This document shows, piece by piece, positions 1 to 64,000 of a DNA stretch of 64,000 bases; positions within the stretch are counted from its first letter, which is position 1; each line of letters begins with the position of its first letter. The stretch is from positions 1,364,001 through 1,428,000 of the forward strand of contig NZ_CP095042.1 in assembly GCF_022919715.1 (NCBI RefSeq). Direction: 5' to 3'. This DNA is from Agromyces sp. H17E-10 (GTDB lineage: Bacteria > Actinomycetota > Actinomycetes > Actinomycetales > Microbacteriaceae). The notes under the pieces are model-generated. The model did no database searches. It was not told where the DNA came from and worked only from the letters and a program-made list of their open reading frames with translations. Position numbers and translations under genes: made by a program.

Positions 1-57
1 CTCGAAGACCAGCTCGCCCGGCTCGACGCCGACGCTCCGAGCTCGACGAACCGCTGA
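1..57 (+). CDS. 3' end of an unidentified gene (partial)
   Basis: An open frame runs from the window edge to a TGA at 55-57 and encodes 18 residues ending in SSTNR. It lies in the same direction as, and 51 bp ahead of, the rhamnose genes, so it may belong to that operon. The visible tail is too short and too low in complexity to assign a family. A rhamnose regulator, mutarotase or transporter gene would fit the position, but nothing in the residues shows it. Confidence 0.4.
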   Translation, partial: LEDQLARLDADAPSSTNR

Positions 58-108
58 CGACGGACCGCTGACGCGGCATCCGACCACCCTCACGAAAGCA
101 GGACCACA

Positions 109-1275
109 GTGAGCATCCTCACCGACGACATCCAGGCGCAGCTGGCCGCGCAGGCCATCGAGCTGCCGAGCTGGGCGTTCGGCAACTCGGGCACGCGCTT
201 CAAGGTGTTCGCGACGCCCGGCACGCCGCGCGACCCCTTCGAGAAGATCGCGGATGCCGCGCAGGTGCACCGGTACACGGCGCTCGCGCCGACCGTGGCC
301 CTGCACATCCCGTGGGACCGCGTCGACGACTACGCAGCGCTGGGGCGCCACGCCGAAGACCTCGGCGTCGCCCTCGGCACGATCAACTCGAACACCTTCC
401 AGGACGACGACTACAAGTTCGGCGCCCTCACCCACGAAGACGCCGCCGTGCGCCGCAAGGCCATCGACCACCACTTCGAGTGCATCGACATCATGCACGC
501 GACCGGCAGCCGCGACCTCAAGATCTGGCTCGCCGAGGGCTCGAACTACCCGGGCCAGGCCGACCTGCGCGGCCGGCAGGACCGCCTGCACGAGTCGCTG
601 CAGGAGATCTACGCGCGCCTCGGCGACGAGCAGCGCCTCGTGCTCGAGTACAAGTTCTTCGAGCCGGCGTTCTACCACACCGACGTTCCCGACTGGGGCA
701 CGAGCTACGCCCAGGTGGCGGCGCTCGGCGAGAAGGCGATGGTGTGCCTCGACACGGGCCACCACGCGCCCGGCACGAACATCGAGTTCATCGTCATGCA
801 GCTGCTGCGGCTCGGCAAGCTCGGCTCGTTCGACTTCAACTCGCGGTTCTACGCCGACGACGACCTCATCGTCGGGGCGGCCGACCCGTTCCAGTTGTTC
901 CGCATCATCTTCGAGGTGATCCGCGGCGGCGGCTTCAACAGCCCCGACGTCGCGTTCATGCTCGATCAGTGCCACAACGTGGAGGACAAGGTTCCCGGCC
1001 AGATCCGCAGCGTGCTCAACGTGCAGGAGATGACCGCGCGGGCGCTGCTCGTCGACCGCGACGCGCTCGCCGCCACCCAGGTCTCGGGCGACGTGCTCGA
1101 GGCCAACCGCATCTTCATGGACGCGTTCTACACCGACGTGCGCCCCGCCCTCGCCGAGTGGCGCGAATCGCGGGGCCTGCCCGCCGACCCGATGCGCGCG
1201 TTCGCCGAGTCGGGCTACCTGCAGCAGATCGCGGCCGACCGCGTGGGCGGCGTGCAGGCCGGATGGGGGGCGTGA
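109..1275 (+). CDS. rhaI: L-rhamnose isomerase (Gram-positive RhaI type)
   Basis: Converts L-rhamnose to L-rhamnulose in the cytoplasm, the first step of the phosphorylative rhamnose pathway. The 388-residue protein looks like a metal-dependent xylose-isomerase-like TIM barrel. Likely metal ligands include Glu180 (in VLEYKFFEP) and Asp215/His218 (in CLDTGHHAPG), and an acidic FYADDDL stretch follows near residue 247. The start is GTG at 109, preceded by a purine-rich AAAGCAGGA about 7 bases upstream. Its TGA overlaps the ATG of the next gene (ATGA-like junction at 1273-1277). The downstream fused aldolase/dehydrogenase and rhamnulokinase make the assignment firm. It resembles the shorter actinobacterial subtype rather than E. 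coli RhaA. Confidence 0.93.
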   Translation: MSILTDDIQAQLAAQAIELPSWAFGNSGTRFKVFATPGTPRDPFEKIADAAQVHRYTALAPTVALHIPWDRVDDYAALGRHAEDLGVALGTINSNTFQDDDYKFGALTHEDAAVRRKAIDHHFECIDIMHATGSRDLKIWLAEGSNYPGQADLRGRQDRLHESLQEIYARLGDEQRLVLEYKFFEPAFYHTDVPDWGTSYAQVAALGEKAMVCLDTGHHAPGTNIEFIVMQLLRLGKLGSFDFNSRFYADDDLIVGAADPFQLFRIIFEVIRGGGFNSPDVAFMLDQCHNVEDKVPGQIRSVLNVQEMTARALLVDRDALAATQVSGDVLEANRIFMDAFYTDVRPALAEWRESRGLPADPMRAFAESGYLQQIAADRVGGVQAGWGA

Positions 1276-3314
1276 TGATGACGAACCCGGCAGCGGCAGA
1301 GCTCATCGCACGGTCGAACCGCCTCGGCGCCGACCCGAAGAACACGAACTACGCCGGCGGCAACACGTCGGTGAAGGGCACCGAGACCGACCCCGTCACG
1401 GGCGAGCCCGTCGAGCTGCTGTGGGTGAAGGGCTCGGGCGGCGACCTCGGCACCCTCACCGAGCAGGGGCTCGCGGTGCTGCGGCTCGACCGGCTGCAGG
1501 CGCTGAAGGGCGTCTACCCGGGCGTCGAGCGCGAGGACGAGATGGTCGCGGCGTTCGACTACTGCCTGCACGGCAAGGGCGGTGCGGCACCATCGATCGA
1601 CACGGCCATGCACGGCCTCGTCGACGCGGCGCACGTCGACCACCTGCACCCCGACTCGGGCATCGCGATCGCGACGGCCGCCGACGGCGAGGCGCTGACC
1701 GCGAAGATCTTCGGCGACCAGGTCGTGTGGGTGCCGTGGCGCCGGCCCGGCTTCCAGCTCGGGCTCGACATCGCCGAGATCAAGGCCGCCAACCCCGCCG
1801 CGATCGGCTGCATCCTCGGCGGGCACGGCATCACGGCGTGGGGCGACTCCTCGGATGCCGCGGAGCGCAATTCGCTCTGGATCATCGACACCGCCGCCGA
1901 GTACCTCGCGTCGCACGGGTCCGCGCAGCCGTTCGGCGGCGTGCGCGCCGGCTTCGAGGCGCTGCCGTCGGGCGAGCGCCGGGAACGCGCCGCCGCGCTC
2001 GCACCGACGATCCGCGGCATCGCGTCGCACGACAAGCCGATGGTCGGCCACTTCACCGATGCCGACGTCGTGCTCGACTTCCTCGCCTCCGAGAAGGCGC
2101 CCGCGCTCGCGGCGCTCGGCACGAGCTGCCCCGACCACTTCCTGCGCACGAAGGTGAAGCCCCTCATCCTCGACCTGCCGGCGACGGCGACGGCCGAGGA
2201 GCAGATCGCCCGCCTGCACGAGCTGCACGAGGCGTACCGGGCCGACTACCAGGCGTACTACGGCGCCCACGCCACGCCCGAGAGCCCCGCGATCCGCGGC
2301 GCCGACCCGCTCATCGTGCTCGTGCCGGGCGTCGGCATGTTCTCGTACGGCGCGAACAAGCAGACCGCGCGCGTCGCGGGCGAGTTCTACGTCAACGCGA
2401 TCAACGTCATGCGCGGGGCCGAGTCGGTCTCGACGTACTCGCCGATCTCCGACGCCGAGAAGTTCCGCATCGAGTACTGGGCGCTCGAGGAGGCGAAGCT
2501 CCAGCGGATGCCGAAGCCCAAGACCCACCAGGGCCGCATCGCCTTCGTCACGGGCGCCGCGTCGGGCATCGGCAAGGCGATCGCCACCCGCCTCGCCGCC
2601 GAGGGCGCGTGCGTCGTCGTCGCCGACCTCGACCTCGAGAAGGCGCAGGCCGCCGCGGCCGAGCTCGGCTCGGCCGACGTCGCGATCGGGGTCGCGGCGA
2701 ACGTCGCCGACGCCGCGGCCGTGCAGGCCGCCCTGAACGAGGCGGTGCTCGCGTTCGGCGGCGTCGACCTCGTCGTGAACAACGCCGGCCTCTCGCTCTC
2801 GAAGCCGCTGCTCGAGACGACCGAGGCCGACTGGAACCTGCAGCACGACGTCATGGCGAAGGGCTCGTTCCTCGTGTCGAAGGCCGCCGCGCGCGTGCTC
2901 ATCGACCAGAAGCTGGGCGGCGACGTCATCTACATCTCCTCGAAGAACTCGGTGTTCGCCGGCCCCAACAACATCGCGTACTCGGCGACGAAGGCCGACC
3001 AGGCCCACCAGGTGCGCCTGCTCGCGGTCGAGCTCGGCGAGCACGGCGTGCGCGTCAACGGCATCAACCCCGACGGCGTCGTGCGCGGCTCCGGCATCTT
3101 CGCGTCGGGATGGGGCGCGAACCGCGCCGCGACCTACGGCGTGAACGAGGAGGACCTGGGCCAGTTCTACGCGAACCGCACGATCCTCAAGCGCGAGGTC
3201 GTGCCCGAGAACGTCGCCGACGCGGTGTACGTGCTCACGGGCCCCGAGCTCAGCCGCACCACGGGCCTCCACATCCCGGTCGACTCCGGCGTCGCCGCCG
3301 CGTTCCTGCGATGA
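1275..3314 (+). CDS. rhaEW: Bifunctional rhamnulose-1-phosphate aldolase / short-chain dehydrogenase
   Basis: A 679-residue fusion. Residues 1 to about 410 are a class II (zinc) aldolase domain expected to cleave L-rhamnulose 1-phosphate into dihydroxyacetone phosphate and L-lactaldehyde. It shows His-rich motifs HVDHLHPDSG and GHGITAWG. Residues from about 420 are a classical SDR domain with the Rossmann motif TGAASGIG (426-433) and the Tyr569-X3-Lys573 pair in AYSATK, expected to oxidise the lactaldehyde. Similar fusions (RhaEW/YuxG type) are known in Bacillus and actinobacteria. ATG at 1275 overlaps the rhaI stop; a second ATG follows at 1278. The gene is co-transcribed with rhaI, and the fusion keeps the reactive aldehyde on one polypeptide. 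Confidence 0.92.
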   Translation: MMTNPAAAELIARSNRLGADPKNTNYAGGNTSVKGTETDPVTGEPVELLWVKGSGGDLGTLTEQGLAVLRLDRLQALKGVYPGVEREDEMVAAFDYCLHGKGGAAPSIDTAMHGLVDAAHVDHLHPDSGIAIATAADGEALTAKIFGDQVVWVPWRRPGFQLGLDIAEIKAANPAAIGCILGGHGITAWGDSSDAAERNSLWIIDTAAEYLASHGSAQPFGGVRAGFEALPSGERRERAAALAPTIRGIASHDKPMVGHFTDADVVLDFLASEKAPALAALGTSCPDHFLRTKVKPLILDLPATATAEEQIARLHELHEAYRADYQAYYGAHATPESPAIRGADPLIVLVPGVGMFSYGANKQTARVAGEFYVNAINVMRGAESVSTYSPISDAEKFRIEYWALEEAKLQRMPKPKTHQGRIAFVTGAASGIGKAIATRLAAEGACVVVADLDLEKAQAAAAELGSADVAIGVAANVADAAAVQAALNEAVLAFGGVDLVVNNAGLSLSKPLLETTEADWNLQHDVMAKGSFLVSKAAARVLIDQKLGGDVIYISSKNSVFAGPNNIAYSATKADQAHQVRLLAVELGEHGVRVNGINPDGVVRGSGIFASGWGANRAATYGVNEEDLGQFYANRTILKREVVPENVADAVYVLTGPELSRTTGLHIPVDSGVAAAFLR

Positions 3315-3325
3315 CGTCGACACTC

Positions 3326-3406
3326 GTCGGTCGAGTAGCGACGAAGGAGCGTATCGAGACCACCCTCCGTGGCCTCGATACGGCGCTGCGCGCCTACTCG
3401 ACCGAC
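3326..3406. repeat. REP-like large inverted repeat between rhaEW and rhaB
   Basis: Two imperfectly complementary arms of 36 bases (3326-3361 and 3371-3406) flank a 9-base loop. The outer and inner ends (GTCGGTCGAGTAG...GTATCGAGACC and its inverse) pair almost perfectly. The element fills nearly the whole 103-bp gap between the two rhamnose genes. Its GGTCGAGTAGCG...TATCGAGACC look matches, from memory, a dispersed palindromic repeat seen in many actinobacterial genomes. It could form a strong mRNA hairpin and lower rhaB expression relative to the upstream genes. Confidence 0.75.
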
Positions 3407-3417
3407 GGGGGCCGGCC

Positions 3418-4848
3418 ATGACCCGGGCGGGCGCCGTCGCGGCGGTCGACCTCGGCGCGACGAGCGGACGCGTCGTCGTCGGCCACGTCGACCAGTCGTC
3501 CGGGCGCCTCGACCTCGAGCAGGTCGCCCGCTTCCCGAACGGGCCCGTGCGCCTCGCCTCGGGGCTGCACTGGGACTTCACGGGCCTCTACCGCGACCTG
3601 TCGCAGGGCCTCGCCGAGGCCTTCCGCCGCGAGCCCGACGTGAGCTCGATCGGCATCGACTCGTGGGCGGTCGACTACGGCCTGCTGCGGGGCGGGCGCC
3701 TCCTCGGCGAGCCGTTCCACTACCGCGACGAACGCAACGCCGACGCGGTCGACGGGGTGCACGCCCGAGTGCCGTTCGCCGAGCTGTACCGCCGCAACGG
3801 CCTGCAGTTCCTGCCGTTCAACACCGTGTACCAGCTCGCAGCCGAGCGCGACCGGGGTTGGCTCGATCTCGCCGACGCCATGCTGCTCATTCCCGACCTC
3901 GTCGCCTTCCAGCTGACGGGCGAGCAGGTCGCCGAGCGCACGAACGCCTCGACGACGGGACTCGTCGGCGTCACCACCGGCGAATGGGACGCCGAGCTCG
4001 TCGAACGGCTCGGGCTCGAGGCATCCCTGCTGCCCGATCTGGTCTCGCCCGGCGCCCTCATCGGGCCGCTGCGTCCGGCCGTCGCCGCCGAGCTCGGTGC
4101 GCCCGACGGGGTCGACGTCATCGCCGTCGGTTCGCACGACACCGCCTCGGCCGTCGTCGCCGTGCCGATGCGGGCCGAGTCGGCCGCCTACATCTCGTGC
4201 GGCACGTGGGGGCTCGTGGGCGTCGAGCTCGAGGCACCCGTCACGAGCGACGCGGCCCGCGCCGCCAACTTCACCAACGAGGGCGGCGTCGACGGCCGCG
4301 TGCGGTTCCTGCACAACGTCATGGGGTTGTGGCTGCTCAGCGAATCGGTGCGCTGGTGGGAACGCGACGGCTCGCGGGTGGTCCTCTCCGAGCTGCTGGA
4401 TGCCGCTGCCGCCGTCGACCGACCGGTCGCGCTGTTCGACGCGAACGACCCCCGGTTCATGGCACCCGGCGACCTGCCCGGCCGCATCGTCGAGTGGTGC
4501 GCCGAGGTCGGCGTCGCCGCACCGCAGACCCGCGCCGAGTTCGCCCGGTCGATCATCGAGAGCCTCGCCCAGGCGTTCGCCGACGCCGTGCGCAGCGCGT
4601 CCGTGCTCTCGGGCGTCGACGTCGAGACGATCCACATCGTCGGCGGCGGCGCCCTCAACGAGCTGCTCTGCCGGCGCACCGCCGACCGGGCCGGCATCCC
4701 CGTGCTGGCCGGCCCCGTCGAGGCGACCGCCATCGGCAACGTGCTCGTGCAGGCACGCGCGCAGGGCTTCGCGACGGGCGAGCTCGAGGCGCTGCGCGAC
4801 CTCGTCGCCCGCGCGTTCGAGCCCGTGCGATACGAGCCGCGACGCTGA
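3418..4848 (+). CDS. rhaB: Rhamnulokinase (FGGY carbohydrate kinase)
   Basis: Phosphorylates L-rhamnulose with ATP to L-rhamnulose 1-phosphate, the substrate of the fused aldolase encoded just upstream. The 476-residue protein has the FGGY-type N-terminal phosphate-binding loop DLGATSGRVV (about residues 11-20). A central GSHDTASAV segment and a C-terminal HIVGGGALNELL adenosine-binding motif follow. The length is typical of RhaB. The ATG at 3418 follows GACGGGGGCCGG. The gap from rhaEW is occupied by a REP-like palindrome, so rhaB probably depends on read-through from the rhaI promoter. Enzyme and context agree, so a different FGGY substrate is unlikely. Confidence 0.9.
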   Translation: MTRAGAVAAVDLGATSGRVVVGHVDQSSGRLDLEQVARFPNGPVRLASGLHWDFTGLYRDLSQGLAEAFRREPDVSSIGIDSWAVDYGLLRGGRLLGEPFHYRDERNADAVDGVHARVPFAELYRRNGLQFLPFNTVYQLAAERDRGWLDLADAMLLIPDLVAFQLTGEQVAERTNASTTGLVGVTTGEWDAELVERLGLEASLLPDLVSPGALIGPLRPAVAAELGAPDGVDVIAVGSHDTASAVVAVPMRAESAAYISCGTWGLVGVELEAPVTSDAARAANFTNEGGVDGRVRFLHNVMGLWLLSESVRWWERDGSRVVLSELLDAAAAVDRPVALFDANDPRFMAPGDLPGRIVEWCAEVGVAAPQTRAEFARSIIESLAQAFADAVRSASVLSGVDVETIHIVGGGALNELLCRRTADRAGIPVLAGPVEATAIGNVLVQARAQGFATGELEALRDLVARAFEPVRYEPRR

Positions 4849-4876
4849 GCCGACCGCCGCTGATTCGTCGGATGTG

Positions 4877-4906
4877 TTGACCGGCGCACGCATCTCCCGA
4901 TAGACA
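4877..4906 (+). promoter_or_regulatory. Possible promoter for the secreted carboxypeptidase
   Basis: TTGACC at 4877-4882 and TAGACA at 4901-4906 are separated by 18 bases, a reasonable housekeeping-sigma match. The start codon lies about 140 bases downstream. The rest of the 200-bp gap holds an imperfect hairpin near 4923-4950 and a clear ribosome binding site GAGGAGGGAA before 5050. The -10 box is weak, so this is tentative. Confidence 0.35.
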
Positions 4907-5049
4907 GGGCGGTAACGCTCGACCGGCGCATCCCAAATGCCGGATGGGCGCCGCCGGAGCAACGACGTTCCGAACGCCGTTCCCCCTCCCCTCGCACCGC
5001 TTCGGCTCGACTGCACGACAGCGCACTGCAACGAGGAGGGAACCATCTG

Positions 5050-7485
5050 ATGTCTACATCGAGACGAACCAGGGTGCTCAGGGGAACGACGGTGTTCGCC
5101 GCACTCGCGGGACTCGCACTCACGACGCTCGCACCGCTCGGCGCGGCGGCCGGGACCGAAGCCCTGCCCGAGCTCGCCCACGACGCCGACGACGCGGTCG
5201 GGGTCGTCGAGGTCACCGTGCCCGACCGCACCGAACTCGATCGACTCGTCGACACGGGCGTCGACCTCGATCACGGCGTGCGGCGCAACGACGACGGCAC
5301 GCTCACCGCGCAGGCGATCATCAGCGACGCCGAGGCCGACGCGCTGCGCGCCCGGGGCTTCGACGTCGGCGCCACGGTGCACGACGAGGGCGACACCGAA
5401 GCCGTGCTCGGCGAGCGCGACGCCGCCATCGCCGCCGCCGAACGCGCCAACGCGTCGTTCGCCGAGGCGGCCGACGCCGGCGACGCCGCCGACGTCAAGA
5501 TCATCCGCGCCGACTACTACACGTCGTTCGGCGTGGGGTACCTGTCGGTCGAGGCGAAGTTCGCCGACGGGCAGACGAACCCCGCCGCGCTCACGGTACT
5601 GCGCGACAGCGGCCCCGGCACCGCCCCGGGCTCGGGCGGTTCGCAGAACATCACGCGCTTCGTCGACGCCGGCGTGTACCTCTACCACCGTGGAGCCGCG
5701 CAGGTCACGACCCGGCCCGACACGGTGCAGATCACGAGCCCGAGCGGCGACGTCGCCACGGCGACGGTGACCGACTGGCTGCCGATCGACGGCGAGGAGA
5801 CGCCGCGGCCCGACTACCAGCGCGACTTCATCACCTCGTACCTGACACCGCAGGAGCTCACCCAGCGCATCACGGACCTCGCCGCCGAGTTCCCCGCGAT
5901 CTCGGAGCTCGTCGAGCTGCCGAACAAGACGGCGGGTTACCAGCGTCACGCCCAGGCTCTGTTCGGCAACGCCAACCAGAACCGCGTCGGCGTGGACTCG
6001 AGGGCCTGGGGCCAGGACGGCGGCAACGACATCACCGTCGCGCTGACATCGCCCGGCGTCGCGAACGCACCGCTCACGGTGAGCGTCGCCGGCTCGGCCA
6101 TCACGGTCGCGCTCGCCACCGACGCGGCCGGCACCGCGACGAGCACCGCGGCCCAGGTCGTGGCCGCGATCAACGCCAGCCCCGCGGCATCCGCCCTCGT
6201 CGTCGCCTACACCTACCGCGGCAACGCGGGCACGGGCGTGGTCGCGCCCGCGACGGCGCAGCTCGACGACGGGCTCAACGCACCCGAGAGCGTGGCGCGC
6301 GGACCGCAGTCGGTCTACGCGATCCGCATCGGCAAGGTCCGCGACGGCTCGAAGCCGGGCGTGCTCGCCTACGCGCAGGAGCACGCACGCGAGTGGGTGC
6401 CCCCGCTCGTCACGATCGAGACGGCGGAGCGGCTGCTGCGCAATTACGCGTCCGACCCCGACACGAAGAAGCTCGTGAACAACCTCGACATCTGGATCGT
6501 GCCGACGACGAACCCCGACGGCGGCACGTACTCGTTCTACGACTTCGCGTCGCAGCGCAAGAACCTGACCAACTACTGCCCGCTCACCGGCAACGCCGAC
6601 GTCCTCGGGCGAAACAGCTGGGGCGTCGACGTCAACCGCAACTACGACGAGTACAGCGAGTTCGACGGCTACAGCGGCGGCAGCACGTCGTGCACGAGCG
6701 GCACCTTCTCGGGACCGGGCGAACTGACCGAGCCCGAGAGCCGCAACATCGACTGGATCGCGGCGACCAACCCCAACATCGGGTTCTCGATGAACCTGCA
6801 CAGCTCGGGCAACTATTTCATGTGGTCGCCCGGCGCCTACCGGGCGAGCGACCGCCTCACCGCGCCGCGCCCGACGCTCGCGCAGGAGACGTTCTTCTGG
6901 GGCGCCTCGTCGCGCATCCTCACCGAGATCAAGAAGTACCGCGGCATGTCGGTCACCCCGGCGCGCACCGGCCCCGTCGCCGACGTGCTCTACTCGGCGG
7001 CCGGCAACTCGGGCGACATGCTCTGGTACAAGTACGGCATCAACGCGTGGGACTTCGAGGTCGGCACGTCGTTCCAGCCGCCGTTCGAGAACGAGGACCC
7101 GACCGGCGGGTCGGCGCACGCCGAGTCGCAGGAGTTCGCCAACGGGCTCGTCGAACTCCTCCAGATCGCGGTCGACCACGACAAGGACCACCAGCGGCCC
7201 ACGAGCACGGTGAAGACCTCGCCGAGCGCGCAGCCCGGCATGGTCGACGTCGTGTTCGAGATCGACGAGACGGCAGCGGTGTTCTACACGCTCGACGGCT
7301 CGAAGCCGACGCTCTCGTCGACGATGTACGCGAGCGCCGGCGTGCGCGAGGGCGCCGAGACCCTGACCGTGCCCAGCGGCACGCGCATCAACTGGTTCTC
7401 GGTCGACGCGGCGGGCAACGTCGAGAAGAACTACCAGCCCGACGGCAACAACGGATCGAACTACAACAGGACGACCGTGAACTAG
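5050..7485 (+). CDS. Secreted M14-family zinc carboxypeptidase
   Basis: An 811-residue exported peptidase that should remove C-terminal residues from peptides outside the cell. The signal peptide has Arg residues at 5-11, a hydrophobic core, and a likely cut near residue 34 (LGAAA). A pro-region runs to about 255 and the M14 domain begins near 262. Zinc ligands are His445 and Glu448 (HARE motif) and His584 (MNLHSSG). Glu670 in WDFEVG is the likely catalytic base. NPDG and VNRNYD substrate motifs are intact. A segment of about 105 residues rich in Ala/Val/Thr (about 310-417) interrupts the domain before the HARE motif. A chitobiase-C-terminal-like domain (FYTLDGSKPT) ends the protein. It appears monocistronic and ends at a strong hairpin. 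Confidence 0.88.
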   Translation: MSTSRRTRVLRGTTVFAALAGLALTTLAPLGAAAGTEALPELAHDADDAVGVVEVTVPDRTELDRLVDTGVDLDHGVRRNDDGTLTAQAIISDAEADALRARGFDVGATVHDEGDTEAVLGERDAAIAAAERANASFAEAADAGDAADVKIIRADYYTSFGVGYLSVEAKFADGQTNPAALTVLRDSGPGTAPGSGGSQNITRFVDAGVYLYHRGAAQVTTRPDTVQITSPSGDVATATVTDWLPIDGEETPRPDYQRDFITSYLTPQELTQRITDLAAEFPAISELVELPNKTAGYQRHAQALFGNANQNRVGVDSRAWGQDGGNDITVALTSPGVANAPLTVSVAGSAITVALATDAAGTATSTAAQVVAAINASPAASALVVAYTYRGNAGTGVVAPATAQLDDGLNAPESVARGPQSVYAIRIGKVRDGSKPGVLAYAQEHAREWVPPLVTIETAERLLRNYASDPDTKKLVNNLDIWIVPTTNPDGGTYSFYDFASQRKNLTNYCPLTGNADVLGRNSWGVDVNRNYDEYSEFDGYSGGSTSCTSGTFSGPGELTEPESRNIDWIAATNPNIGFSMNLHSSGNYFMWSPGAYRASDRLTAPRPTLAQETFFWGASSRILTEIKKYRGMSVTPARTGPVADVLYSAAGNSGDMLWYKYGINAWDFEVGTSFQPPFENEDPTGGSAHAESQEFANGLVELLQIAVDHDKDHQRPTSTVKTSPSAQPGMVDVVFEIDETAAVFYTLDGSKPTLSSTMYASAGVREGAETLTVPSGTRINWFSVDAAGNVEKNYQPDGNNGSNYNRTTVN

Positions 7486-7499
7486 TCGCCTCGGCGACA

Positions 7500-7534
7500 C
7501 GGCGGCCGCGGCATCCCGGATGCCGCGGCCGCCG
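7500..7534. terminator. Bidirectional hairpin between convergent genes
   Basis: A stem of about 14 bp (7500-7513 with 7521-7534) is built around inverted GGCATCC/GGATGCC copies. It lies between the plus-strand carboxypeptidase (ends 7485) and the minus-strand P1 peptidase (ends 7541). There is no T-tract, which is usual for high-GC actinobacterial terminators. Confidence 0.7.
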
Positions 7535-7540
7535 TCGTCG

Positions 7541-8701
7541 TCAATCGGCGAAGGCGGCGCGCACCTCGTCGTGGGGCAATGCGTAACTGACGTGGCCCTC
7601 TCGCCCGACCGTGTCGCGCGCGGCGACGAGTGCGTTGACCACCGCCTCCTCCGTCGCCTCGACGACGGCCTCGTAGAACGGGTCGATGCTGCCCCACGCG
7701 ACGTGCTCGAGCTGTTCGACCGCGATCTCGCCGCGGCCCATGCGCGACGCGAGCGCCCCCTCGTTCGCGGTCGAGAAGGCGAGGAAGATGTCGCCGGAGA
7801 AATGGCTGCCGGTGGTGCCGGTGCGGGCGAGCCCGAGCGGGACTCGGCGCGCGAGCGCGCGGCACTGGTCGGGCAGGAGCGGGGCGTCGGTCGCGACGAT
7901 CACGATGACGCTGCCCGCCCCGGGCACGGCGCGCGATGCCGCAGCGTCACCACGGCCGTCCCCGGCTGCGCCCGCGAGGTCGTGCTCGAACCAGTCGGTC
8001 GTCTCCATCGGGTTCGGCGCGTGCGATTCACGACCGAGCGTGCGCCCGGCGACGCGCAGTTCCTTGCGCGAGCCGAAGTTCGCCTGCAGGAGCACGCCCA
8101 CCGTCCAACTGCGTTCGCCCGAGCGCACGACTCGCGATGCCGTGCCAGTCCCGCCCTTGAAGCCGTAGCAGTTCATGCCGGTGCCGCCGCCGACGTTCCC
8201 CTCCGCGATCGGGCCCCTGGCCGCGGCATCCAGCGCCTCGATCGCGTGCTCGGGCATGACGGTGTCGGCGTTGATGGAGTTCAGGTAGCCGTCCCACGTC
8301 TCGCCGACGACGGGCAGCATCCACTGCGCGGCCGTCACCGGGTCGTGTTCGGCCAGCCAGCGGTCGATGCCGCGGTGCGCGGCGCCGACGGCGTGCGAGT
8401 TCGTGATCGCGATCGGGGTCTGGAACTGCCCGGCCTCCTCGATCCAGCTGCGGCCGGTCAGTTCGCCGTTGCCGTTCAGGACGGCGATGCCGGCTGCGCA
8501 CGGTGCGCCGGCGGCCGCCCTGCCGCGCGGGAGGATCGCCGTCACGCCCGTGCGAGCGACGACCGGTTCATCGGCGACGATCGTGGCGAACCCCACCTCG
8601 AGGCCGGGCACGTCGGTGATCGCGTTCCACCGCCCTGGCTCCCCGTCGAACGGGACGCCGAGGTCGCGGGCGCGTGGCCGGGGGGCGGGCTGGTCGGTCA
8701 T
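7541..8701 (-). CDS. P1-family (DmpA/BapA-like) aminopeptidase
   Basis: A 386-residue self-processing N-terminal-nucleophile hydrolase of the L-aminopeptidase/D-esterase (DmpA) family. These enzymes release N-terminal D-, L- or beta-amino acids from small peptides and amides. The family autocleavage junction is visible as GAG|SVIVIVATDAPLL, with Ser264 the expected new N-terminal nucleophile. The upstream GGTGMNCYGFKGG loop is also typical. I chose ATG 8701 because GAGGAGA sits 7 bases upstream and the codon overlaps the TetR stop (ATGA); an open frame continues upstream but has no family similarity. It is the last gene of the permease-TetR-peptidase operon, so it probably acts on a compound the permease imports. 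Exact substrate unknown. Confidence 0.87.
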   Translation of the reverse strand: MTDQPAPRPRARDLGVPFDGEPGRWNAITDVPGLEVGFATIVADEPVVARTGVTAILPRGRAAAGAPCAAGIAVLNGNGELTGRSWIEEAGQFQTPIAITNSHAVGAAHRGIDRWLAEHDPVTAAQWMLPVVGETWDGYLNSINADTVMPEHAIEALDAAARGPIAEGNVGGGTGMNCYGFKGGTGTASRVVRSGERSWTVGVLLQANFGSRKELRVAGRTLGRESHAPNPMETTDWFEHDLAGAAGDGRGDAAASRAVPGAGSVIVIVATDAPLLPDQCRALARRVPLGLARTGTTGSHFSGDIFLAFSTANEGALASRMGRGEIAVEQLEHVAWGSIDPFYEAVVEATEEAVVNALVAARDTVGREGHVSYALPHDEVRAAFAD

Positions 8702-9339
8702 CGGGTCTCCTCGGCGTCGTCGTCGGTTCCGCCCGCAGCATCCGGACCCCTGAGCTCGCAGTCGAGCGCGAGCTCCGCGTAGCGCATGGTGCACTCGAGA
8801 TAGCGGCCCCGTTCCCAGCTGTCGGGGTTCAGCAGGTAGAGGTCGTACGCGTCTTCGAGAGCGACGAGGTTCGACGCGATCATGTCGGTCGGCATCTGCG
8901 GCCGGAACGCGCCGAGCACGACCCCGACCTCGATGTTCGTGCGATACAGGGCGACCTGGCGCTCGAGCAGCACCGCCATGTGCAGGCGGTACTGCGGGTG
9001 GTCGCGCAACGCCGCGGACGCCTCGTAGACCACGCGGAGATCGTCGCTGATGTGCTCGGGGATGCCGGCCTCGATCGTCGCGCGCAGCCGTGCGACCGGA
9101 TCGGTGATGCCGTCGACGAGGGCGTGACGGCGCTCGATGAACTCGTCGATCGCACCGCGCACGGCGGCCTCGACGAGCCGGTCGAAGCTGTCGAAGTGGT
9201 AGAGCACGCTGCCCGAGCTCACCTCGGCACGCTCGGCGACCGAGCGTACGCTCGCGCCCGAGATGCCACGCTCGCTGATGACCTGGCTCGCCGCCCGGAG
9301 CAGGTCGCGCTTGCGCTGCTCCACCTTCTCTGCCGCCAC
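8698..9339 (-). CDS. TetR-family transcriptional regulator
   Basis: A 213-residue TetR-type repressor. An N-terminal helix-turn-helix of about 45 residues is visible (SVRSVAERAEVSSGSVLYHF), followed by a divergent all-helical ligand domain. The GTG at 9339 shares bases with the TAG of the upstream permease gene. Its own TGA overlaps the peptidase ATG, so all three proteins should be translationally coupled. The position inside the transporter-hydrolase operon suggests that it senses the imported substrate or its product and controls the promoter near 10909-10936, directly or by autoregulation. The operator was not recognised. Confidence 0.85.
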   Translation of the reverse strand: MAAEKVEQRKRDLLRAASQVISERGISGASVRSVAERAEVSSGSVLYHFDSFDRLVEAAVRGAIDEFIERRHALVDGITDPVARLRATIEAGIPEHISDDLRVVYEASAALRDHPQYRLHMAVLLERQVALYRTNIEVGVVLGAFRPQMPTDMIASNLVALEDAYDLYLLNPDSWERGRYLECTMRYAELALDCELRGPDAAGGTDDDAEETR

Positions 9340-10823
9340 TAGCGAACCTCCACGTTCTCCGGTTCTACGACGGTAACGGACTGCGTGAGGGCGGCGTACC
9401 GTTCGGGCGAGCGGCGCTTCATCACGAGCCCGATCACGATGCCGGCGATGAACACCACCGGCACGCACCCGATGAGCGCCCAGTTCACGACCGGGTCGGT
9501 GAAGCCCGAGACGAGGTCGAAGTTGGCCACGATCACGATGAAGGCGACGAGCAGTCCGACCGCGCCGAGCACGGGGGCCACGAGCACCCGCCACACCCCG
9601 AAGCCGCGGCGGTCCTTCCAGAAGAAGCCGATCACCGAGACCGCCGCGACACCCTGGGCGAAGATGAGGCCGGCGACCCCGATCGCGTAGGTCCACAGGC
9701 CGAGCCCCAGGAAGGGGTCGGCGCCCGACAGCGCGCCCGCGAGCACGGCGAGCACGCAGAGCACGGTGAGCGTGATGCTCGCGACGTGCGGCGACTTCAT
9801 GCGCGAGTGGGTGCGGGCGAGCCCGGCGGGCAGCAGGCGCTCGCGGCCGAGTGAGAACAGGTAGCGTGAGCACGCGTTGTGGAACGCGAGCGTGCAGGCG
9901 AAGAAGCTCGTGACGATGAGGATCTCGAGCACGACGCCCGCCCACGCGCCGAGCGCGTTCTCGCCGGCGATGAACTGCATCTCCTCGAAGTCGTCCGAGT
10001 TGGCGAGCGCGATGACGCCGTCTGCGCCGAACGCCACGGTCAGCGCCCAGAACGTGAACGCGTAGAAGATGCCGAGGAACGCGATCGCGATGTAGGTCGC
10101 GCGCGGCACGGTGCGCTCGGGCTGCTTCGCCTCCTCCGCGTAGATGACGGTGCCCTCGAAGCCGAGGAACGCGCCGAACCCGAACACGAACAGCGCACTC
10201 GCGCCGGTCGCGAAGAACACGTTCTTCGGGTCGAACGACGCGGCCGTCGCCTCGCCGATCGTGCCGCCGTTCTGGAAGATGATCGCGAGCGAGATCACGA
10301 GCAGGATCGCGATCTCGGCACTCAGCAGCACGGCGAGCACCTTGGCGCCGACGTCGATGCGGCGGTAGCCGAGGTAGCCGATGACGAGCACCGAGACGAC
10401 CGACCAGACGCCCCACGGCAGGTCGATGCCGAGCAGCTCGGCGAAGGTGAGGTTGGCGTAGAAGCCGAGCAGTGCGTAGAAGCAGATGCACAAGAAGGCG
10501 TAGGCGACGATCGTCACGAACGCGACCCCGATGCCGACGGGCTTGCCGAGCCCGGCGGCGGCGTAGGCGTAGAACGCACCGGTGTTGCGCACGAAGCGCG
10601 ACATCGCGGTGAACCCGATCGCGAACAGGATGAGCACGACGCCGCTCGCGAGCATTGCACCGGGCGCGCCGACGCCGCCGACGAGGAAGGCGAGCGGGGC
10701 CGAACTCACCGCGACGGTGAGCGGCGCGGCAGCCGAAACGACGAAGAAGACGATGTCGAAGGTGCCGAGCCTGCCTCTCGCGAGCGTGTCGGTCTCGGTC
10801 GTCGCAGGGGTTGCGGTCGTCAT
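9339..10823 (-). CDS. APC-superfamily amino acid permease
   Basis: A 494-residue integral membrane transporter with about 12 hydrophobic segments. The N-terminal FDIVFFVVSAAAPLTV and the conserved FGAFLGFEGTVIYAEEAK in segment 6 are typical of the APC family. It should import an amino acid, amine or related compound by symport or exchange. ATG 10823 is chosen over upstream in-frame codons because GGAGG precedes it and family similarity begins there. It is the first gene of the operon with a TetR regulator and a P1 aminopeptidase, so a peptide amide, beta-peptide or D-amino-acid derivative is a plausible cargo, but this is inference. Confidence 0.87.
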   Translation of the reverse strand: MTTATPATTETDTLARGRLGTFDIVFFVVSAAAPLTVAVSSAPLAFLVGGVGAPGAMLASGVVLILFAIGFTAMSRFVRNTGAFYAYAAAGLGKPVGIGVAFVTIVAYAFLCICFYALLGFYANLTFAELLGIDLPWGVWSVVSVLVIGYLGYRRIDVGAKVLAVLLSAEIAILLVISLAIIFQNGGTIGEATAASFDPKNVFFATGASALFVFGFGAFLGFEGTVIYAEEAKQPERTVPRATYIAIAFLGIFYAFTFWALTVAFGADGVIALANSDDFEEMQFIAGENALGAWAGVVLEILIVTSFFACTLAFHNACSRYLFSLGRERLLPAGLARTHSRMKSPHVASITLTVLCVLAVLAGALSGADPFLGLGLWTYAIGVAGLIFAQGVAAVSVIGFFWKDRRGFGVWRVLVAPVLGAVGLLVAFIVIVANFDLVSGFTDPVVNWALIGCVPVVFIAGIVIGLVMKRRSPERYAALTQSVTVVEPENVEVR

Positions 10824-10908
10824 TGCGGAACCTCCATGGCACAGCGTTGTGATGTGAAGTGAAGCCGGGGATCGGTGTCGAGGCCGTGGGGATCGGCTCG
10901 ACTGAACA

Positions 10909-10936
10909 ACCGTATCGTTTTCGCACCTTCTGTCAA
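10909..10936 (-). promoter_or_regulatory. Likely promoter of the permease-TetR-peptidase operon
   Basis: Read on the minus strand, a perfect TTGACA (10931-10936) is followed after 16 bases by TACGGT (10909-10914). Transcription would begin about 80 bases before the permease ATG. The perfect -35 box stands out in this very GC-rich DNA. Confidence 0.5.
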
Positions 10937-11102
10937 GCATGTGCTGATTTCTGACGGCGATCATTTCCATACATGCGTGCAGACTGGATGCCGCAACTCG
11001 CCTCGCGCATCAGTCGATGCGTCGTCGCCGCCGACGCCTGGCGGCTCGAAACACCACGACCGCCTTCCCTTGGACGCCTTCCGCGTGACAAACGCATAAA
11101 GT

Positions 11103-11119
11103 GAACATGACTATTCGAG
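11103..11119 (+). promoter_or_regulatory. Putative operator GAAC-N7-TTCGAG (site 1, before a tetR gene)
   Basis: GAACATGACTATTCGAG lies 16 bases before the ATG of the TetR gene at 11136. The same GAAC-N7-TTCRAG pattern occurs ahead of the MFS exporter (13227) and in the GNAT/membrane-protein promoter region (13839). Autoregulation by this TetR is the simplest reading. Confidence 0.4.
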
Positions 11120-11135
11120 AAAAGGGGTTCCGAGC

Positions 11136-11714
11136 ATGGTCACCACGACATCGCCGAAGCGGGCGGACGCGCGACGCAACATCGAGTCGATCGTCGACGC
11201 GGCGACGAGGCTGCTGGCCGCAGACCCCGACGCGAGCGTGCAGGACATCGCGAAGGCCGCCGGTGTCGGCCGGGTGACGCTGTACGGCCACTTCGACTCG
11301 CGCGCGACGCTCGTCGCCGAGGTCGCCACCCGCGCGATCGCCGAGACCGACGCCGCCCTCCGAGAGGTCGACCTGGGCGGCGAACCCGGCGACGCCATGG
11401 TGCGCTGGATCGACGCGACGTGGCTGCTCACGCATCGCTTCGGCGGCATCGTCGTCGCAGCCGTCGACGTGCTCCCGGCCGAGCAGGTGCGTCTCGCGCA
11501 CGAGGTCCCCGAGCGGCGCGTTCGCGACCTGCTGTCGCGTGGACGCGATGCCGGCGTCTTCCGATCCGACCTGCCGGTCGAATGGCAGATCGCCACGATC
11601 CACGCCCTGCTCCACGCCGCGTCGACCGAGTGCCAGCGAGGCGCGCTCACCGCCGACGAGGCGGCCCGGCTCGTGCGGGAGACGATTCTCGCGACCCTCC
11701 ACGTGTGCCGCTGA
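11136..11714 (+). CDS. TetR-family transcriptional regulator
   Basis: A 192-residue regulator with an N-terminal TetR helix-turn-helix (VQDIAKAAGVGRVTLYGHF, about residues 41-59) and a C-terminal helical domain resembling those of efflux-pump repressors. It converges on a DHA2-type exporter gene that ends 84 bp away, a common arrangement for drug-export repressors. The purine-rich AAAGGGG about 10 bases before ATG 11136 supports the start. A conserved motif before its own start recurs at the promoters of the exporter and of the GNAT gene, so I infer that it controls all of them. The ligand is unknown. Confidence 0.85.
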   Translation: MVTTTSPKRADARRNIESIVDAATRLLAADPDASVQDIAKAAGVGRVTLYGHFDSRATLVAEVATRAIAETDAALREVDLGGEPGDAMVRWIDATWLLTHRFGGIVVAAVDVLPAEQVRLAHEVPERRVRDLLSRGRDAGVFRSDLPVEWQIATIHALLHAASTECQRGALTADEAARLVRETILATLHVCR

Positions 11715-11798
11715 TCGGCTCGGCCGGCGGGCCGGCGGAGCCGGCGGAGCCGGAGGGCTGACGGTGCGGCCGACGGAGCCGGCGTCGACAGAGCGCCG

Positions 11799-13205
11799 CT
11801 ACTGCGCGGCCGACTCCACGCCCGCGAACGGCACCCGCCCGGGCAGCACGAACGCGAACACCACTGCAGCGACGAGGGCGACCGCTCCGGCGAACCAGTA
11901 GCCGCTGCTGAACGCCGTGAAGCCGTCGCCCGCGATGGCGGCCGCCGCGATGCTCGACACCGCCGAGACGCCCGTCGCGGCGCCGAACTCGTGCAGGGTG
12001 CTGAGCGCACCCGAACCCACGCCCGCCTCGTGCGGCGCGACCGCGGTGAAGGTGCTCGTCGATGCGGCGACGAAGGTCGCCCCGATGCCGAACGACGCGA
12101 CGGTCATGGCGATGACGAGCACGGTCATGCTCATGGTCGTGGCACCGACGATCATGCCGAACGCGGCGATCAACAGGCTGACCACGCCCACGAGCTTGAG
12201 GCCGAGTCGCACGAGCAGCCGGGCCCCGACCTGGGCGCCCGCGATCGTGCCGAGCGCGACCGGAATGAACACGAGCCCCGTGTCGAGCGCACTGAACCCG
12301 TGCACCTGCTGGAACAGGAACGAACCGAGGAAGAAGATCGCGATCATGAGCGCCGTGGCGACGAAGATCAGCCCGAGCCCGGCCGCGACCGGGCGCCGCG
12401 CGAGCATGCCGAGATCGAGCAAGGGGTTGCGCGCCGTACGCTGCCGCCACACGAACAGGGCGTAGCCGACGAGGCCGACGACGACGGGGCCGAGCGTACC
12501 GAGCCCGAGCCAGCCGGTGTCGCCCGCGTTGACGAGCCCGAAGATCACGGCTCCCGTCGAGAGGGTGACGAGGAGCGCTCCGAGCACGTCGAGACGGCCG
12601 CCCGATCCGGGCAGCACCGGCACGGTGACCGCGAGCGCGACGAGCAGCACCACGCCGACGGGCACGTTCACCCAGAACACCCACGACCAGCCCGGTCCTG
12701 AGGTCAGGAGTCCGCCGAGCAGCACGCCGATCGCCGCACCGGCCCCACCGAGTGCCGACCAGACGCCGAGGGCCTTGGCGAGCTCATCGCCCTGGAAGGT
12801 GCGGGCGATCACCGAGAGCGCGGCCGGCGACATCGCCGCAGCACCGAGCCCCTGCAGGGCGCGCCCGACGAGCACCATGGTCGCGTCGGTCGCGAAGCCC
12901 GTGAGCAGGGATGCCGCGGTGAAGACGGCGAGGCCCGTGAGCACGACCCCTCGGCTGCCGACCACGTCGGCAGCCTTGCCGCCGAGCAGCATGAGGCCGC
13001 CGAACACGAGCGCGTAGATGCTCACGACCCACGTCAGCGTTCCGCGCGAGAGGTCGAGCTGGGCGCCCATCTGCGGCAGCGCCAGCGCGACCACGGTGAC
13101 GTCGACGATCAGCATCAGCTGGGCGATGCCGAGCAACCCGAGCATGCGCCAGCGGTGACGCAGCGGCGTCGGCTCGGTGCGGGACTCCGGATTCGGTTCG
13201 GACAT
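11799..13205 (-). CDS. MFS drug exporter, DHA2 (14-segment) family
   Basis: A 468-residue proton-driven multidrug exporter of the EmrB/QacA (DHA2) group, located in the cytoplasmic membrane. The family motif for segment 1 (LMLIVDVTVVALALPQM) and the segment 2-3 loop GGKAADVVGSR (motif A) are clear. About 14 hydrophobic stretches can be counted. ATG 13205 has AAGGGG about 10 bases upstream. Two copies of AACATGAAC (13222 and 13251), the first inside a GAAC-N7-TTCGAG element, lie just upstream and suggest repression by the nearby TetR. The substrate cannot be read from the sequence. Confidence 0.87.
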   Translation of the reverse strand: MSEPNPESRTEPTPLRHRWRMLGLLGIAQLMLIVDVTVVALALPQMGAQLDLSRGTLTWVVSIYALVFGGLMLLGGKAADVVGSRGVVLTGLAVFTAASLLTGFATDATMVLVGRALQGLGAAAMSPAALSVIARTFQGDELAKALGVWSALGGAGAAIGVLLGGLLTSGPGWSWVFWVNVPVGVVLLVALAVTVPVLPGSGGRLDVLGALLVTLSTGAVIFGLVNAGDTGWLGLGTLGPVVVGLVGYALFVWRQRTARNPLLDLGMLARRPVAAGLGLIFVATALMIAIFFLGSFLFQQVHGFSALDTGLVFIPVALGTIAGAQVGARLLVRLGLKLVGVVSLLIAAFGMIVGATTMSMTVLVIAMTVASFGIGATFVAASTSTFTAVAPHEAGVGSGALSTLHEFGAATGVSAVSSIAAAAIAGDGFTAFSSGYWFAGAVALVAAVVFAFVLPGRVPFAGVESAAQ

Positions 13206-13226
13206 GGCACGGCCCCTTCACAACAT

Positions 13227-13243
13227 GAACGATGATGTTCGAG
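13227..13243 (-). promoter_or_regulatory. Putative operator GAAC-N7-TTCGAG (site 2, exporter promoter)
   Basis: GAACGATGATGTTCGAG lies about 21 bases upstream of the exporter ATG. Its core GAAC-N6-GTTC is a 4+4 inverted repeat. A degenerate second copy (GAAC-N7-TACGAA, 13256-13272) follows 29 bp away. Both begin with the direct repeat AACATGAAC. The placement suits a repressor that covers the exporter promoter. Confidence 0.45.
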
Positions 13244-13302
13244 TTACCGTAACATGAACATGCATGTACGAAAAGACCCGACCGCACGCGACCGCCTTCG
13301 CG

Positions 13303-13788
13303 TCAGCGCGGGCTCACGAACCGGTGACAGTCGACGGGCACGGAACCGCCGGGCACGGGCGCCTGATGCACGAACGCACCCACGTCGATCCATCCCTGCC
13401 GTTCGTAGAATCGGCGCGCCGCGGTGTTGCCGGTCGCGACCGCGAGCCATGCGCGTCGGTGCCCGGCCGCGAGGACGGCCACCTCCGCGGCGGCGAGCAA
13501 CGCGGCGCCGACTCCCCGACCGCGGGCGGCGCGGGCGAGGTGGAGCTGGTCGACCTGGTCGTCCTCGACGATCGCGAACCCGACGATCGTCGGGGCGTCG
13601 GCGACAGCCGCGACGATCGTGCCATCGAGGCGCTCGCGGGCACGGTGCTGGAACCAGTCGGCCGTACGCGCCTCGACCAGCTCCCGCGGCACGTTGCCGA
13701 GGTGCGCGTCCGCCCAACCCTCCTGCCAGACCCGGGCGACGTCGGCGACCTCGGCGGCCGCCGCCGGCCTGATCACGATCGCGGCCAT
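13303..13788 (-). CDS. GNAT-family N-acetyltransferase
   Basis: A 161-residue GCN5-related acetyltransferase, presumably cytoplasmic, moving an acetyl group from acetyl-CoA to an amine. The coenzyme A loop appears as ARGRGVGAALL (motif A), followed by NTAARRFYERQGW (motif B), the standard layout. Length and start (ATG 13788) are normal for the family. It is divergent from a membrane-protein gene and shares a regulatory motif with the exporter. A resistance role, acetylating a toxic amine that the exporter also handles, is possible but unproven. Confidence 0.82.
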   Translation of the reverse strand: MAAIVIRPAAAAEVADVARVWQEGWADAHLGNVPRELVEARTADWFQHRARERLDGTIVAAVADAPTIVGFAIVEDDQVDQLHLARAARGRGVGAALLAAAEVAVLAAGHRRAWLAVATGNTAARRFYERQGWIDVGAFVHQAPVPGGSVPVDCHRFVSPR

Positions 13789-13838
13789 CGTCCGCCCCTT
13801 CCGCCAATCCGAACACTGCTGTACAGTTTACAGAAGTC

Positions 13839-13855
13839 GAACGTCGATGTTCAAG
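13839..13855. promoter_or_regulatory. Putative operator GAAC-N7-TTCAAG (site 3, divergent promoter)
   Basis: GAACGTCGATGTTCAAG lies in the 80-bp gap between the divergent GNAT and membrane-protein genes. It shares the GAAC-N6-GTTC core with site 2. Next to it, CTGTACAG at 13819-13826 is a perfect 8-bp palindrome, and TACAGT/TAAACT boxes offer overlapping -10 elements on the two strands. Confidence 0.45.
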
Positions 13856-13868
13856 AAAGGATCCCGCG

Positions 13869-14477
13869 ATGTCCGCGATCACGACACCGAACGACGATTC
13901 CGCATTGCGGCCGGAGCGACCCGCCGCCCGTCGCACCGCCGACGGCGGGGTGTGGCCGAAGATCTGGCCCGCTGCGCTCGGCGTGCTCGTCGCCGCCGGC
14001 ACCGCCTACGGGCTCACCGATGCACGACAGGTCGCACCCGTCGTCGCGGCATCCGGTCTCGTCTATCTCGCCGCCGCCGCGACCGGCCGGCGCTGGGCCG
14101 CCTGGGTCGCGTTCGGCGCGACCTTCATCGTCATCGGCCTCGCGAAGTTCACCGAGCTCGATGCCACGTTCGCGATGCTGGTGCTCGCCGCGGCGCTCTT
14201 CGTCGTGGGCCTCGTCGGCCGGCCCACGCGGCCCTGGTGGGCGCTGCCGCTCCAGTCGGTCGCGATGCTCGTGCTCGGGGTCGTCGCGGTCGTCGCGACG
14301 CTCGCCGACGCAACCGTCGGCGGCCTGATCGTCGCCGTCGCCCTGCTCGCCCACGCCGGGTGGGACGTCTACCACCACCGCACCGGCCGCGTCGTCGACC
14401 GCTCGCTCGCCGAGTTCTGCGCCGTGCTCGACGTGCTCGTCGCGGTGGTCGTCGCATTCGTCGCGCTGTCAGCCTGA
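13869..14477 (+). CDS. Hypothetical multi-pass membrane protein
   Basis: A 202-residue protein with a charged N-terminal tail of about 30 residues. About six hydrophobic segments follow between residues 33 and 202, for example WAAWVAFGATFIVIGLA and LVAVVVAFVALSA. I do not recognise a defined family. It starts at ATG 13869, 8 bases after AAAGGA, and is divergent from the GNAT gene. Sharing that promoter region and its GAAC-N7-TTCAAG element, it may belong to the same stress- or drug-responsive set. A perfect 15-bp hairpin follows the gene. Confidence 0.7.
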   Translation: MSAITTPNDDSALRPERPAARRTADGGVWPKIWPAALGVLVAAGTAYGLTDARQVAPVVAASGLVYLAAAATGRRWAAWVAFGATFIVIGLAKFTELDATFAMLVLAAALFVVGLVGRPTRPWWALPLQSVAMLVLGVVAVVATLADATVGGLIVAVALLAHAGWDVYHHRTGRVVDRSLAEFCAVLDVLVAVVVAFVALSA

Positions 14478-14492
14478 CGAGACCCCGATTCG

Positions 14493-14527
14493 GGATGCCT
14501 CGGCGAACGCGATTCGCCGAGGCATCC
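14493..14527 (+). terminator. Terminator hairpin after the membrane-protein gene
   Basis: A perfect 15-bp stem (14493-14507 with 14513-14527) closes a 5-base loop, 16 bases after the stop codon. The stem again consists of inverted GGATGCC/GGCATCC copies. The rest of the gap up to 14740 shows no gene or convincing promoter. Confidence 0.75.
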
Positions 14528-14740
14528 GCATGCGCTCGAATGCCTGCGAGCACGCACCGCGCCCGCCGCGCCCGCCGACCGCTCGCCGGCATCAATTGAA
14601 CTGATCTGGTGGAGCGAAGACATGTATTGGCGCGATCGACTCCGCTGCGCTTGACTCGTCTCGCGATCGGCCGGCACGACGCGATGATGCGTCCGTCGGC
14701 TCGCGAATCCCCCGAGCCATGACGGACAGAGGAGTCCTCG

Positions 14741-16252
14741 ATGAGCGTGCAACTGGAGACCTCGAACTTCCGCGCCCAGCACTTCCGCAAGACGCTGGGC
14801 CGCGCCGACATCGTGCTGATGTCGATCAGCGCGATCATCGCCATCGACACGATCGCCCTCATCGCGGGCGCCGGCGCCGAGGCGTTCACGTGGACGCTCG
14901 TGATCGGCATCACGTTCCTGTTCCCCTACGCCCTCGTGATCGCCGAGCTCGGCAGCGCCTTCCACGAGGAGGGCGGCCCGTTCGTGTGGGTGCGCCTCGC
15001 GTTCGGCAAGGCGACGGCCGCCGTCGCGACGATGTTCTACTGGATCACCAACCCGCTCTGGATGGGCGGCTCGCTCGTCTTCATCTCGGCCGCCGCGTGG
15101 GACGCGTACGTCGCGCCGCTCGCCCCCGGCAGCGTCGGCGACTACGTGTTCAAGATCGCGTTCATCTGGCTCGCGATCGCCACGGCTGTGATCGGACTGA
15201 ACTACGGCAAGCACATCCTCGCGGCCGGCGCGATCGTCAAGGTCGGCCTGCTCGCGATCTTCGTCGTCACGGTCGTGCTCTACGGCGCGCAGTACGGCAT
15301 CAACGGCTTCGCGGCCGGCGACTTCTCGCCGACGACCGCGGGCTTCCTCGCCGTCACCCCCGTGATCCTCTTCGCCGTCGTCGGCTTCGAGGCACCGAAC
15401 GGCGCCGCCGAGGAGATGCGCAACCCGCAGCGCGACGTGCCGCGGGCGATCGCCGCCTCGGGCACCATCTCGATGCTCTGCTACCTCGTGCCGATCTTCG
15501 CGCTGCTCGCGGTCGTGCCCGCCGACAAGATCGAGGGCGCCGGCGGATTCCTCGAGGCGCTTCGCGAGGTGTTCAAGGTCTACGGCGGAGCATCCGAGCC
15601 GGTCATGGCGATCGCCGCGCTGCTGTTCGTGTTCATCGCCTTCACGCAGGCGAGCGCCTGGATGATCGCCTCCGACCGGGTGCAGGCCGCCGCCGGCGCC
15701 GACGGCGCGTTCTTCCGCTACTTCGGCAAGTTCTCCGAGCGCCTCGGCACACCCGTGCGCATGAATCTGCTGAGCGGCATCGTCGCGACCGTGTTCTGCC
15801 TCGCGGCGACCGTGCTGCTCGACGGCAGCGCCGCGACGATCTTCACGATCGTGCTCATCGTCGCGATCTCGACCCTGCTGCTCTCGTACCTCGTGATCTT
15901 CCCGACCGTCGTCGTGCTGCGGCGCAAGTACGCCGACGTCGAGCGGCCGTTCCGGGTGCCCGGCGGCAAGGCGGGCCTGTGGGTGTGCTTCACCGTCATC
16001 TACGCCTGGGTGCTCCTGGGCTCGTGGGTCGCGGTCTTCCCGGGTACGCTCGAACCCCTCCTCGGCATCGACTACGACTTCGTCGACGTCTGGGGCGTCG
16101 ACCGGCTGACCTTCGAGCTCTTCACGATCGGCACCCTCGTCGTCATCGCCCTGCTCGCGATCGTCGGCTACCTGTGGCAGCGCAACCGCGACCGGGCGGC
16201 CGACCTCGACGTGATCGACGAGCTCGACGTCCTCGAGAAGACCGCCTCATGA
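14741..16252 (+). CDS. APC-superfamily amine/amino acid permease
   Basis: A 503-residue 12-segment APC transporter. The N-terminal [19 protein letters not shown] and the segment-6 motif [21 protein letters not shown] match the family. It is translationally coupled (ATGA at 16249-16252) to a copper amine oxidase, which strongly suggests that it imports a primary amine such as a biogenic amine or polyamine. GAGGAG lies 9 bases before ATG 14741. The C-terminus is a short charged cytoplasmic tail rich in Asp/Glu. The amine specificity is inference from context, because APC sequences alone do not reveal substrate. Confidence 0.87.
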
Positions 16253-18288
16253 ACTCGAACACCCTGATCGACCTGGATACGGAGAACACTGTGACCGACC
16301 TCGCCACCCCGACCCTGCGGCGGGTGCACCCGCTCGACCCGCTCGGAGCCGACGAGATCCTCGCCGCGCGCGACGTGCTCGTCGCCGAGGGTCGACTGGG
16401 CGCGACGGTCCGCGTCGCGTACCTCTCGCTCAAGGAGCCGGCGAAGCGACTGGTCGCGGCTGCGCTGGCGGGGGCACTCGCCTCGGATGCCGCATCCGAG
16501 GCCGCCCGGCACGCCGGCGCCCCGCACCGCGAGGCCCGCGTCATCCTGCTCGATACCGCGACGGGCGAGACCACCGACCTCGTGGTCGACCTCACGGCGA
16601 AGGCCGTCACGGCGTCGGTCGCGGTCGACCCGGCCGTCGCCGGCCAGGCACCCGTGCTGCTCGAGGAGTTCGACGCGATCGAGGAGATCCTCGCCGCCGA
16701 CGAGGGCTGGATCGCCGCCCTCGCCTCGCGCGGGCTCACCCCCGACCGCGTGCGCGTCGCCCCGCTCTCGGCGGGCATCTTCGACTACCCCGGCGAGGAG
16801 GGCAAGCGCCTGCTGCGCGGGCTCGCCTTCGTCGAGCGCGAGCCCGGCGACTACGCGTGGGGCCACCCGGTCGACCAGCTCGTCGCCTTCGTCGACATGA
16901 TCGAGCGCCGCGTCGTGCGCATCATCGACGACGGCCCGGCCGAGATCCCGCTCGACAACGGCAACTTCGAGGACCCCGAGCTCACGGGCCCGCTGCGCAC
17001 CGACCTCAAGCCGCTCGTCATCACCCAGCCTGAGGGCCCGAGCTTCGCGCTCGACGGCAACGTGCTGAGCTGGCAGAAGTGGGACCTGCACGTCGGCTTC
17101 GACGCGCGCGAGGGCCTCGTGCTGAGCCGCATCGGGTTCGACGACCGGGGCCGGCGCCGCTCGATCATCGACCGCGCGTCGATCGCCGAGATGGTCGTGC
17201 CGTACGGCGACCCCGCACCGTACCGGTCGTGGCAGAACTACTTCGACACCGGCGAGTACCTCGTGGGCCGCGACGCGAACTCGCTCGAACTCGGCTGCGA
17301 CTGCCTCGGCGAGATCACCTACCTCACGCCCGTCGTCGCCGACGACTTCGGCAACCCGCGCGAGATCCCGCAGGCGATCTGCATCCACGAGGAGGACTTC
17401 GGCCTGCTCTGGAAGCACACCGACGGCTGGGCCGGCCACAAGTCGACGAGGCGCCAGCGCCGCCTCGTCGTGAGCTTCTTCACGACCGTCGGCAACTACG
17501 ACTACGGGTTCTACTGGTACTTCTACCTCGACGGCACCATCGAGTTCGAGGCGAAGGCGACGGGCATCGTGTTCACCGCGCGGTACCCGGGCAAGGGCTA
17601 CCCGTACGCGTCCGAGATCGCGCCCGGGCTCGCCGCCCCGTACCACCAGCACCTGTTCTGCGCACGGCTCGACATGGCCGTCGACGGTGACGCGAACGCC
17701 GTGCACGAGCTCGACCTGCAGCGCGTGCCGAAGGGCGAGGGCAATCCGCACGGCAACGCGTTCACGCGTTCGCGGCGGGTGCTCGCGAGCGAGTCCGAGG
17801 CGCGGCGCAAGGCCGACGGCACGGTCGGCCGGGTCTGGGAGATCGTCAACACCGAGAAGACGAACGTCGTCGGCGAGCCCGTCGCCTACACGCTCTTCCC
17901 CGAGGGACAGCCCACGCTCGCCGCGGCCGACGACTCATCGATCAGCCGCCGCGCGGCATTCGCGACCGAGCACCTGTGGGTGACCCGCTTCGCGGACGAC
18001 GAGCGCTACCCCGCGGGCGACTTCGTGAACCAGAGCATCGGGTCGCCCGGCCTGCCCGAGTACATCGCAGCCGACCGCGACCTCGACGGGCAGGACCTCG
18101 TCGTCTGGCACAGCTTCGGCCTCACCCACTACCCCCGCGTCGAGGACTGGCCGATCATGCCCGTCGACTACACGGGCTTCACGCTCAAGCCCACGGGCTT
18201 CTTCGACCAGAACCCGGCGCTCGACGTGCCGCCGTCGCAACCCGCGAAGGGACACTGCGGCGCCGAGGGCGACGCCTGCCACTGCTGA
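16249..18288 (+). CDS. Copper-containing primary amine oxidase
   Basis: A 679-residue quinoprotein that oxidises R-CH2-NH2 to the aldehyde with release of ammonia and hydrogen peroxide. The topaquinone precursor is Tyr417 in the signature NYDY. Copper ligands are His466 and His468 (HQH) and His627 ([10 protein letters not shown]). The catalytic base is Asp333 in NYFDTGEY. All key residues are intact, and no signal peptide is seen, so it is cytoplasmic. ATG 16249 overlaps the permease stop; GTG 16291, with GGAG before it, is a possible alternative. The unusual Cys-rich tail is [10 protein letters not shown]. The aldehyde could be handled by the aldehyde dehydrogenase at 23945, but that gene is in another operon. 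Confidence 0.93.
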
Positions 18289-18308
18289 CGGCGGTCGGCT
18301 GACGCCGC

Positions 18309-18351
18309 GCGGCGGGTCGGCGGGGTGCGCACTCCCCCGCCGGCCCGCCGC
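18309..18351 (+). terminator. Terminator hairpin after the amine oxidase gene
   Basis: A 17-bp stem with one G-T wobble (18309-18325 with 18335-18351) begins 20 bases after the stop. It should end the permease-oxidase transcript before the tandem repeat region. Confidence 0.7.
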
Positions 18352-18365
18352 TTGCGCGTGCAGTG

Positions 18366-19013
18366 CAGGAGAAATCGCCATCCGGCCGCGAAACCGGACC
18401 CATCAGCCCGGATATCCTGCAATCCGCACCCGGATGCCGCCACCGCCGCTGCACGTACAGGACCATCCGGCGAGCAGACCCGCATGCGGGCCTACCTGCC
18501 GAAATATCCTGCAAGCGGCCCGGGATGCCGCCCCCAGCACCCGCCGCCAGCCGCGCCGCGGAAAACAGGAATATCCAACACGCACCCCCGCGTACAGGCC
18601 TGCCTGTCGAAATATCCTGCTCAAGGCCCCGGATGCCGCCGTCCCCAGCCGTGCCCGGCCGTCCGCCATCGCGTAAAACAGGAATATCCGACACGCACCC
18701 CCGCATACAGGCCTGCCTGCCGAAATATCCTGCTCAGGGCCCCGGATGCCACCACCGCTCCCAGCCGCGCCTGGCCGTCCCGCCATCGCGTAAGCAGGAA
18801 TATCCGACACGCACCCCCGCATACAGGCCTGCCTGCCGAAACATCCTGCTCAGGGCCCCGGATGCCACCACCGCTCCCAGCCGCGCCTGGCCGTCCCGCC
18901 ATCGCGTAAGCAGGAATATCCGACACGCACCCCCGCATACAGGCCTGCCTGCAGAAACATCCTGCTCAAGGCCCCGGATGGCACCACCGGCGCCCGCCCG
19001 CAACCAGCTCCAC
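18366..19013. repeat. Tandem repeat array, unit about 116 bp, five to six copies
   Basis: Copies begin with CAGGA at 18458, 18566, 18679, 18795 and 18911, giving units of 108, 113, 116 and 116 bp. A degenerate copy starts at 18366. The last copies are nearly identical and the first two diverge. Each unit holds an inverted pair, GCAGGAATATCC and AAATATCCTGC, around a CAGGCCTG palindrome, then CCCCGGATGCC and a GC-rich stretch ending in CGCCATCGCGTAA. A, T and C use differs from the neighbours. Long open frames cross it on both strands only because the unit has few stops; the length is not a multiple of three, so I call no gene. There is no repeat-spacer alternation, so it is not a CRISPR array. 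Confidence 0.85.
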
Positions 19014-19048
19014 GCCCGCAGCCGGCGCGCCGGCCCCGCCCGGCCCCC

Positions 19049-19975
19049 TTACTCCCGCGGCGCCCCGAACAGCTCCCGCGCGAGCGTCGCGACGACCCGC
19101 GCCCGGGCCGTCGGCCGCACGCCCGCGACGCGCACGAGGCACACGTCGAGCGGCGGCACGTCGTCGGCGATCGGCACGGCGGCCAACTCCCCGCCGTCGT
19201 AGGTCTGCGACGAGCGTGGCACCTGGTTGAGGATCGAGAAGCCCTGCCCGCGAGCGACGAGCGAACGCACCGTCTCGTAACTGCGTGAGCTGTAGCGGAT
19301 CTGCGGATCCAACCCCGCCGCGGCGAGCATGCCGAGGAAGTACTCGCGCGAGTGCGGCATGTCGAGCAGCACGAGGTCGAGTCCGGCGAGCTCGGCGAGC
19401 GCGATCGGCGTCGAACGTGCGGCGAGCGGGTGCGCGGCCGGCAGGATCACGTGCGGGGGCGCCGAGTACAGGTGGTCGAACGCGAGGTCGTGCAGTTGCC
19501 CGAAGTCGTACGCGATCGCCGCCTCGACCGAACCGTTCAGCAGCATCGCGACCGTGCCGTCGGCGTCGGCCTCGATGACCTCGATGCGCAGGTGCGGGTG
19601 CTCGGCCTCGACGCGCGAGATGAGCGTCGGCAGCACGAACGGCGCGATCGTGACGAAGCACGCGAGCCGCAGCGTGCCGCGCACGTCGTAGTGGTGGCCG
19701 CGCACGGCCTCAGCCATCTCGTCGACCTGGGCGAGCAGCGAGTGCGCGTCGCGCAGCAGCTGCTCGCCGGCCTCGGTGAGGGCGAGTCCCTTGCTTCGCT
19801 GCCGCACGAAGAGTTGCACGCCGAGGGTGCGCTCGAGCTGGGCGATCGCGGTCGAGACCGCTGACTGCGCGACGTGCAGGTCGACGGATGCCTCGGTCAT
19901 CGAGCGCTTGGTCGCGGCCGCGACGAAGTAGCGCAGCTGCACGAGGGTCAGGTCTGATCGGCCGAGTCGAGCCAT
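19049..19975 (-). CDS. LysR-family transcriptional regulator
   Basis: A 308-residue LysR-type regulator. The N-terminal winged helix-turn-helix spans about residues 10-68 (LRYFVAAATKRSMTEAS, then VAQSAVSTAIAQLERTLG). A periplasmic-binding-protein-like effector domain runs from about residue 95. It is divergent from the flavin monooxygenase operon, the classical arrangement for a LysR activator of the neighbouring pathway. The 119-bp shared promoter contains an ATCA-N7-TGAT element of T-N11-A type. Its inducer is presumably the substrate or an intermediate of that operon. Family assignment is certain; the target is inference. Confidence 0.9.
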   Translation of the reverse strand: MARLGRSDLTLVQLRYFVAAATKRSMTEASVDLHVAQSAVSTAIAQLERTLGVQLFVRQRSKGLALTEAGEQLLRDAHSLLAQVDEMAEAVRGHHYDVRGTLRLACFVTIAPFVLPTLISRVEAEHPHLRIEVIEADADGTVAMLLNGSVEAAIAYDFGQLHDLAFDHLYSAPPHVILPAAHPLAARSTPIALAELAGLDLVLLDMPHSREYFLGMLAAAGLDPQIRYSSRSYETVRSLVARGQGFSILNQVPRSSQTYDGGELAAVPIADDVPPLDVCLVRVAGVRPTARARVVATLARELFGAPRE

Positions 19976-19986
19976 GCCGCCATCGT

Positions 19987-20001
19987 ATCAATCAAGCTGA
20001 T
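19987..20001. promoter_or_regulatory. Likely LysR-binding box
   Basis: ATCAATCAAGCTGAT is an interrupted inverted repeat ATCA-N7-TGAT that fits the T-N11-A rule for LysR sites. It lies 11 bases before the LysR start codon and 22 bases upstream of the -35 box of the divergent operon, suitable for autoregulation and activation. Confidence 0.5.
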
Positions 20002-20023
20002 GCACTGTCTCAGCATTGTCTGG

Positions 20024-20052
20024 TTTACAGATGCAACCGACTTTCCTAGCGT
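20024..20052 (+). promoter_or_regulatory. Likely promoter of the flavin monooxygenase operon
   Basis: TTTACA (20024-20029) and TAGCGT (20047-20052) are separated by 17 bases. The start codon of the first gene follows 43 bases later, after GGAGTTTCGGG. The -10 match is modest, in keeping with an activator-dependent promoter. Confidence 0.45.
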
Positions 20053-20094
20053 GAATTGCACCGGTGAAGACGCCGGTCGGAATGGAGTTTCGGG

Positions 20095-21474
20095 ATGTCG
20101 AGTCACGAGATCGACGAGGTCGACGTGGTCGTCGTCGGCGCAGGCCAAGCCGGGATCGCGATGAGCGAGCACCTCGGCGCACGAGGGATCTCGCACGTGG
20201 TGCTCGAGCGCGACCGCATCGCCGAGCGCTGGCGCACTGGGCGCTGGGACTCGCTCGTCGCGAACGGCCCCGCCTGGCACGATCGGTTCCCGGGCCTCGA
20301 GTTCGAGGGGCTCTCACCCGACTCGTTCGCCGCGAAGGACCGCGTCGCCGACTACTTCGCCGAGTACGCCCGGCAGATCGACGCGCCGGTGCGCACGGGC
20401 GTCGAGGTGCGTTCGGTGCGGCGGCGCGAGGGCGCGCCGGGCTTCGAGGTGCAGACGACCGACGGCGACTACCTCGCCCGCTTCGTCGTCGCGGCGACGG
20501 GTCCCTTCCAGAAGCCGGTCATCCCTGATCTCGTGCCGGCAGGCAGCCCCGTGCACCAGCTCCACTCGAGCGGCTATCGCAACCCCGGCCAGCTGCCGGC
20601 GGGCGGCGTGCTCGTGATCGGCGCCGGTTCGTCGGGCGTGCAGATCGCCGACGAGCTCCGCGCCTCGGGCCGCCAGGTGCACCTCGCCGTCGGCCCGCAC
20701 GACCGCCCGCCGCGCGCCTACCGCGACCGCGACTTCTGCTGGTGGCTCGGGGTCCTGGGCAAGTGGGATGCCGCGGCGCCCGCGGCCGGCGCCGAGCACG
20801 TCACGATCGCCGTCAGCGGGGCGCACGGCGGGCACACCGTGGACTTCCGCAAGCTCGCCGCCGACGGCATCACGCTCGTCGGCCGGGCGGCCGCGTACGA
20901 CGACGGCGTCATGCGCTTCGCGCCCGACCTCGCGGCGAACATCGCCCGCGGTGACGCCAACCTGCTCTCGCTCCTCGACGAGGCCGACGCCTACGTCGAG
21001 CGCAACGGCCTCGACCTGCCCGAAGAGCCCGAGGCCCGGGTGCTCGGGCCCGACCCCGCGTGCGTGACCGACCCCGTGCTCGAGCTCGACCTCGCCGCCG
21101 CGGGCATCACCTCGATCGTCTGGGCGACGGGGTTCGCCGTCGACTACGGCTGGCTCGAGGTCGACGCGTTCGACGAGCGCGGACGCCCCCGCCACCAGCG
21201 CGGCGTCTCGGTCGAGCCGGGCGTCTACTTCCTCGGGCTGCCGTGGCAGTCGCGGCGCGGGTCGAGCTTCATCTGGGGCGTCTGGCACGACGCGAAGTAC
21301 CTCGCCGACCAGATCGGCATCCAGCAGAGCTACCGCGCATACGACGAGGCCGCCGCGAACGCCGCGGTCGCGGCATCCCCCATCGAAGCGGCGGCACCCG
21401 CCGAACCGGATGCCGCGCCCGAGACCCCCACGCCCGCCGAAGCCGCCCTCACGACGTCAGGAGCACTCCGTTGA
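20095..21474 (+). CDS. Flavin-containing monooxygenase-like FAD/NADPH oxidoreductase
   Basis: A 459-residue flavoprotein with two dinucleotide-binding folds: FAD motif GAGQAG (residues 15-20) and NADPH motif GAGSSG (176-181). A WATGF motif appears near residue 345. The overall pattern is that of bacterial FMO/YUCCA-like enzymes, which hydroxylate amines or perform Baeyer-Villiger-type oxygenation. The C-terminal 35 residues are an Ala/Pro/Glu-rich tail of low complexity. It is the first gene of a five-gene operon in which every junction overlaps; its TGA overlaps the TTG start of the RidA gene. The substrate is unknown; a nitrogen compound is likely because RidA and an amidohydrolase follow. 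Confidence 0.85.
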   Translation: MSSHEIDEVDVVVVGAGQAGIAMSEHLGARGISHVVLERDRIAERWRTGRWDSLVANGPAWHDRFPGLEFEGLSPDSFAAKDRVADYFAEYARQIDAPVRTGVEVRSVRRREGAPGFEVQTTDGDYLARFVVAATGPFQKPVIPDLVPAGSPVHQLHSSGYRNPGQLPAGGVLVIGAGSSGVQIADELRASGRQVHLAVGPHDRPPRAYRDRDFCWWLGVLGKWDAAAPAAGAEHVTIAVSGAHGGHTVDFRKLAADGITLVGRAAAYDDGVMRFAPDLAANIARGDANLLSLLDEADAYVERNGLDLPEEPEARVLGPDPACVTDPVLELDLAAAGITSIVWATGFAVDYGWLEVDAFDERGRPRHQRGVSVEPGVYFLGLPWQSRRGSSFIWGVWHDAKYLADQIGIQQSYRAYDEAAANAAVAASPIEAAAPAEPDAAPETPTPAEAALTTSGALR

Positions 21475-21959
21475 CCACCCACACGCGCATCCGGCCCTTC
21501 AACACGAAGGTCACCTACCCCGAGCAGAACCTCGACAACGACCTCTGCCAGGCGGTCGTCGCGGGCGGCGTCGTCTACCTGCGCGGGCAGATCGGGCAGG
21601 ACCTCGAGACCCGCGAGTCGGTCGGCATCGGTGACGTCGAGGCGCAGGCGGAGCAGGCGATGGCGAACATCGCGATGCTGCTCGAAGAGGCGGGCTCGTC
21701 GCTCGACGACATCGTGAAGGTCGTCGTCTACCTGATCGACCCGCGCTATCGCGAGCCGGTGTACCGGGTCATGGGCAAGTGGCTGCAGGGCGTCTTCCCC
21801 GTCTCGACGGGGCTCGTCGTGAGCGCGCTCGCGCGTCCTGAGTGGCTCGTCGAGATCGACGCGACCGCGGTGATCAGCGGCCCGCGAACGTCGGCCGACG
21901 CCGGTACCGCCGACGCTGCGGCCGGCGCTGCGGCACGCACCGAAGGCGGTGCGGCATGA
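21471..21959 (+). CDS. RidA/YjgF-family protein (enamine/imine deaminase)
   Basis: A 162-residue protein of the YER057c/YjgF/UK114 group, whose members hydrolyse reactive enamine or imine intermediates or act in dedicated degradation pathways. Family features include the FNTKVTYPEQ start, GGVVYLRGQIG and VVVYLIDPRYREPVYRVMGKW. A substrate-binding Arg corresponding to E. coli RidA Arg105 is not obvious, so it may belong to a specialised Rid subgroup. The TTG start at 21471 (TTGA overlap) has CAGGAG 7 bases upstream and no better ATG. The last 25 residues are Ala/Gly-rich and outside the family core. Its TGA overlaps the DUF1028 ATG. Confidence 0.85.
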   Translation: MTTHTRIRPFNTKVTYPEQNLDNDLCQAVVAGGVVYLRGQIGQDLETRESVGIGDVEAQAEQAMANIAMLLEEAGSSLDDIVKVVVYLIDPRYREPVYRVMGKWLQGVFPVSTGLVVSALARPEWLVEIDATAVISGPRTSADAGTADAAAGAAARTEGGAA

Positions 21960-22690
21960 CCTTCTCCATCGTCGCCAGGGATGCCTCGGGCGCCATCGGC
22001 TCCGCGATCTGCTCGTCGTCGCCCGCGGTCGCCGCCCGGTGCGTGCACCTCGCCGACGGCGTCGGCGGCGTCAACTCGCAGAACGTGACCGACCCGCGTC
22101 TCGGCCCCGCGGTGCTCGCCCGGCTCGCCGCCGGCGACTCGGCGGCCGAGGCCCTCGCCGCCGTGGTCGACGGGCGCGAGCACGTCGAGTTCCGCCAGCT
22201 CCTCGTGGTCGACGCCGAGGGACGCACCGCGGTGCACTCGGGTGAGCGGGCGCTCGGCGTCTTCGCCGACGCGCAGGGCGGCGGCGCGCGCGCGAGCGGC
22301 GCGAGCGGCGCAGCCGACCCGGGTGCGTCCCGCGCGATCGGCGAGGGCGTCGCCACGGGCGGCAACATGCTCGCCTCGGCCGACATCCCGCAGCTCATGG
22401 TCGAGCGGTTCGAGCAGGCCGAGGGCGACCTCGAAGTCCGGCTGGTCGCCGCGATGCGCGCCGCGATCGACGCGGGCGGCGAGGCCGGCCCGGTGCACTC
22501 GGCGGGTCTCTCGGTCGTGCGCGACCACGGCTGGCGGGTCACCGACCTGCGCGTCGACTGGATCGACGACGACCCGATCGGCGAGCTCGAACGACTCGTC
22601 GACGTGTGGCTCCCCCAGCGCGACGACTACGTGACCCGTGCGCTCGACCCCTCGGCCGCTCCGTCGTACGGGGTGCCCGGCGATGAGTGA
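21956..22690 (+). CDS. DUF1028 family protein (predicted Ntn-hydrolase-like)
   Basis: A 244-residue protein opening with the family signature TFSIVARDASGAIGSAICSS, followed by GVGGVNSQN and an EGVATGGNML stretch. DUF1028 proteins have a predicted N-terminal-nucleophile-hydrolase-like fold and no established reaction that I can name with confidence. They are often encoded near RidA-like and peptidase genes, as here. A Gly/Ala/Ser-rich insert of about 20 residues (near 103-122) looks like a flexible loop. ATG 21956 overlaps the RidA stop, and the next gene starts inside its end (8-bp overlap). A role in hydrolysing an amide or acyl intermediate is inferred from fold and context only. Confidence 0.82.
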   Translation: MTFSIVARDASGAIGSAICSSSPAVAARCVHLADGVGGVNSQNVTDPRLGPAVLARLAAGDSAAEALAAVVDGREHVEFRQLLVVDAEGRTAVHSGERALGVFADAQGGGARASGASGAADPGASRAIGEGVATGGNMLASADIPQLMVERFEQAEGDLEVRLVAAMRAAIDAGGEAGPVHSAGLSVVRDHGWRVTDLRVDWIDDDPIGELERLVDVWLPQRDDYVTRALDPSAAPSYGVPGDE

Positions 22691-23948
22691 CACCGCGACG
22701 GCGAGCGACCGAGCCGAAACGAGCGACCGAGCCACGACGCGCACCCGATCGGTCGCCGCGATGAAATCGGCGGCCGATGCGGCGGTGGCCGAGGCATCCC
22801 CCTCGCTCATCGCCCTCTCGCAGACGCTGCACGCCCACCCCGAGACCGCGTGGCAGGAGCACCGCGCCGCGGGCTGGGTCGGCGACGCGCTCGACGCCGC
22901 CGGGTTCCGGGTGACGCCCGCCTACCTCGGGTACGAGACGGCGCTCCTCGCCGAGGCCGGCAGCGGGCCGACGACCATCGGCGTCATGGCCGAGTACGAC
23001 GCGCTGCCCGGGCTCGGGCACGCGTGCGGGCACAACCTCATCGCGGCGAGCGCGGTCGGCGCGGGGCTCGCGCTCGCGCGGGTCGCCGACGAGCTCGGCA
23101 TCACGGTGCGGGTCTACGGCACGCCCGCCGAAGAGGGCGGCGGCGGCAAGATCGAGCTCATCGAGGCGGGCGCGTTCGGCGACCTCGACCTCGCGATGAT
23201 GGTGCACCCCGGCCCGGTCGACGTCGCCGAGGCGCGGCCCTTCGCCGTCTCGCACAGCCACGTCGCCTACGACGGCGTCTCGGCGCACGCGGCGGCCTAC
23301 CCCGACGAGGGCGTCAACGCGAACGACGCGTTCGTCATCGCCCAGGTCGCGATCGGGATGCTGCGCCAGCAGCTGCCCGCCGACACGAGGGTGCACGGCA
23401 TCCAGACCCTCGGCGGGTTCGCGCCGAACGCGATCCCCGAGCGCACCGAGGGCCGCTGGTACGCCCGGGCGAACACGCTCGCCGAGCTCGAGGTGCTCGA
23501 GGAGCGCGTGCGCCGGTGCTTCGAGGCAGGCGCCCTCGCGTCGGGGGCGAGCCTCACGATCACGCCCGAGTCGAAGCCGTACGCCGAGTTCCGCACCGAC
23601 GAGCGCGCGCTCGCGGCCTACCGCGCGAACGCGCTCGACCGCGGCCGCGTCTTCGCCGACCCGCTCGTCGCCGGCCGCATGAACCGCGCCTCGACCGACA
23701 TGGGCAACGTGTCGCAGCTCGTGCCCGCGATCCACCCGTACATCGGCATCGACTCGCTGCCGCACACCAACCACCAGCCGGAGTTCGCGGCCGCGTGCGT
23801 CGGCCCAGCCGCCGAGCGCGCCCTCGTCGACGCCGCCGCGCTCATGGCGTTCACGGCGATCGACGTCGTCACGTCGCGCGGCGCCGCCGCACACGACCAC
23901 GCCTCGAACACCCCAGCCACCTCCGACGACCGGGAGCACGCATCATGA
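22683..23948 (+). CDS. M20-family amidohydrolase / metallopeptidase
   Basis: A 421-residue cytoplasmic zinc or manganese hydrolase of the M20D (AbgB/aminoacylase-like) group that cleaves N-acyl or amide bonds. Metal motifs include EYDALPGLGHACGHN and TPAEEGGGGKIEL, with a late TDMGNVSQ/HPYIGI region. A dimerisation domain lies between about residues 190 and 310. ATG 22683 is taken because it overlaps the DUF1028 end; ATG codons about 40 residues later are possible alternatives, since the first 30 residues are charged and not conserved. Its stop overlaps the aldehyde dehydrogenase start (ATGA). In this operon it may deacylate an N-acylated amine or amino acid. Confidence 0.86.
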   Translation: MSDTATASDRAETSDRATTRTRSVAAMKSAADAAVAEASPSLIALSQTLHAHPETAWQEHRAAGWVGDALDAAGFRVTPAYLGYETALLAEAGSGPTTIGVMAEYDALPGLGHACGHNLIAASAVGAGLALARVADELGITVRVYGTPAEEGGGGKIELIEAGAFGDLDLAMMVHPGPVDVAEARPFAVSHSHVAYDGVSAHAAAYPDEGVNANDAFVIAQVAIGMLRQQLPADTRVHGIQTLGGFAPNAIPERTEGRWYARANTLAELEVLEERVRRCFEAGALASGASLTITPESKPYAEFRTDERALAAYRANALDRGRVFADPLVAGRMNRASTDMGNVSQLVPAIHPYIGIDSLPHTNHQPEFAAACVGPAAERALVDAAALMAFTAIDVVTSRGAAAHDHASNTPATSDDREHAS

Positions 23949-25426
23949 CCACCACCGACTGGGCGGCCCGCAGCCGCGAACTCGCCATCGACGGCCGCGC
24001 CGTCATCGACGGCAAGCGGGTGGATGCCGCGGACGGCGGCACCCTCGCCGTCGTGAGCCCCGGCTCGCTCGCGCACCTGGCGGATCTCGCCGCGGGCACC
24101 GAGCGCGACGTCGACCTCGCGGTCGACCACGCCCGCCGCGCCTTCGACGACGGCCGCTGGAGCCGCATCGACGCGGCCGAGCGGGGCCGGGTGCTCGTGC
24201 GCCTCGCCGACCTCATGATTGAGCACCTCGACGAGCTCGCCCTGCTCGAGACGCTCGACTCGGGCAAGCCGATCGCCCAGACCCGGGTCGTCGACGTGCC
24301 CGGCGCCGCGGCGACGTTCCGCTGGTACGGCGAGCTCGCCGACAAGCGCTTCGACGAGATCCCGTCGACGCCGCCCGGGTCGACCGCACTCGTCCGCCGC
24401 GTGCCGCTCGGCGTCGTCGGCGCGATCGTGCCGTGGAACTACCCCCTCGAGATCGCGGCGTGGAAGCTCGCCCCCGCCCTCGCCTCGGGCAACTCGGTCG
24501 TGCTGAAGCCCGCGACCGAGACGTCCCTCAGCGCCCTGCGGCTCGCCGACCTCGCCCTCGAAGCGGGTGTCCCCGCGGGCGTGCTCAACGTCGTCCCGGG
24601 CCGGGGTTCGACCGTCGGCGGGCGCATCGCGCGGCATCCCGGCATCGACGTGCTCGCGTTCACGGGGTCGACCGCCGTCGCGAAACAGCTCATGGTCGAC
24701 GCCGGCACCTCGAACATGAAGCGCGTCGCCCTCGAGGCGGGCGGCAAGAGCTCGAACCTCGTCTTCGCCGACGCCGACCTCGAGCTCGCCGCGGCGAAGG
24801 CCGCGTTCGGCGCGTTCTACAACCAAGGCCAGGTGTGCTCGGCGAACTCGCGCATCCTCGTCGAGCGGAGCGCGCACGACGAGTTCGTGGGGCTCCTCGC
24901 CGAGGCATCCCGGGCGTACGAGCCGAGCGACCCGCTCGCCGGAGCCGACGGCAACGGCAGCCTCATCAGCCGGGCGCACGCCGACGAGGTGGGCGCGGCG
25001 ATCGCACGGGCCGCCGGCGACGGCACCCTCGTGTCGGGCGGCGAACGCGTGACGATCACCGGGTCGGACGCATACCTGCGCCCGGCGATCGTCACCGGCC
25101 TCGCCGCCGACCACGACCTGCACCGGGTCGAGGTGTTCGGGCCGCTCGTCGCGGTGCTGCCCTTCGACGGGGAGGACGAGGCCGTGCGCCTCGCGAACGC
25201 CACCGACTACGGCCTCGCCGCGTCGCTGTGGACGACCGACCTCGCCCGGGCGCACCGCGTCTCGGAGCGCCTCGTCGCCGGCACCGTCTCGGTCAACACG
25301 GTCGACGCGCTCGGGCTCACGACGCCGTTCGGCGGATTCCGCCAGTCGGGCTTCGGCCGTGACCTGTCGCGGCACGCGCTCGACAACTACACCGACTGGA
25401 AGACGACGTGGTTCCAGTGGGCGTGA
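23945..25426 (+). CDS. NAD(P)-dependent aldehyde dehydrogenase
   Basis: A 493-residue enzyme that oxidises an aldehyde to the carboxylic acid. Catalytic Cys298 lies in FYNQGQVCSANSR and the general base Glu264 in LEAGGKSSN. The cofactor-site PWNYPLEIAAWKLAPAL and VLKPATETSLSAL motifs are intact. It resembles dehydrogenases for gamma-glutamyl-aminobutyraldehyde or betaine aldehyde (PuuC-like). It is the last gene of the LysR-controlled operon and overlaps its neighbour as ATGA. The pathway probably yields an aminoaldehyde-like intermediate. It might also serve the amine oxidase product or alpha-ketoglutarate semialdehyde from the hydroxyproline locus; no evidence here decides this. Confidence 0.92.
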   Translation: MTTTDWAARSRELAIDGRAVIDGKRVDAADGGTLAVVSPGSLAHLADLAAGTERDVDLAVDHARRAFDDGRWSRIDAAERGRVLVRLADLMIEHLDELALLETLDSGKPIAQTRVVDVPGAAATFRWYGELADKRFDEIPSTPPGSTALVRRVPLGVVGAIVPWNYPLEIAAWKLAPALASGNSVVLKPATETSLSALRLADLALEAGVPAGVLNVVPGRGSTVGGRIARHPGIDVLAFTGSTAVAKQLMVDAGTSNMKRVALEAGGKSSNLVFADADLELAAAKAAFGAFYNQGQVCSANSRILVERSAHDEFVGLLAEASRAYEPSDPLAGADGNGSLISRAHADEVGAAIARAAGDGTLVSGGERVTITGSDAYLRPAIVTGLAADHDLHRVEVFGPLVAVLPFDGEDEAVRLANATDYGLAASLWTTDLARAHRVSERLVAGTVSVNTVDALGLTTPFGGFRQSGFGRDLSRHALDNYTDWKTTWFQWA

Positions 25427-25574
25427 GCTCGCTTCCTGCGGGCATGGGCAAGGGCTCGGCAGGCATGGTCAACGAGTCGTCGGGCGCCCGTGGGAGGCTG
25501 GCGAGCAGCCCGGATGCTCCGGGTCGCCGACGCCCGACCGCCGAAGCCCGGCCCGTCCGAGATCCGAGCCGCCC

Positions 25575-26069
25575 ATGACGACCATCCACGCGACCGCGAC
25601 CGCCGCCGGCGCCGGCGCCGGTGAGCGCGCGCGCTCGTCGTCGCCGGGTGCCCGGCTGACGGTGTCGTCCGGGGTGCGCGCCGTGATCGCGGCGGTCGCC
25701 CTGCTGTGCGTCGGCATCCACGTCTGGGTCGCCGTCGCCGCACCCGACTGGCGCTCGCTCGCGATGCTGGGGCTCGCGGCGGCCTGCGCCGTCTGCCTGC
25801 TGCATCGCGGCGGTTCCTCCCTCCCCTCGACGGGCGAGTGGGGCTTCATGGCGGTCACGGCGCTCGCCATGCTGGTGGTGCACTTCACGGGCGCGGGCGC
25901 GGTGGGCCACCACGCCGGACTCGTCGCGGCGAGCGACGGCTCGATCGCCGTCGATCAGGATGCCGCGGGCACGGCGCACAGCGTCGCCGGCGTCGTCGCC
26001 GCAGCCGAGTTCGGTGCCGCTCTCCTCGCGCTCACGATCTGCGGGGTGCGACGGCGGGCGGGTCGCTGA
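25575..26069 (+). CDS. Hypothetical small membrane protein
   Basis: A 164-residue protein with an Ala/Gly/Ser-rich N-terminal 30 residues. Four likely membrane segments follow, for example AVIAAVALLCVGIHVWVAVA and WGFMAVTALAMLVVHF, and a His-containing stretch GAVGHHAGLV lies between the third and fourth. I recognise no family. The start at ATG 25575 lacks a strong ribosome site. The gene ends convergently inside the ArsR-type gene (38-bp overlap at 26032-26069), so one of the two ends may be misread, although both frames look coding. The 148-bp gap before it holds nothing I can support. Confidence 0.6.
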   Translation: MTTIHATATAAGAGAGERARSSSPGARLTVSSGVRAVIAAVALLCVGIHVWVAVAAPDWRSLAMLGLAAACAVCLLHRGGSSLPSTGEWGFMAVTALAMLVVHFTGAGAVGHHAGLVAASDGSIAVDQDAAGTAHSVAGVVAAAEFGAALLALTICGVRRRAGR

Positions 26070-26334
26070 AAAACGCCCACAGCCAGTCGGCGAGCTCCTC
26101 GAACGCCCCTGGCCGGAGCGCGTGCAGTGTGGCGGTCCGCGACCGACGCGAGACGACGAGGCCGTTGGCACGAAGGAGGTCGAGGTGTCGCGACGCAGTC
26201 GAGTGCGACACCTCGCATCGGCGGCCGAGGTCGGTCACCGTCATCGGCGAATCGGCCTCCCGCAACGCCTCGAGCAGGTCGCGTCGCACGGGATGCGCGA
26301 TCGCCTGGAACGGCGAGCTCGCGATCCTCAGCAT
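26032..26334 (-). CDS. ArsR-family winged-helix regulator
   Basis: A 100-residue small regulator with the ArsR winged helix: AIAHPVRRDLLEALREA, then VTDLGRRCEVSHSTASRHLDLL as recognition helices and SRRSRTATLHALRP as the wing. No metal-binding Cys pair is present apart from one Cys in the helix, so it is a non-metal type. ATG 26334 is preceded by GGGAGG at 8 bases; GTG 26340 lies too close to that site. It is the last gene of the long minus-strand operon that includes the hydroxyproline-type enzymes, 37 bp after an SDR gene. What it controls is not visible. Confidence 0.8.
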   Translation of the reverse strand: MLRIASSPFQAIAHPVRRDLLEALREADSPMTVTDLGRRCEVSHSTASRHLDLLRANGLVVSRRSRTATLHALRPGAFEELADWLWAFFSDPPAVAPRRS

Positions 26335-26371
26335 CTGCACTACCTCCCGTCGTTCGAGGCTTCCGGCCGGT

Positions 26372-27136
26372 TCAGCGCACGTAGTCCGCGCCGGTGATGT
26401 CGATCGTGGCTCCCGTGGTGTGCCGCGAGGCGCCGCTCGCGAGGAACGCAATGACGGCCGCGACGTCGTCGGGCGGCGTGACCTCGCCGAGCGGCAGCCC
26501 GGCGAGGAGGGCTTCGTCGACGGCGCCGTCGGCGAGCTCGGTCGCGACCCATCCGGGCGCGACCGCGTAAGCGAGCACCCCGTCACGGCCGTAGCCCCGG
26601 GCGATGCCCTTCGTCAGCGCGAGCAGGCCGCCCTTGGCGGCGCCGTACGCAAGATGCTCGGCGTCGTCGCCGCGGTGCGCCGACCGGCTCGTCACGTTCA
26701 CGATGATGCCGCCGCCGCGCTCGCGGAAGTGCAGGACGGCCAGTCGGCAGAGCTCGGCGGGCGCACGCAGGTTGAGCGCGAGGTTGCGGTCCCAGCCCTC
26801 CTGCCACCCGGCATCCGAGTCGATCGCCGACGGCAGCCAGGCGCCTGCGTTGTTGACGAGCACGTCGACGACCCCGGTCGCCTCGAGCGCCCGTCGCCAG
26901 ACGTCGGCCGGGCCCTCGTCGGTCGCGAGGTCGCCGCCGACCGCGGTGGCCCGGCCGCCGAGCTCGGCCACGAGCGCCTGTGCCGTCTCGGCGTTGCGTC
27001 CGTAGTGCACGACGACGTGCGCGCCCTGGCGATGGACCTCCCTGGCCGTGGCCGCCCCGATGCCGCGCGAGCCGCCCGTGACGAGCACGGTCTTCCCGGC
27101 GAGCTGGCGTGCCGCCGCGGCATCCCGGTCGCTCAT
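26372..27136 (-). CDS. Short-chain dehydrogenase/reductase (SDR)
   Basis: A 254-residue classical SDR with cofactor motif TGGSRGIG, structural NNAGAW, catalytic Ser in VNVTSRSAHRG and Tyr-X3-Lys in AYGAAKGG. The residue after the second beta strand lies in HYGRNAE, which suggests NADP(H) preference. ATG 27136 overlaps the stop of the preceding SDR gene (ATGA). It is downstream in the hydroxyproline-type operon. Two SDRs next to each other could oxidise or reduce a hydroxyl intermediate, but the known hydroxyproline route needs no SDR, so its function is open. Confidence 0.85.
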   Translation of the reverse strand: MSDRDAAAARQLAGKTVLVTGGSRGIGAATAREVHRQGAHVVVHYGRNAETAQALVAELGGRATAVGGDLATDEGPADVWRRALEATGVVDVLVNNAGAWLPSAIDSDAGWQEGWDRNLALNLRAPAELCRLAVLHFRERGGGIIVNVTSRSAHRGDDAEHLAYGAAKGGLLALTKGIARGYGRDGVLAYAVAPGWVATELADGAVDEALLAGLPLGEVTPPDDVAAVIAFLASGASRHTTGATIDITGADYVR

Positions 27137-27915
27137 GCCGCCGCCTGCGCGCCGGTGATCTCGACGATCGAGCCGGTCAGGTACGGGGCCTCGTCGCTCG
27201 CGAGGAAGGCGACCAGCGCTGCGATCTCCTCGGGCTCGCCGATGCGCCCGAACGGCACCAGCCGGTCGAGGTCGGCGACGGTGCGGCCGGTGCGTTCGAG
27301 GTTCGACTCGAGCATCGGGGTGCGCACCTCGCCGGGCGCCACCGCGTTCACGCGGATGCCGCTCGGACCGTAGTCGCGCGCGAGGTTGCGCGTGAACGCC
27401 ACGACCGCGGCCTTCGACGTGTTGTACGCGAGGTGCCCCGGCACCGGGTAGAGCCCCCACTGCGACGCGGTGTTGACGACCGATCCGGCTCCGGCCGCGA
27501 TCATGTGCGGCAGCACCGCCCGGCAGAGGTGGAACATCGCGTCGACGTTCACCGCGAAGCTCAGCGACCAGTCGTCGGCACCGAGCTCGAGCAGCGCCCC
27601 GCGCCGGTTGACGCCCGCGTTGTTCGCGAGCACGTCGATGCGGCCGTGGGCCGCGACGATCTCGTCGGCGGCCGCCGCGCAGGCCCCGCCGTCGAGCAGG
27701 TCGAAGACCGAGGCGGATGCCGCTCCCCCGGCCGCACGGATGCGGGCGACGGTCGCCTCGGCGGCGTCGCGGTTCACGTCGGCGACGATCACGGTGGCGT
27801 GCTCTGCGGCGAGTCGTTCGGCGATCGCCGAACCGATGCCGCCGCCGGCGCCGGTGACGACGGCGACCTTGCCCGCGAAGCGGACGGCGCCGGAGGGTAC
27901 GGGTCGACGGGTCAT
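27133..27915 (-). CDS. Short-chain dehydrogenase/reductase (SDR)
   Basis: A 260-residue classical SDR with TGAGGGIG cofactor motif, VADVNRDAAE (Asp after the second strand, favouring NAD), NNAGVN, and the catalytic Tyr-X3-Lys in AYNTSKAA. ATG 27915 overlaps the stop of the proline-racemase-family gene, and its own stop overlaps the next SDR, so the genes are translationally coupled. Both SDRs share only family-level similarity and are not a recent duplication. The likely role is oxidation of a hydroxy acid connected with the hydroxyproline pathway or of an accessory substrate; this is inference from position. Confidence 0.85.
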   Translation of the reverse strand: MTRRPVPSGAVRFAGKVAVVTGAGGGIGSAIAERLAAEHATVIVADVNRDAAEATVARIRAAGGAASASVFDLLDGGACAAAADEIVAAHGRIDVLANNAGVNRRGALLELGADDWSLSFAVNVDAMFHLCRAVLPHMIAAGAGSVVNTASQWGLYPVPGHLAYNTSKAAVVAFTRNLARDYGPSGIRVNAVAPGEVRTPMLESNLERTGRTVADLDRLVPFGRIGEPEEIAALVAFLASDEAPYLTGSIVEITGAQAAA

Positions 27916-28976
27916 GGCTGTGGCCCCCAGATGTCGCCGACGGTGTAGCCCGCCGGGAACGGATCGGTCGAGTCGAGGATCCAGGTCGAGCGACCCGTGA
28001 TCCAGGCGCGACCGGTGACGGTCGGCAGCACGGCCGGGCGTCCGGCCACGGTCGTGGTTCCGGTCAGCGCGCCGATGAACTCGCTGCCGATGATGCTGCG
28101 GTGCGAGAACTCCTCGCCGATCGCGAGCTGGCCGCGCGCGTGCAGGGCGGCCATGCGGGCGCTCGTGCCGGTGCCGCACGGCGAGCGGTCGAGCGCACCG
28201 GTCCAGGTCGACGGGTCGTCGGCGTCGAGCCGCCCGTTCGTGAGCACGACGGTGTTGCGAGCTTGCTCCCCCGGCACCCGGTCGCCCGAGTGCAGCATGA
28301 TCAGGTTCACGCGATCGATCGACGGATTCGTCGGATGTACGACGTCGAACTGCTGCTGCGCGGCGAGCTTGATCAGCGCGCCCGCCCGGGCGAGAGCCCG
28401 ACCGTTCTCGGGCGCGAGGTCGAGGCCGAGGTCGGCCGCCCGCACCTGGGCGAAGAACTGGCCGCCGTAGACGATGTCGGCCCTGACCTCGCCGAACTCC
28501 TCGACCTGCAGCGGAGTGTCGAGCGCGACGACGAACGACGGCACGTTCACAATCGTCACCGATGTGACCTTGCCGTCGTCGACGTGCGCGATCGCCTTCA
28601 CCGTGCCGACGGCCGTGTCGATCGTGACCTCGGTCACGGGGCCGGTGCTCCTGACGATGCCGGTCTCGATCGCGGCGGTCACCGCGCACATCGTGTTGCT
28701 GCCCGACATCGGGGTGAAGCCGCCCTGCTCGAGCACGACGATGCCGAAGTCGGACTCGGGGTTCACCGGAGGCAGCAGGAACACGGCGCAGAGGCCCGGG
28801 TAGCCGCGCGGCTCGCGCAGGATGGCACGCCGGAGGCCGTCGAGGTTCGCCACGCAGTAGTCGAACCGCTCGGCCATCGTCGTGCCTTCGACGAGCGCCG
28901 CCGCGTTCGTGATGACGCGGCCGGGCTCGCCCTCGGCGTGGACCTCGACGGCGTCGAGCTCGAAGACGGTGGTCAT
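27912..28976 (-). CDS. Proline racemase family enzyme, likely 4-hydroxyproline 2-epimerase
   Basis: A 354-residue cytoplasmic epimerase expected to convert trans-4-hydroxy-L-proline to cis-4-hydroxy-D-proline. The two active-site loops read TPMSGSNTMCA (residue 91 is Ser where most racemases have Cys) and RSPCGTGTSARMA (Cys267). Ser/Cys pairs are known in some 4-hydroxyproline epimerases, whereas 3-hydroxyproline dehydratases carry Thr at the second position. The neighbours are a D-amino-acid-oxidase-type flavoenzyme and a DHDPS-family lyase, the next two enzymes of hydroxyproline breakdown. ATG 28976 overlaps the lyase stop and the gene's own stop overlaps the SDR start. A different proline-like substrate cannot be excluded. 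Confidence 0.85.
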   Translation of the reverse strand: MTTVFELDAVEVHAEGEPGRVITNAAALVEGTTMAERFDYCVANLDGLRRAILREPRGYPGLCAVFLLPPVNPESDFGIVVLEQGGFTPMSGSNTMCAVTAAIETGIVRSTGPVTEVTIDTAVGTVKAIAHVDDGKVTSVTIVNVPSFVVALDTPLQVEEFGEVRADIVYGGQFFAQVRAADLGLDLAPENGRALARAGALIKLAAQQQFDVVHPTNPSIDRVNLIMLHSGDRVPGEQARNTVVLTNGRLDADDPSTWTGALDRSPCGTGTSARMAALHARGQLAIGEEFSHRSIIGSEFIGALTGTTTVAGRPAVLPTVTGRAWITGRSTWILDSTDPFPAGYTVGDIWGPQP

Positions 28977-29890
28977 GCCGCCGACGGTACCGCGAGCACG
29001 CCGAGCTCGGCGAGCGCGGCCGCGATGCGCTCGCGGTCCTCGGCCGCGAGCGGGAGGATCGGGGCCCGAACCGGGCCGACGGGCGTACCGGTGAGTTCGA
29101 GTGCGGCCTTGATGCCGGCCGCGTAGTTGACCGACTCGAGCACGTCGCTGAGCGTCCAGAGCGGGGCCCAGAGCTCGCGCCCCCGGTCGAGGTCCTTCTC
29201 GATCGCGACCGTGCGGAACAGCTCGGCCGCGTGACCGGGCACGATCGAGGCGACACCCCAGACCGAGCCCTTCGCCCCGAGGGTGAGCCCGTAGAACGTG
29301 AGCGTGTCCCACCCGTTGAATGCGGTGATCTCCGCCGACCGGTTCGTGAGCACGTCGGTGAACGTGACCGCGTCGCCCGAGGTGTCCTTGAAGTAGTCGA
29401 CGCCGTCGATGCCGCCGAGCTCGGCGAGCTGCGAGGCGTCGAGGCTGATGCCGGTCGCGCCCGGGACGTTGTAGTACACGATCTGCAGGTCGACCGCGTC
29501 GGCGACGGTCGCGAGGAACGCCTTCAGCGCGTCGAACGAGAGCGGGTCGTAGAAGGGGGGCACGACCATGAGCGCATCGGCCCCGACCGCTTCGGCGTAG
29601 CGGGCGAGCTCGACCGCTCCCGCCGTCGAGGTGCTGCCGATGCCGGCGACCACGGGGATGCGGCCGGCCGCCGCCTCGACGTTGAGGCGGATGACCTCGC
29701 GGTACTCGGTGTCGGTGAGGCTCGTGAACTCGCCGGTGGTGCCGGTCGGCACGATGCCGCCGAGACCGCCCGCGATCATCCGCTCGACCTGCGCGTGGAG
29801 CGCGTCGGCGTCGACGGCGCGCCCGTCGGCGGTGAACGGGGTCGGGATCGCGGCGAGCACCCCGTGGAGGTCGGCGTTCTTCCTGGTCAT
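28973..29890 (-). CDS. DHDPS/NAL-family lyase, likely pyrroline-4-hydroxy-2-carboxylate deaminase
   Basis: A 305-residue class I aldolase-fold enzyme. The Schiff-base lysine is Lys168 in VDYFKDTSGD, the Tyr of YYNVPG is present, and the pyruvate-binding GTTGEFTSLT loop is intact. In hydroxyproline catabolism a member of this family (LhpC/HypD type) dehydrates and deaminates delta-1-pyrroline-4-hydroxy-2-carboxylate to alpha-ketoglutarate semialdehyde. That fits between the upstream flavoenzyme and the downstream epimerase gene. ATG 29890 follows AAAGGA by 8 bases. Another member of the superfamily, such as a keto-deoxy-sugar-acid aldolase, is possible from sequence alone but not supported by context. 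Confidence 0.85.
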   Translation of the reverse strand: MTRKNADLHGVLAAIPTPFTADGRAVDADALHAQVERMIAGGLGGIVPTGTTGEFTSLTDTEYREVIRLNVEAAAGRIPVVAGIGSTSTAGAVELARYAEAVGADALMVVPPFYDPLSFDALKAFLATVADAVDLQIVYYNVPGATGISLDASQLAELGGIDGVDYFKDTSGDAVTFTDVLTNRSAEITAFNGWDTLTFYGLTLGAKGSVWGVASIVPGHAAELFRTVAIEKDLDRGRELWAPLWTLSDVLESVNYAAGIKAALELTGTPVGPVRAPILPLAAEDRERIAAALAELGVLAVPSAA

Positions 29891-29911
29891 GAGATGGTCC
29901 TTTCGTCGAGG

Positions 29912-31153
29912 TCAGCGGCCGCCGCGGAAGCGGGCGGGCGAGAAGGGGGCGAGCACCGGTGCGGCGCGGCGTTCGCGGATGAGGTCGGTGAGCGCCCGGG
30001 CGGTCGCCGGGGCGAGGGTGACGCCGAGCATGCCGTGCCCGGTGGCGACGTAGCCGTTGCGGAGGCGCGGAAGTGCTCCGATGATCGGCAGCCCGTCGGG
30101 CGTCATCGGTCGCATGCCGGCCTTCGGCGTGAGCTTCGCCGTCGGCGGCTCCCAGTCGCGGAAGTACGTCGCGGGCGCACGCAGGATGGCGTCGACCCGC
30201 ACCTGGTTGATGTGCTCGTCGAGCCCGCCGAACTCCATGGTCCCGGCGAGCCGGAGGTTGCGGCTCAGTGGCGTGACGGCGACCTTCGCGTCGTGCAGGT
30301 TGGTCGCAGAGCGCAGGCCGAGGGGTTCGATGTCGATGCAGTAGCCCTTGCCGGGCCGCACGGGCAGGCTCGCCCCGAACAGCTTCGAGAGCGGCCCGGT
30401 CCACGCGCCGGCGGCGAGCAGGAACGCGTCGCCCGCGAAGGTGCGCGAGCCCGACGAGACGCTCACGATGCGATCGCCCGCGACCTGCACCCCGTCGATG
30501 GGCGCGTTCTCGACGATCTCGACCCCGAGCTCGACGAGCTTCGAGTGCAGCGCACCGACGAAGGCGGCCGGGTCGAGGTGCAGTTCCTTGGGGAAGTACA
30601 GGCCGCCCTCGACCGCGTCGGACAGTAGCGGCTCGTGCTCGCGCACCGCGTCGCCGACGAGCACCGACGGTTCGAGCCCGTACTGCCGCACGAGGTCGAC
30701 GTAGCCGAGGTGGTGCTGCATCAGCTCCTTCTCCTTGAAAGCCATGAGCAGGCCCTCGTGGTGGAGCTCGTAGTCGACGCCGTCGGCCCGGTACTCGTCG
30801 AACAGGTGCACGCTGTCCTCGGCGAGCGCGAGGTGCGCCGCGAACCCCGCGCGCTGGTCCTTCGCGTTCGACGCACGCCAGAGCCCGAACATGAACGAGA
30901 CGAACGAGGGCCGCAGCGACGGCTTGATGTAGAGGGGCGAGTCCGGGCGCAGCATCCATTTCATGGAGGTGAGCACCACGCCGGGGCCGGGCACCGGCGC
31001 CGCCTCGGCGGGAACCACCCAGCCGGCGTTGACGTCGCTCGCGCCGAGCCCGGTCGGTCGCGCGTCGACGAGCGTGACCGTCTCGCCGTCGCGGGCGAGG
31101 TGGTAGGCGGTGGTGAGGCCGATGACGCCGCCGCCGATCACGACTGTGTGCAC
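29912..31153 (-). CDS. FAD-dependent D-amino acid oxidase/dehydrogenase (hydroxyproline type)
   Basis: A 413-residue DAAO-superfamily flavoprotein with the N-terminal FAD motif GGGVIG (residues 7-12), DARPTGLGASDVNAGW, and the C-terminal GLPIIGALPRLRNGYVATGHGMLG. It should oxidise cis-4-hydroxy-D-proline to delta-1-pyrroline-4-hydroxy-2-carboxylate, using a quinone or oxygen acceptor. No membrane segment is evident. The start is GTG at 31153 with AAAGGA 7 bases upstream. A hairpin separates it from the ABC transporter genes, so the catabolic genes may be expressed at a lower level from the same promoter. A glycine or sarcosine oxidase role is less likely given the neighbours. Confidence 0.85.
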   Translation of the reverse strand: MHTVVIGGGVIGLTTAYHLARDGETVTLVDARPTGLGASDVNAGWVVPAEAAPVPGPGVVLTSMKWMLRPDSPLYIKPSLRPSFVSFMFGLWRASNAKDQRAGFAAHLALAEDSVHLFDEYRADGVDYELHHEGLLMAFKEKELMQHHLGYVDLVRQYGLEPSVLVGDAVREHEPLLSDAVEGGLYFPKELHLDPAAFVGALHSKLVELGVEIVENAPIDGVQVAGDRIVSVSSGSRTFAGDAFLLAAGAWTGPLSKLFGASLPVRPGKGYCIDIEPLGLRSATNLHDAKVAVTPLSRNLRLAGTMEFGGLDEHINQVRVDAILRAPATYFRDWEPPTAKLTPKAGMRPMTPDGLPIIGALPRLRNGYVATGHGMLGVTLAPATARALTDLIRERRAAPVLAPFSPARFRGGR

Positions 31154-31180
31154 TGGGAGGTCCTTTCAGGTGGGGGTGTA

Positions 31181-31212
31181 CCGGGGCGGGGAGTCCCCAC
31201 TTCCCGCCCCGG
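31181..31212 (-). terminator. Intercistronic hairpin between transporter and catabolic genes
   Basis: A perfect 10-bp GC stem (31181-31190 with 31203-31212) lies in the 63-bp gap between the ABC ATPase and the FAD oxidoreductase genes. It may act as a partial terminator or an mRNA end stabiliser for the upstream transporter message. Confidence 0.55.
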
Positions 31213-31216
31213 TGGT

Positions 31217-32062
31217 TCAGAAGCGAACCGCGTCGACGAACTTCTTGAGGTCGGGGTTCGTGCTGCGGTTGAACGCCTCTTCGGGCGTCGTGTTGACCGC
31301 GATCTCGCCCTCGTGGAAGAACACGAGCCGGTCGGCCGCCTTCGCGGCGAAGGCCATGTCGTGGGTGACGAGCGCGATGGCGAGGCCCTCCTCGTCCTTC
31401 AGGCGGCGCAGCACCTCGAGGACCTCGGCCGCCACGGGCGGGTCGAGCGCGCTCGTGATCTCGTCGCAGAGCAGCAGCTTCGGCTGCATCATGAGGGCGC
31501 GGGCGATCGCGACGCGCTGGCGCTCTCCGCCTGAGAGCTGCGAGGGCCGGCTGCGCAGGTGGTGCGCCATGCCCACTTCGGCGAGGGCGACTTCTGCGCG
31601 ATCGGATGCCTCGGAGGCGGACATCCGCAGCCGCTTGCGCGGCGCCAGGGTCAGGTTGCCGAGCACGTCCATGTGCGGCCACAGCGTGTAGCTCTGGAAC
31701 ACCATGCCGACGTGCGACTCGACGCTCGGCCAGTCGTCGGTGCGGTCGCCCTCCTCGAAGACGACCTTGCCGTCGAAGGCGATGGTGCCCTCGTCGGGGT
31801 CGGTGAGGCCGGCGAGCACCCGCAGCAGCGTGCTCTTGCCCGAGCCCGACTTGCCGATGATGACCGTGATGTCGCCGAGCGCCATGCCGAAGTCGACGTT
31901 CTTCAGGATCATGCGGTCGCCGAAGCTCTTCTGCAGCCCGGTCGCGGCGACGAGCACATCGCCGATCGCGGCCGAGATCGAACCGGTCGAGGTGCGGCCT
32001 TCGCCGAGCGCCCCGATGGCGGTCGTGACCGGCCCCGAGGTCTGCTGGTCCGTGTCGCTCAT
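31217..32062 (-). CDS. Polar amino acid ABC transporter ATP-binding protein
   Basis: A 281-residue ATPase of the GlnQ/HisP type that powers import through the permease encoded just upstream. Walker A is GKSGSGKST (70-78), the Q-loop is FQSYTLW, the signature LSGGERQR, Walker B LLLCDEITSALDP and the H-loop THDM. About 37 residues before the ABC domain are a non-conserved Ser/Thr/Gly-rich extension. Its ATG overlaps the permease stop (ATGA at 32059-32062). Together with the solute-binding protein it forms a three-gene importer, probably for hydroxyproline or a related imino acid judging from the downstream enzymes. Confidence 0.9.
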   Translation of the reverse strand: MSDTDQQTSGPVTTAIGALGEGRTSTGSISAAIGDVLVAATGLQKSFGDRMILKNVDFGMALGDITVIIGKSGSGKSTLLRVLAGLTDPDEGTIAFDGKVVFEEGDRTDDWPSVESHVGMVFQSYTLWPHMDVLGNLTLAPRKRLRMSASEASDRAEVALAEVGMAHHLRSRPSQLSGGERQRVAIARALMMQPKLLLCDEITSALDPPVAAEVLEVLRRLKDEEGLAIALVTHDMAFAAKAADRLVFFHEGEIAVNTTPEEAFNRSTNPDLKKFVDAVRF

Positions 32063-32793
32063 ACCGTGGTCCTCACTTTCAGGGTGGGAAGCATCTTGCT
32101 CACGAGGCTCGGTCCCTTCGGTCCCTGCGACATCATGTTGCGCTCGATGCGCGACAGGATCAACGAGACCGGGAAGGCGATGATGAAGTACATCAGCGCA
32201 GCGGTCGTCAGGATCTCGAGCGCGCGGTACGTCTCGGACGCGATCTTGTTCGCCGTGAACATGAGGTCGGCGACGGCGATCGTCGAGACGAGCGCGGTGT
32301 CCTTGAACAGCGAGATGTTGAGCGACATGATCACGGGCAGCTGCTGCCTGACCGCCTGCGGGATGATGATGTACCGCACCTGCTGCCAGCGGGTGAGGCG
32401 CAGCATCTGGCCCGCCTCGATCTGCTCGACCGGCACCGACTGGAAGCCGGATCGCAGTGCCTCGGCCATGAACGCCGTCAGGTTGGCCGTGAGCGCGATC
32501 ACCGCGGAGACGGGCCCCGGGATCGTGATGCCGGTCAGGGTGGGCATCGCGTAGTACACCCAGAACAGCTGGACGAGGAGCGGAGTGCAGCGGAACACCT
32601 CGATGTAGAGCTGGGCCGCCCAGCGCAGCACGTCGATGTGCGACATGCGGAGGAGGGCCAGGGGCACCGCGAGGATCATCGAGAAGACGATCACGATGAG
32701 GGAGATCTCGATGGTGACCCAGAGGCCGTCGAGCAGTCTCGGCAGGTTGCTGGTGACGACGTTCCAGTCGAAGTCGTACGTTCTGATCATCAT
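32059..32793 (-). CDS. Polar amino acid ABC transporter permease
   Basis: A 244-residue inner-membrane permease of the HisMQ/GlnP family with about five transmembrane segments. The family signature is clear: LYIEVFRCTPLLVQLFW near residue 85 and the EAA loop EALRSGFQSVPVEQIEAG further on. It probably works as a homodimer, since only one permease gene is present. It starts at ATG 32793, with a second ATG one codon later. It sits 20 bp after the solute-binding protein gene and overlaps the ATPase gene. Substrate is inferred from the catabolic genes of the same operon. Confidence 0.9.
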   Translation of the reverse strand: MMIRTYDFDWNVVTSNLPRLLDGLWVTIEISLIVIVFSMILAVPLALLRMSHIDVLRWAAQLYIEVFRCTPLLVQLFWVYYAMPTLTGITIPGPVSAVIALTANLTAFMAEALRSGFQSVPVEQIEAGQMLRLTRWQQVRYIIIPQAVRQQLPVIMSLNISLFKDTALVSTIAVADLMFTANKIASETYRALEILTTAALMYFIIAFPVSLILSRIERNMMSQGPKGPSLVSKMLPTLKVRTTV

Positions 32794-32813
32794 GGGATAT
32801 CAGCGCCCCTCGG

Positions 32814-33704
32814 TCACTGCATCTGCAGGTCGCCGAGGGTGTCGACCTCGACGATGCCGGCCTCTTCGAACGCGCGCTTCAGCGAGCCGTCGTTCTTCGC
32901 GGTCTGGATCGCGATGTTCAGCACCTGCAGCGAGCGGGCGTCGATGTCAGCGTTGACGCCGTAGTTCGAGTCCTGCACGAAGATCGGCGGGTCGGGCACG
33001 ACGATCTTCAGCGACGGGTCCTTCTGCGCCGCGTCGGCGAGGGTCGGCAGGTCGGCGAACGCGGCGACGGCACGGCCGGCGCCCATCGCGGTGACCGCGT
33101 TCGGGATGCTCTCGGTCGTGAGCAGCTCGACGCCGAGGCCCTCGATGGCCGGCTCGTACGAGGTGCCGCTCGCGAGGGCGACCGGCTGGCCGCTGGCGAC
33201 GATGTCGTCGACGCTCGTCAGGCCCGAGTCGGCCCGCACGATGAAGACGCCCTCGTAGGTGTAGACCGGGTCGGTGAACTGGATCGCGAGCGAGCGCTCG
33301 GAGGTCGAGTCGAGGTAGGCCGCGACGTCGAACCGGTCGGCCTGCAGGCCGGAGACCATCTTCGACCACTCGGCGGCGACCGGGGTGAACTTGACGCCCA
33401 TCTCGTCGGCGAGCTTCTGCAGCGGCACGATGTTCGGGCCGCCCATCTTGCCGTCGGGCTGCTCGGCGGTCATCGGCGGCGCCGAGGCGATGCCGACGCG
33501 GAGCTCGCCCTGCGCCTTGATCTTCTCGATCCAGGCGCCGTTGGCCGAGGCGCCGCCCGACGCGGCGGCGGCACCGCCGCCCCCGCCCTGGAGGGAGGCG
33601 CCGAGCCACCCGCCGGCGAGCGCGAGCACGATCACGCCGATGATCGCGAGGATGGTGCGGTTCGTTCGCTGTGCCTTTTTCGTCTTGGAGTTCGTGTTCG
33701 ACAT
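32814..33704 (-). CDS. Extracellular solute-binding protein family 3 (amino acid)
   Basis: A 296-residue binding protein for the three-gene importer. A Lys/Arg-rich start is followed by a hydrophobic segment (about residues 18-36) and a Gly/Ala/Ser linker. There is no Cys in a lipobox, so it is either released or held by an uncleaved membrane anchor, unlike the two lipoprotein receptors elsewhere in this window. The mature domain shows family 3 features such as LRVGIASAPPMTAEQPDG and RFDVAAYLDSTSERSLAIQFTDPV. ATG 33704 is used rather than an upstream in-frame ATG because the hydrophobic signal follows it directly. It is the first gene after the operator and promoter at 33774-33830. Confidence 0.87.
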   Translation of the reverse strand: MSNTNSKTKKAQRTNRTILAIIGVIVLALAGGWLGASLQGGGGGAAAASGGASANGAWIEKIKAQGELRVGIASAPPMTAEQPDGKMGGPNIVPLQKLADEMGVKFTPVAAEWSKMVSGLQADRFDVAAYLDSTSERSLAIQFTDPVYTYEGVFIVRADSGLTSVDDIVASGQPVALASGTSYEPAIEGLGVELLTTESIPNAVTAMGAGRAVAAFADLPTLADAAQKDPSLKIVVPDPPIFVQDSNYGVNADIDARSLQVLNIAIQTAKNDGSLKRAFEEAGIVEVDTLGDLQMQ

Positions 33705-33773
33705 TGCGGGGCCTGTTCTCTGTGAGGTCGCGGTTCGCGAGGGGGACTTGCCTACTTCGGACTGCGTTGTCTT

Positions 33774-33786
33774 AGTGTCTGACAAT
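33774..33786 (-). promoter_or_regulatory. GntR operator copy A (transport/catabolic operon)
   Basis: AGTGTCTGACAAT (minus strand ATTGTCAGACACT) matches the perfect copy at 35299 in 11 of 13 positions. It lies about 15 bases downstream of the -10 box at 33802-33807, where a bound repressor would block transcription. A further GTTGTC half-site is next to it. Confidence 0.55.
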
Positions 33787-33801
33787 CTGGCGATGCGTGA
33801 G

Positions 33802-33830
33802 ATATTACATACGGGTCCCGCGGGCCGCAA
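33802..33830 (-). promoter_or_regulatory. Likely promoter of the hydroxyproline-type operon
   Basis: On the minus strand TTGCGG (33825-33830) and TAATAT (33802-33807) are separated by 17 bases. TAATAT is one of the best -10 boxes in the window. Transcription would run through operator A into the solute-binding protein gene. Confidence 0.6.
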
Positions 33831-33935
33831 GACCTTTCTCGAGCACGGGACGAGTGGCTCGTTCCGGTCGGCGCGCGCCGACGACGCGCGCCGCGGGGAC
33901 GTATCGACCCGGGGGCGCGCGCGTCAGCGGTTCGA

Positions 33936-34529
33936 TCAGTCGACCGCGAGCACCTGGCCGCTCTCCACGCCTTCGACGGCGCGACGGAACGCCTGCCCGA
34001 CGCGCTCCCCCGACACCGGCGGGAAGCCCGGGAACGAGTCGTGATACGCCGGCGCGTCGGCGAGCACCGAGGGGCTCACCGCGTTGATGCGGATGCCGCG
34101 CGGGAGCTCGACCGCCGCCGCACGCACGAACGCCTCGACGGCGCCGTTGGCCATCGCCGCGGCCACGCCGTCGGCGATGTGCGCTCGGCCGACGACGCCC
34201 GTGGTCAGCGTGATCGAGCCCCGGTCGCGGAGGTGCGGAAGCGCGAGGCGCACGAGGTCGAGCTGGTTCAGCACCTTGCCCGCGAACGCCGCCTCGTAGT
34301 CGTCGCGGCCGAGTCGTTCGAGCGGCTTGAACGGTACCGCCCCGACCGCCGAGACGACGGCGTCGACCGCCCCGACGTCTTCGAACAGCGCGCGGATCGA
34401 CGCCTCGTCGCCGAGGTCCACTCGGGGGTCGGTGCTGCGACCCACCGCCAGCAGGTCGTGTCGGGCGCGCAGCGCGCCGGCTGCGGCCGAGCCGACGTGA
34501 CCCGAGGCGCCGATGACGACGATCTTCAC
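33936..34529 (-). CDS. Short-chain dehydrogenase (short form)
   Basis: A 197-residue SDR-fold protein with an N-terminal VVIGASGHVGSA nucleotide motif. It has an abbreviated core typical of the small SDR subgroup that includes uncharacterised NAD(P)-binding dehydrogenases. The usual Tyr-X3-Lys is not evident; the helix reads GAVEAFVRAAAVEL, so Tyr appears replaced and catalysis is uncertain. GTG 34529 overlaps the stop of the GntR gene (GTGA), so the two are co-translated. Its job in hydroxyproline or sugar-acid metabolism is unknown; a regulatory or non-redox role is conceivable. Confidence 0.75.
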   Translation of the reverse strand: MKIVVIGASGHVGSAAAGALRARHDLLAVGRSTDPRVDLGDEASIRALFEDVGAVDAVVSAVGAVPFKPLERLGRDDYEAAFAGKVLNQLDLVRLALPHLRDRGSITLTTGVVGRAHIADGVAAAMANGAVEAFVRAAAVELPRGIRINAVSPSVLADAPAYHDSFPGFPPVSGERVGQAFRRAVEGVESGQVLAVD

Positions 34530-35239
34530 GCGACGCCTCCTTCGCCGTCCGGGGCGAGCAGGCCGAGCAGTTCATCGGCACTGTCGAGGGTGTGGGCGAT
34601 GAACGCCCGGTGGATGACGTCCCGGTCCTTCGTCCGAATGGCGTCCATCAGGTCGGCGTGCACCCGGTGCGCGCGCTCGGGGTCGTTCCTCGCCCACTGG
34701 TCCTCGGCGAGGGCGATGGTGAGGTGCGCCTCGGTGACCGGCCAGAGCTTCAGCAGCAGGTAGTTCTCCGAGGCCACCCAGATCTGCCGGTGGAACTCGA
34801 GGTGCGCCTCGTACTGCACGAGGGGGTCGGGGTCGAAGGCGAAGCGCTCGAACCGCTCCCAACCTCGCTCGATGGCCTGCATCCGCCGCCCGGTCTCGTC
34901 GGCCAGCACGGCGTCGACGGCGAGCATGTCGAGCCCGACCCGGGCGACCGCGATGTCGCGGATCTGCTGTGGCGAGACTTCGGCGACCCGGATGCCGCGA
35001 TAGGGCTCCTGCACGATCAAGCCCTCGCGGGTGAGTTGGTTGAGCGCCTCGCGCACGGTCGGCCGGCTCACGCCGAGCGCCGACGCCAGCTGGGTCTCGG
35101 TCAGCTTGTCGCCCGGCTTCAGCCGGCCGAGGATGATCGAGCGCCGGATCTCGATGCCGACCGCCGCCTTGCGGGACACCGTCGACACCGGGCCCGGCCC
35201 CCACGGGTCGACGCCCGTCGACTTCCCATCCAGACTCAT
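34526..35239 (-). CDS. GntR-family (FCD/FadR-type) transcriptional regulator
   Basis: A 237-residue regulator. An N-terminal winged helix-turn-helix is visible (LTETQLASALGVSRPTVREAL, near residues 46-66), then an all-helical FCD ligand domain with likely metal-binding His residues in HLEFHRQ and FIAHTLD. FCD regulators often sense organic or amino acids. A perfect ATTGTAAGACAAT palindrome 60 bases before its ATG, and close copies before the transport operon and the Ldh-family gene, indicate that it regulates itself and both flanking units. It is translationally coupled to a small SDR gene downstream. Confidence 0.9.
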   Translation of the reverse strand: MSLDGKSTGVDPWGPGPVSTVSRKAAVGIEIRRSIILGRLKPGDKLTETQLASALGVSRPTVREALNQLTREGLIVQEPYRGIRVAEVSPQQIRDIAVARVGLDMLAVDAVLADETGRRMQAIERGWERFERFAFDPDPLVQYEAHLEFHRQIWVASENYLLLKLWPVTEAHLTIALAEDQWARNDPERAHRVHADLMDAIRTKDRDVIHRAFIAHTLDSADELLGLLAPDGEGGVA

Positions 35240-35250
35240 CTCACCCCTCC

Positions 35251-35292
35251 GTTCGCCGGCGACCCCGGCCCGGTTCGCCGGTGACCCCGGCC
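35251..35292. repeat. Short direct repeat in the gntR leader
   Basis: Two 20-base copies differing at one position (35251-35270 and 35273-35292, both beginning GTTCGCCGG and ending GACCCCGGCC) lie between the gntR start codon and its operator. They would be in the 5' untranslated RNA. Their role is unknown; a slippage duplication is enough to explain them. Confidence 0.6.
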
Positions 35293-35298
35293 GGCAAC

Positions 35299-35311
35299 AT
35301 TGTAAGACAAT
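35299..35311 (-). promoter_or_regulatory. GntR operator copy B (gntR autoregulation)
   Basis: ATTGTAAGACAAT is a perfect 5-3-5 inverted repeat. On the minus strand it contains TACAAT, a good -10 box for gntR itself, so repressor binding would cover the promoter. It lies one base beyond the stop codon of the Ldh-family gene (35312). Confidence 0.6.
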
Positions 35312-36334
35312 CTACGCATCGCTGGACAGGGATGCATCGGCGAAGATCTCGGCGATGGCGTCGGTCATCGGAATCCCGTCCCGCTCAGCCTGCGCGCGAT
35401 TGCGATAGCGATGATCGGCGGGCAGGCGCGTCATGCCGGATTCGCGCAGGAACGCGACGAGCTGCTCGATGCGCGCAGCGAAACCGCCGCCGCCGCGGTC
35501 GGGGTCGATGAGCACGAGCAACTGCCCGGTGCGCCGCGTCCTCGCCGCCCCCTGCTCGAGCTCGGCCTCGTACGAGAAGGCGCCGCCCGTGAGCCCCGCG
35601 GCGAGCACCTCGACCATGAACGAGAGCGCAGCGCCCTTGTGCCCGCCGAACGGCAGCAGCCCGCGAGCCGCCAGGATCTCCCCCGGGTCGGTGGTGTCGC
35701 GCCCGTCCCGATCCGTGCCGGTGCCCGGCGGGACCTCGCGCGACGCGTTGCGTGCGAGCTGGAGGTCGCCGTGCGACATCGAGGAGGTCGCCAGGTCGAA
35801 GACGATCGGGGATGCTCCGCGCACCGGTGTCGCGAAGGCGATCGGGTTGGTGCCGAACACGGGCTCGGCCGCCCCGCGCGGGCGGACCACGCGCGTGCCG
35901 CCGACGACCATCGTGAGACCGACGAAGCCCGCGACGGCGAACGGCTCGAGGTCGGGCCACAATGCGCTGAAGTGGTGGGAGTCCTTGATCGCGACGACTG
36001 CGATCCCGGTCTCGGCGAGCATCCCGTCGACGACGGGTTGTGCGTGCCGGAGCGCCGGTTGCGCGAATCCGTTCGCCGCATCGACCCGGAGGAACGACGG
36101 CCCGACCCGTTCGAGCACGGGCTCCGCCGCCCCGTCGACCGTGCCGCTCCGCAGTGAGTCGAGGTAGCCGTGCAGCCGGAAGACGCCGTGGCTCGACGCC
36201 CCGTCGCGTTCGCAGCCGGCGCAGTTGCGCGCGATGACCTCTGCCGTGAACGGCGACGCGCCCGCCTGCTCGAGGAGCGTCTGCAGCCGGCCGACGAGCG
36301 GCTCGAACGCGATGCTGACTCCCCTGTCGATCAT
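35312..36334 (-). CDS. Ldh/YlbC-family NAD(P)-dependent oxidoreductase
   Basis: A 340-residue member of the malate/L-lactate dehydrogenase 2 family, which includes delta-1-pyrroline-2-carboxylate and delta-1-piperideine-2-carboxylate reductases (DpkA/LhpI type). Family features include GCERDGASSHGVFRLHGY, IKDSHHFSALWPD with the catalytic His, and PFGGHKGAALSFMVEVLA near the cofactor site. In a hydroxyproline or proline context it may reduce a pyrroline carboxylate to proline. ATG 36334 has AGGGAG 9 bases upstream. Its promoter region carries a third GntR operator copy, which ties it to the same regulon. A lactate/malate or ureidoglycolate role is less likely. Confidence 0.82.
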   Translation of the reverse strand: MIDRGVSIAFEPLVGRLQTLLEQAGASPFTAEVIARNCAGCERDGASSHGVFRLHGYLDSLRSGTVDGAAEPVLERVGPSFLRVDAANGFAQPALRHAQPVVDGMLAETGIAVVAIKDSHHFSALWPDLEPFAVAGFVGLTMVVGGTRVVRPRGAAEPVFGTNPIAFATPVRGASPIVFDLATSSMSHGDLQLARNASREVPPGTGTDRDGRDTTDPGEILAARGLLPFGGHKGAALSFMVEVLAAGLTGGAFSYEAELEQGAARTRRTGQLLVLIDPDRGGGGFAARIEQLVAFLRESGMTRLPADHRYRNRAQAERDGIPMTDAIAEIFADASLSSDA

Positions 36335-36375
36335 GCCCTGCGCGCTCCCTGCCACGTCGATGTACCGATTGCCTG

Positions 36376-36388
36376 ATTGTAAGGCAAT
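36376..36388 (-). promoter_or_regulatory. GntR operator copy C (Ldh-family gene)
   Basis: ATTGTAAGGCAAT differs from the perfect copy B at one base. On the minus strand it again contains TACAAT as a likely -10 box, about 42 bases before the start codon. With copies A and B it defines a local regulon. Confidence 0.55.
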
Positions 36389-36447
36389 CGTAACGGAGCA
36401 ACGCAAGCCCCACCCCCGAACAGGGGGCGATCCGGTCCCGCTGCGGA

Positions 36448-36453
36448 TATCAT
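36448..36453 (+). promoter_or_regulatory. -10 box suggesting a leaderless mRNA
   Basis: TATCAT ends 7 bases before the ATG at 36461, and there is no ribosome binding site in between (CATTCCCGGC). This spacing places the transcription start at or next to the A of the ATG. Leaderless genes are common in actinobacteria. A matching -35 box is not evident. Confidence 0.45.
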
Positions 36454-36460
36454 TCCCGGC

Positions 36461-36856
36461 ATGGGAACTCTGTATTACGGCGACTCGCAGACTCCTATCG
36501 GCATCGAGGATCGCGCGCTCGCCCATCTGAAGGTTGCACTGATCACCAAGCTCCGCCGCGGCGAGAGCTTCACCCTCTCGTGGCAGCACCACGACGACGA
36601 GCCCCGCGGGCGCTCGACGATCTGGGTGCATCCGTCCATTCCGATGCGGTTCGTGTTCGACACCCCCGAACGTCCTGAACTCAACAAGGAATGGATCAAC
36701 GACCTCATGGTGTCGGCCAACTCGACCGGCGGCGTGCAGCTCGTGCCCGAGCACCTCGACACCGCCTCGATCGCCACCATGCCCGACCGGCCGCCGGGTG
36801 CCGACGTCGACGTGCACGCACTCGTCGGCGCGGTGACGCTCGACCGGGCGAACTAG
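36461..36856 (+). CDS. Small conserved actinobacterial protein (DUF7882-like)
   Basis: A 131-residue soluble protein beginning MGTLYYGDS. The sequence resembles a small conserved family common in Microbacteriaceae that I associate with DUF7882; I recall no function. It has a basic stretch (LKVALITKLRRGESFTLSW) followed by a DDEPRGRSTIWVHPSIP segment and an acidic C-terminal half. The predicted structure is mixed alpha/beta with no membrane segment. It is alone on the plus strand between two minus-strand operons and seems to be expressed from a leaderless promoter. Confidence 0.75.
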   Translation: MGTLYYGDSQTPIGIEDRALAHLKVALITKLRRGESFTLSWQHHDDEPRGRSTIWVHPSIPMRFVFDTPERPELNKEWINDLMVSANSTGGVQLVPEHLDTASIATMPDRPPGADVDVHALVGAVTLDRAN

Positions 36857-36869
36857 CCCCGCCGACGCC

Positions 36870-37229
36870 TCACGCGAGCGGCTCGACGAACGTCAGCTGC
36901 GACCCGTCCTCCTCGATGAGCGGACCGAGCGCGGCGTTGAACGGTGCGCCGTACGGCGCCGCCAGGTGCGCGGCGAAGGCTGCGGCATCCCGATAGGTCT
37001 CGGTGACGACGAAGCGGCGACCGGCCGGCGCCGGCCCGGCGACGACCGTCGGCCGTGCCTCGAGCACGGGGGCCGTCGCCACGCGGAGCGGCGTGAAGTC
37101 GAGGCATCCCGGTTCACGACGGACCTGCGCCGTGAGCGCGAGGAGGAGGCGCTCGACCTCCTCCTCGCGCCCCGGCAGCGCGGTGAACTCGGCGACGAGC
37201 TGCACCGGCCCCGAGGCATCCTCGGTCAT
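36870..37229 (-). CDS. Dimeric alpha/beta-barrel (ABM-fold) protein
   Basis: A 119-residue protein of the antibiotic-biosynthesis-monooxygenase-like fold (ferredoxin-like dimeric barrel), with VQLVAEFTALPGREEEVERLL at the start and ETYRDAAAFAAHLAAPYG in the middle. Its ATG overlaps the stop of a sugar ABC ATPase gene (ATGA), making it the last gene of the fructose-type transporter operon. Members of this fold include cofactor-free monooxygenases and, in a related family, sugar mutarotases such as RhaM. A sugar mutarotase role would suit the operon, but the sequence does not prove it. Confidence 0.78.
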   Translation of the reverse strand: MTEDASGPVQLVAEFTALPGREEEVERLLLALTAQVRREPGCLDFTPLRVATAPVLEARPTVVAGPAPAGRRFVVTETYRDAAAFAAHLAAPYGAPFNAALGPLIEEDGSQLTFVEPLA

Positions 37230-38029
37230 GCCGTCGCCGCGCCCGTCATGATCGCGACCGCGTCGGTCATCGAGTGCGACTGCGGCGTGATCGTCGCGGC
37301 GCGCTTGCCGAGCCGCTGGATGTGGATGCGGTCGGCCACCTCGAACACGTGCGGCATGTTGTGCGAGATGAGGATCACGGGGATGCCCTGGTCGCGCAGC
37401 CGCTTCACGAGCTCGAGCACCTGGTTCGACTCGCGCACGCCGAGGGCGGCGGTCGGCTCGTCGAGCACGACCACCTTCGAGCCGAAGGCGGCGGCCCGCG
37501 CCACCGCGACGGCCTGACGCTGGCCGCCCGAGAGGTTCTCGACGGGCACGGTCACGTCCTGCAGGGTCGAGATGCCGAGCGAGGTCAACTGCGCGCGCGC
37601 CTGCTGACGCATGCCCTTCTGGTCGACGACGCGGAAGACCGAGCCGAGGATGCCCTTCTTGCGCACCTCGCGGCCGAGGAACAGGTTGGAGGCGACGTCG
37701 AGGGCCGGCGAGACCGCGAGGTTCTGGTACACCGTCTCGATGCCGGCCGCGCGGGCGTCCTGCGGGCGCTTGAAGTGCACGGGCCGCCCGTCGAGCAGCA
37801 ACTCGCCCTCGTCGGGCACGTAGGCACCCGTGAGGCACTTGATGAGCGTCGACTTGCCGGCGCCGTTGTCGCCGATGACCGCGAGCACCTCGCCCGGGTA
37901 GAGCTCGAGGCTGACGCCGTCGAGGCCGACGACCCGGCCGAAGGTCTTCACGAGACGCCGGGCCTGCAGCACGGGGGTACGGGTCTCCGTCGCCGGCGCT
38001 GCCGGCGATGCGGGTGTTGCGGTGGTCAT
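37226..38029 (-). CDS. Sugar ABC transporter ATP-binding protein (single-domain, FrcA-like)
   Basis: A 267-residue ATPase with Walker A GDNGAGKST (53-61), Q-loop TVYQNLAV, signature LSGGQRQ, Walker B VVVLDEPTAALG and H-loop SHNM. Most ribose-type importers use a double-domain ATPase of about 500 residues; this is the single-domain version known from fructose importers of the FrcBCA type. It overlaps the permease gene upstream (ATGA at 38026-38029) and the ABM-fold gene downstream. With the permease and the lipoprotein receptor it forms a complete importer, controlled by the LacI repressor encoded next door. Confidence 0.9.
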   Translation of the reverse strand: MTTATPASPAAPATETRTPVLQARRLVKTFGRVVGLDGVSLELYPGEVLAVIGDNGAGKSTLIKCLTGAYVPDEGELLLDGRPVHFKRPQDARAAGIETVYQNLAVSPALDVASNLFLGREVRKKGILGSVFRVVDQKGMRQQARAQLTSLGISTLQDVTVPVENLSGGQRQAVAVARAAAFGSKVVVLDEPTAALGVRESNQVLELVKRLRDQGIPVILISHNMPHVFEVADRIHIQRLGKRAATITPQSHSMTDAVAIMTGAATA

Positions 38030-39102
38030 TTGCGTACCTTCCGAATCCACTGGTCGACCGAGACGGCCACGATGATGAGCACGCCGACCGCGAAGGTCTG
38101 CCAGAGCACGTCGAGCCCGGCGAGCGAGAGTCCGTTGCGGAACACGCCGACGATGAGCGCGCCGAGCAGGGTGCCCCAGACGGTGCCGCGACCGCCGAAG
38201 AGGCTCGTGCCGCCGATGACGACGGCCGTGATCGAGTCGAGGTTGAGCTCGGCGCCCGCGTTCGGCGAGGCCGCGTTCGTGCGCCCGATCTGGATCCACG
38301 CGCCGAGCGCGAGGATCGCGCCGGCGGCGAGGTAGACACTCATGAGCACCCGGCTGACGCTGATGCCGGCGAGGCGCGCGGCCTCGGGGTCGTCGCCGAC
38401 GGCGTAGACGTGCCGGCCCCACGCCGTCTTCGACAGGATGAGCGCGACCACGACGTAGAGCAGCAGCATGAGCAGCACGCCGACCGTGAAGTTCACGCCG
38501 CCGATGTCGAAGGTCGTGCCCGTCCAGGTGAGGAGCGCGGGCATCTCACCGCCGCGCACCGTCGCGCCGCCCGAGTAGAGCAGCGTGAGCGCGACGAAGA
38601 TGCTGAGCGTGCCGAGCGTGACGATGAAGGGCGGCAGCTTGAGCCTCGTCACGAGCACGCCGTTGAAGGCGCCGGCGGCGAGGCCGACGACGAGGCCGAG
38701 CAGCAGTGCGATGACCGCGGGGACGCCCTGGTTGACCGCGGTCTGGGCGATCACCATGGAGCTCAGCACCATGACCGCGCCGACCGAGAGGTCGATGCCC
38801 GCGGTGAGGATGACGAGGGTCTGGGCGACGGCGAGCGTGCCGACCACGGCGACCTGCTGCGTGATGAGCGACAGGTTCGCGGGGTTCAGGAACCGGTCGT
38901 TGAGGATGCCGAAGACGATCACCGCGATGACGAGCACGATGGCCGGGCTGATCGCCGGGTACCGGTGCAGGACGTTGCGGATGCGGCTGAGGGGCGTGGA
39001 GCGGTCGAGGAACTCCTCGGCCAGGTCGAGCGCCGAGGTCGGCGGCCCGCCGGTGGGCTGGGCCGGCGCAGCGGGCGCCGGCTCGGTGGTGTGCTGACTC
39101 AC
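38026..39102 (-). CDS. Sugar ABC transporter permease (ribose/fructose family)
   Basis: A 358-residue integral membrane permease of the RbsC/FrcC family with about nine to ten hydrophobic segments after a 45-residue Pro/Ala-rich cytoplasmic tail. Typical motifs include LVILTAGIDLSVGAVMVLSSM and the loop GRHVYAVGDDPEAARLAGI, followed by TAVVIGGTSLFGGRGTVWGT. The start is GTG at 39102 (GTGAGTCAG); the upstream region is occupied by a hairpin. It should form the channel of the fructose-type importer as a homodimer. Confidence 0.9.
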   Translation of the reverse strand: MSQHTTEPAPAAPAQPTGGPPTSALDLAEEFLDRSTPLSRIRNVLHRYPAISPAIVLVIAVIVFGILNDRFLNPANLSLITQQVAVVGTLAVAQTLVILTAGIDLSVGAVMVLSSMVIAQTAVNQGVPAVIALLLGLVVGLAAGAFNGVLVTRLKLPPFIVTLGTLSIFVALTLLYSGGATVRGGEMPALLTWTGTTFDIGGVNFTVGVLLMLLLYVVVALILSKTAWGRHVYAVGDDPEAARLAGISVSRVLMSVYLAAGAILALGAWIQIGRTNAASPNAGAELNLDSITAVVIGGTSLFGGRGTVWGTLLGALIVGVFRNGLSLAGLDVLWQTFAVGVLIIVAVSVDQWIRKVRK

Positions 39103-39146
39103 GTTGGTACTCCGTCGTGTCGGTGGGGTTCGGTGCGGTGAGGGTC

Positions 39147-39200
39147 GGCGCGGGCCGGGGAGGAGCGGGATGCCGCGGCATCCGTCACCCGGCCCGCGCC
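39147..39200 (-). terminator. Intercistronic stem-loop between receptor and permease genes
   Basis: A perfect 13-bp GC stem (39147-39159 with 39188-39200) encloses a smaller palindrome GGATGCCGCGGCATCC. It lies in the 129-bp gap after the sugar-binding protein gene. Such structures usually protect the receptor mRNA and reduce read-through to the permease. Confidence 0.65.
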
Positions 39201-39231
39201 GGGCTCAGGCGAGGGGCGGATCAGGCCTGGG

Positions 39232-40335
39232 TCAGCCCCAGCAGATCTCGCCGGCCTCGGCGGTGTCGATCGAGTCGACGCCGTCCTGGGGGTCGTCGGT
39301 GACGAGCGCGACACCGGTGTTGAAGAAGTCGAGGCCGTCGGTCGTCTCGGGCTTCTCGCCGGTCTTCACGAGGTCGAAGATCGCCTGCACGCCGAGGTCG
39401 GCCATCTTCACGGGGTACTGCTGGCTCGTCGCCCCGATCACGCCGTCGGCGACGTTCTGCACGCCCGCGCAGCCGCCGTCGACCGAGACGACGATGAGGT
39501 CGTCGGTCGCGCCCGCGGCCTTGAACGCCTGGTACGCGCCGTAGGCGGCGGGTTCGTTGATCGTGTAGACGACGTTGATGTCGGGGTTCTTCGAGAGCAG
39601 CGTCTCGGCCGCGGTGCGACCGCCGTCCTCGGCGCCCTGGGATGCCTCGTTGCCGACGATCTCGTACTCGCCGCCCTGGCCGCCGGTGTAGTCGCCGGTC
39701 TTCGCCTCGTCGCCGTTCTTCTCGGCGTCGGCGGTGTCGATGCCCATGCCGTCGAGGAAGCCCTGGTCGCGCGCCCAGTCGACCGAGACGACCTTGTCGT
39801 CGAAGAGGTCGATCATGGCGATCGTCGCCTTCTCGCCGCCGAGCTTCGCGGCGGTCCACTCGCCGATCTCCTGGCCGGCGAGGAAGTTGTCGGTCGCGAA
39901 CGTGATGTCGGCGGCCTCCGGGTCTGCGGGCGGGGTGTCGAGGGCGATGACGTAGAGGCCCGCGTCGCGCGCCTTGACGAGCGCGTCTTCGACGCCGGGG
40001 CCGTTCGGCGTGATCAGGATGCCGGCGTCGCCCTTCGAGATGGCGTTCTCGACCGCCTGGATCTGCGTGTCCTCGTCGCCGTCCTCTTTGCCGGCGGCGA
40101 GCGTCAGGTCGACGCCGAGCTTGTCGGCCGCCTCCTTCGCGCCGTCCTGCATCGCGACGAAGAACGGGTTGGTGGTCGTCTTCACGATGAGCGAGACGCC
40201 GATCTCGTCGTCGGAGCCCGACGCGCTCGAGCCGTTGCCCGACGCGCAGCCCGTGAGGGCGAGTGCGGCCGCCGCGGTGATCGAGATGCCGGCGACGAGA
40301 CGACGGCGGAGCCCGCCGGTTGCTGCGTGATTCAT
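39232..40335 (-). CDS. Sugar-binding lipoprotein of the fructose-type ABC importer
   Basis: A 367-residue periplasmic-binding-protein-1-like receptor. The signal peptide ends in a lipobox LALTGC with lipidated Cys30, and a Ser/Gly/Asp linker follows. The receptor domain shows VKTTTNPFFVAMQDGAKEAA, ILITPNGPGVEDALVKARDAG and VSVDGGCAGVQNVADG, typical of ribose/fructose/galactose receptors. ATG 40335 has GAGGAGA upstream. It is the first gene of the importer operon and diverges from the LacI gene, with a TGACAACGATGTCA operator between them. Fructose is inferred as ligand from the co-regulated GH32 enzyme and PfkB kinase. Confidence 0.9.
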   Translation of the reverse strand: MNHAATGGLRRRLVAGISITAAAALALTGCASGNGSSASGSDDEIGVSLIVKTTTNPFFVAMQDGAKEAADKLGVDLTLAAGKEDGDEDTQIQAVENAISKGDAGILITPNGPGVEDALVKARDAGLYVIALDTPPADPEAADITFATDNFLAGQEIGEWTAAKLGGEKATIAMIDLFDDKVVSVDWARDQGFLDGMGIDTADAEKNGDEAKTGDYTGGQGGEYEIVGNEASQGAEDGGRTAAETLLSKNPDINVVYTINEPAAYGAYQAFKAAGATDDLIVVSVDGGCAGVQNVADGVIGATSQQYPVKMADLGVQAIFDLVKTGEKPETTDGLDFFNTGVALVTDDPQDGVDSIDTAEAGEICWG

Positions 40336-40375
40336 CGATGAATCTCCTCTGGTGTTGGGGGGACCGTTGCCCTCC

Positions 40376-40389
40376 TGACAACGATGTCA
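40376..40389. promoter_or_regulatory. LacI operator, copy 1 (importer promoter)
   Basis: TGACAACGATGTCA is an inverted repeat (TGACA-N4-TGTCA). It lies 41 bases upstream of the sugar-binding protein ATG and downstream of a TTGACT-N18-TAAACC promoter on the minus strand, so binding would block the importer operon. The identical 14-mer recurs at 42679 before the GH32 gene. Confidence 0.65.
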
Positions 40390-40454
40390 ACGGTAGGTTT
40401 AGCCGATGTCGGTGTGTATAGTCAAGTCGAACCCGCACATTCGAGACCAAAAGG

Positions 40455-40468
40455 TGACACCGTTGTCA
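40455..40468. promoter_or_regulatory. LacI operator, copy 2 (lacI start region)
   Basis: TGACACCGTTGTCA shares the TGACA-N4-TGTCA core with copy 1. It overlaps the probable TTG start codon of the LacI gene (40463) and lies downstream of a TATAGT -10 box at 40417-40422. It is well placed for autoregulation. Confidence 0.55.
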
Positions 40469-41509
40469 AACCCTGAGCTTGACGAAGGGCCGCGCGCTCG
40501 GCCCACCATGCGCCACGTCGCCGCGCTGGCGGGCGTCGGCATCAAGACCGTCTCCCGCGTCATCAACGGCGAGCCGAACGTGAGCGCCGCGACCGTCGCG
40601 AAGGTGCGCGAAGCCGCCCGCACGCTCGACTACCAGCCCGACCTGCACGCCGGCAACCTGCGCCGCGCCGACGGGCGCACGCGAACGCTCGGCCTCCTCG
40701 TGGGCAGCGTCGACAACCCGTTCGCCGGTGCCGTGCACCGCGCCGTCGAAGACGCTGCGCTCGGCCGGGGCGTCGCGGTCTTCGCGTCGAGCCTCGACGA
40801 CGACCCCGATCGCGAGCAGGCGACCGTCGATGCCTTCCTCCGTCGCCGGGTCGACGGGCTCATCCTCACGACGGTGTCCGACAGCCAGGCCTATCTCGCG
40901 CCCGAGCAGCGCCGCGGCACCCCCATCGTCTTCGTCGACCGCGAGCCGGCGGGCCTCTCCTCCGACGTCGTCGTGAGCGACAACGCCGACGGCGCCGCGA
41001 CGGCGACCCGCCACCTCATCGAGCACGGGCACCGCCGCATCGCCTACCTCGGCGACCGGGTGCGCATCCAGACCGCGCGCGAACGTCGCCGCGGCTACCT
41101 CGAGGAGCTCGGGCGGGCCGGCGTCGCCACGCGCGACCTCCCGATGATCGACGAACTGCACGACGAGGCATCCGCGCGCGAGGCGACCCTCGCGCTCTTC
41201 GCGCAGCCCGACCCGCCCACCGCGATCTTCTCGAGCCAGAACCTCGTGACCATCGGGGTCATCCGCGCACTGCGCGAGCTCGGGCGGCACCACGACACCG
41301 CGCTCGTCGGGTTCGACGACGTGCCGCTCGCCGACCTGCTCGAGCCCGGCGTCACGGTCGTGGCACAGGACCCGTACGCCATCGGCCGCACCGCCGCCGA
41401 TCGCGTCTTCGCCCGCCTCGACGGCGACGACTCCCCCGCCGCCCGCACCGTCATCGCGACCGAGCTCATCGCGCGCGGCAGCGGCGAGATCCCGCCGAGA
41501 GCGGGCTGA
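40463..41509 (+). CDS. LacI-family repressor of the fructan/fructose locus
   Basis: A 348-residue LacI-type repressor with an N-terminal headpiece (MRHVAALAGVGIKTVSRVINGE) and a sugar-binding core containing LLVGSVDNPFAGAVHRAVED, ILTTVSDSQAYLAPEQ and VGFDDVPLADLLEPG. I chose TTG 40463, because AAAAGG lies 9 bases upstream and the -10 box at 40417 would place the transcript start after the ATG at 40406; GTG 40454 is an alternative. It is divergent from the importer operon and 3 bp from the PfkB kinase gene. Operators of the same design before the importer, before itself and before the GH32 gene make this its regulon. Confidence 0.85.
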   Translation: MSNPELDEGPRARPTMRHVAALAGVGIKTVSRVINGEPNVSAATVAKVREAARTLDYQPDLHAGNLRRADGRTRTLGLLVGSVDNPFAGAVHRAVEDAALGRGVAVFASSLDDDPDREQATVDAFLRRRVDGLILTTVSDSQAYLAPEQRRGTPIVFVDREPAGLSSDVVVSDNADGAATATRHLIEHGHRRIAYLGDRVRIQTARERRRGYLEELGRAGVATRDLPMIDELHDEASAREATLALFAQPDPPTAIFSSQNLVTIGVIRALRELGRHHDTALVGFDDVPLADLLEPGVTVVAQDPYAIGRTAADRVFARLDGDDSPAARTVIATELIARGSGEIPPRAG

Positions 41510-41512
41510 GGC

Positions 41513-42454
41513 GTGGCGCGCATCACCGTCGTCGGCGACGCCCTCATCGACGAGCTGCGCGACCCGAGGGGCTCGCGCGAGTTCGTCGGCGGCGCGGCCC
41601 TGAACGTCGCCGTCGGCCTGTCGTTGCTCGGCGACAACGTGACCCTCGTCGCGATGGTCGGCGACGACGAGGCCGGCGCCCGCATCCGGGCATACCTGCA
41701 CGACTACGGCGTGCGGCTCGTCGCGAGCCCGTCACCGCACGGCACGTCGCGCGCGATCTCCGACCGGTCGGCCGGCGGCGAGCCGCGCTACGAGTTCAAC
41801 GATGCGGCCCGGCGACGCGCCCTGCGTTTCGACGCCGCGACCCGGGCGGCGATCGCCGAGGCCGACCTCGTGGTCGTCAGCTGCTTCCCGTTCGACGACG
41901 CCGAGCAGGTCGCGTCGCTCGTCGCCGCGATCGATCGCCCCGAGCATCGGCTCATCGTCGACGGCAACCCTCGCGCCGGCATGCTGCGCGATCGCGCCGC
42001 GTTCGCCGCCGTGTTCGAGGCGGTCGCCGCACACGCGCTCCTCGTGAAGGTCGGCGACGAAGACGCCGACCTGCTGCTCGGCGCGAGCCTCGACGTCTTC
42101 GTCGACCGGCTGCGCGCCGCGTCGGCCGGTGACCGGGATGCCTCGCGCGTTCGCCCGCTCGCCGTGCTCGCCACCGCGGGCCGAGACGGGGCGACCCTCC
42201 ACCACGGCGACCTTCGCGTGCACGCCGGCATCGTCGCCCTGCCCGGTCCGATCGTCGACACGATGGGCGCCGGCGACGCGACCCTCTCGGCCGTCACGCA
42301 CCACATCGGCGCCCGCGGACTGCCCGGCGACGAGGCATCCTGGTCGGTCGCCCTCGACACGGCGATGACGGTCGCGGCCGCGACCGTGCGCCACGAGGGC
42401 GCACTGCTGCGCACTCCGCACGCGGTCGGTTCCGTCGACTCGTTCGGCAGCTGA
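41513..42454 (+). CDS. PfkB-family carbohydrate kinase, likely fructokinase
   Basis: A 313-residue sugar kinase. The N-terminal VGDALIDELRDP and GGAALNVAVGLSLLG form the sugar-binding part, and the signature DTMGAGDATLS carries the catalytic base Asp255 in the anion hole. GTG 41513 follows the LacI stop by 3 bp (GAGGCGTGG), so the two are co-transcribed. In the context of a fructose importer and a GH32 fructan hydrolase, it should phosphorylate fructose to fructose 6-phosphate with ATP. Another ketose or a ribose-like substrate cannot be ruled out from sequence alone. Confidence 0.88.
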   Translation: MARITVVGDALIDELRDPRGSREFVGGAALNVAVGLSLLGDNVTLVAMVGDDEAGARIRAYLHDYGVRLVASPSPHGTSRAISDRSAGGEPRYEFNDAARRRALRFDAATRAAIAEADLVVVSCFPFDDAEQVASLVAAIDRPEHRLIVDGNPRAGMLRDRAAFAAVFEAVAAHALLVKVGDEDADLLLGASLDVFVDRLRAASAGDRDASRVRPLAVLATAGRDGATLHHGDLRVHAGIVALPGPIVDTMGAGDATLSAVTHHIGARGLPGDEASWSVALDTAMTVAAATVRHEGALLRTPHAVGSVDSFGS

Positions 42455-42500
42455 TTCACGCGGGTGCTGCGCGCGCCCGAGGGATTCCGTTTCGACCGAT

Positions 42501-42533
42501 GTCAGTTCCGCCTCACGATGAGGCGGAACTGGC
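42501..42533. terminator. Terminator hairpin after the kinase gene
   Basis: A perfect 13-bp stem (42503-42515 with 42519-42531), extendable to 15 bp with one wobble, closes a 3-base loop CGA. It starts 47 bases after the kinase stop. The next 100 bases hold further GC palindromes (for example around 42565-42580), but no gene. The symmetry also suits a dispersed palindromic repeat. Confidence 0.65.
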
Positions 42534-42634
42534 ATAGCTCCGACCGGAGCAGTCCGCCCCGCGGCGCGGCGCCGCGCCCACGCGCCGCGGCACAGGACAC
42601 GCCATGCCGTCGACGACACCCGTCGACCCCACGC

Positions 42635-42664
42635 TTGCATTGTCCGGTCGACACTGCGTAGCAT
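42635..42664 (+). promoter_or_regulatory. Likely promoter of the GH32 gene
   Basis: TTGCAT (42635-42640) and TAGCAT (42659-42664) are separated by 18 bases. The LacI operator follows 14 bases downstream, the usual place for repression by blocking. Confidence 0.45.
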
Positions 42665-42678
42665 CGCCGACGTTCGAT

Positions 42679-42692
42679 TGACAACGATGTCA
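42679..42692. promoter_or_regulatory. LacI operator, copy 3 (GH32 promoter)
   Basis: TGACAACGATGTCA is identical over 14 bases to copy 1 at 40376. It overlaps a second small palindrome (GTCACT-CA-AGTGAC, 42690-42703). It lies 41 bases before the GH32 start codon. Confidence 0.65.
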
Positions 42693-42733
42693 CTCAAGTG
42701 ACTCGATGCGCGCAATGAAGGGCGACCACACCG

Positions 42734-45682
42734 ATGACCACGAAATCAAGGCTCCGGCTCGCGGTACTCGCGGCCGTGACCGCGGCCGGCTGCACGCTCG
42801 CAGCAGCGGCTCCGGCACTCGCCGCGGATGCAACCGACCCCGCGACCCAGCAGTACCGGCCGTACCTGCACTTCTCACCCGAACGCAACTGGATGAACGA
42901 CCCCAACGGCATGGTCTACGAGAACGGCACGTGGCACCTGTTCTTCCAGCACAACCCGAGCGGCACCCGCTGGGGCAACATGAGCTGGGGCCATGCCACG
43001 AGCACCGACCTCGTGCACTGGACGGAGCAGCCGCTCGCGATCCCCCAGACCTTCGACGGGTCGGGCACCGCGATCGAGGACATCTTCTCGGGCTCGGTCG
43101 TCGTCGACGATGGCAACACGACCGGCTTCGGCACGATCGAGAACCCGCCGCTCGTCGCGATCTACACGAGCGCCTACACGGGCGCCCACCCCACACACGC
43201 CGGCAAGCAGGCGCAGTCGCTCGCGTACTCGCTCGACCACGGGCAGACCTGGACGAAGTACGAGGGCAACCCGGTCTACGACCGCGACTCGGCGAACTTC
43301 CGCGACCCGAAGGTGTTCCGCTACACGAACCCCGAGTCGGGCGAGTCGTACTGGGTGATGGCCGCCGTCGAGGCGACGAGCTACCAGGTGATCCTCTCCC
43401 GCAGCGACGACCTCAAGTCGTGGACCGAGCTCAGCACCTTCGGCCCCGCGAACGCGACGGGCGGCATCTGGGAGTGCCCCGACCTGTTCCCGCTCGCGGT
43501 CGACGGCGACCCGGCGAACACCAAGTGGGTGCTCGTCGTCAACCTCAACCCGGGTGCACCCAACGGCGGCTCGGGCGGCCAGTACTTCGTCGGCGACTTC
43601 GACGGCACGACCTTCACCTCCGAGAGCACGGTGAGCGCCGACCAGCTGCCCGAGGGCACCGTCTTCGCCGGGTTCGACGACGGCACCTACGACGGCTGGA
43701 CGGTGCGCAACGAGCCGGGCAACTGGAAGAACGGCCCCTGGGGTGACGCCCCGGCGACGGGCAGCCTGCCGGGGCAGAACCCCGTCTCGGGCTTCGCGGG
43801 CGCCGGTCTCGTCAACGGCTTCAACGACGGGGACTGGCCCGTCGGCACGATCGAGTCGCCGACGTTCACGGTCGAGAGCGACTTCGTCAACCTGCTCGTC
43901 GGCGGCGGCAACCACCCGCACGTCGAGGACGCGCAACTCGGCAACGAGCCGCCGGCCGGCCGCACCTTCTTCGACTTCGAGCTGCCCGCCGGCACGACGC
44001 TCGCCGACAGCGGCTGGGCGATCACGGGCGACTTCGCGACCGACCCGGCGCGCAACCCGTCGACCGCGGGTGGCGAGAACTACCTCGGCGAGAAGCGCAT
44101 CAACACCTGGGAGGGCGGGCCGAAGGGCGACGACAACGTCGGCGACCTCACCTCGCCCGCCTTCACGATCGAGCCGGGCGAAGACCACCTGAGCTTCCTG
44201 CTCGGCGGCGGCAAGCGCACCGACGGGTCGCTCGAGGCGCAGCTCCTCGTCGACGGCGAGATCGTCAGGTCGGCGACCGGCCCCGAGGCGGGCGCCCTGA
44301 ACTGGCGCAGTTGGGATGTCTCGGAGTTCGCCGGCCACGACGCGAGGCTGCGCGTGCACGACGCCGCCACCGGCGGCTGGGGGCACCTGACGGCCGACCA
44401 CTTCGTGCTGGGTGCGGAGCCGGCGCTCGTGCGCTCGGACGAGACCACCGTCAACCTGATCGTCGACGGCGAGGTCGTGCGGTCGGCGACCGGCACGAAC
44501 AGCGAGGGCCTCGACTGGCGCAGCTGGGACGTCTCGGAGTTCGCCGGCCGCGAGGCATCCGTTCGCATCGTCGACAACAACCGGTCGGGCTGGGGGCACG
44601 TGCTCGTCGACCAGGTGATGTTCTCGGATGCCGCGGCGACGCCGCGGATCGAGGGGTACGACTGGCTCGACTGGGGTCGCGATTACTACGCGACGGTGTC
44701 GTTCAACGGCGCACCCGACGGCCGCCGCGTGATGCTCGGCTGGATGAACGACTGGGACTACGCGCAGGACATCCCGACCGGCTCGTGGCGCAGCGCCATG
44801 ACGCTGCCGCGCGAGGTCGCGCTCGTCACGACGCCGAAGGGTCCGCGCCTGACGCAGCAGGTCGTGCCCGAGTTCGCCGAGCTCGAGCAGGCCGACCGCG
44901 CGTACGTCGACCCGGCGGGCTCCGCGGGCGGGCGCGCGATCGCCGAAGGCGCCGAGGCGCTGCCGATCTCGGGCGACCGGGTGCGCATCGACGCGGTCAT
45001 CGATCCGGGCGACGCGGATGCCGCGGGGCTGACCGTGCTCGGCGACGACGAGTCGGCGACGCGCATCGGCTACGACACGGCCGCCGGACGGCTCTTCGTC
45101 GACCGGCGCGACTCGGGCGTGACCGACTTCCACCCCGGCTTCGCGTCGCTCGACGACGTCGCCGTGCCGCTCGTCGACGGGCGCATCGCGCTCACCGTCT
45201 GGGTCGACCGCGCCTCGGTCGAGGTGTTCACGGCCGATGGTCGCACGACGATCACCGACCAGGTGTTCCCGAACGCGGGCGCCGATCGCATCGGCCTGTT
45301 CGCCCACGGCGGGGATGCCGCGCTCGAGTCGCTCACCGTGACCCCGCTCAACGGCGCGATGTGGAAGGAGGCGGGCGCCGACGACGCGACCGCCGCACCG
45401 CCGAGTGCGGAGCTCTCGTCGACGTCCGGCCCGAAGTCGGCCGACCGCGACGGCGACTACCTCGTCAAGGTCAAGGTCGGCAAGGGCCAGCCGACGACCG
45501 TCGTGCGGCTCCTCGAAGACGGCGCGGTCATCGGCCGGGTCTACCGCACCGCCGAGAGCGACCGCATGGTGACGTTCCCGATCGAGGATGCCGCGGCCGG
45601 CGACCACCGATACGTCGTCGAGCTCGAGAACTCGGCCGGCGTGACGGCGGGCGGCGAGCTCACGGTGCGCGTCGCCGGATGA
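42734..45682 (+). CDS. Secreted GH32 fructan hydrolase (levanase/inulinase-like)
   Basis: A 982-residue exported glycoside hydrolase that should release fructose from levan, inulin or sucrose. The signal peptide ends at ALA (residue 30). The GH32 triad is intact: nucleophile Asp56 in WMNDPNG, transition-state Asp191 in FRDPKVF and acid/base Glu247 in WECPDLF. A segment of about 325 residues (about 310-635) is inserted in the propeller before GYDWLDWGRDYYATVSF. It holds two tandem units sharing VDGEIVRSATG and WRSWDVSEFAG, and looks like carbohydrate-binding beta-sandwich modules. A GH32 C-terminal sandwich and an Ig-like domain follow. No sorting signal is seen. Regulation is by the TGACAACGATGTCA operator. 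Confidence 0.9.
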   Translation: MTTKSRLRLAVLAAVTAAGCTLAAAAPALAADATDPATQQYRPYLHFSPERNWMNDPNGMVYENGTWHLFFQHNPSGTRWGNMSWGHATSTDLVHWTEQPLAIPQTFDGSGTAIEDIFSGSVVVDDGNTTGFGTIENPPLVAIYTSAYTGAHPTHAGKQAQSLAYSLDHGQTWTKYEGNPVYDRDSANFRDPKVFRYTNPESGESYWVMAAVEATSYQVILSRSDDLKSWTELSTFGPANATGGIWECPDLFPLAVDGDPANTKWVLVVNLNPGAPNGGSGGQYFVGDFDGTTFTSESTVSADQLPEGTVFAGFDDGTYDGWTVRNEPGNWKNGPWGDAPATGSLPGQNPVSGFAGAGLVNGFNDGDWPVGTIESPTFTVESDFVNLLVGGGNHPHVEDAQLGNEPPAGRTFFDFELPAGTTLADSGWAITGDFATDPARNPSTAGGENYLGEKRINTWEGGPKGDDNVGDLTSPAFTIEPGEDHLSFLLGGGKRTDGSLEAQLLVDGEIVRSATGPEAGALNWRSWDVSEFAGHDARLRVHDAATGGWGHLTADHFVLGAEPALVRSDETTVNLIVDGEVVRSATGTNSEGLDWRSWDVSEFAGREASVRIVDNNRSGWGHVLVDQVMFSDAAATPRIEGYDWLDWGRDYYATVSFNGAPDGRRVMLGWMNDWDYAQDIPTGSWRSAMTLPREVALVTTPKGPRLTQQVVPEFAELEQADRAYVDPAGSAGGRAIAEGAEALPISGDRVRIDAVIDPGDADAAGLTVLGDDESATRIGYDTAAGRLFVDRRDSGVTDFHPGFASLDDVAVPLVDGRIALTVWVDRASVEVFTADGRTTITDQVFPNAGADRIGLFAHGGDAALESLTVTPLNGAMWKEAGADDATAAPPSAELSSTSGPKSADRDGDYLVKVKVGKGQPTTVVRLLEDGAVIGRVYRTAESDRMVTFPIEDAAAGDHRYVVELENSAGVTAGGELTVRVAG

Positions 45683-45686
45683 GACC

Positions 45687-45724
45687 GGGTGGGGCGGCCG
45701 TCGTGCTGACCGGGCGCCCCACCC
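45687..45724. terminator. Bidirectional terminator hairpin
   Basis: A perfect 10-bp stem (45687-45696 with 45715-45724) lies between the convergent GH32 and aldo/keto reductase genes, 4 bases after one stop codon and 9 bases from the other. Confidence 0.7.
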
Positions 45725-45733
45725 AACCACCCG

Positions 45734-46774
45734 CTATCGCAGCGACTCCCCCGAGGGTGCCGCGAACTCCTCGAGCGCCGCGACCACGTCGGCCGAGAGC
45801 TCGACCGTGCTCGCGGCGACCGCGTCGTCGACCTGCTCGGGACGCGACGCCCCGACGATCGCCGTGGTCACGGCGGGGTTGTGCAGCACCCAGGCGACCG
45901 CGAGCTTCGGGATCGACAGCCCGGCCTCCTGCGCGATGGCGTCGATGCCGCGGATGCGGCGCAGGTAGTCGTCGGTGAGCGCCGACGCATCGAGGAACCG
46001 GCTGTTCGCGGCGCGCGAGTCGGCGGGCACGCTGCCGTCGAGGTACTTCGCCGTGAGCAGCCCCTGCGCGAGCGGCGAGAAGACCGCGCTGCCGACCTCG
46101 AGCTCGGTGAGCAGGGGGAACAGCTCCGCCTCGGGCGTGCGCTCGAACAACGAGTACTGCGGCTGGTGCAGGAGCATCCGCACCCCTTCGCCGGCGAGAA
46201 GGTCGTACGCCTGACGTGCGAGCGGCGCCGGGTAGTTCGAGATGCCGACGTAGAGGGCCTTGCCGCTGCGCACGATGTCGACGAGCGCCTGCATCGTCTC
46301 CTCGAGCGGGGTCTCGGGGTCGACGCGGTGCGAGTAGAACACGTCGACGTGGTCGGTGCGCATGCGCGTGAGGCTCTGCTCGAGCGAACGCACGAGGTAC
46401 TTGCGCGACCCGCCGTCGCCGAACGGCCCCGGCCACATGTCGTAGCCCGCCTTCGTGGTGACGAAGAGCTCGTCGCGATACCGGCCGAGGTCGCTCTCGA
46501 GCACGTTGCCGAACGTCGTCTCGGCTGAGCCGTAGGGCGGCCCGTAGTTGTTCGCGAGGTCGATGTGCACGACGCCGCGGTCGAACGCGTGCAGCACGAT
46601 GCGCCGCTGGCTCTCGAACGAGCGGTCGCGCCCGAAGTTCTGCCAGAGCCCGAGCGAGACGCGCGGCAGCCGAACACCGCTCGCGCCCGCACGCCGGAAG
46701 GGCACGTCGTCGTAACGGGTCGGTGCCGCCGTGTGGGCGGTCACGAGGCGGGGGTCGTCGGCGGCGATGGGCAT
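45734..46774 (-). CDS. Aldo/keto reductase (YghZ/GPR-like)
   Basis: A 346-residue NADPH-dependent oxidoreductase with the AKR catalytic set: Asp in HIDLANNYG, Tyr in NNYGPPYGSAE, Lys in VTTKAGYDMW and His in FYSHRVDP. The GPPYGSAE loop and AGYDMWPGPFGDGGSRKYL are characteristic of the L-glyceraldehyde-3-phosphate reductase (YghZ) subgroup, which detoxifies aldehydes such as methylglyoxal. I use ATG 46774 because GAGGAG lies 6 bases upstream; an ATG 27 bases earlier is in frame but lacks a site. It seems monocistronic, and no regulatory site was recognised. Confidence 0.88.
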   Translation of the reverse strand: MPIAADDPRLVTAHTAAPTRYDDVPFRRAGASGVRLPRVSLGLWQNFGRDRSFESQRRIVLHAFDRGVVHIDLANNYGPPYGSAETTFGNVLESDLGRYRDELFVTTKAGYDMWPGPFGDGGSRKYLVRSLEQSLTRMRTDHVDVFYSHRVDPETPLEETMQALVDIVRSGKALYVGISNYPAPLARQAYDLLAGEGVRMLLHQPQYSLFERTPEAELFPLLTELEVGSAVFSPLAQGLLTAKYLDGSVPADSRAANSRFLDASALTDDYLRRIRGIDAIAQEAGLSIPKLAVAWVLHNPAVTTAIVGASRPEQVDDAVAASTVELSADVVAALEEFAAPSGESLR

Positions 46775-46841
46775 GGTGCTCCTCGGTCGAAAAGGGGTCA
46801 TCGAAACGCTACTGCCCGTCGGAGCCGTGCCGCGCCCGGGG

Positions 46842-47078
46842 TCACAGGGAGGTCGTGACCCACCAGCCGATGATGAAGAGCCCCATCGCGATGAAGACCA
46901 GGCCGATGACCATGAAGAGGAGCCGGCTCGGGGTGCGCGCCGCCGCGCGGCCCGGGCGCGACTGACGCTCGGCCGCGATGGTCTCGGCGAGCCAGTTGCG
47001 TCGGATCACGAGGGTCGCACCGCCGACGAGGGCGAGCACCGCCCATGCCAGGGCGAAGACGAGGCCGATCTGCACCAC
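46842..47078 (-). CDS. Small two-segment membrane protein
   Basis: A 78-residue protein with two hydrophobic segments (about residues 3-24 and 53-75) separated by a basic loop RRNWLAETIAAERQSRPGR. I recognise no family. It starts at one of two consecutive GTG codons (47078 or 47075). The topology and clean end at LFIIGWWVTTSL support a real gene; codon composition matches the neighbours. It lies between the aldo/keto reductase and NTF2-like genes, with no clear functional link. Confidence 0.55.
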   Translation of the reverse strand: MVQIGLVFALAWAVLALVGGATLVIRRNWLAETIAAERQSRPGRAAARTPSRLLFMVIGLVFIAMGLFIIGWWVTTSL

Positions 47079-47138
47079 GTCAGCCTAATCGAGAGCAGGG
47101 CGATGCCGGGCCGCCGCGGCGGGCATCGCGGAGACCCC

Positions 47139-47468
47139 TCAGCTGATCACGAGGCTCGAGATGCGACCGTCCCGCAGGCTGAACTCCATCGGTCCGGTGC
47201 CGTTGTACCCGTTGCCGCTGACGGAGAGCGTCACGATCCAGCTCTCCTCGGCCTCGCCGGCGACGAACCCGACGAGCTCGAAGTGCGACTGCACGCCGAT
47301 GTTGTCGGTCTCGTCCCACGAACGCACTCCCCGGTGGCCGTGGAACTCGCGTCCCCAGTCGTTCAGGTAGGCGTCGTCGGTGAAGGCGGCGACGAAGGCC
47401 TCGCGATCGCCGCGGTTGGTGGCGTCGATGAACGCCGCGATCGGGGCGGGCAGTGTCTGTTCGGTCAT
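47139..47468 (-). CDS. NTF2-like / SnoaL-fold protein
   Basis: A 109-residue protein of the nuclear-transport-factor-2-like (SnoaL) fold, with the typical N-terminal helix (LPAPIAAFIDATNRGDREAF) and an AAFTDDAYLNDWGREFHG strand-loop. Such proteins are small cone-shaped dimers that act as isomerases, cyclases, dehydratases or ligand binders. ATG 47468 follows GAAGGGAA. It is 73 bp downstream of an SDR gene and likely in one operon with it and a TetR regulator. The reaction is unknown; a dehydrogenase plus NTF2-like pair often acts on a small hydrophobic ketone. Confidence 0.75.
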   Translation of the reverse strand: MTEQTLPAPIAAFIDATNRGDREAFVAAFTDDAYLNDWGREFHGHRGVRSWDETDNIGVQSHFELVGFVAGEAEESWIVTLSVSGNGYNGTGPMEFSLRDGRISSLVIS

Positions 47469-47541
47469 GAGGTCCGGTTCCCTTCTTCTCACTGCTGCGA
47501 CGTGCCGTGTCGTTGGTTCAGGATGCCGCCGCGCACACCCT

Positions 47542-48300
47542 TCACGCGAGGCCGCCGTTCGTGAAGACGGTCTGGCCGTTGACCCAGCGGGCAGGTCCCA
47601 CGAGGAACGCGACCGTCTCGGCGATGTCCGCCGGGGTTCCGAGGCGTTCGAGCGGCGTCGCGTTCGCAAGCCCCTGGATCGCCTCCTCGCTCTTGCCGTC
47701 GAGGAACAGCGGAGTCGCGGTCGGCCCGGGGGCCACCGCGTTGACGGTGATGTCGCGGCCGCGCAGCTCGCGCGCGAGCACGAGCGTCATTCCCTCGACC
47801 GCCGCCTTCGTCGCGACGTAGGGACCGTACGTCGCGAACTTCGTACGGGTGACGCTCGTCGAGAAGTTGACGATCGCCCCGCCGGCGCGCACACGTCGCG
47901 CGGCCTGCTGCGAGACGACGAACGTGCCGCGCAGGTTCGTGCGCACGATGCGGTCGAAGTCGTCGAGGTCGTAGGTCGCGATCGGTCCGAGCAGCATGAT
48001 GCCGGCGGTGTTGACGACGACATCGAGGCCGCCGAACTCCTGCTCGACCCGGTCGAACAGGGCTTCCATGGCGGTCTCGTCGGCGACGTCGCCGCCGACG
48101 GCGAGGGCCCGGCCGCCGCCGGCCACGACCTGCTTCACGATCTCGTCGGCCTTCGCCCGGTTGCCGGCGTAGTGCACGGCGACCGCATAACCGTCGGCCG
48201 CGAGGCGTTCGACGACGGCGCGGCCGATGCCGCCCGACCCTCCGGTGACGAGGGCGACGCGGATGGTGGCGTCGTGGGTCTGCTCGGTGTTGCTGCTCAT
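47542..48300 (-). CDS. Short-chain dehydrogenase/reductase (SDR)
   Basis: A 252-residue classical SDR with VTGGSGGIG cofactor motif, HYAGNRAKA after the second strand (NADP-type), VNTAGI, Ser in NFSTSVTRTKF and Tyr-X3-Lys in YGPYVATKAA. The C-terminus GQTVFTNGGLA is standard. It is in the same direction as a TetR gene 124 bp upstream and an NTF2-like gene 73 bp downstream, so the three probably form a TetR-controlled unit. It likely reduces or oxidises a xenobiotic carbonyl; substrate unknown. Confidence 0.85.
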   Translation of the reverse strand: MSSNTEQTHDATIRVALVTGGSGGIGRAVVERLAADGYAVAVHYAGNRAKADEIVKQVVAGGGRALAVGGDVADETAMEALFDRVEQEFGGLDVVVNTAGIMLLGPIATYDLDDFDRIVRTNLRGTFVVSQQAARRVRAGGAIVNFSTSVTRTKFATYGPYVATKAAVEGMTLVLARELRGRDITVNAVAPGPTATPLFLDGKSEEAIQGLANATPLERLGTPADIAETVAFLVGPARWVNGQTVFTNGGLA

Positions 48301-48424
48301 GTGCGAGCTCCTTCTTCGTTCGAGGTGGGTTCGTGTGCGTGCCGACGCCGTCGCGCGGGCGCGCCGGACGGCGCCACGACCGGTGGTCGCTCGGCGCTCG
48401 TGGGTGCAGGATCGGGCGGCGGTG

Positions 48425-49114
48425 TCAGCCGGTGCGGCTCGGCCGCTGGAAGCGCCCCAGCCATTCGTCGAGCAGGCCCGACTCGGCCGGCGTGAAGGCT
48501 TCGGATGCGGCGACGTGCGCACGCAGGGTGGTGGCCGCGACGGCCGCTGCGTCGACGACCGGCGCATCGCCATCGGCGAGGATGCCGCGGATCACCGCCT
48601 CGCGGGTGAGGGCGGAGGCGGCATCCGCGTCGGGGTGGAGTTCGGGCCGCAGGATCACGCCGAGCGCGAGGCCGCTGTTGGCCGCCATCACCACCCGGGC
48701 GGCCTCGTCGGCGCCCATACTGAGCCGTCCGTCGGCGGCGAGCCGTTCGAGCACGCCGGTCAGCAGCCGCATCGCCTCGGCGAGCGCGGCGGGCCGAGCG
48801 GTCAGCGCGGAGCCGAACACCAGGCGATACGCGTGCGGGTTCTCGCGGGCGAACGCCGTGTGGGCATCCCACCCGGCACGCAGGTCGGCGAGCGCGTCAT
48901 CGGATGCCTCGGCGGCGCGCTTGCGGCTCAGGTACTCGTCCCAGACCGAGTCGGCGACCGCTGCGAGCAGGCCGTCCTTGTCGCCGAAGAGCCGGTACAG
49001 CACCGGCTGGGTGACGCCCGCGGCGTCGCAGACCGCACGGGTCGACACGTCACCCGACGGCGACTCGGCGAGCAGTCGGGCCGCCTCTTGCAGGATCAGT
49101 GCTCTCGGTTCCAC
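48425..49114 (-). CDS. TetR-family transcriptional regulator
   Basis: A 229-residue TetR-type regulator with an N-terminal helix-turn-helix (STRAVCDAAGVTQPVLYRLFGDK, about residues 24-46) and a large helical effector domain. The GTG start at 49114 directly follows a perfect 11-bp inverted repeat (49116-49149), leaving no room for a ribosome binding site. A TATCGT box 6 bases before the GTG suggests a leaderless transcript that the regulator itself would repress. The SDR and NTF2-like genes downstream are the probable targets. An internal start a few codons later is possible. Confidence 0.83.
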   Translation of the reverse strand: MEPRALILQEAARLLAESPSGDVSTRAVCDAAGVTQPVLYRLFGDKDGLLAAVADSVWDEYLSRKRAAEASDDALADLRAGWDAHTAFARENPHAYRLVFGSALTARPAALAEAMRLLTGVLERLAADGRLSMGADEAARVVMAANSGLALGVILRPELHPDADAASALTREAVIRGILADGDAPVVDAAAVAATTLRAHVAASEAFTPAESGLLDEWLGRFQRPSRTG

Positions 49115-49115
49115 G

Positions 49116-49149
49116 TATCAACGATAACACAAGTTGCGTATCGTTGATA
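49116..49149. promoter_or_regulatory. TetR operator (perfect 11-bp inverted repeat)
   Basis: TATCAACGATA (49116-49126) and TATCGTTGATA (49139-49149) are exact reverse complements separated by 12 bases. The site adjoins the TetR start codon and contains its likely -10 box, as expected for autorepression. Confidence 0.65.
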
Positions 49150-49169
49150 TCGAGCCTTCGTATCGCCGC

Positions 49170-50168
49170 TCAGCGAGCCGTGATGCGCCAGGATGCCGCG
49201 TGCGCGGCGCCCGGCTCGAGCACCACGAGGTCGACGCCCGAGTTGAAGGCGTCGGGCGGGCAGGTCATCGGCTCGACCGCGAGCCCGATGCGGTGAGTCG
49301 CATCCGCGCCGGGGGTGTCGGCGGTGTGCACCTGCACCCATGGGCATGCGGCATCCCAGGTCATCTCGACACCCGTGCCGCCGGGTGCGGTGAGCACGAC
49401 CCGGTAGAGGGATGCCGCATCCGACGCGACCGGCGCACTCGACGCCTCGGCGGCGACGAGTCCCGTGAACGCGTGGTCGATGAACGTGTCCGCGATCGCG
49501 CGCGGCGTGCGGAAGTCGAACTCGGGGTGCACCTCGACGGGCTCGACGGCCACGGGGCTGAGCCGGTCGGCGGTCACCGTGAGCACCGACTCGGCCGGCA
49601 GTTCGAGCGTCCAGTCGTCGACGCGGCCGGGCCCCGCGACGAGGTACGGGTGCGGCCCGGTGCCCCATGGCGCGGCGTCGGCGCCGAGGTTGCGGCCCGT
49701 CACCGTCTGCGTGAGCCCGTCGGCGTCGAGGCGGTACTCGACCTCGACCTCGACGCGGAACGGGTAGCCGGCCTGCGGCTCGACGACCGCGGCGAGCACG
49801 ACCCGGTCGGTCTCGACGATGCGGGGTGTGAAGTCGAGCCACGCGGCGAGCCCGTGCAGGGCGTGGCCGCGCGCGGGCTCGGTGAGCGGCAGCTGGTGCG
49901 AGACCCCCGCGAACGCGTACCGACCGTCGACGATGCGGTTCGGCCACGGCGCGAGCGTCACGCCGCGATAGCCGGGGCGCACCTCGTCGGCCTCGAAGGG
50001 CACGACGAGGTCGCGCCCCTCGAAGCGCAGCGTGCGCAGGCTCGCACCGATGCTCGCGACGTCGGCCGTGTACCCGTGAGCCGACAGCGCGAACTGCCGG
50101 CCCGAGCGGGGCACGAGGTCGGCGGGAGCCGCCGGCCCCGAGGCATCCGCTTCGATGGGGTGCGTCAT
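49170..50168 (-). CDS. galM: Aldose 1-epimerase (mutarotase)
   Basis: A 332-residue GalM-type epimerase that interconverts alpha and beta anomers of aldoses, here probably L-arabinose, so that the isomerase receives the right form. Family motifs include NRIVDGRYAFAG, RGHALHGLA with a catalytic His, GTGPHPYLVAG and the late LAVEPMTCPPDAFNSG with the acidic base Glu. ATG 50168 is 5 bp after the araA stop, so it is the last gene of the araDBA operon. The first 20 residues are a non-conserved Pro/Ala-rich extension. Confidence 0.88.
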   Translation of the reverse strand: MTHPIEADASGPAAPADLVPRSGRQFALSAHGYTADVASIGASLRTLRFEGRDLVVPFEADEVRPGYRGVTLAPWPNRIVDGRYAFAGVSHQLPLTEPARGHALHGLAAWLDFTPRIVETDRVVLAAVVEPQAGYPFRVEVEVEYRLDADGLTQTVTGRNLGADAAPWGTGPHPYLVAGPGRVDDWTLELPAESVLTVTADRLSPVAVEPVEVHPEFDFRTPRAIADTFIDHAFTGLVAAEASSAPVASDAASLYRVVLTAPGGTGVEMTWDAACPWVQVHTADTPGADATHRIGLAVEPMTCPPDAFNSGVDLVVLEPGAAHAASWRITAR

Positions 50169-50173
50169 CGCGG

Positions 50174-51697
50174 TCAGAGCCCCTGGGCGAGGCGGTAGTA
50201 CGCCTGGTTCCAGCGCACCTGGCGGCCGAACTCGGCGGTCGTCGTGTCCTCGTCGATGACGAGGAGCTCGAGCCCGGCCATCTCGGCGAAGTCGCGGAAC
50301 ACCTCGACGCCGACGGCATTCGACATGACGGTGTGGTGGGCTGCGCCCGCGGCGAGCCACGCGGCGGCGCTCGTCTTGAAGTCGGGGGCGGGCTTCCACA
50401 CGGCGCGACCGACCGGCAGCTTCGGCAGCGCCTCGCGCGGGGCGACGTTCTCGACGACGTTCGCGGTGAGGCGGAACCGGTCGCGCAGGTCGCTCATCGC
50501 GACGACGACGGCGGGGCCGGGGTCGGCGGTGAAGACGAGCCGCACGGGGTCGTCCTTGCCGCCGATGCCGAGCGGGTGCACCTCGAGCGTGGGGCGGGCG
50601 GTGGTGAGCGAGGGCGAGACCTCGAGCATGTGCGCGCCGAGGATGAGCTCGTCGCCCGGCGTGAGGTCGTAGGTGTAGTCCTCCATGAGCGAGGCGCCGC
50701 CGGGCAGGCCAGCACCCATGACGTTGGCGATGCGCACGAGCACGGCGGTCTTCCAGTCGCCCTCGGCGCCGAAGCCGTAGCCCTCGGCCATGAGGCGCTG
50801 CACCGCGAGGCCCGGCAGCTGCTTCAGCTCGCCGAGGTCCTCGAACGAGGTCGTGAAGGCGCCGAAGCCGCCCTCCTCGAGGAACGAGCGCAGCCCGAGC
50901 TCGATCGCGGCGCCGTCGCGCAGCGACTGGTGGCGGTCGCCGCCGCGGCGCAGCTCGGGCGCGACCTCGTAGAGCTCCTCGTACTCCGCGACGAGCGCGT
51001 CGATGTCGGCCTCGGTCGCCTCGGCGACGGCCGCGGCGAGCTCGTTGACGCCCCAGGTGTTCACCTGTACGCCGAGCCGCAGCTCGGCCTCGGTCTTGTC
51101 GCCCTCGGTGACGGCGACGTAGCGCATGTTGTCGCCGAACCGGGCGAGCTTCAGGTCGCGCGAGGCGGCGAGGCCGGCGGCGGCGCGCTGCCAGGTGCCG
51201 AGCTCGCGCTGCACGGCCGGGTCGGAGGCGTGGCCGACGATGGTCTTGCGCGGCACGCCGAGCCGGGTCTGGATGTACCCGAACTCGCGGTCGCCGTGCG
51301 CCGCCTGGTTGAGGTTCATGAAGTCGAAGTCGATGTCGGCCCACGGCAGCTCGACGTTCGCCTGCGTGTGCAGGTGGGCGAGCGGCTTCTGCAGCGCGTC
51401 GAGCCCGGCGATCCACATCTTGGCGGGGCTAAACGTGTGCATCCACGCCACGAGGCCGATCACCCGGTCGTCGGCGTTCGCCTCGAGCGTGATGCGCTTG
51501 ATCGCGGCCGAGTCGGTGAGCACGGGCTTCCAGACGATGCGCACCGGAACGTCGGCGGCCGCGTCGAGCTGCTCGGCGATGGCCCGCGACTGCTCGGCGA
51601 CCTGGGCGAGGGTCTCGGGGCCGTAGAGGTGCTGGCTGCCGGTGAGGAACCAGACCTCGTAGCCGTCGAGCGAGGTGGTGAGCTTCGTGCGGGTCAT
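50174..51697 (-). CDS. araA: L-arabinose isomerase
   Basis: Converts L-arabinose to L-ribulose in the cytoplasm. The 507-residue protein matches the usual length of about 500. It shows characteristic sequences [11 protein letters not shown] at the N-terminus, [12 protein letters not shown] and [18 protein letters not shown]. The later [22 protein letters not shown] contains metal-binding glutamates, and a late HHTVMSN carries a metal-binding His. ATG 51697 has AGGAACG about 6 bases upstream. It follows araB after a 118-bp gap containing a hairpin, and is followed at 5 bp by galM. The operon is under the GTGACCGGTCAC operator upstream of araD. Confidence 0.95.
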
Positions 51698-51753
51698 GCG
51701 CGTTCCTTCTGGTGGGGGCTGACGGTCTGATTCGGATGCTTCGGGGTCCGAGC

Positions 51754-51780
51754 CCGGCGGGGACACGAGGCCCCCGCCGG
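51754..51780 (-). terminator. Intercistronic hairpin between araB and araA
   Basis: A perfect 9-bp stem CCGGCGGGG/CCCCGCCGG (51754-51762 with 51772-51780) lies 36 bases after the araB stop. It may act as a weak terminator or a processing site between the kinase and isomerase messages. Confidence 0.5.
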
Positions 51781-51815
51781 AACGGATGGTGGCGCGCCGC
51801 GGCCACCGAAGTCGA

Positions 51816-53537
51816 CTACTTACGTTTCGTCGACTCGTCTGGGGAAGTCGTGAGGCCGGCCGGCGCGAGCGCCGCGACCGCCGCCGCCTCGGCGGCGAGG
51901 CCCGCGCGGTAGCGCTCGAGGTAGGCGGTGAAGCCTGCGACGTCGGATGCCTCGGGCTCGACGACCTCGACGGCCGAGCCCGCGAACACGTGGTCGTCGA
52001 GATAGGCACCGAGCGAGGCATCCCGGTCGTCGCCGGTCGCCCGCGCACGCTGGTAGGCGGCGAGCACCGCGATGCCCCACGCCCCGCCCTCGGCGGCGGT
52101 CTCGCCGACCGCAACAGGAGCGTCGAGGGCGCCGGCGAGGAAGCGCTGGGCGACACCCGCCGTGCGGAAGATGCCGCCGTGCCCGAACATGCGGTCGATC
52201 TCGACGCCCTCGCCGTCGAGCACGCGCATGCCGAGCGCGAGCGTGCCGAACACGCCGTAGAGCTGGGCCCGCATGAAGTTCGCGAGCGTGAAGCGGCTGT
52301 CGGGGGTGCGCACGACCATCGGCCGCCCCTCGTCGAGCCCGGCGATCGGCTCGCCCGCGAGCGTGTTGTACGCGAGCAGGCCCCCCGCGTCGGCTTCGCC
52401 GTCGAGCGCCTCGCTGAAGAGGGTCTCGAACACGGCGTCGCGCCCGATCGGCGCACCGGCGCGGGTCGCGCCGGTCGCGGCCGCGAACCGGTCGAACAGG
52501 CCTGCCCACGCGGCGAGCTCGGAGGCGCCGTTGTTGCAGTGCACCATCGCCACGGGGTCGCCCGCGGGCGTCGTGACGAGGTCGATCTCGTGGTGCGCGC
52601 TCGCGAGCGGGCGCTCGAGCACGACCATCGCGAAGATGCTCGTGCCCGCGCTCACGTTGCCCGTGCGCGGTGCGACCGAGTTCGTCGCGACCATGCCCGT
52701 GCCGGCGTCGCCCTCGGGCGGGCAGAGGGGTGCGCCGGGAAGCAGGGCACCGGTCGGGTCGAGCAGGCGCGCGCCCTCTGACGTGAGCGCGCCGGCCGCC
52801 TCGCCCGCGGCGAGCACCTCGGGGAGCAGCTCCGCGACCCGGATGCCCGCGCGACCCGCCCGTTCGGCCGGCTCCGCGGCGAGGCCGTCGTAGCGGTCGA
52901 GCAGGCCCGTGTCGTAACCGCCCGTGGCGGAATCGATCGGGAACATGCCCGACGCATCCCCGATTCCCAGCACTTTCCGGCCCGTGAGCCGCCAGTGCAC
53001 GTAACCGGCGAGAGTGGTGATGAAGTCGAGGCGCGCGACGTGCGGCTCGGCGTCGAGCACGGCCTGGTGCAGGTGCGCGATCGACCACCGCAGCGGGATG
53101 TTGAGCCCGAACGCGGCGCTCAACTCGGCCGCCGCCCGGCCCGTCGACGTGTTGCGCCAGGTGCGGAACGGCACGAGCGGCTCGCCCTGCGCGTCGAACG
53201 CGAGGTAGCCGTGCATCATCGCCGAGACGCCGATCGCGCCGAACGTCGTCGGCTGTACGCCGTGCCGGCGCTCGGCGTCGGCGACGAGCCCGGCGTAGGC
53301 CGACTGCAGCCCCGACCAGACCGCGTCGAGCGGGTAGCTCCAGCGGCGGTCGTCGGTGAACTCGTTCTCCCACTCGTGGCTGCCGACGGCGAGCACGCGG
53401 GTCGGGTCGTCGGCGTCGACGAGGCACGCCTTGATGCGGGTCGAGCCGAGCTCGATGCCGAGCGCGGTGCGGCCGTCGAGGATCGCCTGCGCCGAGGCAT
53501 CCGTGCCGGGGTTCGCGGTGCCGGTGGTGTCGCTCAT
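51816..53537 (-). CDS. araB: FGGY-family kinase, L-ribulokinase
   Basis: A 573-residue FGGY kinase that phosphorylates L-ribulose to L-ribulose 5-phosphate. The N-terminal phosphate loop is [11 protein letters not shown] (near residues 27-37). [32 protein letters not shown] and a C-terminal [19 protein letters not shown] adenosine-site motif follow. It is somewhat divergent from E. coli AraB and resembles the actinobacterial ribulo/xylulokinase branch, so the call rests partly on its place between araD and araA. ATG 53537 overlaps the araD stop (ATGA). The C-terminus is a short basic STKRK tail. Confidence 0.88.
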
Positions 53538-54298
53538 CGCCGTGCGTCCCCGCTCTGCCCGTAGACGTTCTGGTAGCGGTCGTACAGCCGGTCGATCGCC
53601 TCCTGCGGGAGCGGGATCAGCGGGCCGGCCTCGCGGGCGTAGTGCACCGTGCGCGCGACGTCCTCGACCATGACGGCGGCCTTCACCGCGTCCTTCGCAT
53701 CGGTGCCGATCGTGAACGGCCCGTGGTTCTGCATGAGCACGGCGCGGCTCCGGTGGCCCCGCAGGGTCTCGACGATGCCGCGGCCGATCGAGTCGTCGCC
53801 GATGATCGCGAACGGACCGACCGGGATCGGCCCGCCGAACTCGTCGGCCATCGCGGTGATGACGCAGGGGATCTCCTCGCCGCGAGCGGCCCAGGCGACC
53901 GCGAAGGTCGAGTGGGTGTGCACCACTCCCCCGACCTCGGGCATGTTGCGGTAGACGTAGGCGTGCGCAGCGGTGTCGCTCGACGGGCTGCGCTCGCTGC
54001 CCGGGGTGCCCGGCACGACCTCGCCGTCGAGCGTGCAGAGGATCATGTTCTCGGGCGTGAGGTCGTCGTAGACCACGCCCGACGGCTTGATCACGAACAG
54101 GTCGGCGCCCGGCACGCGGCCCGACACGTTGCCGCCCGTCCACACCACGAGGCCGTTGCGGGTCAGCTCGCCGTGGAGCCGGGCGACGTCGGCACGCACA
54201 CGGGCGATCGCGGTCTCGACGTCGGGGGTGAACGGCGTCGCCGCCGGCGCCGACGGCGACGTGGGCGTCTGGGCGGGCGTCTGGGCTTCGTTGCTCAC
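53534..54298 (-). CDS. araD: L-ribulose-5-phosphate 4-epimerase
   Basis: A 254-residue class II aldolase-fold epimerase that converts L-ribulose 5-phosphate to D-xylulose 5-phosphate. Zinc-binding His residues appear in VVHTHSTFAVAW (His-X-His) and QNHGPFTIG. GNVSGRVPG and KPSGVVYDDLTPENM form the phosphate and substrate loops. A Pro/Thr-rich N-terminal extension of about 22 residues is not part of the fold. The start is GTG at 54298, preceded by AGAGG; an in-frame ATG 36 bases earlier would lie at the edge of the operator. It is the first gene of araDBA-galM, directly downstream of a strong palindromic operator. Confidence 0.92.
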   Translation of the reverse strand: MSNEAQTPAQTPTSPSAPAATPFTPDVETAIARVRADVARLHGELTRNGLVVWTGGNVSGRVPGADLFVIKPSGVVYDDLTPENMILCTLDGEVVPGTPGSERSPSSDTAAHAYVYRNMPEVGGVVHTHSTFAVAWAARGEEIPCVITAMADEFGGPIPVGPFAIIGDDSIGRGIVETLRGHRSRAVLMQNHGPFTIGTDAKDAVKAAVMVEDVARTVHYAREAGPLIPLPQEAIDRLYDRYQNVYGQSGDARR

Positions 54299-54318
54299 GG
54301 TGTGCGACCTCTGCGTGG

Positions 54319-54351
54319 TTCCGTGACCGGTCACTGTGACCGGTCACGGAA
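54319..54351. promoter_or_regulatory. LacI operator of the araDBA-galM operon (perfect 33-bp palindrome)
   Basis: Two copies of the 12-bp palindrome GTGACCGGTCAC (54323-54334 and 54336-54347) are arranged so that the whole 54319-54351 reads the same on both strands around a single central T, with 16-bp arms. It lies 21 bases before the araD start. TTGACG at about 54374-54379 on the minus strand may be the -35 box. The LacI gene just upstream is the obvious binder. Confidence 0.7.
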
Positions 54352-54397
54352 CATGGAATCACGACGTGGCGGCCGCGTCAAGCGGCGTCGGCGGCCG

Positions 54398-54471
54398 AGT
54401 GTAGGAACTTCCGTCGCTTCGACGGCGTGTCGCCGGCGCGGCGCGGCGTGTCGGGCGGTTCTTCCTACACT
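54398..54471. repeat. Separated inverted repeat in the araD/lacI gap
   Basis: AGTGTAGGAA (54398-54407) and TTCCTACACT (54462-54471) are exact reverse complements 54 bases apart. The region between is very GC-rich and could fold into a branched hairpin after the LacI gene, or the arms could be protein-binding sites upstream of the ara promoter. No gene is seen in the 264-bp gap. Confidence 0.55.
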
Positions 54472-54562
54472 GGCGCGGCCGGCCTCGGCGAACCGGGCGC
54501 TACGCCGGTGCCCGGGGCCGGAGCCGGCGCCGGTGGCGTTGCCGGCGAAGCGGATGCCTCGA

Positions 54563-55666
54563 TCAGGGATGCGGCGGCGCGACGGAAGCGCGCTCGACGA
54601 GCTCCGGCACGATGCGCTCGCCGAATTCGGGCTCCGTGGGCTCCCCGGTCCCGGGCTCACCGGGCCCACCCGCTGCGGCTCCCCCGACCGTCGCCCCGGC
54701 GGCACCGGCGAGCACCGCCTCGACCGCCCGGTGCGCGAGCTCCTCGAAGTCCTGCCGGACCGTCGTGAGCGGCGGCCACAGGTACGCCGCGTCGGGGATG
54801 TCGTCGAACCCGACGAGGCTCACCCGCCCCGGCACGTCGACGCCTGCCTCGCGGAGGCCGCCGAGCAGGCCGAGCGCCATCTGGTCGTTCGCGACGAACA
54901 CGGCGGTCGCGCCCGACTCGATCACGGCCGAGGTCGCGTCGTGCCCCGACCGGGCGGTCCAGTCGCCTGCGATGATCGTGCCGGGCTCGAGCCCCCGGGC
55001 AGCGAGCTCGGCGAGGTAGCCGCTGCGACGCGCCTCGGCCTCGAGCCAGTCGGCGGGGCCGGCGAGGTGGGCGATGCGCCGATGGCCGGCGTCGGCGAGG
55101 CACGCGACCGCGGCCCGGGCGCCCGCGACCTGGTCGACCGAAAAGCTTCGCGCGTCATGCGCGGCCGAGTGCAGCGTGACGACCGGCACGCCGATCTCGA
55201 GCGCGTCGAGGGCCTCGATCGTGCGGGCGTGCGGTGCGACGACGACGAGCCCCTCGACCCCCTGCGCCTGCAGGTGCACGACGGCGGCGGCCACCGACGC
55301 GGCATCCCCCGAGTCGGCGAATGCCGCGCTGACCCAGTAGCCGGCCGCACGCGCCGCGGCCTCGACGGCGGCGATGCTGCGCGACGGCCCGTACTGCAGC
55401 GCGTCGGAGGCGAGCAGTCCGAGCGTGTGCGAGCGCTTCGTGCCGAGCGCGCGCGCCGCGTTGTTCATGCGGTAGTCGAGCTCTCGCATCGCCGCGAGCA
55501 CGCGCTCCTTGGTCGCCGCGGCGACCTCGGGGTGGTCGTTGAGCACGCGCGACACCGTCTGCCGCGAGACGCCGGCGAGGGCTGCGACCTCGCGCACGCC
55601 GACGGCGCGGGTCGCCGGGCGGGCACCCCCGTCGGGTGCGGATGCCTCGTGTACGGCGTCGTTCAC
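54563..55666 (-). CDS. LacI-family repressor of the arabinose operon
   Basis: A 367-residue LacI-type regulator with headpiece GVREVAALAGVSRQTVSRVLNDH (about residues 23-45) and hinge region ELDYRMNNAARALGTKRS. The sugar-binding core contains VVAPHARTIEALDALEIGVPVV and VGFDDIPDAAYLWPPLTTVRQD. The GTG start at 55666 has GGAGG 7 bases upstream; the frame stays open further upstream without family similarity. The C-terminal 35 residues are Gly/Pro/Glu-rich and extra. It is upstream of araDBA-galM in the same direction and should bind GTGACCGGTCAC. Confidence 0.88.
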   Translation of the reverse strand: MNDAVHEASAPDGGARPATRAVGVREVAALAGVSRQTVSRVLNDHPEVAAATKERVLAAMRELDYRMNNAARALGTKRSHTLGLLASDALQYGPSRSIAAVEAAARAAGYWVSAAFADSGDAASVAAAVVHLQAQGVEGLVVVAPHARTIEALDALEIGVPVVTLHSAAHDARSFSVDQVAGARAAVACLADAGHRRIAHLAGPADWLEAEARRSGYLAELAARGLEPGTIIAGDWTARSGHDATSAVIESGATAVFVANDQMALGLLGGLREAGVDVPGRVSLVGFDDIPDAAYLWPPLTTVRQDFEELAHRAVEAVLAGAAGATVGGAAAGGPGEPGTGEPTEPEFGERIVPELVERASVAPPHP

Positions 55667-55724
55667 CCCGTCACCTCCATCGCCCGAGTGTACGACGCCG
55701 GCGACCGGCGGCCGGTCGGCGGCG

Positions 55725-56876
55725 TCAGGAGGTCGCCGAGAGCGCGAGGACGGCGCCCGCGACGACGATCGGCGCGACGATGCAACCGAGCGCGGCGAAC
55801 TTCGCCCACGAGATCTCGACGCCCATCGCGACGAGCCGGTGGTGCCACAGGAGCGTCGCGAGCGAGGCCCACGGCGTGATGAGGGCACCGGCGTTCACCC
55901 CGATGAGCAGCGCCGCCGTGCGCAGCGGGCTGCTCGCGAACGGCTCGAGCGCGAGGTACGCGGGGAGGTTGTCCGCGACGTTGGCGCTGAGGGCTGCCAC
56001 ACCCGACAGGCGCAGGAGTTCGAGCGGCCCCTCGCCCTGACCCGCAAACGACCCGAGCACGTCGGTGAGGCGGAGTTCGTGCGCCGCCTCCATGGCGAGG
56101 AAGAGCCCCGCCACGAACACGAGCAGCCGCCAGGGCACGAGGCCCGGGCGGAGCACCGACGGCCGGCGGAACACGAACACGAGTGCGAGCGCTGCTGCTG
56201 CAGCCGACGCCGGGATCCAGACCTCGATGCCCGACACCAGCAGCGGCACCAGCACCAGCAGCACGGCGGACGCGATCCCGAGCAGCACCCGATCGCGAGG
56301 CGGCGTGGGTTCGTCGGGCACGTACCTCCGCAGGAGTTGCCGTGGACGCGTCACGAAGAGGAACACCGTCGGCACGAGGACGCCGACCGCCGCCGGCGCC
56401 CACATGAGGGCGGCGAACTCCACGGGGGCGAGGTCGAGACGTTCGGCGGCGAGCAGGTTCGTGAGGTTCGACACCGGCAGGAGGAGCGACGCCGTGTTCG
56501 CGAGCCAGACGGTCGTCAGCGCGAACGGGATCGGGGAGATGCGGGCATGTGCTGCGACCGACACGACGACGGGCGTGAGCAGCACCGCGGTCGTGTCGAG
56601 CGAGAGGAAGATCGTCGACGCGGTGGCCATCGCCACGACGAACAGCCACAGCACGATCGCCCGGCCGCGCGCGAAGCGGGCCAGGTGCTGGGCGATGGCG
56701 CGGAAGACGCCGGCCTCGGCCGCGAGCTCGGCGACGATCGTCATCGCGACGACGAAGCCGAGGATCGGCGCCGACCGCGCGGCGAGCGCCCCGACGGCCT
56801 CGACGGGCAGCACGCCGGTCGCCATCGCCACGAGTCCGAGGGCGATGAGCACCGCCCCGACGATCGCGATCCGCAC
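55725..56876 (-). CDS. Anion permease (ArsB/NhaD/SLC13-like ion transporter superfamily)
   Basis: A 383-residue integral membrane protein with about 10-11 hydrophobic segments. It has the repeated intramembrane motifs of the ion transporter superfamily: FLSLDTTAVLLTPVVVS in the first half and SANVADNLPAYLALEP with GVNAGALITPWASLATLLW in the second. These resemble ArsB/CitM-type proteins that move oxyanions or organic acids. No arsenic genes are nearby. It lies 30 bp after an alditol oxidase gene in the same direction, so it may export or import an acid or aldonate linked to that enzyme. The start is GTG at 56876. Confidence 0.8.
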   Translation of the reverse strand: MRIAIVGAVLIALGLVAMATGVLPVEAVGALAARSAPILGFVVAMTIVAELAAEAGVFRAIAQHLARFARGRAIVLWLFVVAMATASTIFLSLDTTAVLLTPVVVSVAAHARISPIPFALTTVWLANTASLLLPVSNLTNLLAAERLDLAPVEFAALMWAPAAVGVLVPTVFLFVTRPRQLLRRYVPDEPTPPRDRVLLGIASAVLLVLVPLLVSGIEVWIPASAAAAALALVFVFRRPSVLRPGLVPWRLLVFVAGLFLAMEAAHELRLTDVLGSFAGQGEGPLELLRLSGVAALSANVADNLPAYLALEPFASSPLRTAALLIGVNAGALITPWASLATLLWHHRLVAMGVEISWAKFAALGCIVAPIVVAGAVLALSATS

Positions 56877-56906
56877 GGAGCGAGCGTAGTCTCGCCCGGC
56901 TCAGCC

Positions 56907-58184
56907 TCAGAATCCGAGCCGCTCCAGGTAGGCGTTCACGAAGCGTCGGTCGGGGTCGAACCGTGCGCGCAGCGCGGCGAAGTCGTCCCAGCGCGGGTAC
57001 CGCCTGCGCACCTCCTCGGCGGGAAGGGCGAAGAGCTTGCCCCAGTGCGGGCGCGCCGTCGCCGGCAGCGCCGCCTCGATGAGCGGCAGCAGCGCCTCGA
57101 CCGCCGCCTGCTCGCGGCGCCACGTGAAGTGGATGGCGACGGCGTCGGTGCCGCACGACGAGCTCAGCCAGAGCCGGTCGGCCGCGACCGTGCGGACCTC
57201 GCAGACGAGCAGCAGCGGCGCGATGCGCTCGGCGAGCCCGCGCACCGCCTCGATCGCCGCGACCGCTTCGGCTCGCGGCACGAGGTACTCCGACTGCAGC
57301 TCCTCCCCCGCCGACGGCGTGAACGCGAGGCGGAAGTGCGGCAGCCGCTCGTGCCACGGGCCGGGCGACCCGAGCTGCTCGGTCGTCGCCCGGACGTCCC
57401 CGCCCGGCACGGGATGCCGCGGCTCGTCGGCCGCGGTCGCGGTCGCCCCGAGCGTCGTCGCGGCGAAGGCGGATGCCGCGTCGAGGGCGCCTCGGCCCGG
57501 AGCATCCGTGCGCTGTTTGAGCCAGAGCAGGTCGGCCCGCTCGGTGCTGCGCCAGGTGGTGAAGATGCTGACGCTCGTCGCGAGCGAGGTGACCCGGTCG
57601 AAGTCGGCGAGCACCGCGTCCCAGCGCGGGCCGTCGAACACGCGCTGCGCGACGTCGTAGGTCGGCTCCACGTCGAGCTCGAGCTCGACGACGACCCCGA
57701 GCGCGCCGAGGCTGACGACCGCGCCGTCGAACTCGGCGTCGCCGCGCTGCAGCGTGCGCCACCCACCGTCGGCCGTCACGAACCCGATCGCGCGCACGGC
57801 GCTCGCGAGCGAGCCGAGCCGATCGCCCGAACCGTGCGTGCCCGTCGCGATCGCGCCGGCCACCGAGATGTGCGGCAGCGACGCGAGGTTCGCGAGCGCG
57901 AGCCCGCGCGCCTGCAACACCTCGGCGAGCACTCCGTACCGCAGCCCGCCCGAGATGCGCACCGCCCCGGGCGCGCTTCCGGCGTCGACGTCGACCGGCA
58001 GCCCGTCGGTCTCGACGAGGGTGCCGGTCGTGTCGGCGAGGTCGTTGAAGCTGTGCCGGGAGCCGAGCGCGCGCAGCCGTCCGGTCGAGCCCGCGATGAA
58101 GTCACGTAACTCGTCGACCGACTGCGGACGCACGGCGCGCGCCGCCCGGTACTCGAGGTTGCCGGCCCAGTTGCGCTCGCTCAT
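56907..58184 (-). CDS. Alditol oxidase-like FAD-dependent oxidase (AldO/XyoA type)
   Basis: A 425-residue vanillyl-alcohol-oxidase-family flavoprotein resembling Streptomyces alditol oxidase AldO, which oxidises sugar alcohols at C1 with oxygen to aldoses and hydrogen peroxide. The start NWAGNLEYRA, the motif GSRHSFND with the probable covalent FAD attachment at His44, and SLPHISVAGAIATGTHGSGD all match. The C-terminal FDPDRRFVNAYLERLGF is also typical. ATG 58184 precedes ERNWAGN. It is 37 bp after the arabinofuranosidase gene, which suggests arabitol or a similar alditol as substrate; L-gulonolactone or arabinonolactone oxidase activity is an alternative. Confidence 0.85.
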   Translation of the reverse strand: MSERNWAGNLEYRAARAVRPQSVDELRDFIAGSTGRLRALGSRHSFNDLADTTGTLVETDGLPVDVDAGSAPGAVRISGGLRYGVLAEVLQARGLALANLASLPHISVAGAIATGTHGSGDRLGSLASAVRAIGFVTADGGWRTLQRGDAEFDGAVVSLGALGVVVELELDVEPTYDVAQRVFDGPRWDAVLADFDRVTSLATSVSIFTTWRSTERADLLWLKQRTDAPGRGALDAASAFAATTLGATATAADEPRHPVPGGDVRATTEQLGSPGPWHERLPHFRLAFTPSAGEELQSEYLVPRAEAVAAIEAVRGLAERIAPLLLVCEVRTVAADRLWLSSSCGTDAVAIHFTWRREQAAVEALLPLIEAALPATARPHWGKLFALPAEEVRRRYPRWDDFAALRARFDPDRRFVNAYLERLGF

Positions 58185-58221
58185 GCTGCCATCATGGCGC
58201 GGCTCGCCACCACGACCTGCA

Positions 58222-59733
58222 TCACCCGAGCGACAGCGCCGTCCACGACACGGGCGGCAGCGTCACGGTGAGCGCGCCGCCCTCGTTGCGCACCGAGTCG
58301 TTCGCGCGGGGCGCGACCCGCTCGGGGTCGTCGAGCGTGTTCTTCGCGTACACGTCGTCGTCGGCGAGCGTGTGCGACTCGAGCAGCGACACGTCGCCGA
58401 GCGAGGCGATGTCGACCGAGACCTCGAGCGCCTCGGTCGTCGAACGGTTCACGAGGAACACGGCCGAGCGTCCGGCGTCGGCGTCGTGCGTCGCGACGGC
58501 GTCGACGAGCGGCACGACGCCGTACTCCTTCGTCTCGTAGGTCGGCGCGTCGAGCTTGAGCTCGAGGGCCGAGCCCTGCGCGAGCCGCGAGGTGATCGAG
58601 AACGGGAAGAACGTCGTCTGGCGCCAGGCCGGGCCGCCCGGCTCGGTCATGATCGGCGCGATGACGTTGACGAGCTGCGCGAGGCTCGCCGAGGTCACCC
58701 GGTCGGCGTGCTTGAGCAGCGAGATCATGAGGTTGCCGAACACGACGGCGTCGGCGACCGAGTAGACGTCCTCGAGCAGGCGCGGCGCCACCGGCCAGTT
58801 GTCGAGGCCCTCGATCTTGTCGACGTTCTGGAACCGCGAGAGGTACCAGACGTTCCACTCGTCGAACGAGATGTTCACGGTCTTGTCGCTGCCGCGCACG
58901 GCCTTCACGTGATCGGCGGTCGCGACGACGGTCTCGATGAAGCCGTCCATGTCGACGGCCGACGCGAGGAACGAGCCGAGGTCGCCGTCCTTCTCCTCGT
59001 AGTAGGCGTGGCACGAGATGTAGTCGACGTCGTCGTAGGCGTGCGTCAGCACGACGCGCTCCCATTCGCCGAAGGTCGGCATGTGCGCGCTCGACGAGCC
59101 GCAGACGACGAGCTCGATCGACGGGTCGAGCTGGCGCATCGCCTTCGCGGTCTGCGACGCGATCTTGCCGTAGTCGTCCGCCGAGCGGTGCCCGAGCTGC
59201 CACGGGCCGTCCATCTCGTTGCCGAGGCACCACATCTTCACGCCGAACGCGTCGGTGCGGCCGTTGTCGATGCGGCGCTGCGAGAGCGCGGTGCCGCCCG
59301 CGAGGTTCGCGTACTCGAGCAGGTCGAGCGCCTCGAGGGTGCCGCGGGTGCCGAGGTTGACGGCGAGCATGAGCTCGGACCCGACCTTGTCGAGCCACGA
59401 GGCGAACTCGTGGAGGCCGACCTCGTTCGTCTCGGTCGAGTGCCAGGCGAGGTCGAGCCGGCGGGGGCGCTCCTCGCGCGGGCCGACCGAGTCCTCCCAC
59501 CGGAAGCCCGACACGAAGTTGCCGCCGGGGTACCGGATGGTCGAGACCCCGAGCTCCTGCACGAGCTCGACGACGTCGGCGCGGAAGCCCTCGGCGTCGG
59601 CCGTCGGGTGTCCGGGCTCGTGGATGCCGTCGTACACGTGACGTCCGAGGTGCTCGACGAAGCCGCCGAAGACGCGGCGGTCGATACGGCCGACGGTGAA
59701 GTGCGGGTCGATGGTGAGGTGTGCGCTGGGCAT
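58222..59733 (-). CDS. abfA: GH51 alpha-L-arabinofuranosidase (intracellular)
   Basis: A 503-residue retaining glycosidase that removes terminal L-arabinofuranose from imported arabino-oligosaccharides. Acid/base Glu173 in WCLGNEMDGPW and nucleophile Glu292 in ISFDEWN are at the standard GH51 positions. The TIM barrel is followed by a C-terminal beta-sandwich (ALEVSVDIASLGD). No signal peptide is present, so it acts in the cytoplasm on cargo of the ABC importer encoded just upstream. ATG 59733 lies 65 bp after the permease stop. The released L-arabinose feeds araA, araB and araD. Confidence 0.94.
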   Translation of the reverse strand: MPSAHLTIDPHFTVGRIDRRVFGGFVEHLGRHVYDGIHEPGHPTADAEGFRADVVELVQELGVSTIRYPGGNFVSGFRWEDSVGPREERPRRLDLAWHSTETNEVGLHEFASWLDKVGSELMLAVNLGTRGTLEALDLLEYANLAGGTALSQRRIDNGRTDAFGVKMWCLGNEMDGPWQLGHRSADDYGKIASQTAKAMRQLDPSIELVVCGSSSAHMPTFGEWERVVLTHAYDDVDYISCHAYYEEKDGDLGSFLASAVDMDGFIETVVATADHVKAVRGSDKTVNISFDEWNVWYLSRFQNVDKIEGLDNWPVAPRLLEDVYSVADAVVFGNLMISLLKHADRVTSASLAQLVNVIAPIMTEPGGPAWRQTTFFPFSITSRLAQGSALELKLDAPTYETKEYGVVPLVDAVATHDADAGRSAVFLVNRSTTEALEVSVDIASLGDVSLLESHTLADDDVYAKNTLDDPERVAPRANDSVRNEGGALTVTLPPVSWTALSLG

Positions 59734-59798
59734 GTGGTGCTTTCTGTGTTCGTGGTTCTGTCGCGGGATGCCTCGGCGGCGAGCCCGCGCGTCTGGGA

Positions 59799-60755
59799 CT
59801 ACTTGATCGAGCCGACGGAGAGGCCGCCCTGCCAGTAGCGCTGGAGGAAGAGGAAGGAGAGGATGAGCGGCAGCACCGAGATGAACGCGCCCGTCGTGAT
59901 GAGGTTCCACACCTGCTCGCCGCCGGCGCCCGCGTTCGAGAGCGCCGTCCACCGGTTGAGGCCGACCGTGACCGGCAGCAACTGCGGGTCGGTGAGCACG
60001 GCCAGCGGCAGGAAGAAGTTGTTCCAGGTGCCGACGACCGACAGCAGCAGCACCGTCACGATCGCGGGGCGCAGCAGCGGCAGCGCGACCTGGAAGAAGG
60101 TGCGCAGCTCGCCGGCGCCGTCGATGCGGGCTGCCTCGAGCATCTCGTCGGGCACGGCGTCCTGCGTGTAGACCCGCATGAGGTAGACGCCGAACGGGCT
60201 GAGCAGGCTCGGCAGGATGACGGCCCACGGCGTGTTGATGATGCCGTACTGGCTGAGCAGCATGAACGTCGGGATGACGAGCGCCGTGAGCGGCACCATG
60301 ACCGAGCCGAGCACGACCGTGAACACGGCGCCGCGGCCGCGGAAGTCGTACTTCGCGAAGCCGTACCCCGCGAGGATCGCGAGGACCGTCGCGCCGATGC
60401 CGCCTGCGAACGCGTACACGAACGAGTTGCCGAGCCAGCGCCAGTAGATGCCGCCCTGGTGGGTGAACAGCTCGGCGATGTTCGAGAACAGCGAGAAGTC
60501 GCCCGAGAACCAGAACGCCGGGCTCGAGAAGAGCCCCGCCGTGTCCTTCGTCGAGGCCACGACGAGCCACCAGATCGGCACGACGAAGTAGATCGCGAGG
60601 ATCACAAGGAACACGTGCGAGCCGATGCGGCGGCCGCCCGCGCGGCCGGCGCGACCGCGTCGGCCGTGCACGCTGCGGTCGACGTGCGAGGGCACGCCGG
60701 TCGCGGTGGTGAGCGGCTCGGCCGCCTCGGTCGTGCGCTGGGTGAAAATCGACAT
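59799..60755 (-). CDS. Carbohydrate ABC transporter permease (MalG type)
   Basis: A 318-residue inner-membrane permease with six predicted segments after a basic 45-residue tail containing HGRRGRAGRAGGRR. The conserved EAA loop reads EMLEAARIDGAGELRTFFQVALPLLRP in part. The C-terminus FLQRYWQGGLSVGSIK is typical of the family. Its ATG overlaps the stop of the MalF-type partner by one base (TGATG at 60753-60757). No ATPase gene is present in the operon, so a shared MsiK-like ATPase elsewhere probably drives it, as is usual for actinobacterial oligosaccharide importers. Confidence 0.9.
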   Translation of the reverse strand: MSIFTQRTTEAAEPLTTATGVPSHVDRSVHGRRGRAGRAGGRRIGSHVFLVILAIYFVVPIWWLVVASTKDTAGLFSSPAFWFSGDFSLFSNIAELFTHQGGIYWRWLGNSFVYAFAGGIGATVLAILAGYGFAKYDFRGRGAVFTVVLGSVMVPLTALVIPTFMLLSQYGIINTPWAVILPSLLSPFGVYLMRVYTQDAVPDEMLEAARIDGAGELRTFFQVALPLLRPAIVTVLLLSVVGTWNNFFLPLAVLTDPQLLPVTVGLNRWTALSNAGAGGEQVWNLITTGAFISVLPLILSFLFLQRYWQGGLSVGSIK

Positions 60756-61702
60756 CACTTCAGTCCGCTCTGCTTGCGGGTGAGGAACAGGAAGACGAAC
60801 GAGCCGGCGAAGACGAGGGCGCCGAGCGAGAAGGCGATCGCCGAGGCGTAGTTGAACTGGCTGTACGAGAAGGCCAGCGAGTACGCGTACATGTTCGGGG
60901 TGTAGGCCGCGTCGATCGCGCCCTGGGCGACGTTGCGCAGCACGACGGGCTCGGTGAAGAACTGCAGCGTGCCGATGAGCGCGAACATCACGATCATGAC
61001 CATCGACGAGCCGATCATCGGCACCTTGATGCGCAGCGCCGTCTGCCAGCCGTTCGCACCGTCGATGCGCGCGGCCTCGTAGATCGACGGATCGATCGCG
61101 CGGAGGGCAGCGTAGATCACGACCATGTAGTAGCCGGCCCACTGCCACGTGACGATGTTCACGAGGCTGCCGAAGATCGTGCCGGGCGCGAGGAAGTCGG
61201 GGGTCGGCAGGCCGACGAGGTTGAACAGCGTGCCGCCCGGACCGAACCGGGGGCTGTAGAGGAAGCTCCACATGAGCGCGCCGATGACGCCGGGGATGGC
61301 GTACGGCGCGAAGATCAGCAGCCGCGAGAGCTTCGAGAGCTTCGTCGCGAGCGTGTCGAGCACGAGGGCCGCGGCGATCGCGACGATGAGCTGCGCGGGG
61401 ATCATGACGAGCGCGAAGGCGAGCACGCGCAGCATGCCCTCGAGGAAGAGCGGGTCGGTGAACGCCTTGACGTAGTTGCCGACGCCCGTGAACTCGGTGC
61501 CGGTCGCGAGCGTCGAGGTGAACAGGCTCATGCCGAAGGCGTACGCCAGCGGGAAGACGAGCAGCAGCGCGAACACCGCGAGGAACGGCGAGACGAAGAA
61601 CCAGCCCCAGCGCTGCCGTCGGCGCAGGAGGGTGGATCTGCCGGCGCCCGGGGCGCGGCGGCGCGGCACCGCGGGTGCGGCGACGCTGGTCTGGGTGGTC
61701 AT
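60755..61702 (-). CDS. Carbohydrate ABC transporter permease (MalF type)
   Basis: A 315-residue membrane permease with six segments and a basic N-terminal tail. The family EAA loop appears as IYEAARIDGANGWQTALRIKVP. ATG 61702 is used; an earlier in-frame ATG would add 30 residues that overlap the hairpin upstream. It pairs with the MalG-type permease gene that follows with a one-base overlap. A receptor lipoprotein gene precedes it, and a hairpin separates the two. The inferred cargo is arabino-oligosaccharide, from the GH51 gene of the same operon. Confidence 0.9.
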   Translation of the reverse strand: MTTQTSVAAPAVPRRRAPGAGRSTLLRRRQRWGWFFVSPFLAVFALLLVFPLAYAFGMSLFTSTLATGTEFTGVGNYVKAFTDPLFLEGMLRVLAFALVMIPAQLIVAIAAALVLDTLATKLSKLSRLLIFAPYAIPGVIGALMWSFLYSPRFGPGGTLFNLVGLPTPDFLAPGTIFGSLVNIVTWQWAGYYMVVIYAALRAIDPSIYEAARIDGANGWQTALRIKVPMIGSSMVMIVMFALIGTLQFFTEPVVLRNVAQGAIDAAYTPNMYAYSLAFSYSQFNYASAIAFSLGALVFAGSFVFLFLTRKQSGLK

Positions 61703-61761
61703 GCTCGTTCTCCTCGTCGGGACGGACGGAGGCCGGGTGGTGCGGCCGGTGGGTGCGGCGT

Positions 61762-61798
61762 GGGCGGATGCCTCGGCGTGGGCGCGAGGCATCCGCCC
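61762..61798 (-). terminator. Intercistronic stem-loop between receptor and permease genes
   Basis: A perfect 14-bp stem (61762-61775 with 61785-61798), again made of inverted GGATGCC/GGCATCC copies, lies 6 bases after the receptor gene stop. It should lower permease expression relative to the receptor. Confidence 0.65.
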
Positions 61799-61804
61799 AG
61801 CCGA

Positions 61805-63136
61805 TCACTCGAGCGTGAAGCCCTGCTCGGTCGCGTACTGCTCGAGCGAGGCCTGCAGGTCGTCGAGCGCCTGGTCGGAGGTCTTCTCGCCCTGCACCAT
61901 CGCGAACTGCGCCTCGGTCAGCTGGTCGTAGGCGTAGTTCTGGAAGGGGCTGAACGTGAAGCCCTGGTAGCCGGCGGCCGCTTCGAGGAAGACGTCCTTG
62001 TTGATCTGCTGGCCGCCGAAGAACGGGTACTCGAGGTCGCGGAAGTAGTCGGACTCGAGGATCGGCTTCCACAGCGGGAACAGCGCGGCCTTCTCGATGC
62101 CGATCTTCCACGCCTCCTCGGTGCCGAAGATCTCCTTGGCGACCGTCGCAGCAGCCTCCTTGTCCTTCGCCTGGCTCGTCACCGCGAAGGTCGATCCGCC
62201 CCAGTTGATCTGCACGGGGTTCGCCGGGTCCCACTGGGGCACGGGCGCCGCACGCCACTCGGCGTCGCTGTCGGCGTCGGAGAGGCCCTGCAGGTAGCCG
62301 GGACCCCACGCCGCGGCGACGTAGATCGCGTACGAGCCGTCGACGAGCTTCGTGTTGTAGTCGGCGGTGAACGCGTCGTCGGTGGCGACAAGGCCGGCCT
62401 TCACGAGCTCGTCCCAGTAGGCGAGCACCTGCTTCGAGCCGTCGTCGTTCACGTCGATGCCGATCTCAGTGGGCTTCGCGCTGTCGTAGACGAACGGCAC
62501 GGAGCCGGCCTGGGCGAAGAGCGCCTGGTTGTAGGCACGACCGTTGGTCGGGAAGTCCGCGAGCACGCCGGGGGCGCCGGCGTCCTTGAGCGCCTGGGCG
62601 GCGGCCTTGAACTCGTCCCACGTGGTGGGGGCGGCGATGCCGTACTGGTCGAGGATGTCCTTGCGGTAGAGCATGCCCATGGGGCCGCCGTCGACGGGGA
62701 TGCCGAAGACCGCGTCGCCCGACGAGACGTCCTTCCAGGCGCCGTCGGTGTAGTCGGCCTTGACGTCGTTCGCGCCGTACTCGGTGAGGTCGACGAGCGC
62801 GTCGCGGATCGAGAAGCTCGACAGCACCTCGCTCTCGAGCATGATGACGTCGGGGGCGCCGGAGCCGGCCTCGATGGCCGTCGAGAACTTCGTGTACTCG
62901 TCGTTGCCCTGTCCGGCGTTGGTCCAGCAGATCTGCACGTCGTCGTGGTTCTCGTTGAACAGGTCGACGACGTCTTCGAACGCGGGGTACCAGGCCCAGA
63001 CGCTGACCTGGGTCGCGTCGGCGTTGACGATCTTGTTGGTGCAGGAGGCCTCTTCGGCGCCGCCGGCCGAGCAGCCGGTGAGCGCGGCCGTCGCGACGGC
63101 GACGACGCCGCCCACGGCCAGGAACTTCGACTTCAT
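61805..63136 (-). CDS. Extracellular solute-binding lipoprotein for arabino-oligosaccharides
   Basis: A 443-residue family 1 (MalE-like) binding protein. The signal peptide ends in the lipobox AALTGC, with lipidated Cys22. The mature domain has typical features: VSVWAWYPAFEDVVDLFNENH near the start, GIPVDGGPMGMLYRKDILD and INWGGSTFAVTSQAKDKEAA. ATG 63136 is preferred over an in-frame ATG 51 bases earlier because it begins directly with the basic signal sequence. It is the first gene of the importer/arabinofuranosidase operon, downstream of a TTGACA promoter and two LacI half-palindromes. Confidence 0.9.
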   Translation of the reverse strand: MKSKFLAVGGVVAVATAALTGCSAGGAEEASCTNKIVNADATQVSVWAWYPAFEDVVDLFNENHDDVQICWTNAGQGNDEYTKFSTAIEAGSGAPDVIMLESEVLSSFSIRDALVDLTEYGANDVKADYTDGAWKDVSSGDAVFGIPVDGGPMGMLYRKDILDQYGIAAPTTWDEFKAAAQALKDAGAPGVLADFPTNGRAYNQALFAQAGSVPFVYDSAKPTEIGIDVNDDGSKQVLAYWDELVKAGLVATDDAFTADYNTKLVDGSYAIYVAAAWGPGYLQGLSDADSDAEWRAAPVPQWDPANPVQINWGGSTFAVTSQAKDKEAAATVAKEIFGTEEAWKIGIEKAALFPLWKPILESDYFRDLEYPFFGGQQINKDVFLEAAAGYQGFTFSPFQNYAYDQLTEAQFAMVQGEKTSDQALDDLQASLEQYATEQGFTLE

Positions 63137-63227
63137 TGTGCTGTGCTTCCTCTCGCGGTGGGGGGACACCGATGTCTGTTTCCGCAACGAGCGAGCCTGT
63201 CGGCGACGTTGGCGGTTCCGCTTGGTT

Positions 63228-63252
63228 TACAACGTTGTACGTAAACGTTGTA
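63228..63252. promoter_or_regulatory. LacI operator(s) of the arabinan importer operon
   Basis: TACAACGTTGTA (63228-63239) is a perfect 12-bp palindrome. A related GTAAACGTTGTA (63241-63252) follows at once. They lie between the promoter at 63259-63287 and the receptor start codon. The sequence differs from the ara (GTGACCGGTCAC) and fructose (TGACA-N4-TGTCA) operators. Confidence 0.65.
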
Positions 63253-63258
63253 GAAGAC

Positions 63259-63287
63259 ATGATGCACCGCGCGACCGACGCTGTCAA
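63259..63287 (-). promoter_or_regulatory. Promoter of the arabinan importer operon
   Basis: On the minus strand a perfect TTGACA (63282-63287) and CATCAT (63259-63264) are separated by 17 bases. The LacI operators follow 7 bases downstream. Confidence 0.6.
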
Positions 63288-63319
63288 CCTCGCCGGATCG
63301 AGCGGCGCGACGAACCGCG

Positions 63320-64000
63320 CTACCGCGCGACGGCGGGCGCGAACGCCGGCGTCGACTCGCGCTCGATCACGGCGAAGTCGGCCAGCAGCAGACGCGGCGG
63401 CGCACCGCTGTCGGGGTGCGCGATGCGTTCGAGCAGCGTCGCCACGGCCGTCTGGGCGATCCACGCCTTGCCCGGGTCGATCGTCGACAGCGACGGCACG
63501 GTGTACTGCGCCTCGTCGATGTTGTCGAAGCCGATCACCGCGACGTCGTCGGGCACCCGACGCCCCGCCTCGAGCAGGGCGCGCATGGCGCCGAGCGCGA
63601 GGGTGTCGTTCATCGCGAACACCCCGTCGAACGGGACCCCGCGACCGAGGATCTCGCGCATCGCGCGTGCACCGCTCTCGCGATGCCAGGCCATCGACGG
63701 CCCGACGAGCGACTCGTCGAACTCGATGCCGTGGGCCTCGAGCGCTTCGCGGTAGCCCCGCAGGCGCAGCCCGGCCGAGCCGATCACCTCACCCTCGTGC
63801 ACGCCGACGACGGCGATGCGGCGCCGACCCGACGCGATGAGGTGCTCGGTGGCCGCCCTGGCCGCCGCGACGTTCTGCATCGTGACGTGGTCGGTCGGGC
63901 CGTCGAAGATGCGCTCGCCGAGCAGCACGAGCGGGTACGGCACGTCGAGCACGTCGGCGTCCTCCTGGCCGAGGCCGAGCGCGCTGAAGATGAGTCCGTC
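63320..64000 (-). CDS. LacI-family repressor (partial, start outside the window)
   Basis: The C-terminal 226 residues of a LacI-type regulator are inside the window; the DNA-binding headpiece lies beyond 64000. The sugar-binding core is clear: LIASGRRRIAVVGVHEGEV, VFAMNDTLALGAMRALLEAG and DDVAVIGFDNIDEAQYTVPSLSTIDPG. The reading frame stays open to the window edge, so an internal ATG at 63952 is not the true start. It precedes the arabinan importer operon in the same direction, and the TACAACGTTGTA palindrome in between is its probable target. Confidence 0.88.
   Translation of the reverse strand, partial: DGLIFSALGLGQEDADVLDVPYPLVLLGERIFDGPTDHVTMQNVAAARAATEHLIASGRRRIAVVGVHEGEVIGSAGLRLRGYREALEAHGIEFDESLVGPSMAWHRESGARAMREILGRGVPFDGVFAMNDTLALGAMRALLEAGRRVPDDVAVIGFDNIDEAQYTVPSLSTIDPGKAWIAQTAVATLLERIAHPDSGAPPRLLLADFAVIERESTPAFAPAVAR

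Follow-up and report, generated by a model that had tools for sequence, protein, structure and literature searches.

The window analysed here is a stretch of 64,000 nucleotides from Agromyces sp. H17E-10. At positions 20095-25426 it harbours five genes, encoding a FAD monooxygenase (FMO), a RidA-fold protein, a DUF1028 protein, an M20 amidohydrolase and an aldehyde dehydrogenase (ALDH), which overlap at all four junctions (Table 1). The initial annotation had named these five families, the overlap at every junction and the divergent LysR gene; Pfam agrees for every family, and overlaps and divergent orientation can be read directly from the sequence. The genes for an APC-family permease and a copper amine oxidase (CuAO) probably belong with the operon, although they lie outside these limits. 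The four nearest named actinobacterial relatives (L003-L006) likewise have both genes on the upstream side of LysR, and the permease beside the cluster shows 74-93% identity there.

Table 1. Features of the locus, with coordinates in the window
Feature	Position	Strand	Basis or remark
APC-family amino acid/amine permease, HinA-like	14741..16252	+	Pfam AA_permease_2, 154.6 bits
Copper/topaquinone primary-amine oxidase (CuAO), proposed histamine oxidase	16255..18288	+	Cu_amine_oxid, 513.7 bits
Divergent LysR regulator, HinK-like	19049..19975	-	LysR Pfam domains
Divergent promoter region	19976..20094	.	Alignment of six intergenic regions
HinF-type FAD monooxygenase (FMO), proposed imidazoleacetate monooxygenase	20095..21474	+	Pfam Pyr_redox_3/FMO-like
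HinL-type RidA-fold protein	21471..21959	+	TTG start; TTGA overlap with FMO gene; Pfam Ribonuc_L-PSP
DUF1028 protein, proposed HinH	21956..22690	+	ATGA overlap with RidA gene; Pfam 188 bits, cut-off 26.2
M20 amidohydrolase, PM20D2/HmrA type, HinG slot	22683..23948	+	8-bp overlap with DUF1028 gene; Pfam Peptidase_M20
Aldehyde dehydrogenase (ALDH), HinD-like	23945..25426	+	ATGA overlap with M20 gene; Aldedh, 507.2 bits

Conservation of the four-gene core

The FMO is at least 66% identical to proteins in 19 other genomes of the class, while the remaining 57 matches reach at most 47%, which leaves a clean gap between HinF-type and other FMOs. Genes for FMO, RidA, DUF1028 and M20 occur together at 17 of the 19 class loci with a HinF-type FMO, but at none of 20 loci of distant FMO paralogues (the 19 best and one low match among the 57 weaker ones). 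At the other two class loci (L123 and L129) the FMO stands without RidA, DUF1028 and M20. A survey of the window's family found the same four genes at 19 of 31 DUF1028 loci, one match under the cut-off being left unfetched, and of 198 other genomes sampled within this family 19 contain the core. In these surveys presence means a tblastn match in the fetched stretch (mostly 12-18 kb, in one case 4.4 kb), and neighbouring genes were called by a simple codon-position rule for spotting recurring neighbours only. The gene set is found again in distant genomes and so represents more than a chance association. The co-occurrence across bacteria that the initial annotation had asked for thus exists, and its counter-case, that these genes are not conserved together, fails.

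In the class of a Burkholderia genome FMO, RidA, DUF1028 and ArgE are found together at only five of nine loci; two of the other four loci lie on a short contig or at a contig end. Between the window and the Burkholderiaceae loci (L007-L009, L072, L079) identities amount to 68-69% for the FMO, 64-69% for RidA and 48-51% for DUF1028. A gene for aspartate ammonia-lyase, annotated next to the cluster in Arthrobacter and Pseudonocardia, adjoins eight of the 19 class loci but only one of the 19 family core loci. For this enzyme (HinI) the window's genome encodes a homologue away from the cluster (G000:303536), which is 60% identical to the cluster-linked one of Arthrobacter.

Relation to the hin genes and the proposed pathway

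According to two papers, the products of the Pseudomonas genes hinF-hinL-hinH-hinG (PA5393-PA5390) convert imidazole-4-acetate to aspartate, and the hin genes are required for histamine use (PMC8231116; PMC6467879). As described there, hinFLHG of Pseudomonas putida U and P. aeruginosa PAO1 shows the same order of roles as the window, namely a monooxygenase, a Rid-family protein, a hypothetical protein or amidase and a hydrolase of peptidic bonds (PMC8231116, PMC6467879). Since this set has a known substrate and a matching order of roles, the other counter-case of the initial annotation, a characterised identical cluster, applies as far as can be judged by order and roles, and the operon can no longer be called undescribed or without a nameable pathway. 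An ALDH, an APC permease and a LysR regulator (in Pseudomonas HinD, HinA and HinK) are likewise common to the window and to the Pseudomonas system. By sequence family, the locus thus encodes a putative amine-to-aldehyde enzyme (the CuAO), an ALDH and a permease, the three components expected of a hin system. There are also differences from the published account: hinD is part of a separate cluster in Pseudomonas, whereas the ALDH gene of the window lies within the overlapping operon, and a copper amine oxidase takes the place of the aminotransferase HinC. From order, roles and identity levels, rather than from direct alignment, we infer that the window genes would be orthologous to the Pseudomonas hin genes.

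A second comparison is offered by Brevibacterium. The strains L261, S111 and S22 grow on histamine, and a putative histamine pathway is listed for them in which HinF (EB834_10890), HinL (10880), HinH (10875), HinI (10895) and HinD (10860) form one stretch by locus tag (PMC6467879). Like the window with its proposed assignments, this organism combines an actinobacterial HinF, HinL, HinH and HinD set with a homologue of histamine oxidase (PMC6467879). Its HinG, however, is assigned to the unlinked EB834_09805 (PMC6467879), whereas the window has a PM20D2-like M20 gene in the cluster, and its oxidase, also unlinked by locus tag (EB834_15475; PMC8921697), contrasts with the CuAO at the locus. The identities given for P. 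putida and Brevibacterium (HinF 60-63%, HinL 61-65%, HinH 48-50%, HinD 50%; PMC6467879) are near those between the window and the Burkholderiaceae, and we counted this for the hin reading. The core in Actinobacteria (19 family genomes, 17 class loci) contrasts with a 2018 study which reportedly had no hin genes in any Gram-positive genome (PMC8231116).

On the observed gene content, order, conservation and subfamily features and the predicted fold, the locus is most likely a hin-type operon for the catabolism of histamine or imidazole-4-acetate. The general idea of nitrogen-compound catabolism is thereby kept, and the five-gene operon is a variant of a known pathway, with a testable function for DUF1028. 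What we infer is the substrate in Agromyces and the individual enzymatic steps, with HinL and HinH the most tentative. Histamine would be taken up by the APC permease and oxidised by the CuAO to imidazole acetaldehyde, which the ALDH (HinD) would turn into imidazole-4-acetate. The FMO (HinF) would hydroxylate the imidazole ring, giving imidazolone, and the RidA-fold protein (HinL) may promote ring opening. DUF1028 (HinH), as an Ntn amidohydrolase with a threonine nucleophile, would liberate ammonia from the second ring nitrogen, leaving N-formyl-aspartate, which the M20 enzyme in the HinG slot would deformylate to aspartate; an aspartate ammonia-lyase encoded elsewhere in the genome would yield fumarate. 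The divergent HinK-like LysR protein would sense imidazole acetate. Bacteria that degrade histamine have practical relevance for food (PMC6467879).

Entry enzymes, FMO and RidA-fold protein

The CuAO scores 876.6 bits against the NCBIfam primary-amine oxidase model NF008559 (cut-off 651) and carries a TxxNYD motif at residue 411, which we take to be the cofactor motif. Its nearest solved relatives are phenylethylamine oxidases, and PuuC is the best NCBIfam match of the ALDH. Both would suit a general catabolism of amines or polyamines such as phenylethylamine and putrescine, in which imines would be the substrates of FMO and RidA. The ALDH, however, reaches only 543 bits against a PuuC cut-off of 850, by which the polyamine pathway was rejected, and the conserved unit is FMO, RidA, DUF1028 and M20, for which, to our knowledge, amine and polyamine pathways have no need. 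Together with the missing catalytic arginine of RidA (see below) this makes general amine catabolism very improbable.

Enzymes at the front end vary among relatives: CuAO, class III aminotransferase, GMC oxidoreductase, NCS1 permease and Rieske oxygenase alternate. One of the first three types lies in the fetched stretch at 17 of the 19 family core loci but at only six of the 17 class core loci, and the corresponding numbers for the ALDH are 17 of 19 and only 10 of 17. The permease was found by tblastn in the fetched stretch near one of the 19 family core loci and four of the 19 class loci. Given this variation, and since permease and aspartate ammonia-lyase genes are linked at only a minority of loci, the compound entering the pathway may be a different one. 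The back end would then be shared, while another imidazole or N-heterocycle enters (e.g. imidazole ethanol, or imidazole acetate imported as such), the amine oxidase being a neighbour with a general role. A Paracoccus plasmid (L077), on which RidA-DUF1028-ArgE is combined with an HpaB-type hydroxylase and a HinF-type FMO is lacking, would also fit this. Against it speak the retention of CuAO and permease upstream of the LysR gene in L003-L006 and the ALDH at most family core loci, although not at such a share of the class loci, and we regard a different entry compound as rather unlikely compared with histamine.

Among named NCBIfam models the FMO matches TIGR04046 (MSMEG_0569, Nit1C) best, which would speak for a nitrilase cluster of the Nit1C type. 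Its 365 bits stay under the cut-off of 498, however, HinF-type FMOs are separated from the others by the gap described above, the 20 paralogue loci are without the partner genes, and no nitrilase was detected among 16 neighbouring genes run through Pfam; the Nit1C or nitrile cluster was rejected and has next to no probability. HinF is the imidazoleacetate monooxygenase, EC 1.14.13.5, according to PMC6467879. The FMO, which the initial annotation had seen as an amine N-oxygenase, is by analogy better read as this enzyme.

In the RidA-fold protein Ser112 stands at the position of the catalytic Arg107 of UK114, the residue that marks canonical RidA imine deaminases. Imine hydrolysis by RidA depends on this arginine (PMC4433059), which weakens the earlier proposal that the protein hydrolyses an imine or enamine. 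The exchange is general in this group: the position holds Ser in 52, Phe in one and Cys in one of 54 sequences (window included; tblastn-cut pieces sharing 58% identity or more with the window RidA). Scores are under the cut-offs for TIGR00004 (69 against 106 bits) and for RutC (36 against 169 bits), and the Rut pyrimidine pathway was rejected on the latter. Because the canonical arginine is lacking, the published label "enamine deaminase" for HinL is doubtful. The operon points to imidazolone ring opening, and to RidA proteins without the catalytic arginine, as biochemical questions.

DUF1028, M20 enzyme and LysR regulator

For DUF1028 an Ntn-hydrolase fold is predicted (pLDDT 83). The closest structure is 2imh (SPO2555), a solved DUF1028 of the same Pfam family and fold, and among the matches listed by Foldseek it is followed by Ntn hydrolases, namely proteasome subunits and Anbu. 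Taspase is absent from the best 50 matches, and Ntn hydrolases of the Taspase-1/type-2 asparaginase kind are 12% identical to the window protein. Archaeal IMP cyclohydrolase, likewise an Ntn-fold enzyme, is not among the matches listed, which excludes nothing. A common fold with Ntn hydrolases shows no function for DUF1028.

Thr2 is present in all 53 cluster-linked proteins (window included; L067, whose start is missing, was left out) and in all eight of the unlinked DUF1028 proteins compared. The cluster-linked proteins in addition share invariant R28, N43, P47, G50, W193, Y225, R228 and Y-G-V near the C-terminus, residues peculiar to this set, and 2imh is 28% identical to the window protein. 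In 2imh a leucine precedes the threonine, which counts against the Ntn reading; presumably it is a vector residue from the cloning tag. We propose on the predicted fold that DUF1028 would be a threonine-dependent amidohydrolase of the N-terminal-Thr (Ntn) type.

Judged by gene order, the roles of the products and the identity values, HinH most likely belongs to DUF1028, so that the third Pseudomonas gene, hinH, would encode this family; proteobacterial DUF1028 falls to 43% identity with the window protein. In the main texts of the open-access papers searched we found neither a link between HinH and DUF1028 nor DUF1028 itself (COG3342/PF06267). The suggestion of the initial annotation that the gene set could give DUF1028 a function has held, and a family with at least 7998 relatives becomes tied to a defined and assayable pathway step. 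Tentatively, the serine-type RidA might open the ring at C=N to give N-formyl-isoasparagine, whose amide DUF1028 would cleave in an asparaginase-like manner, the deformylase acting last. If true, an N-formyl-isoasparagine route would replace the textbook formiminoaspartate route, and functions would be at hand for DUF1028 and for the minority of RidA proteins with Ser for Arg.

The M20 enzyme matches TIGR01891 with 187.5 bits (cut-off 153.75), and its solved relatives are 7yh4, a Xaa-Arg dipeptidase which we take to be PM20D2 (E 3e-64), and HmrA (3ram, E 9e-61). Similarity to the ArgE of L007 is restricted to 29% over 90 residues (E 5e-4), and the protein is not of the ArgE type, which fills this slot in the Proteobacteria examined. 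Judged by sequence, Actinobacteria use a different M20 subfamily in the HinG slot, and the window enzyme is proposed to be an N-formylaspartate deformylase by analogy.

The best solved structures for the LysR protein are 3fzv and 6m5f (E about 5e-46), both of which we take to be HinK, the former from P. aeruginosa. Searched against 369 genomes at a limit of E 1e-80, the 3fzv sequence gave a single distant match (47%). The regulator, when modelled from its single sequence, reached a pLDDT of 39, too poor for use. When six intergenic regions from the window and its relatives are aligned, the divergent promoter region shows a conserved block, GTATCAA...GATGCA, which is a possible candidate for the LysR operator.

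The operon and the hin genes

The five genes and their four overlapping junctions were read from the window sequence exactly as the initial annotation had described them, and Pfam bears out the protein families named there. The gene set listed with them, these five and a LysR regulator, was correct but incomplete: upstream of the LysR gene lie genes for an APC permease and a copper amine oxidase, both among the eight genes which the window shares, in the same order and at 85-99% identity, with the nearest named locus, that of Agromyces sp. S2-1-8. The oxidase carries the cofactor motif TxxNYD and passes the NCBIfam cut-off for primary-amine oxidases.

Pseudomonas has hinFLHG (PA5393-PA5390) along with hinD, hinA, hinC and the LysR gene hinK; P. 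putida U needs these genes to use histamine, and the steps of HinFLHG are placed between imidazole-4-acetate and aspartate (PMC8231116, a 2021 review). A 2019 Brevibacterium paper (PMC6467879) describes HinF as an FAD-monooxygenase (EC 1.14.13.5), HinL as an enamine deaminase, HinG and HinH as amidases, HinD as an aldehyde dehydrogenase and HinI as an aspartate ammonia-lyase. The roles F-L-H-G-D fit the FMO, RidA, DUF1028, M20 and aldehyde dehydrogenase (ALDH) of the window one by one. The earlier interpretation is therefore only partly supported: that the set fits no nameable pathway does not stand, since the operon is most likely a variant of the known hin pathway. A histamine-pathway substrate is assigned to it by analogy with Pseudomonas, and a different amine might suit the copper oxidase better.

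Between P. putida and Brevibacterium, identities of 60-63% (HinF), 61-65% (HinL) and 48-50% over 100% (HinH) were published (PMC6467879). The window proteins stand at similar levels to their counterparts in five Burkholderiaceae loci (FMO 68-69%, RidA 64-69%, DUF1028 48-51%), the comparison with Pseudomonas being one of identity levels; the DUF1028 of other Proteobacteria goes down to 43%. Aspartate ammonia-lyase, the next pathway enzyme, adjoins the cluster at 8 of 19 class loci and on annotated Arthrobacter and Pseudonocardia plasmids; the 4.25-Mb genome containing the window has a homologue away from the cluster, 60% identical to the Arthrobacter one. That HinH is the DUF1028 protein is very probable, if not fully certain. 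Because no main text of the open-access literature searched mentions DUF1028, this link is apparently new to open text; the operon offers a testable function for DUF1028 and for serine-type RidA.

Features of the window and of one plasmid
Sequence	Feature	Coordinates	Strand	Description
Window	116-bp tandem repeat	18566-18989		3.7 copies, 93% match; between copper amine oxidase and LysR genes
Window	DUF1028 insertion	22271-22333		residues 106-126; 21 residues, low complexity
Window	Candidate catabolic gene set	26372-33830	minus	two short-chain dehydrogenases, proline racemase family, DHDPS family, DAO-type oxidase, amino-acid-type ABC transporter
Paracoccus versutus pTAV3	RidA-DUF1028-ArgE	8101-11906		4-hydroxyphenylacetate 3-hydroxylase-family protein replacing FMO; HutD close by

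Two units of the repeat, compared with the own genome, matched nothing but the array itself and one 44-bp piece at 80%. In an alignment of 53 linked DUF1028 sequences, 52 have no residues at positions 110-126, the window's own being the sole exception, and the insertion falls in the model's lowest-confidence region. The minus-strand set resembles a hydroxyproline-type catabolic cluster.

Conservation of the core genes

Searching 394 genomes of its class with the window FMO gave a match in 71, of which 20 (own included) reach at least 66% identity; the 57 other FMO matches are all at or below 47%. RidA, DUF1028 and M20 are present at 17 of the 19 close-FMO loci outside the own genome. The set is missing at L123 and L129, the former having a copper oxidase, a permease and LysR instead. 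By contrast, neither DUF1028 nor M20 was found at any of 20 distant-FMO loci, one of which has a RidA relative (39%) 7-8 kb off and one an ALDH at 32%.

Of 199 sampled genomes of the family (Microbacteriaceae, judging from named relatives), the own one counted, 31 contain DUF1028, and the surroundings of every above-cut-off place outside the own genome gave 31 loci in 30 genomes. FMO, RidA, DUF1028 and M20 stand together at 19 of these; at the remaining 12, no RidA or FMO was found within the fetched stretch. The 19 core loci include ALDH (17), LysR (18), NCS1 permease (10), GMC oxidoreductase (9), copper amine oxidase (6), class III aminotransferase (5), APC permease (1) and aspartate ammonia-lyase (1). 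The four genes, whose joint conservation the initial annotation had proposed to check, are thus a conserved unit. Since their order differs from one relative to another, they do not stay together merely as a single segment inherited unchanged.

The HinG position

The M20 enzyme of the window is of the PM20D2/HmrA type and barely alignable with the ArgE-type enzyme of L007 (Burkholderiaceae), whereas the Proteobacteria examined (Burkholderiaceae, Acetobacter and another four genomes from the class of Burkholderia) have an ArgE-type enzyme in or near this slot. In GTDB that class is Gammaproteobacteria. Among its 369 sampled genomes nine, the Burkholderia genome itself counted, encode an FMO that shares at least 59% identity with that genome's own (E 1e-120 or better); FMO, RidA, DUF1028 and ArgE lie within the fetched stretch in five, and two of the other four are at the end of a contig or on a short one. 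In Brevibacterium, HinG was matched to an unlinked gene (PMC6467879), whose authors may have overlooked an in-cluster M20. In Paraburkholderia, Burkholderia and Caballeronia (L007-L009, L072) a Rieske oxygenase and an ABC transporter read as spermidine-type are encoded divergently from the cluster.

DUF1028 in other settings

At L054, L057, L059 and L065 a second kind of DUF1028 adjoins what look like an XRE-type regulator and a dipeptide-type ABC transporter, RidA and FMO both being absent from the fetched stretches, so that the family probably acts on several substrates. The neighbours were named at L054 by reading the sequences, at the other three by shared gene groups. On pTAV3, the window FMO found no match. 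The Klebsiella pneumoniae plasmid NC_023334, typed conjugative, carries RidA-DUF1028-ArgE with an ABC transporter, and a HinF-type FMO (61%) about 10 kb away. Plasmid records with DUF1028 matches number 105 from Klebsiella, 14 from Pantoea and 7 from Escherichia; the gene layout given is that of this one record.
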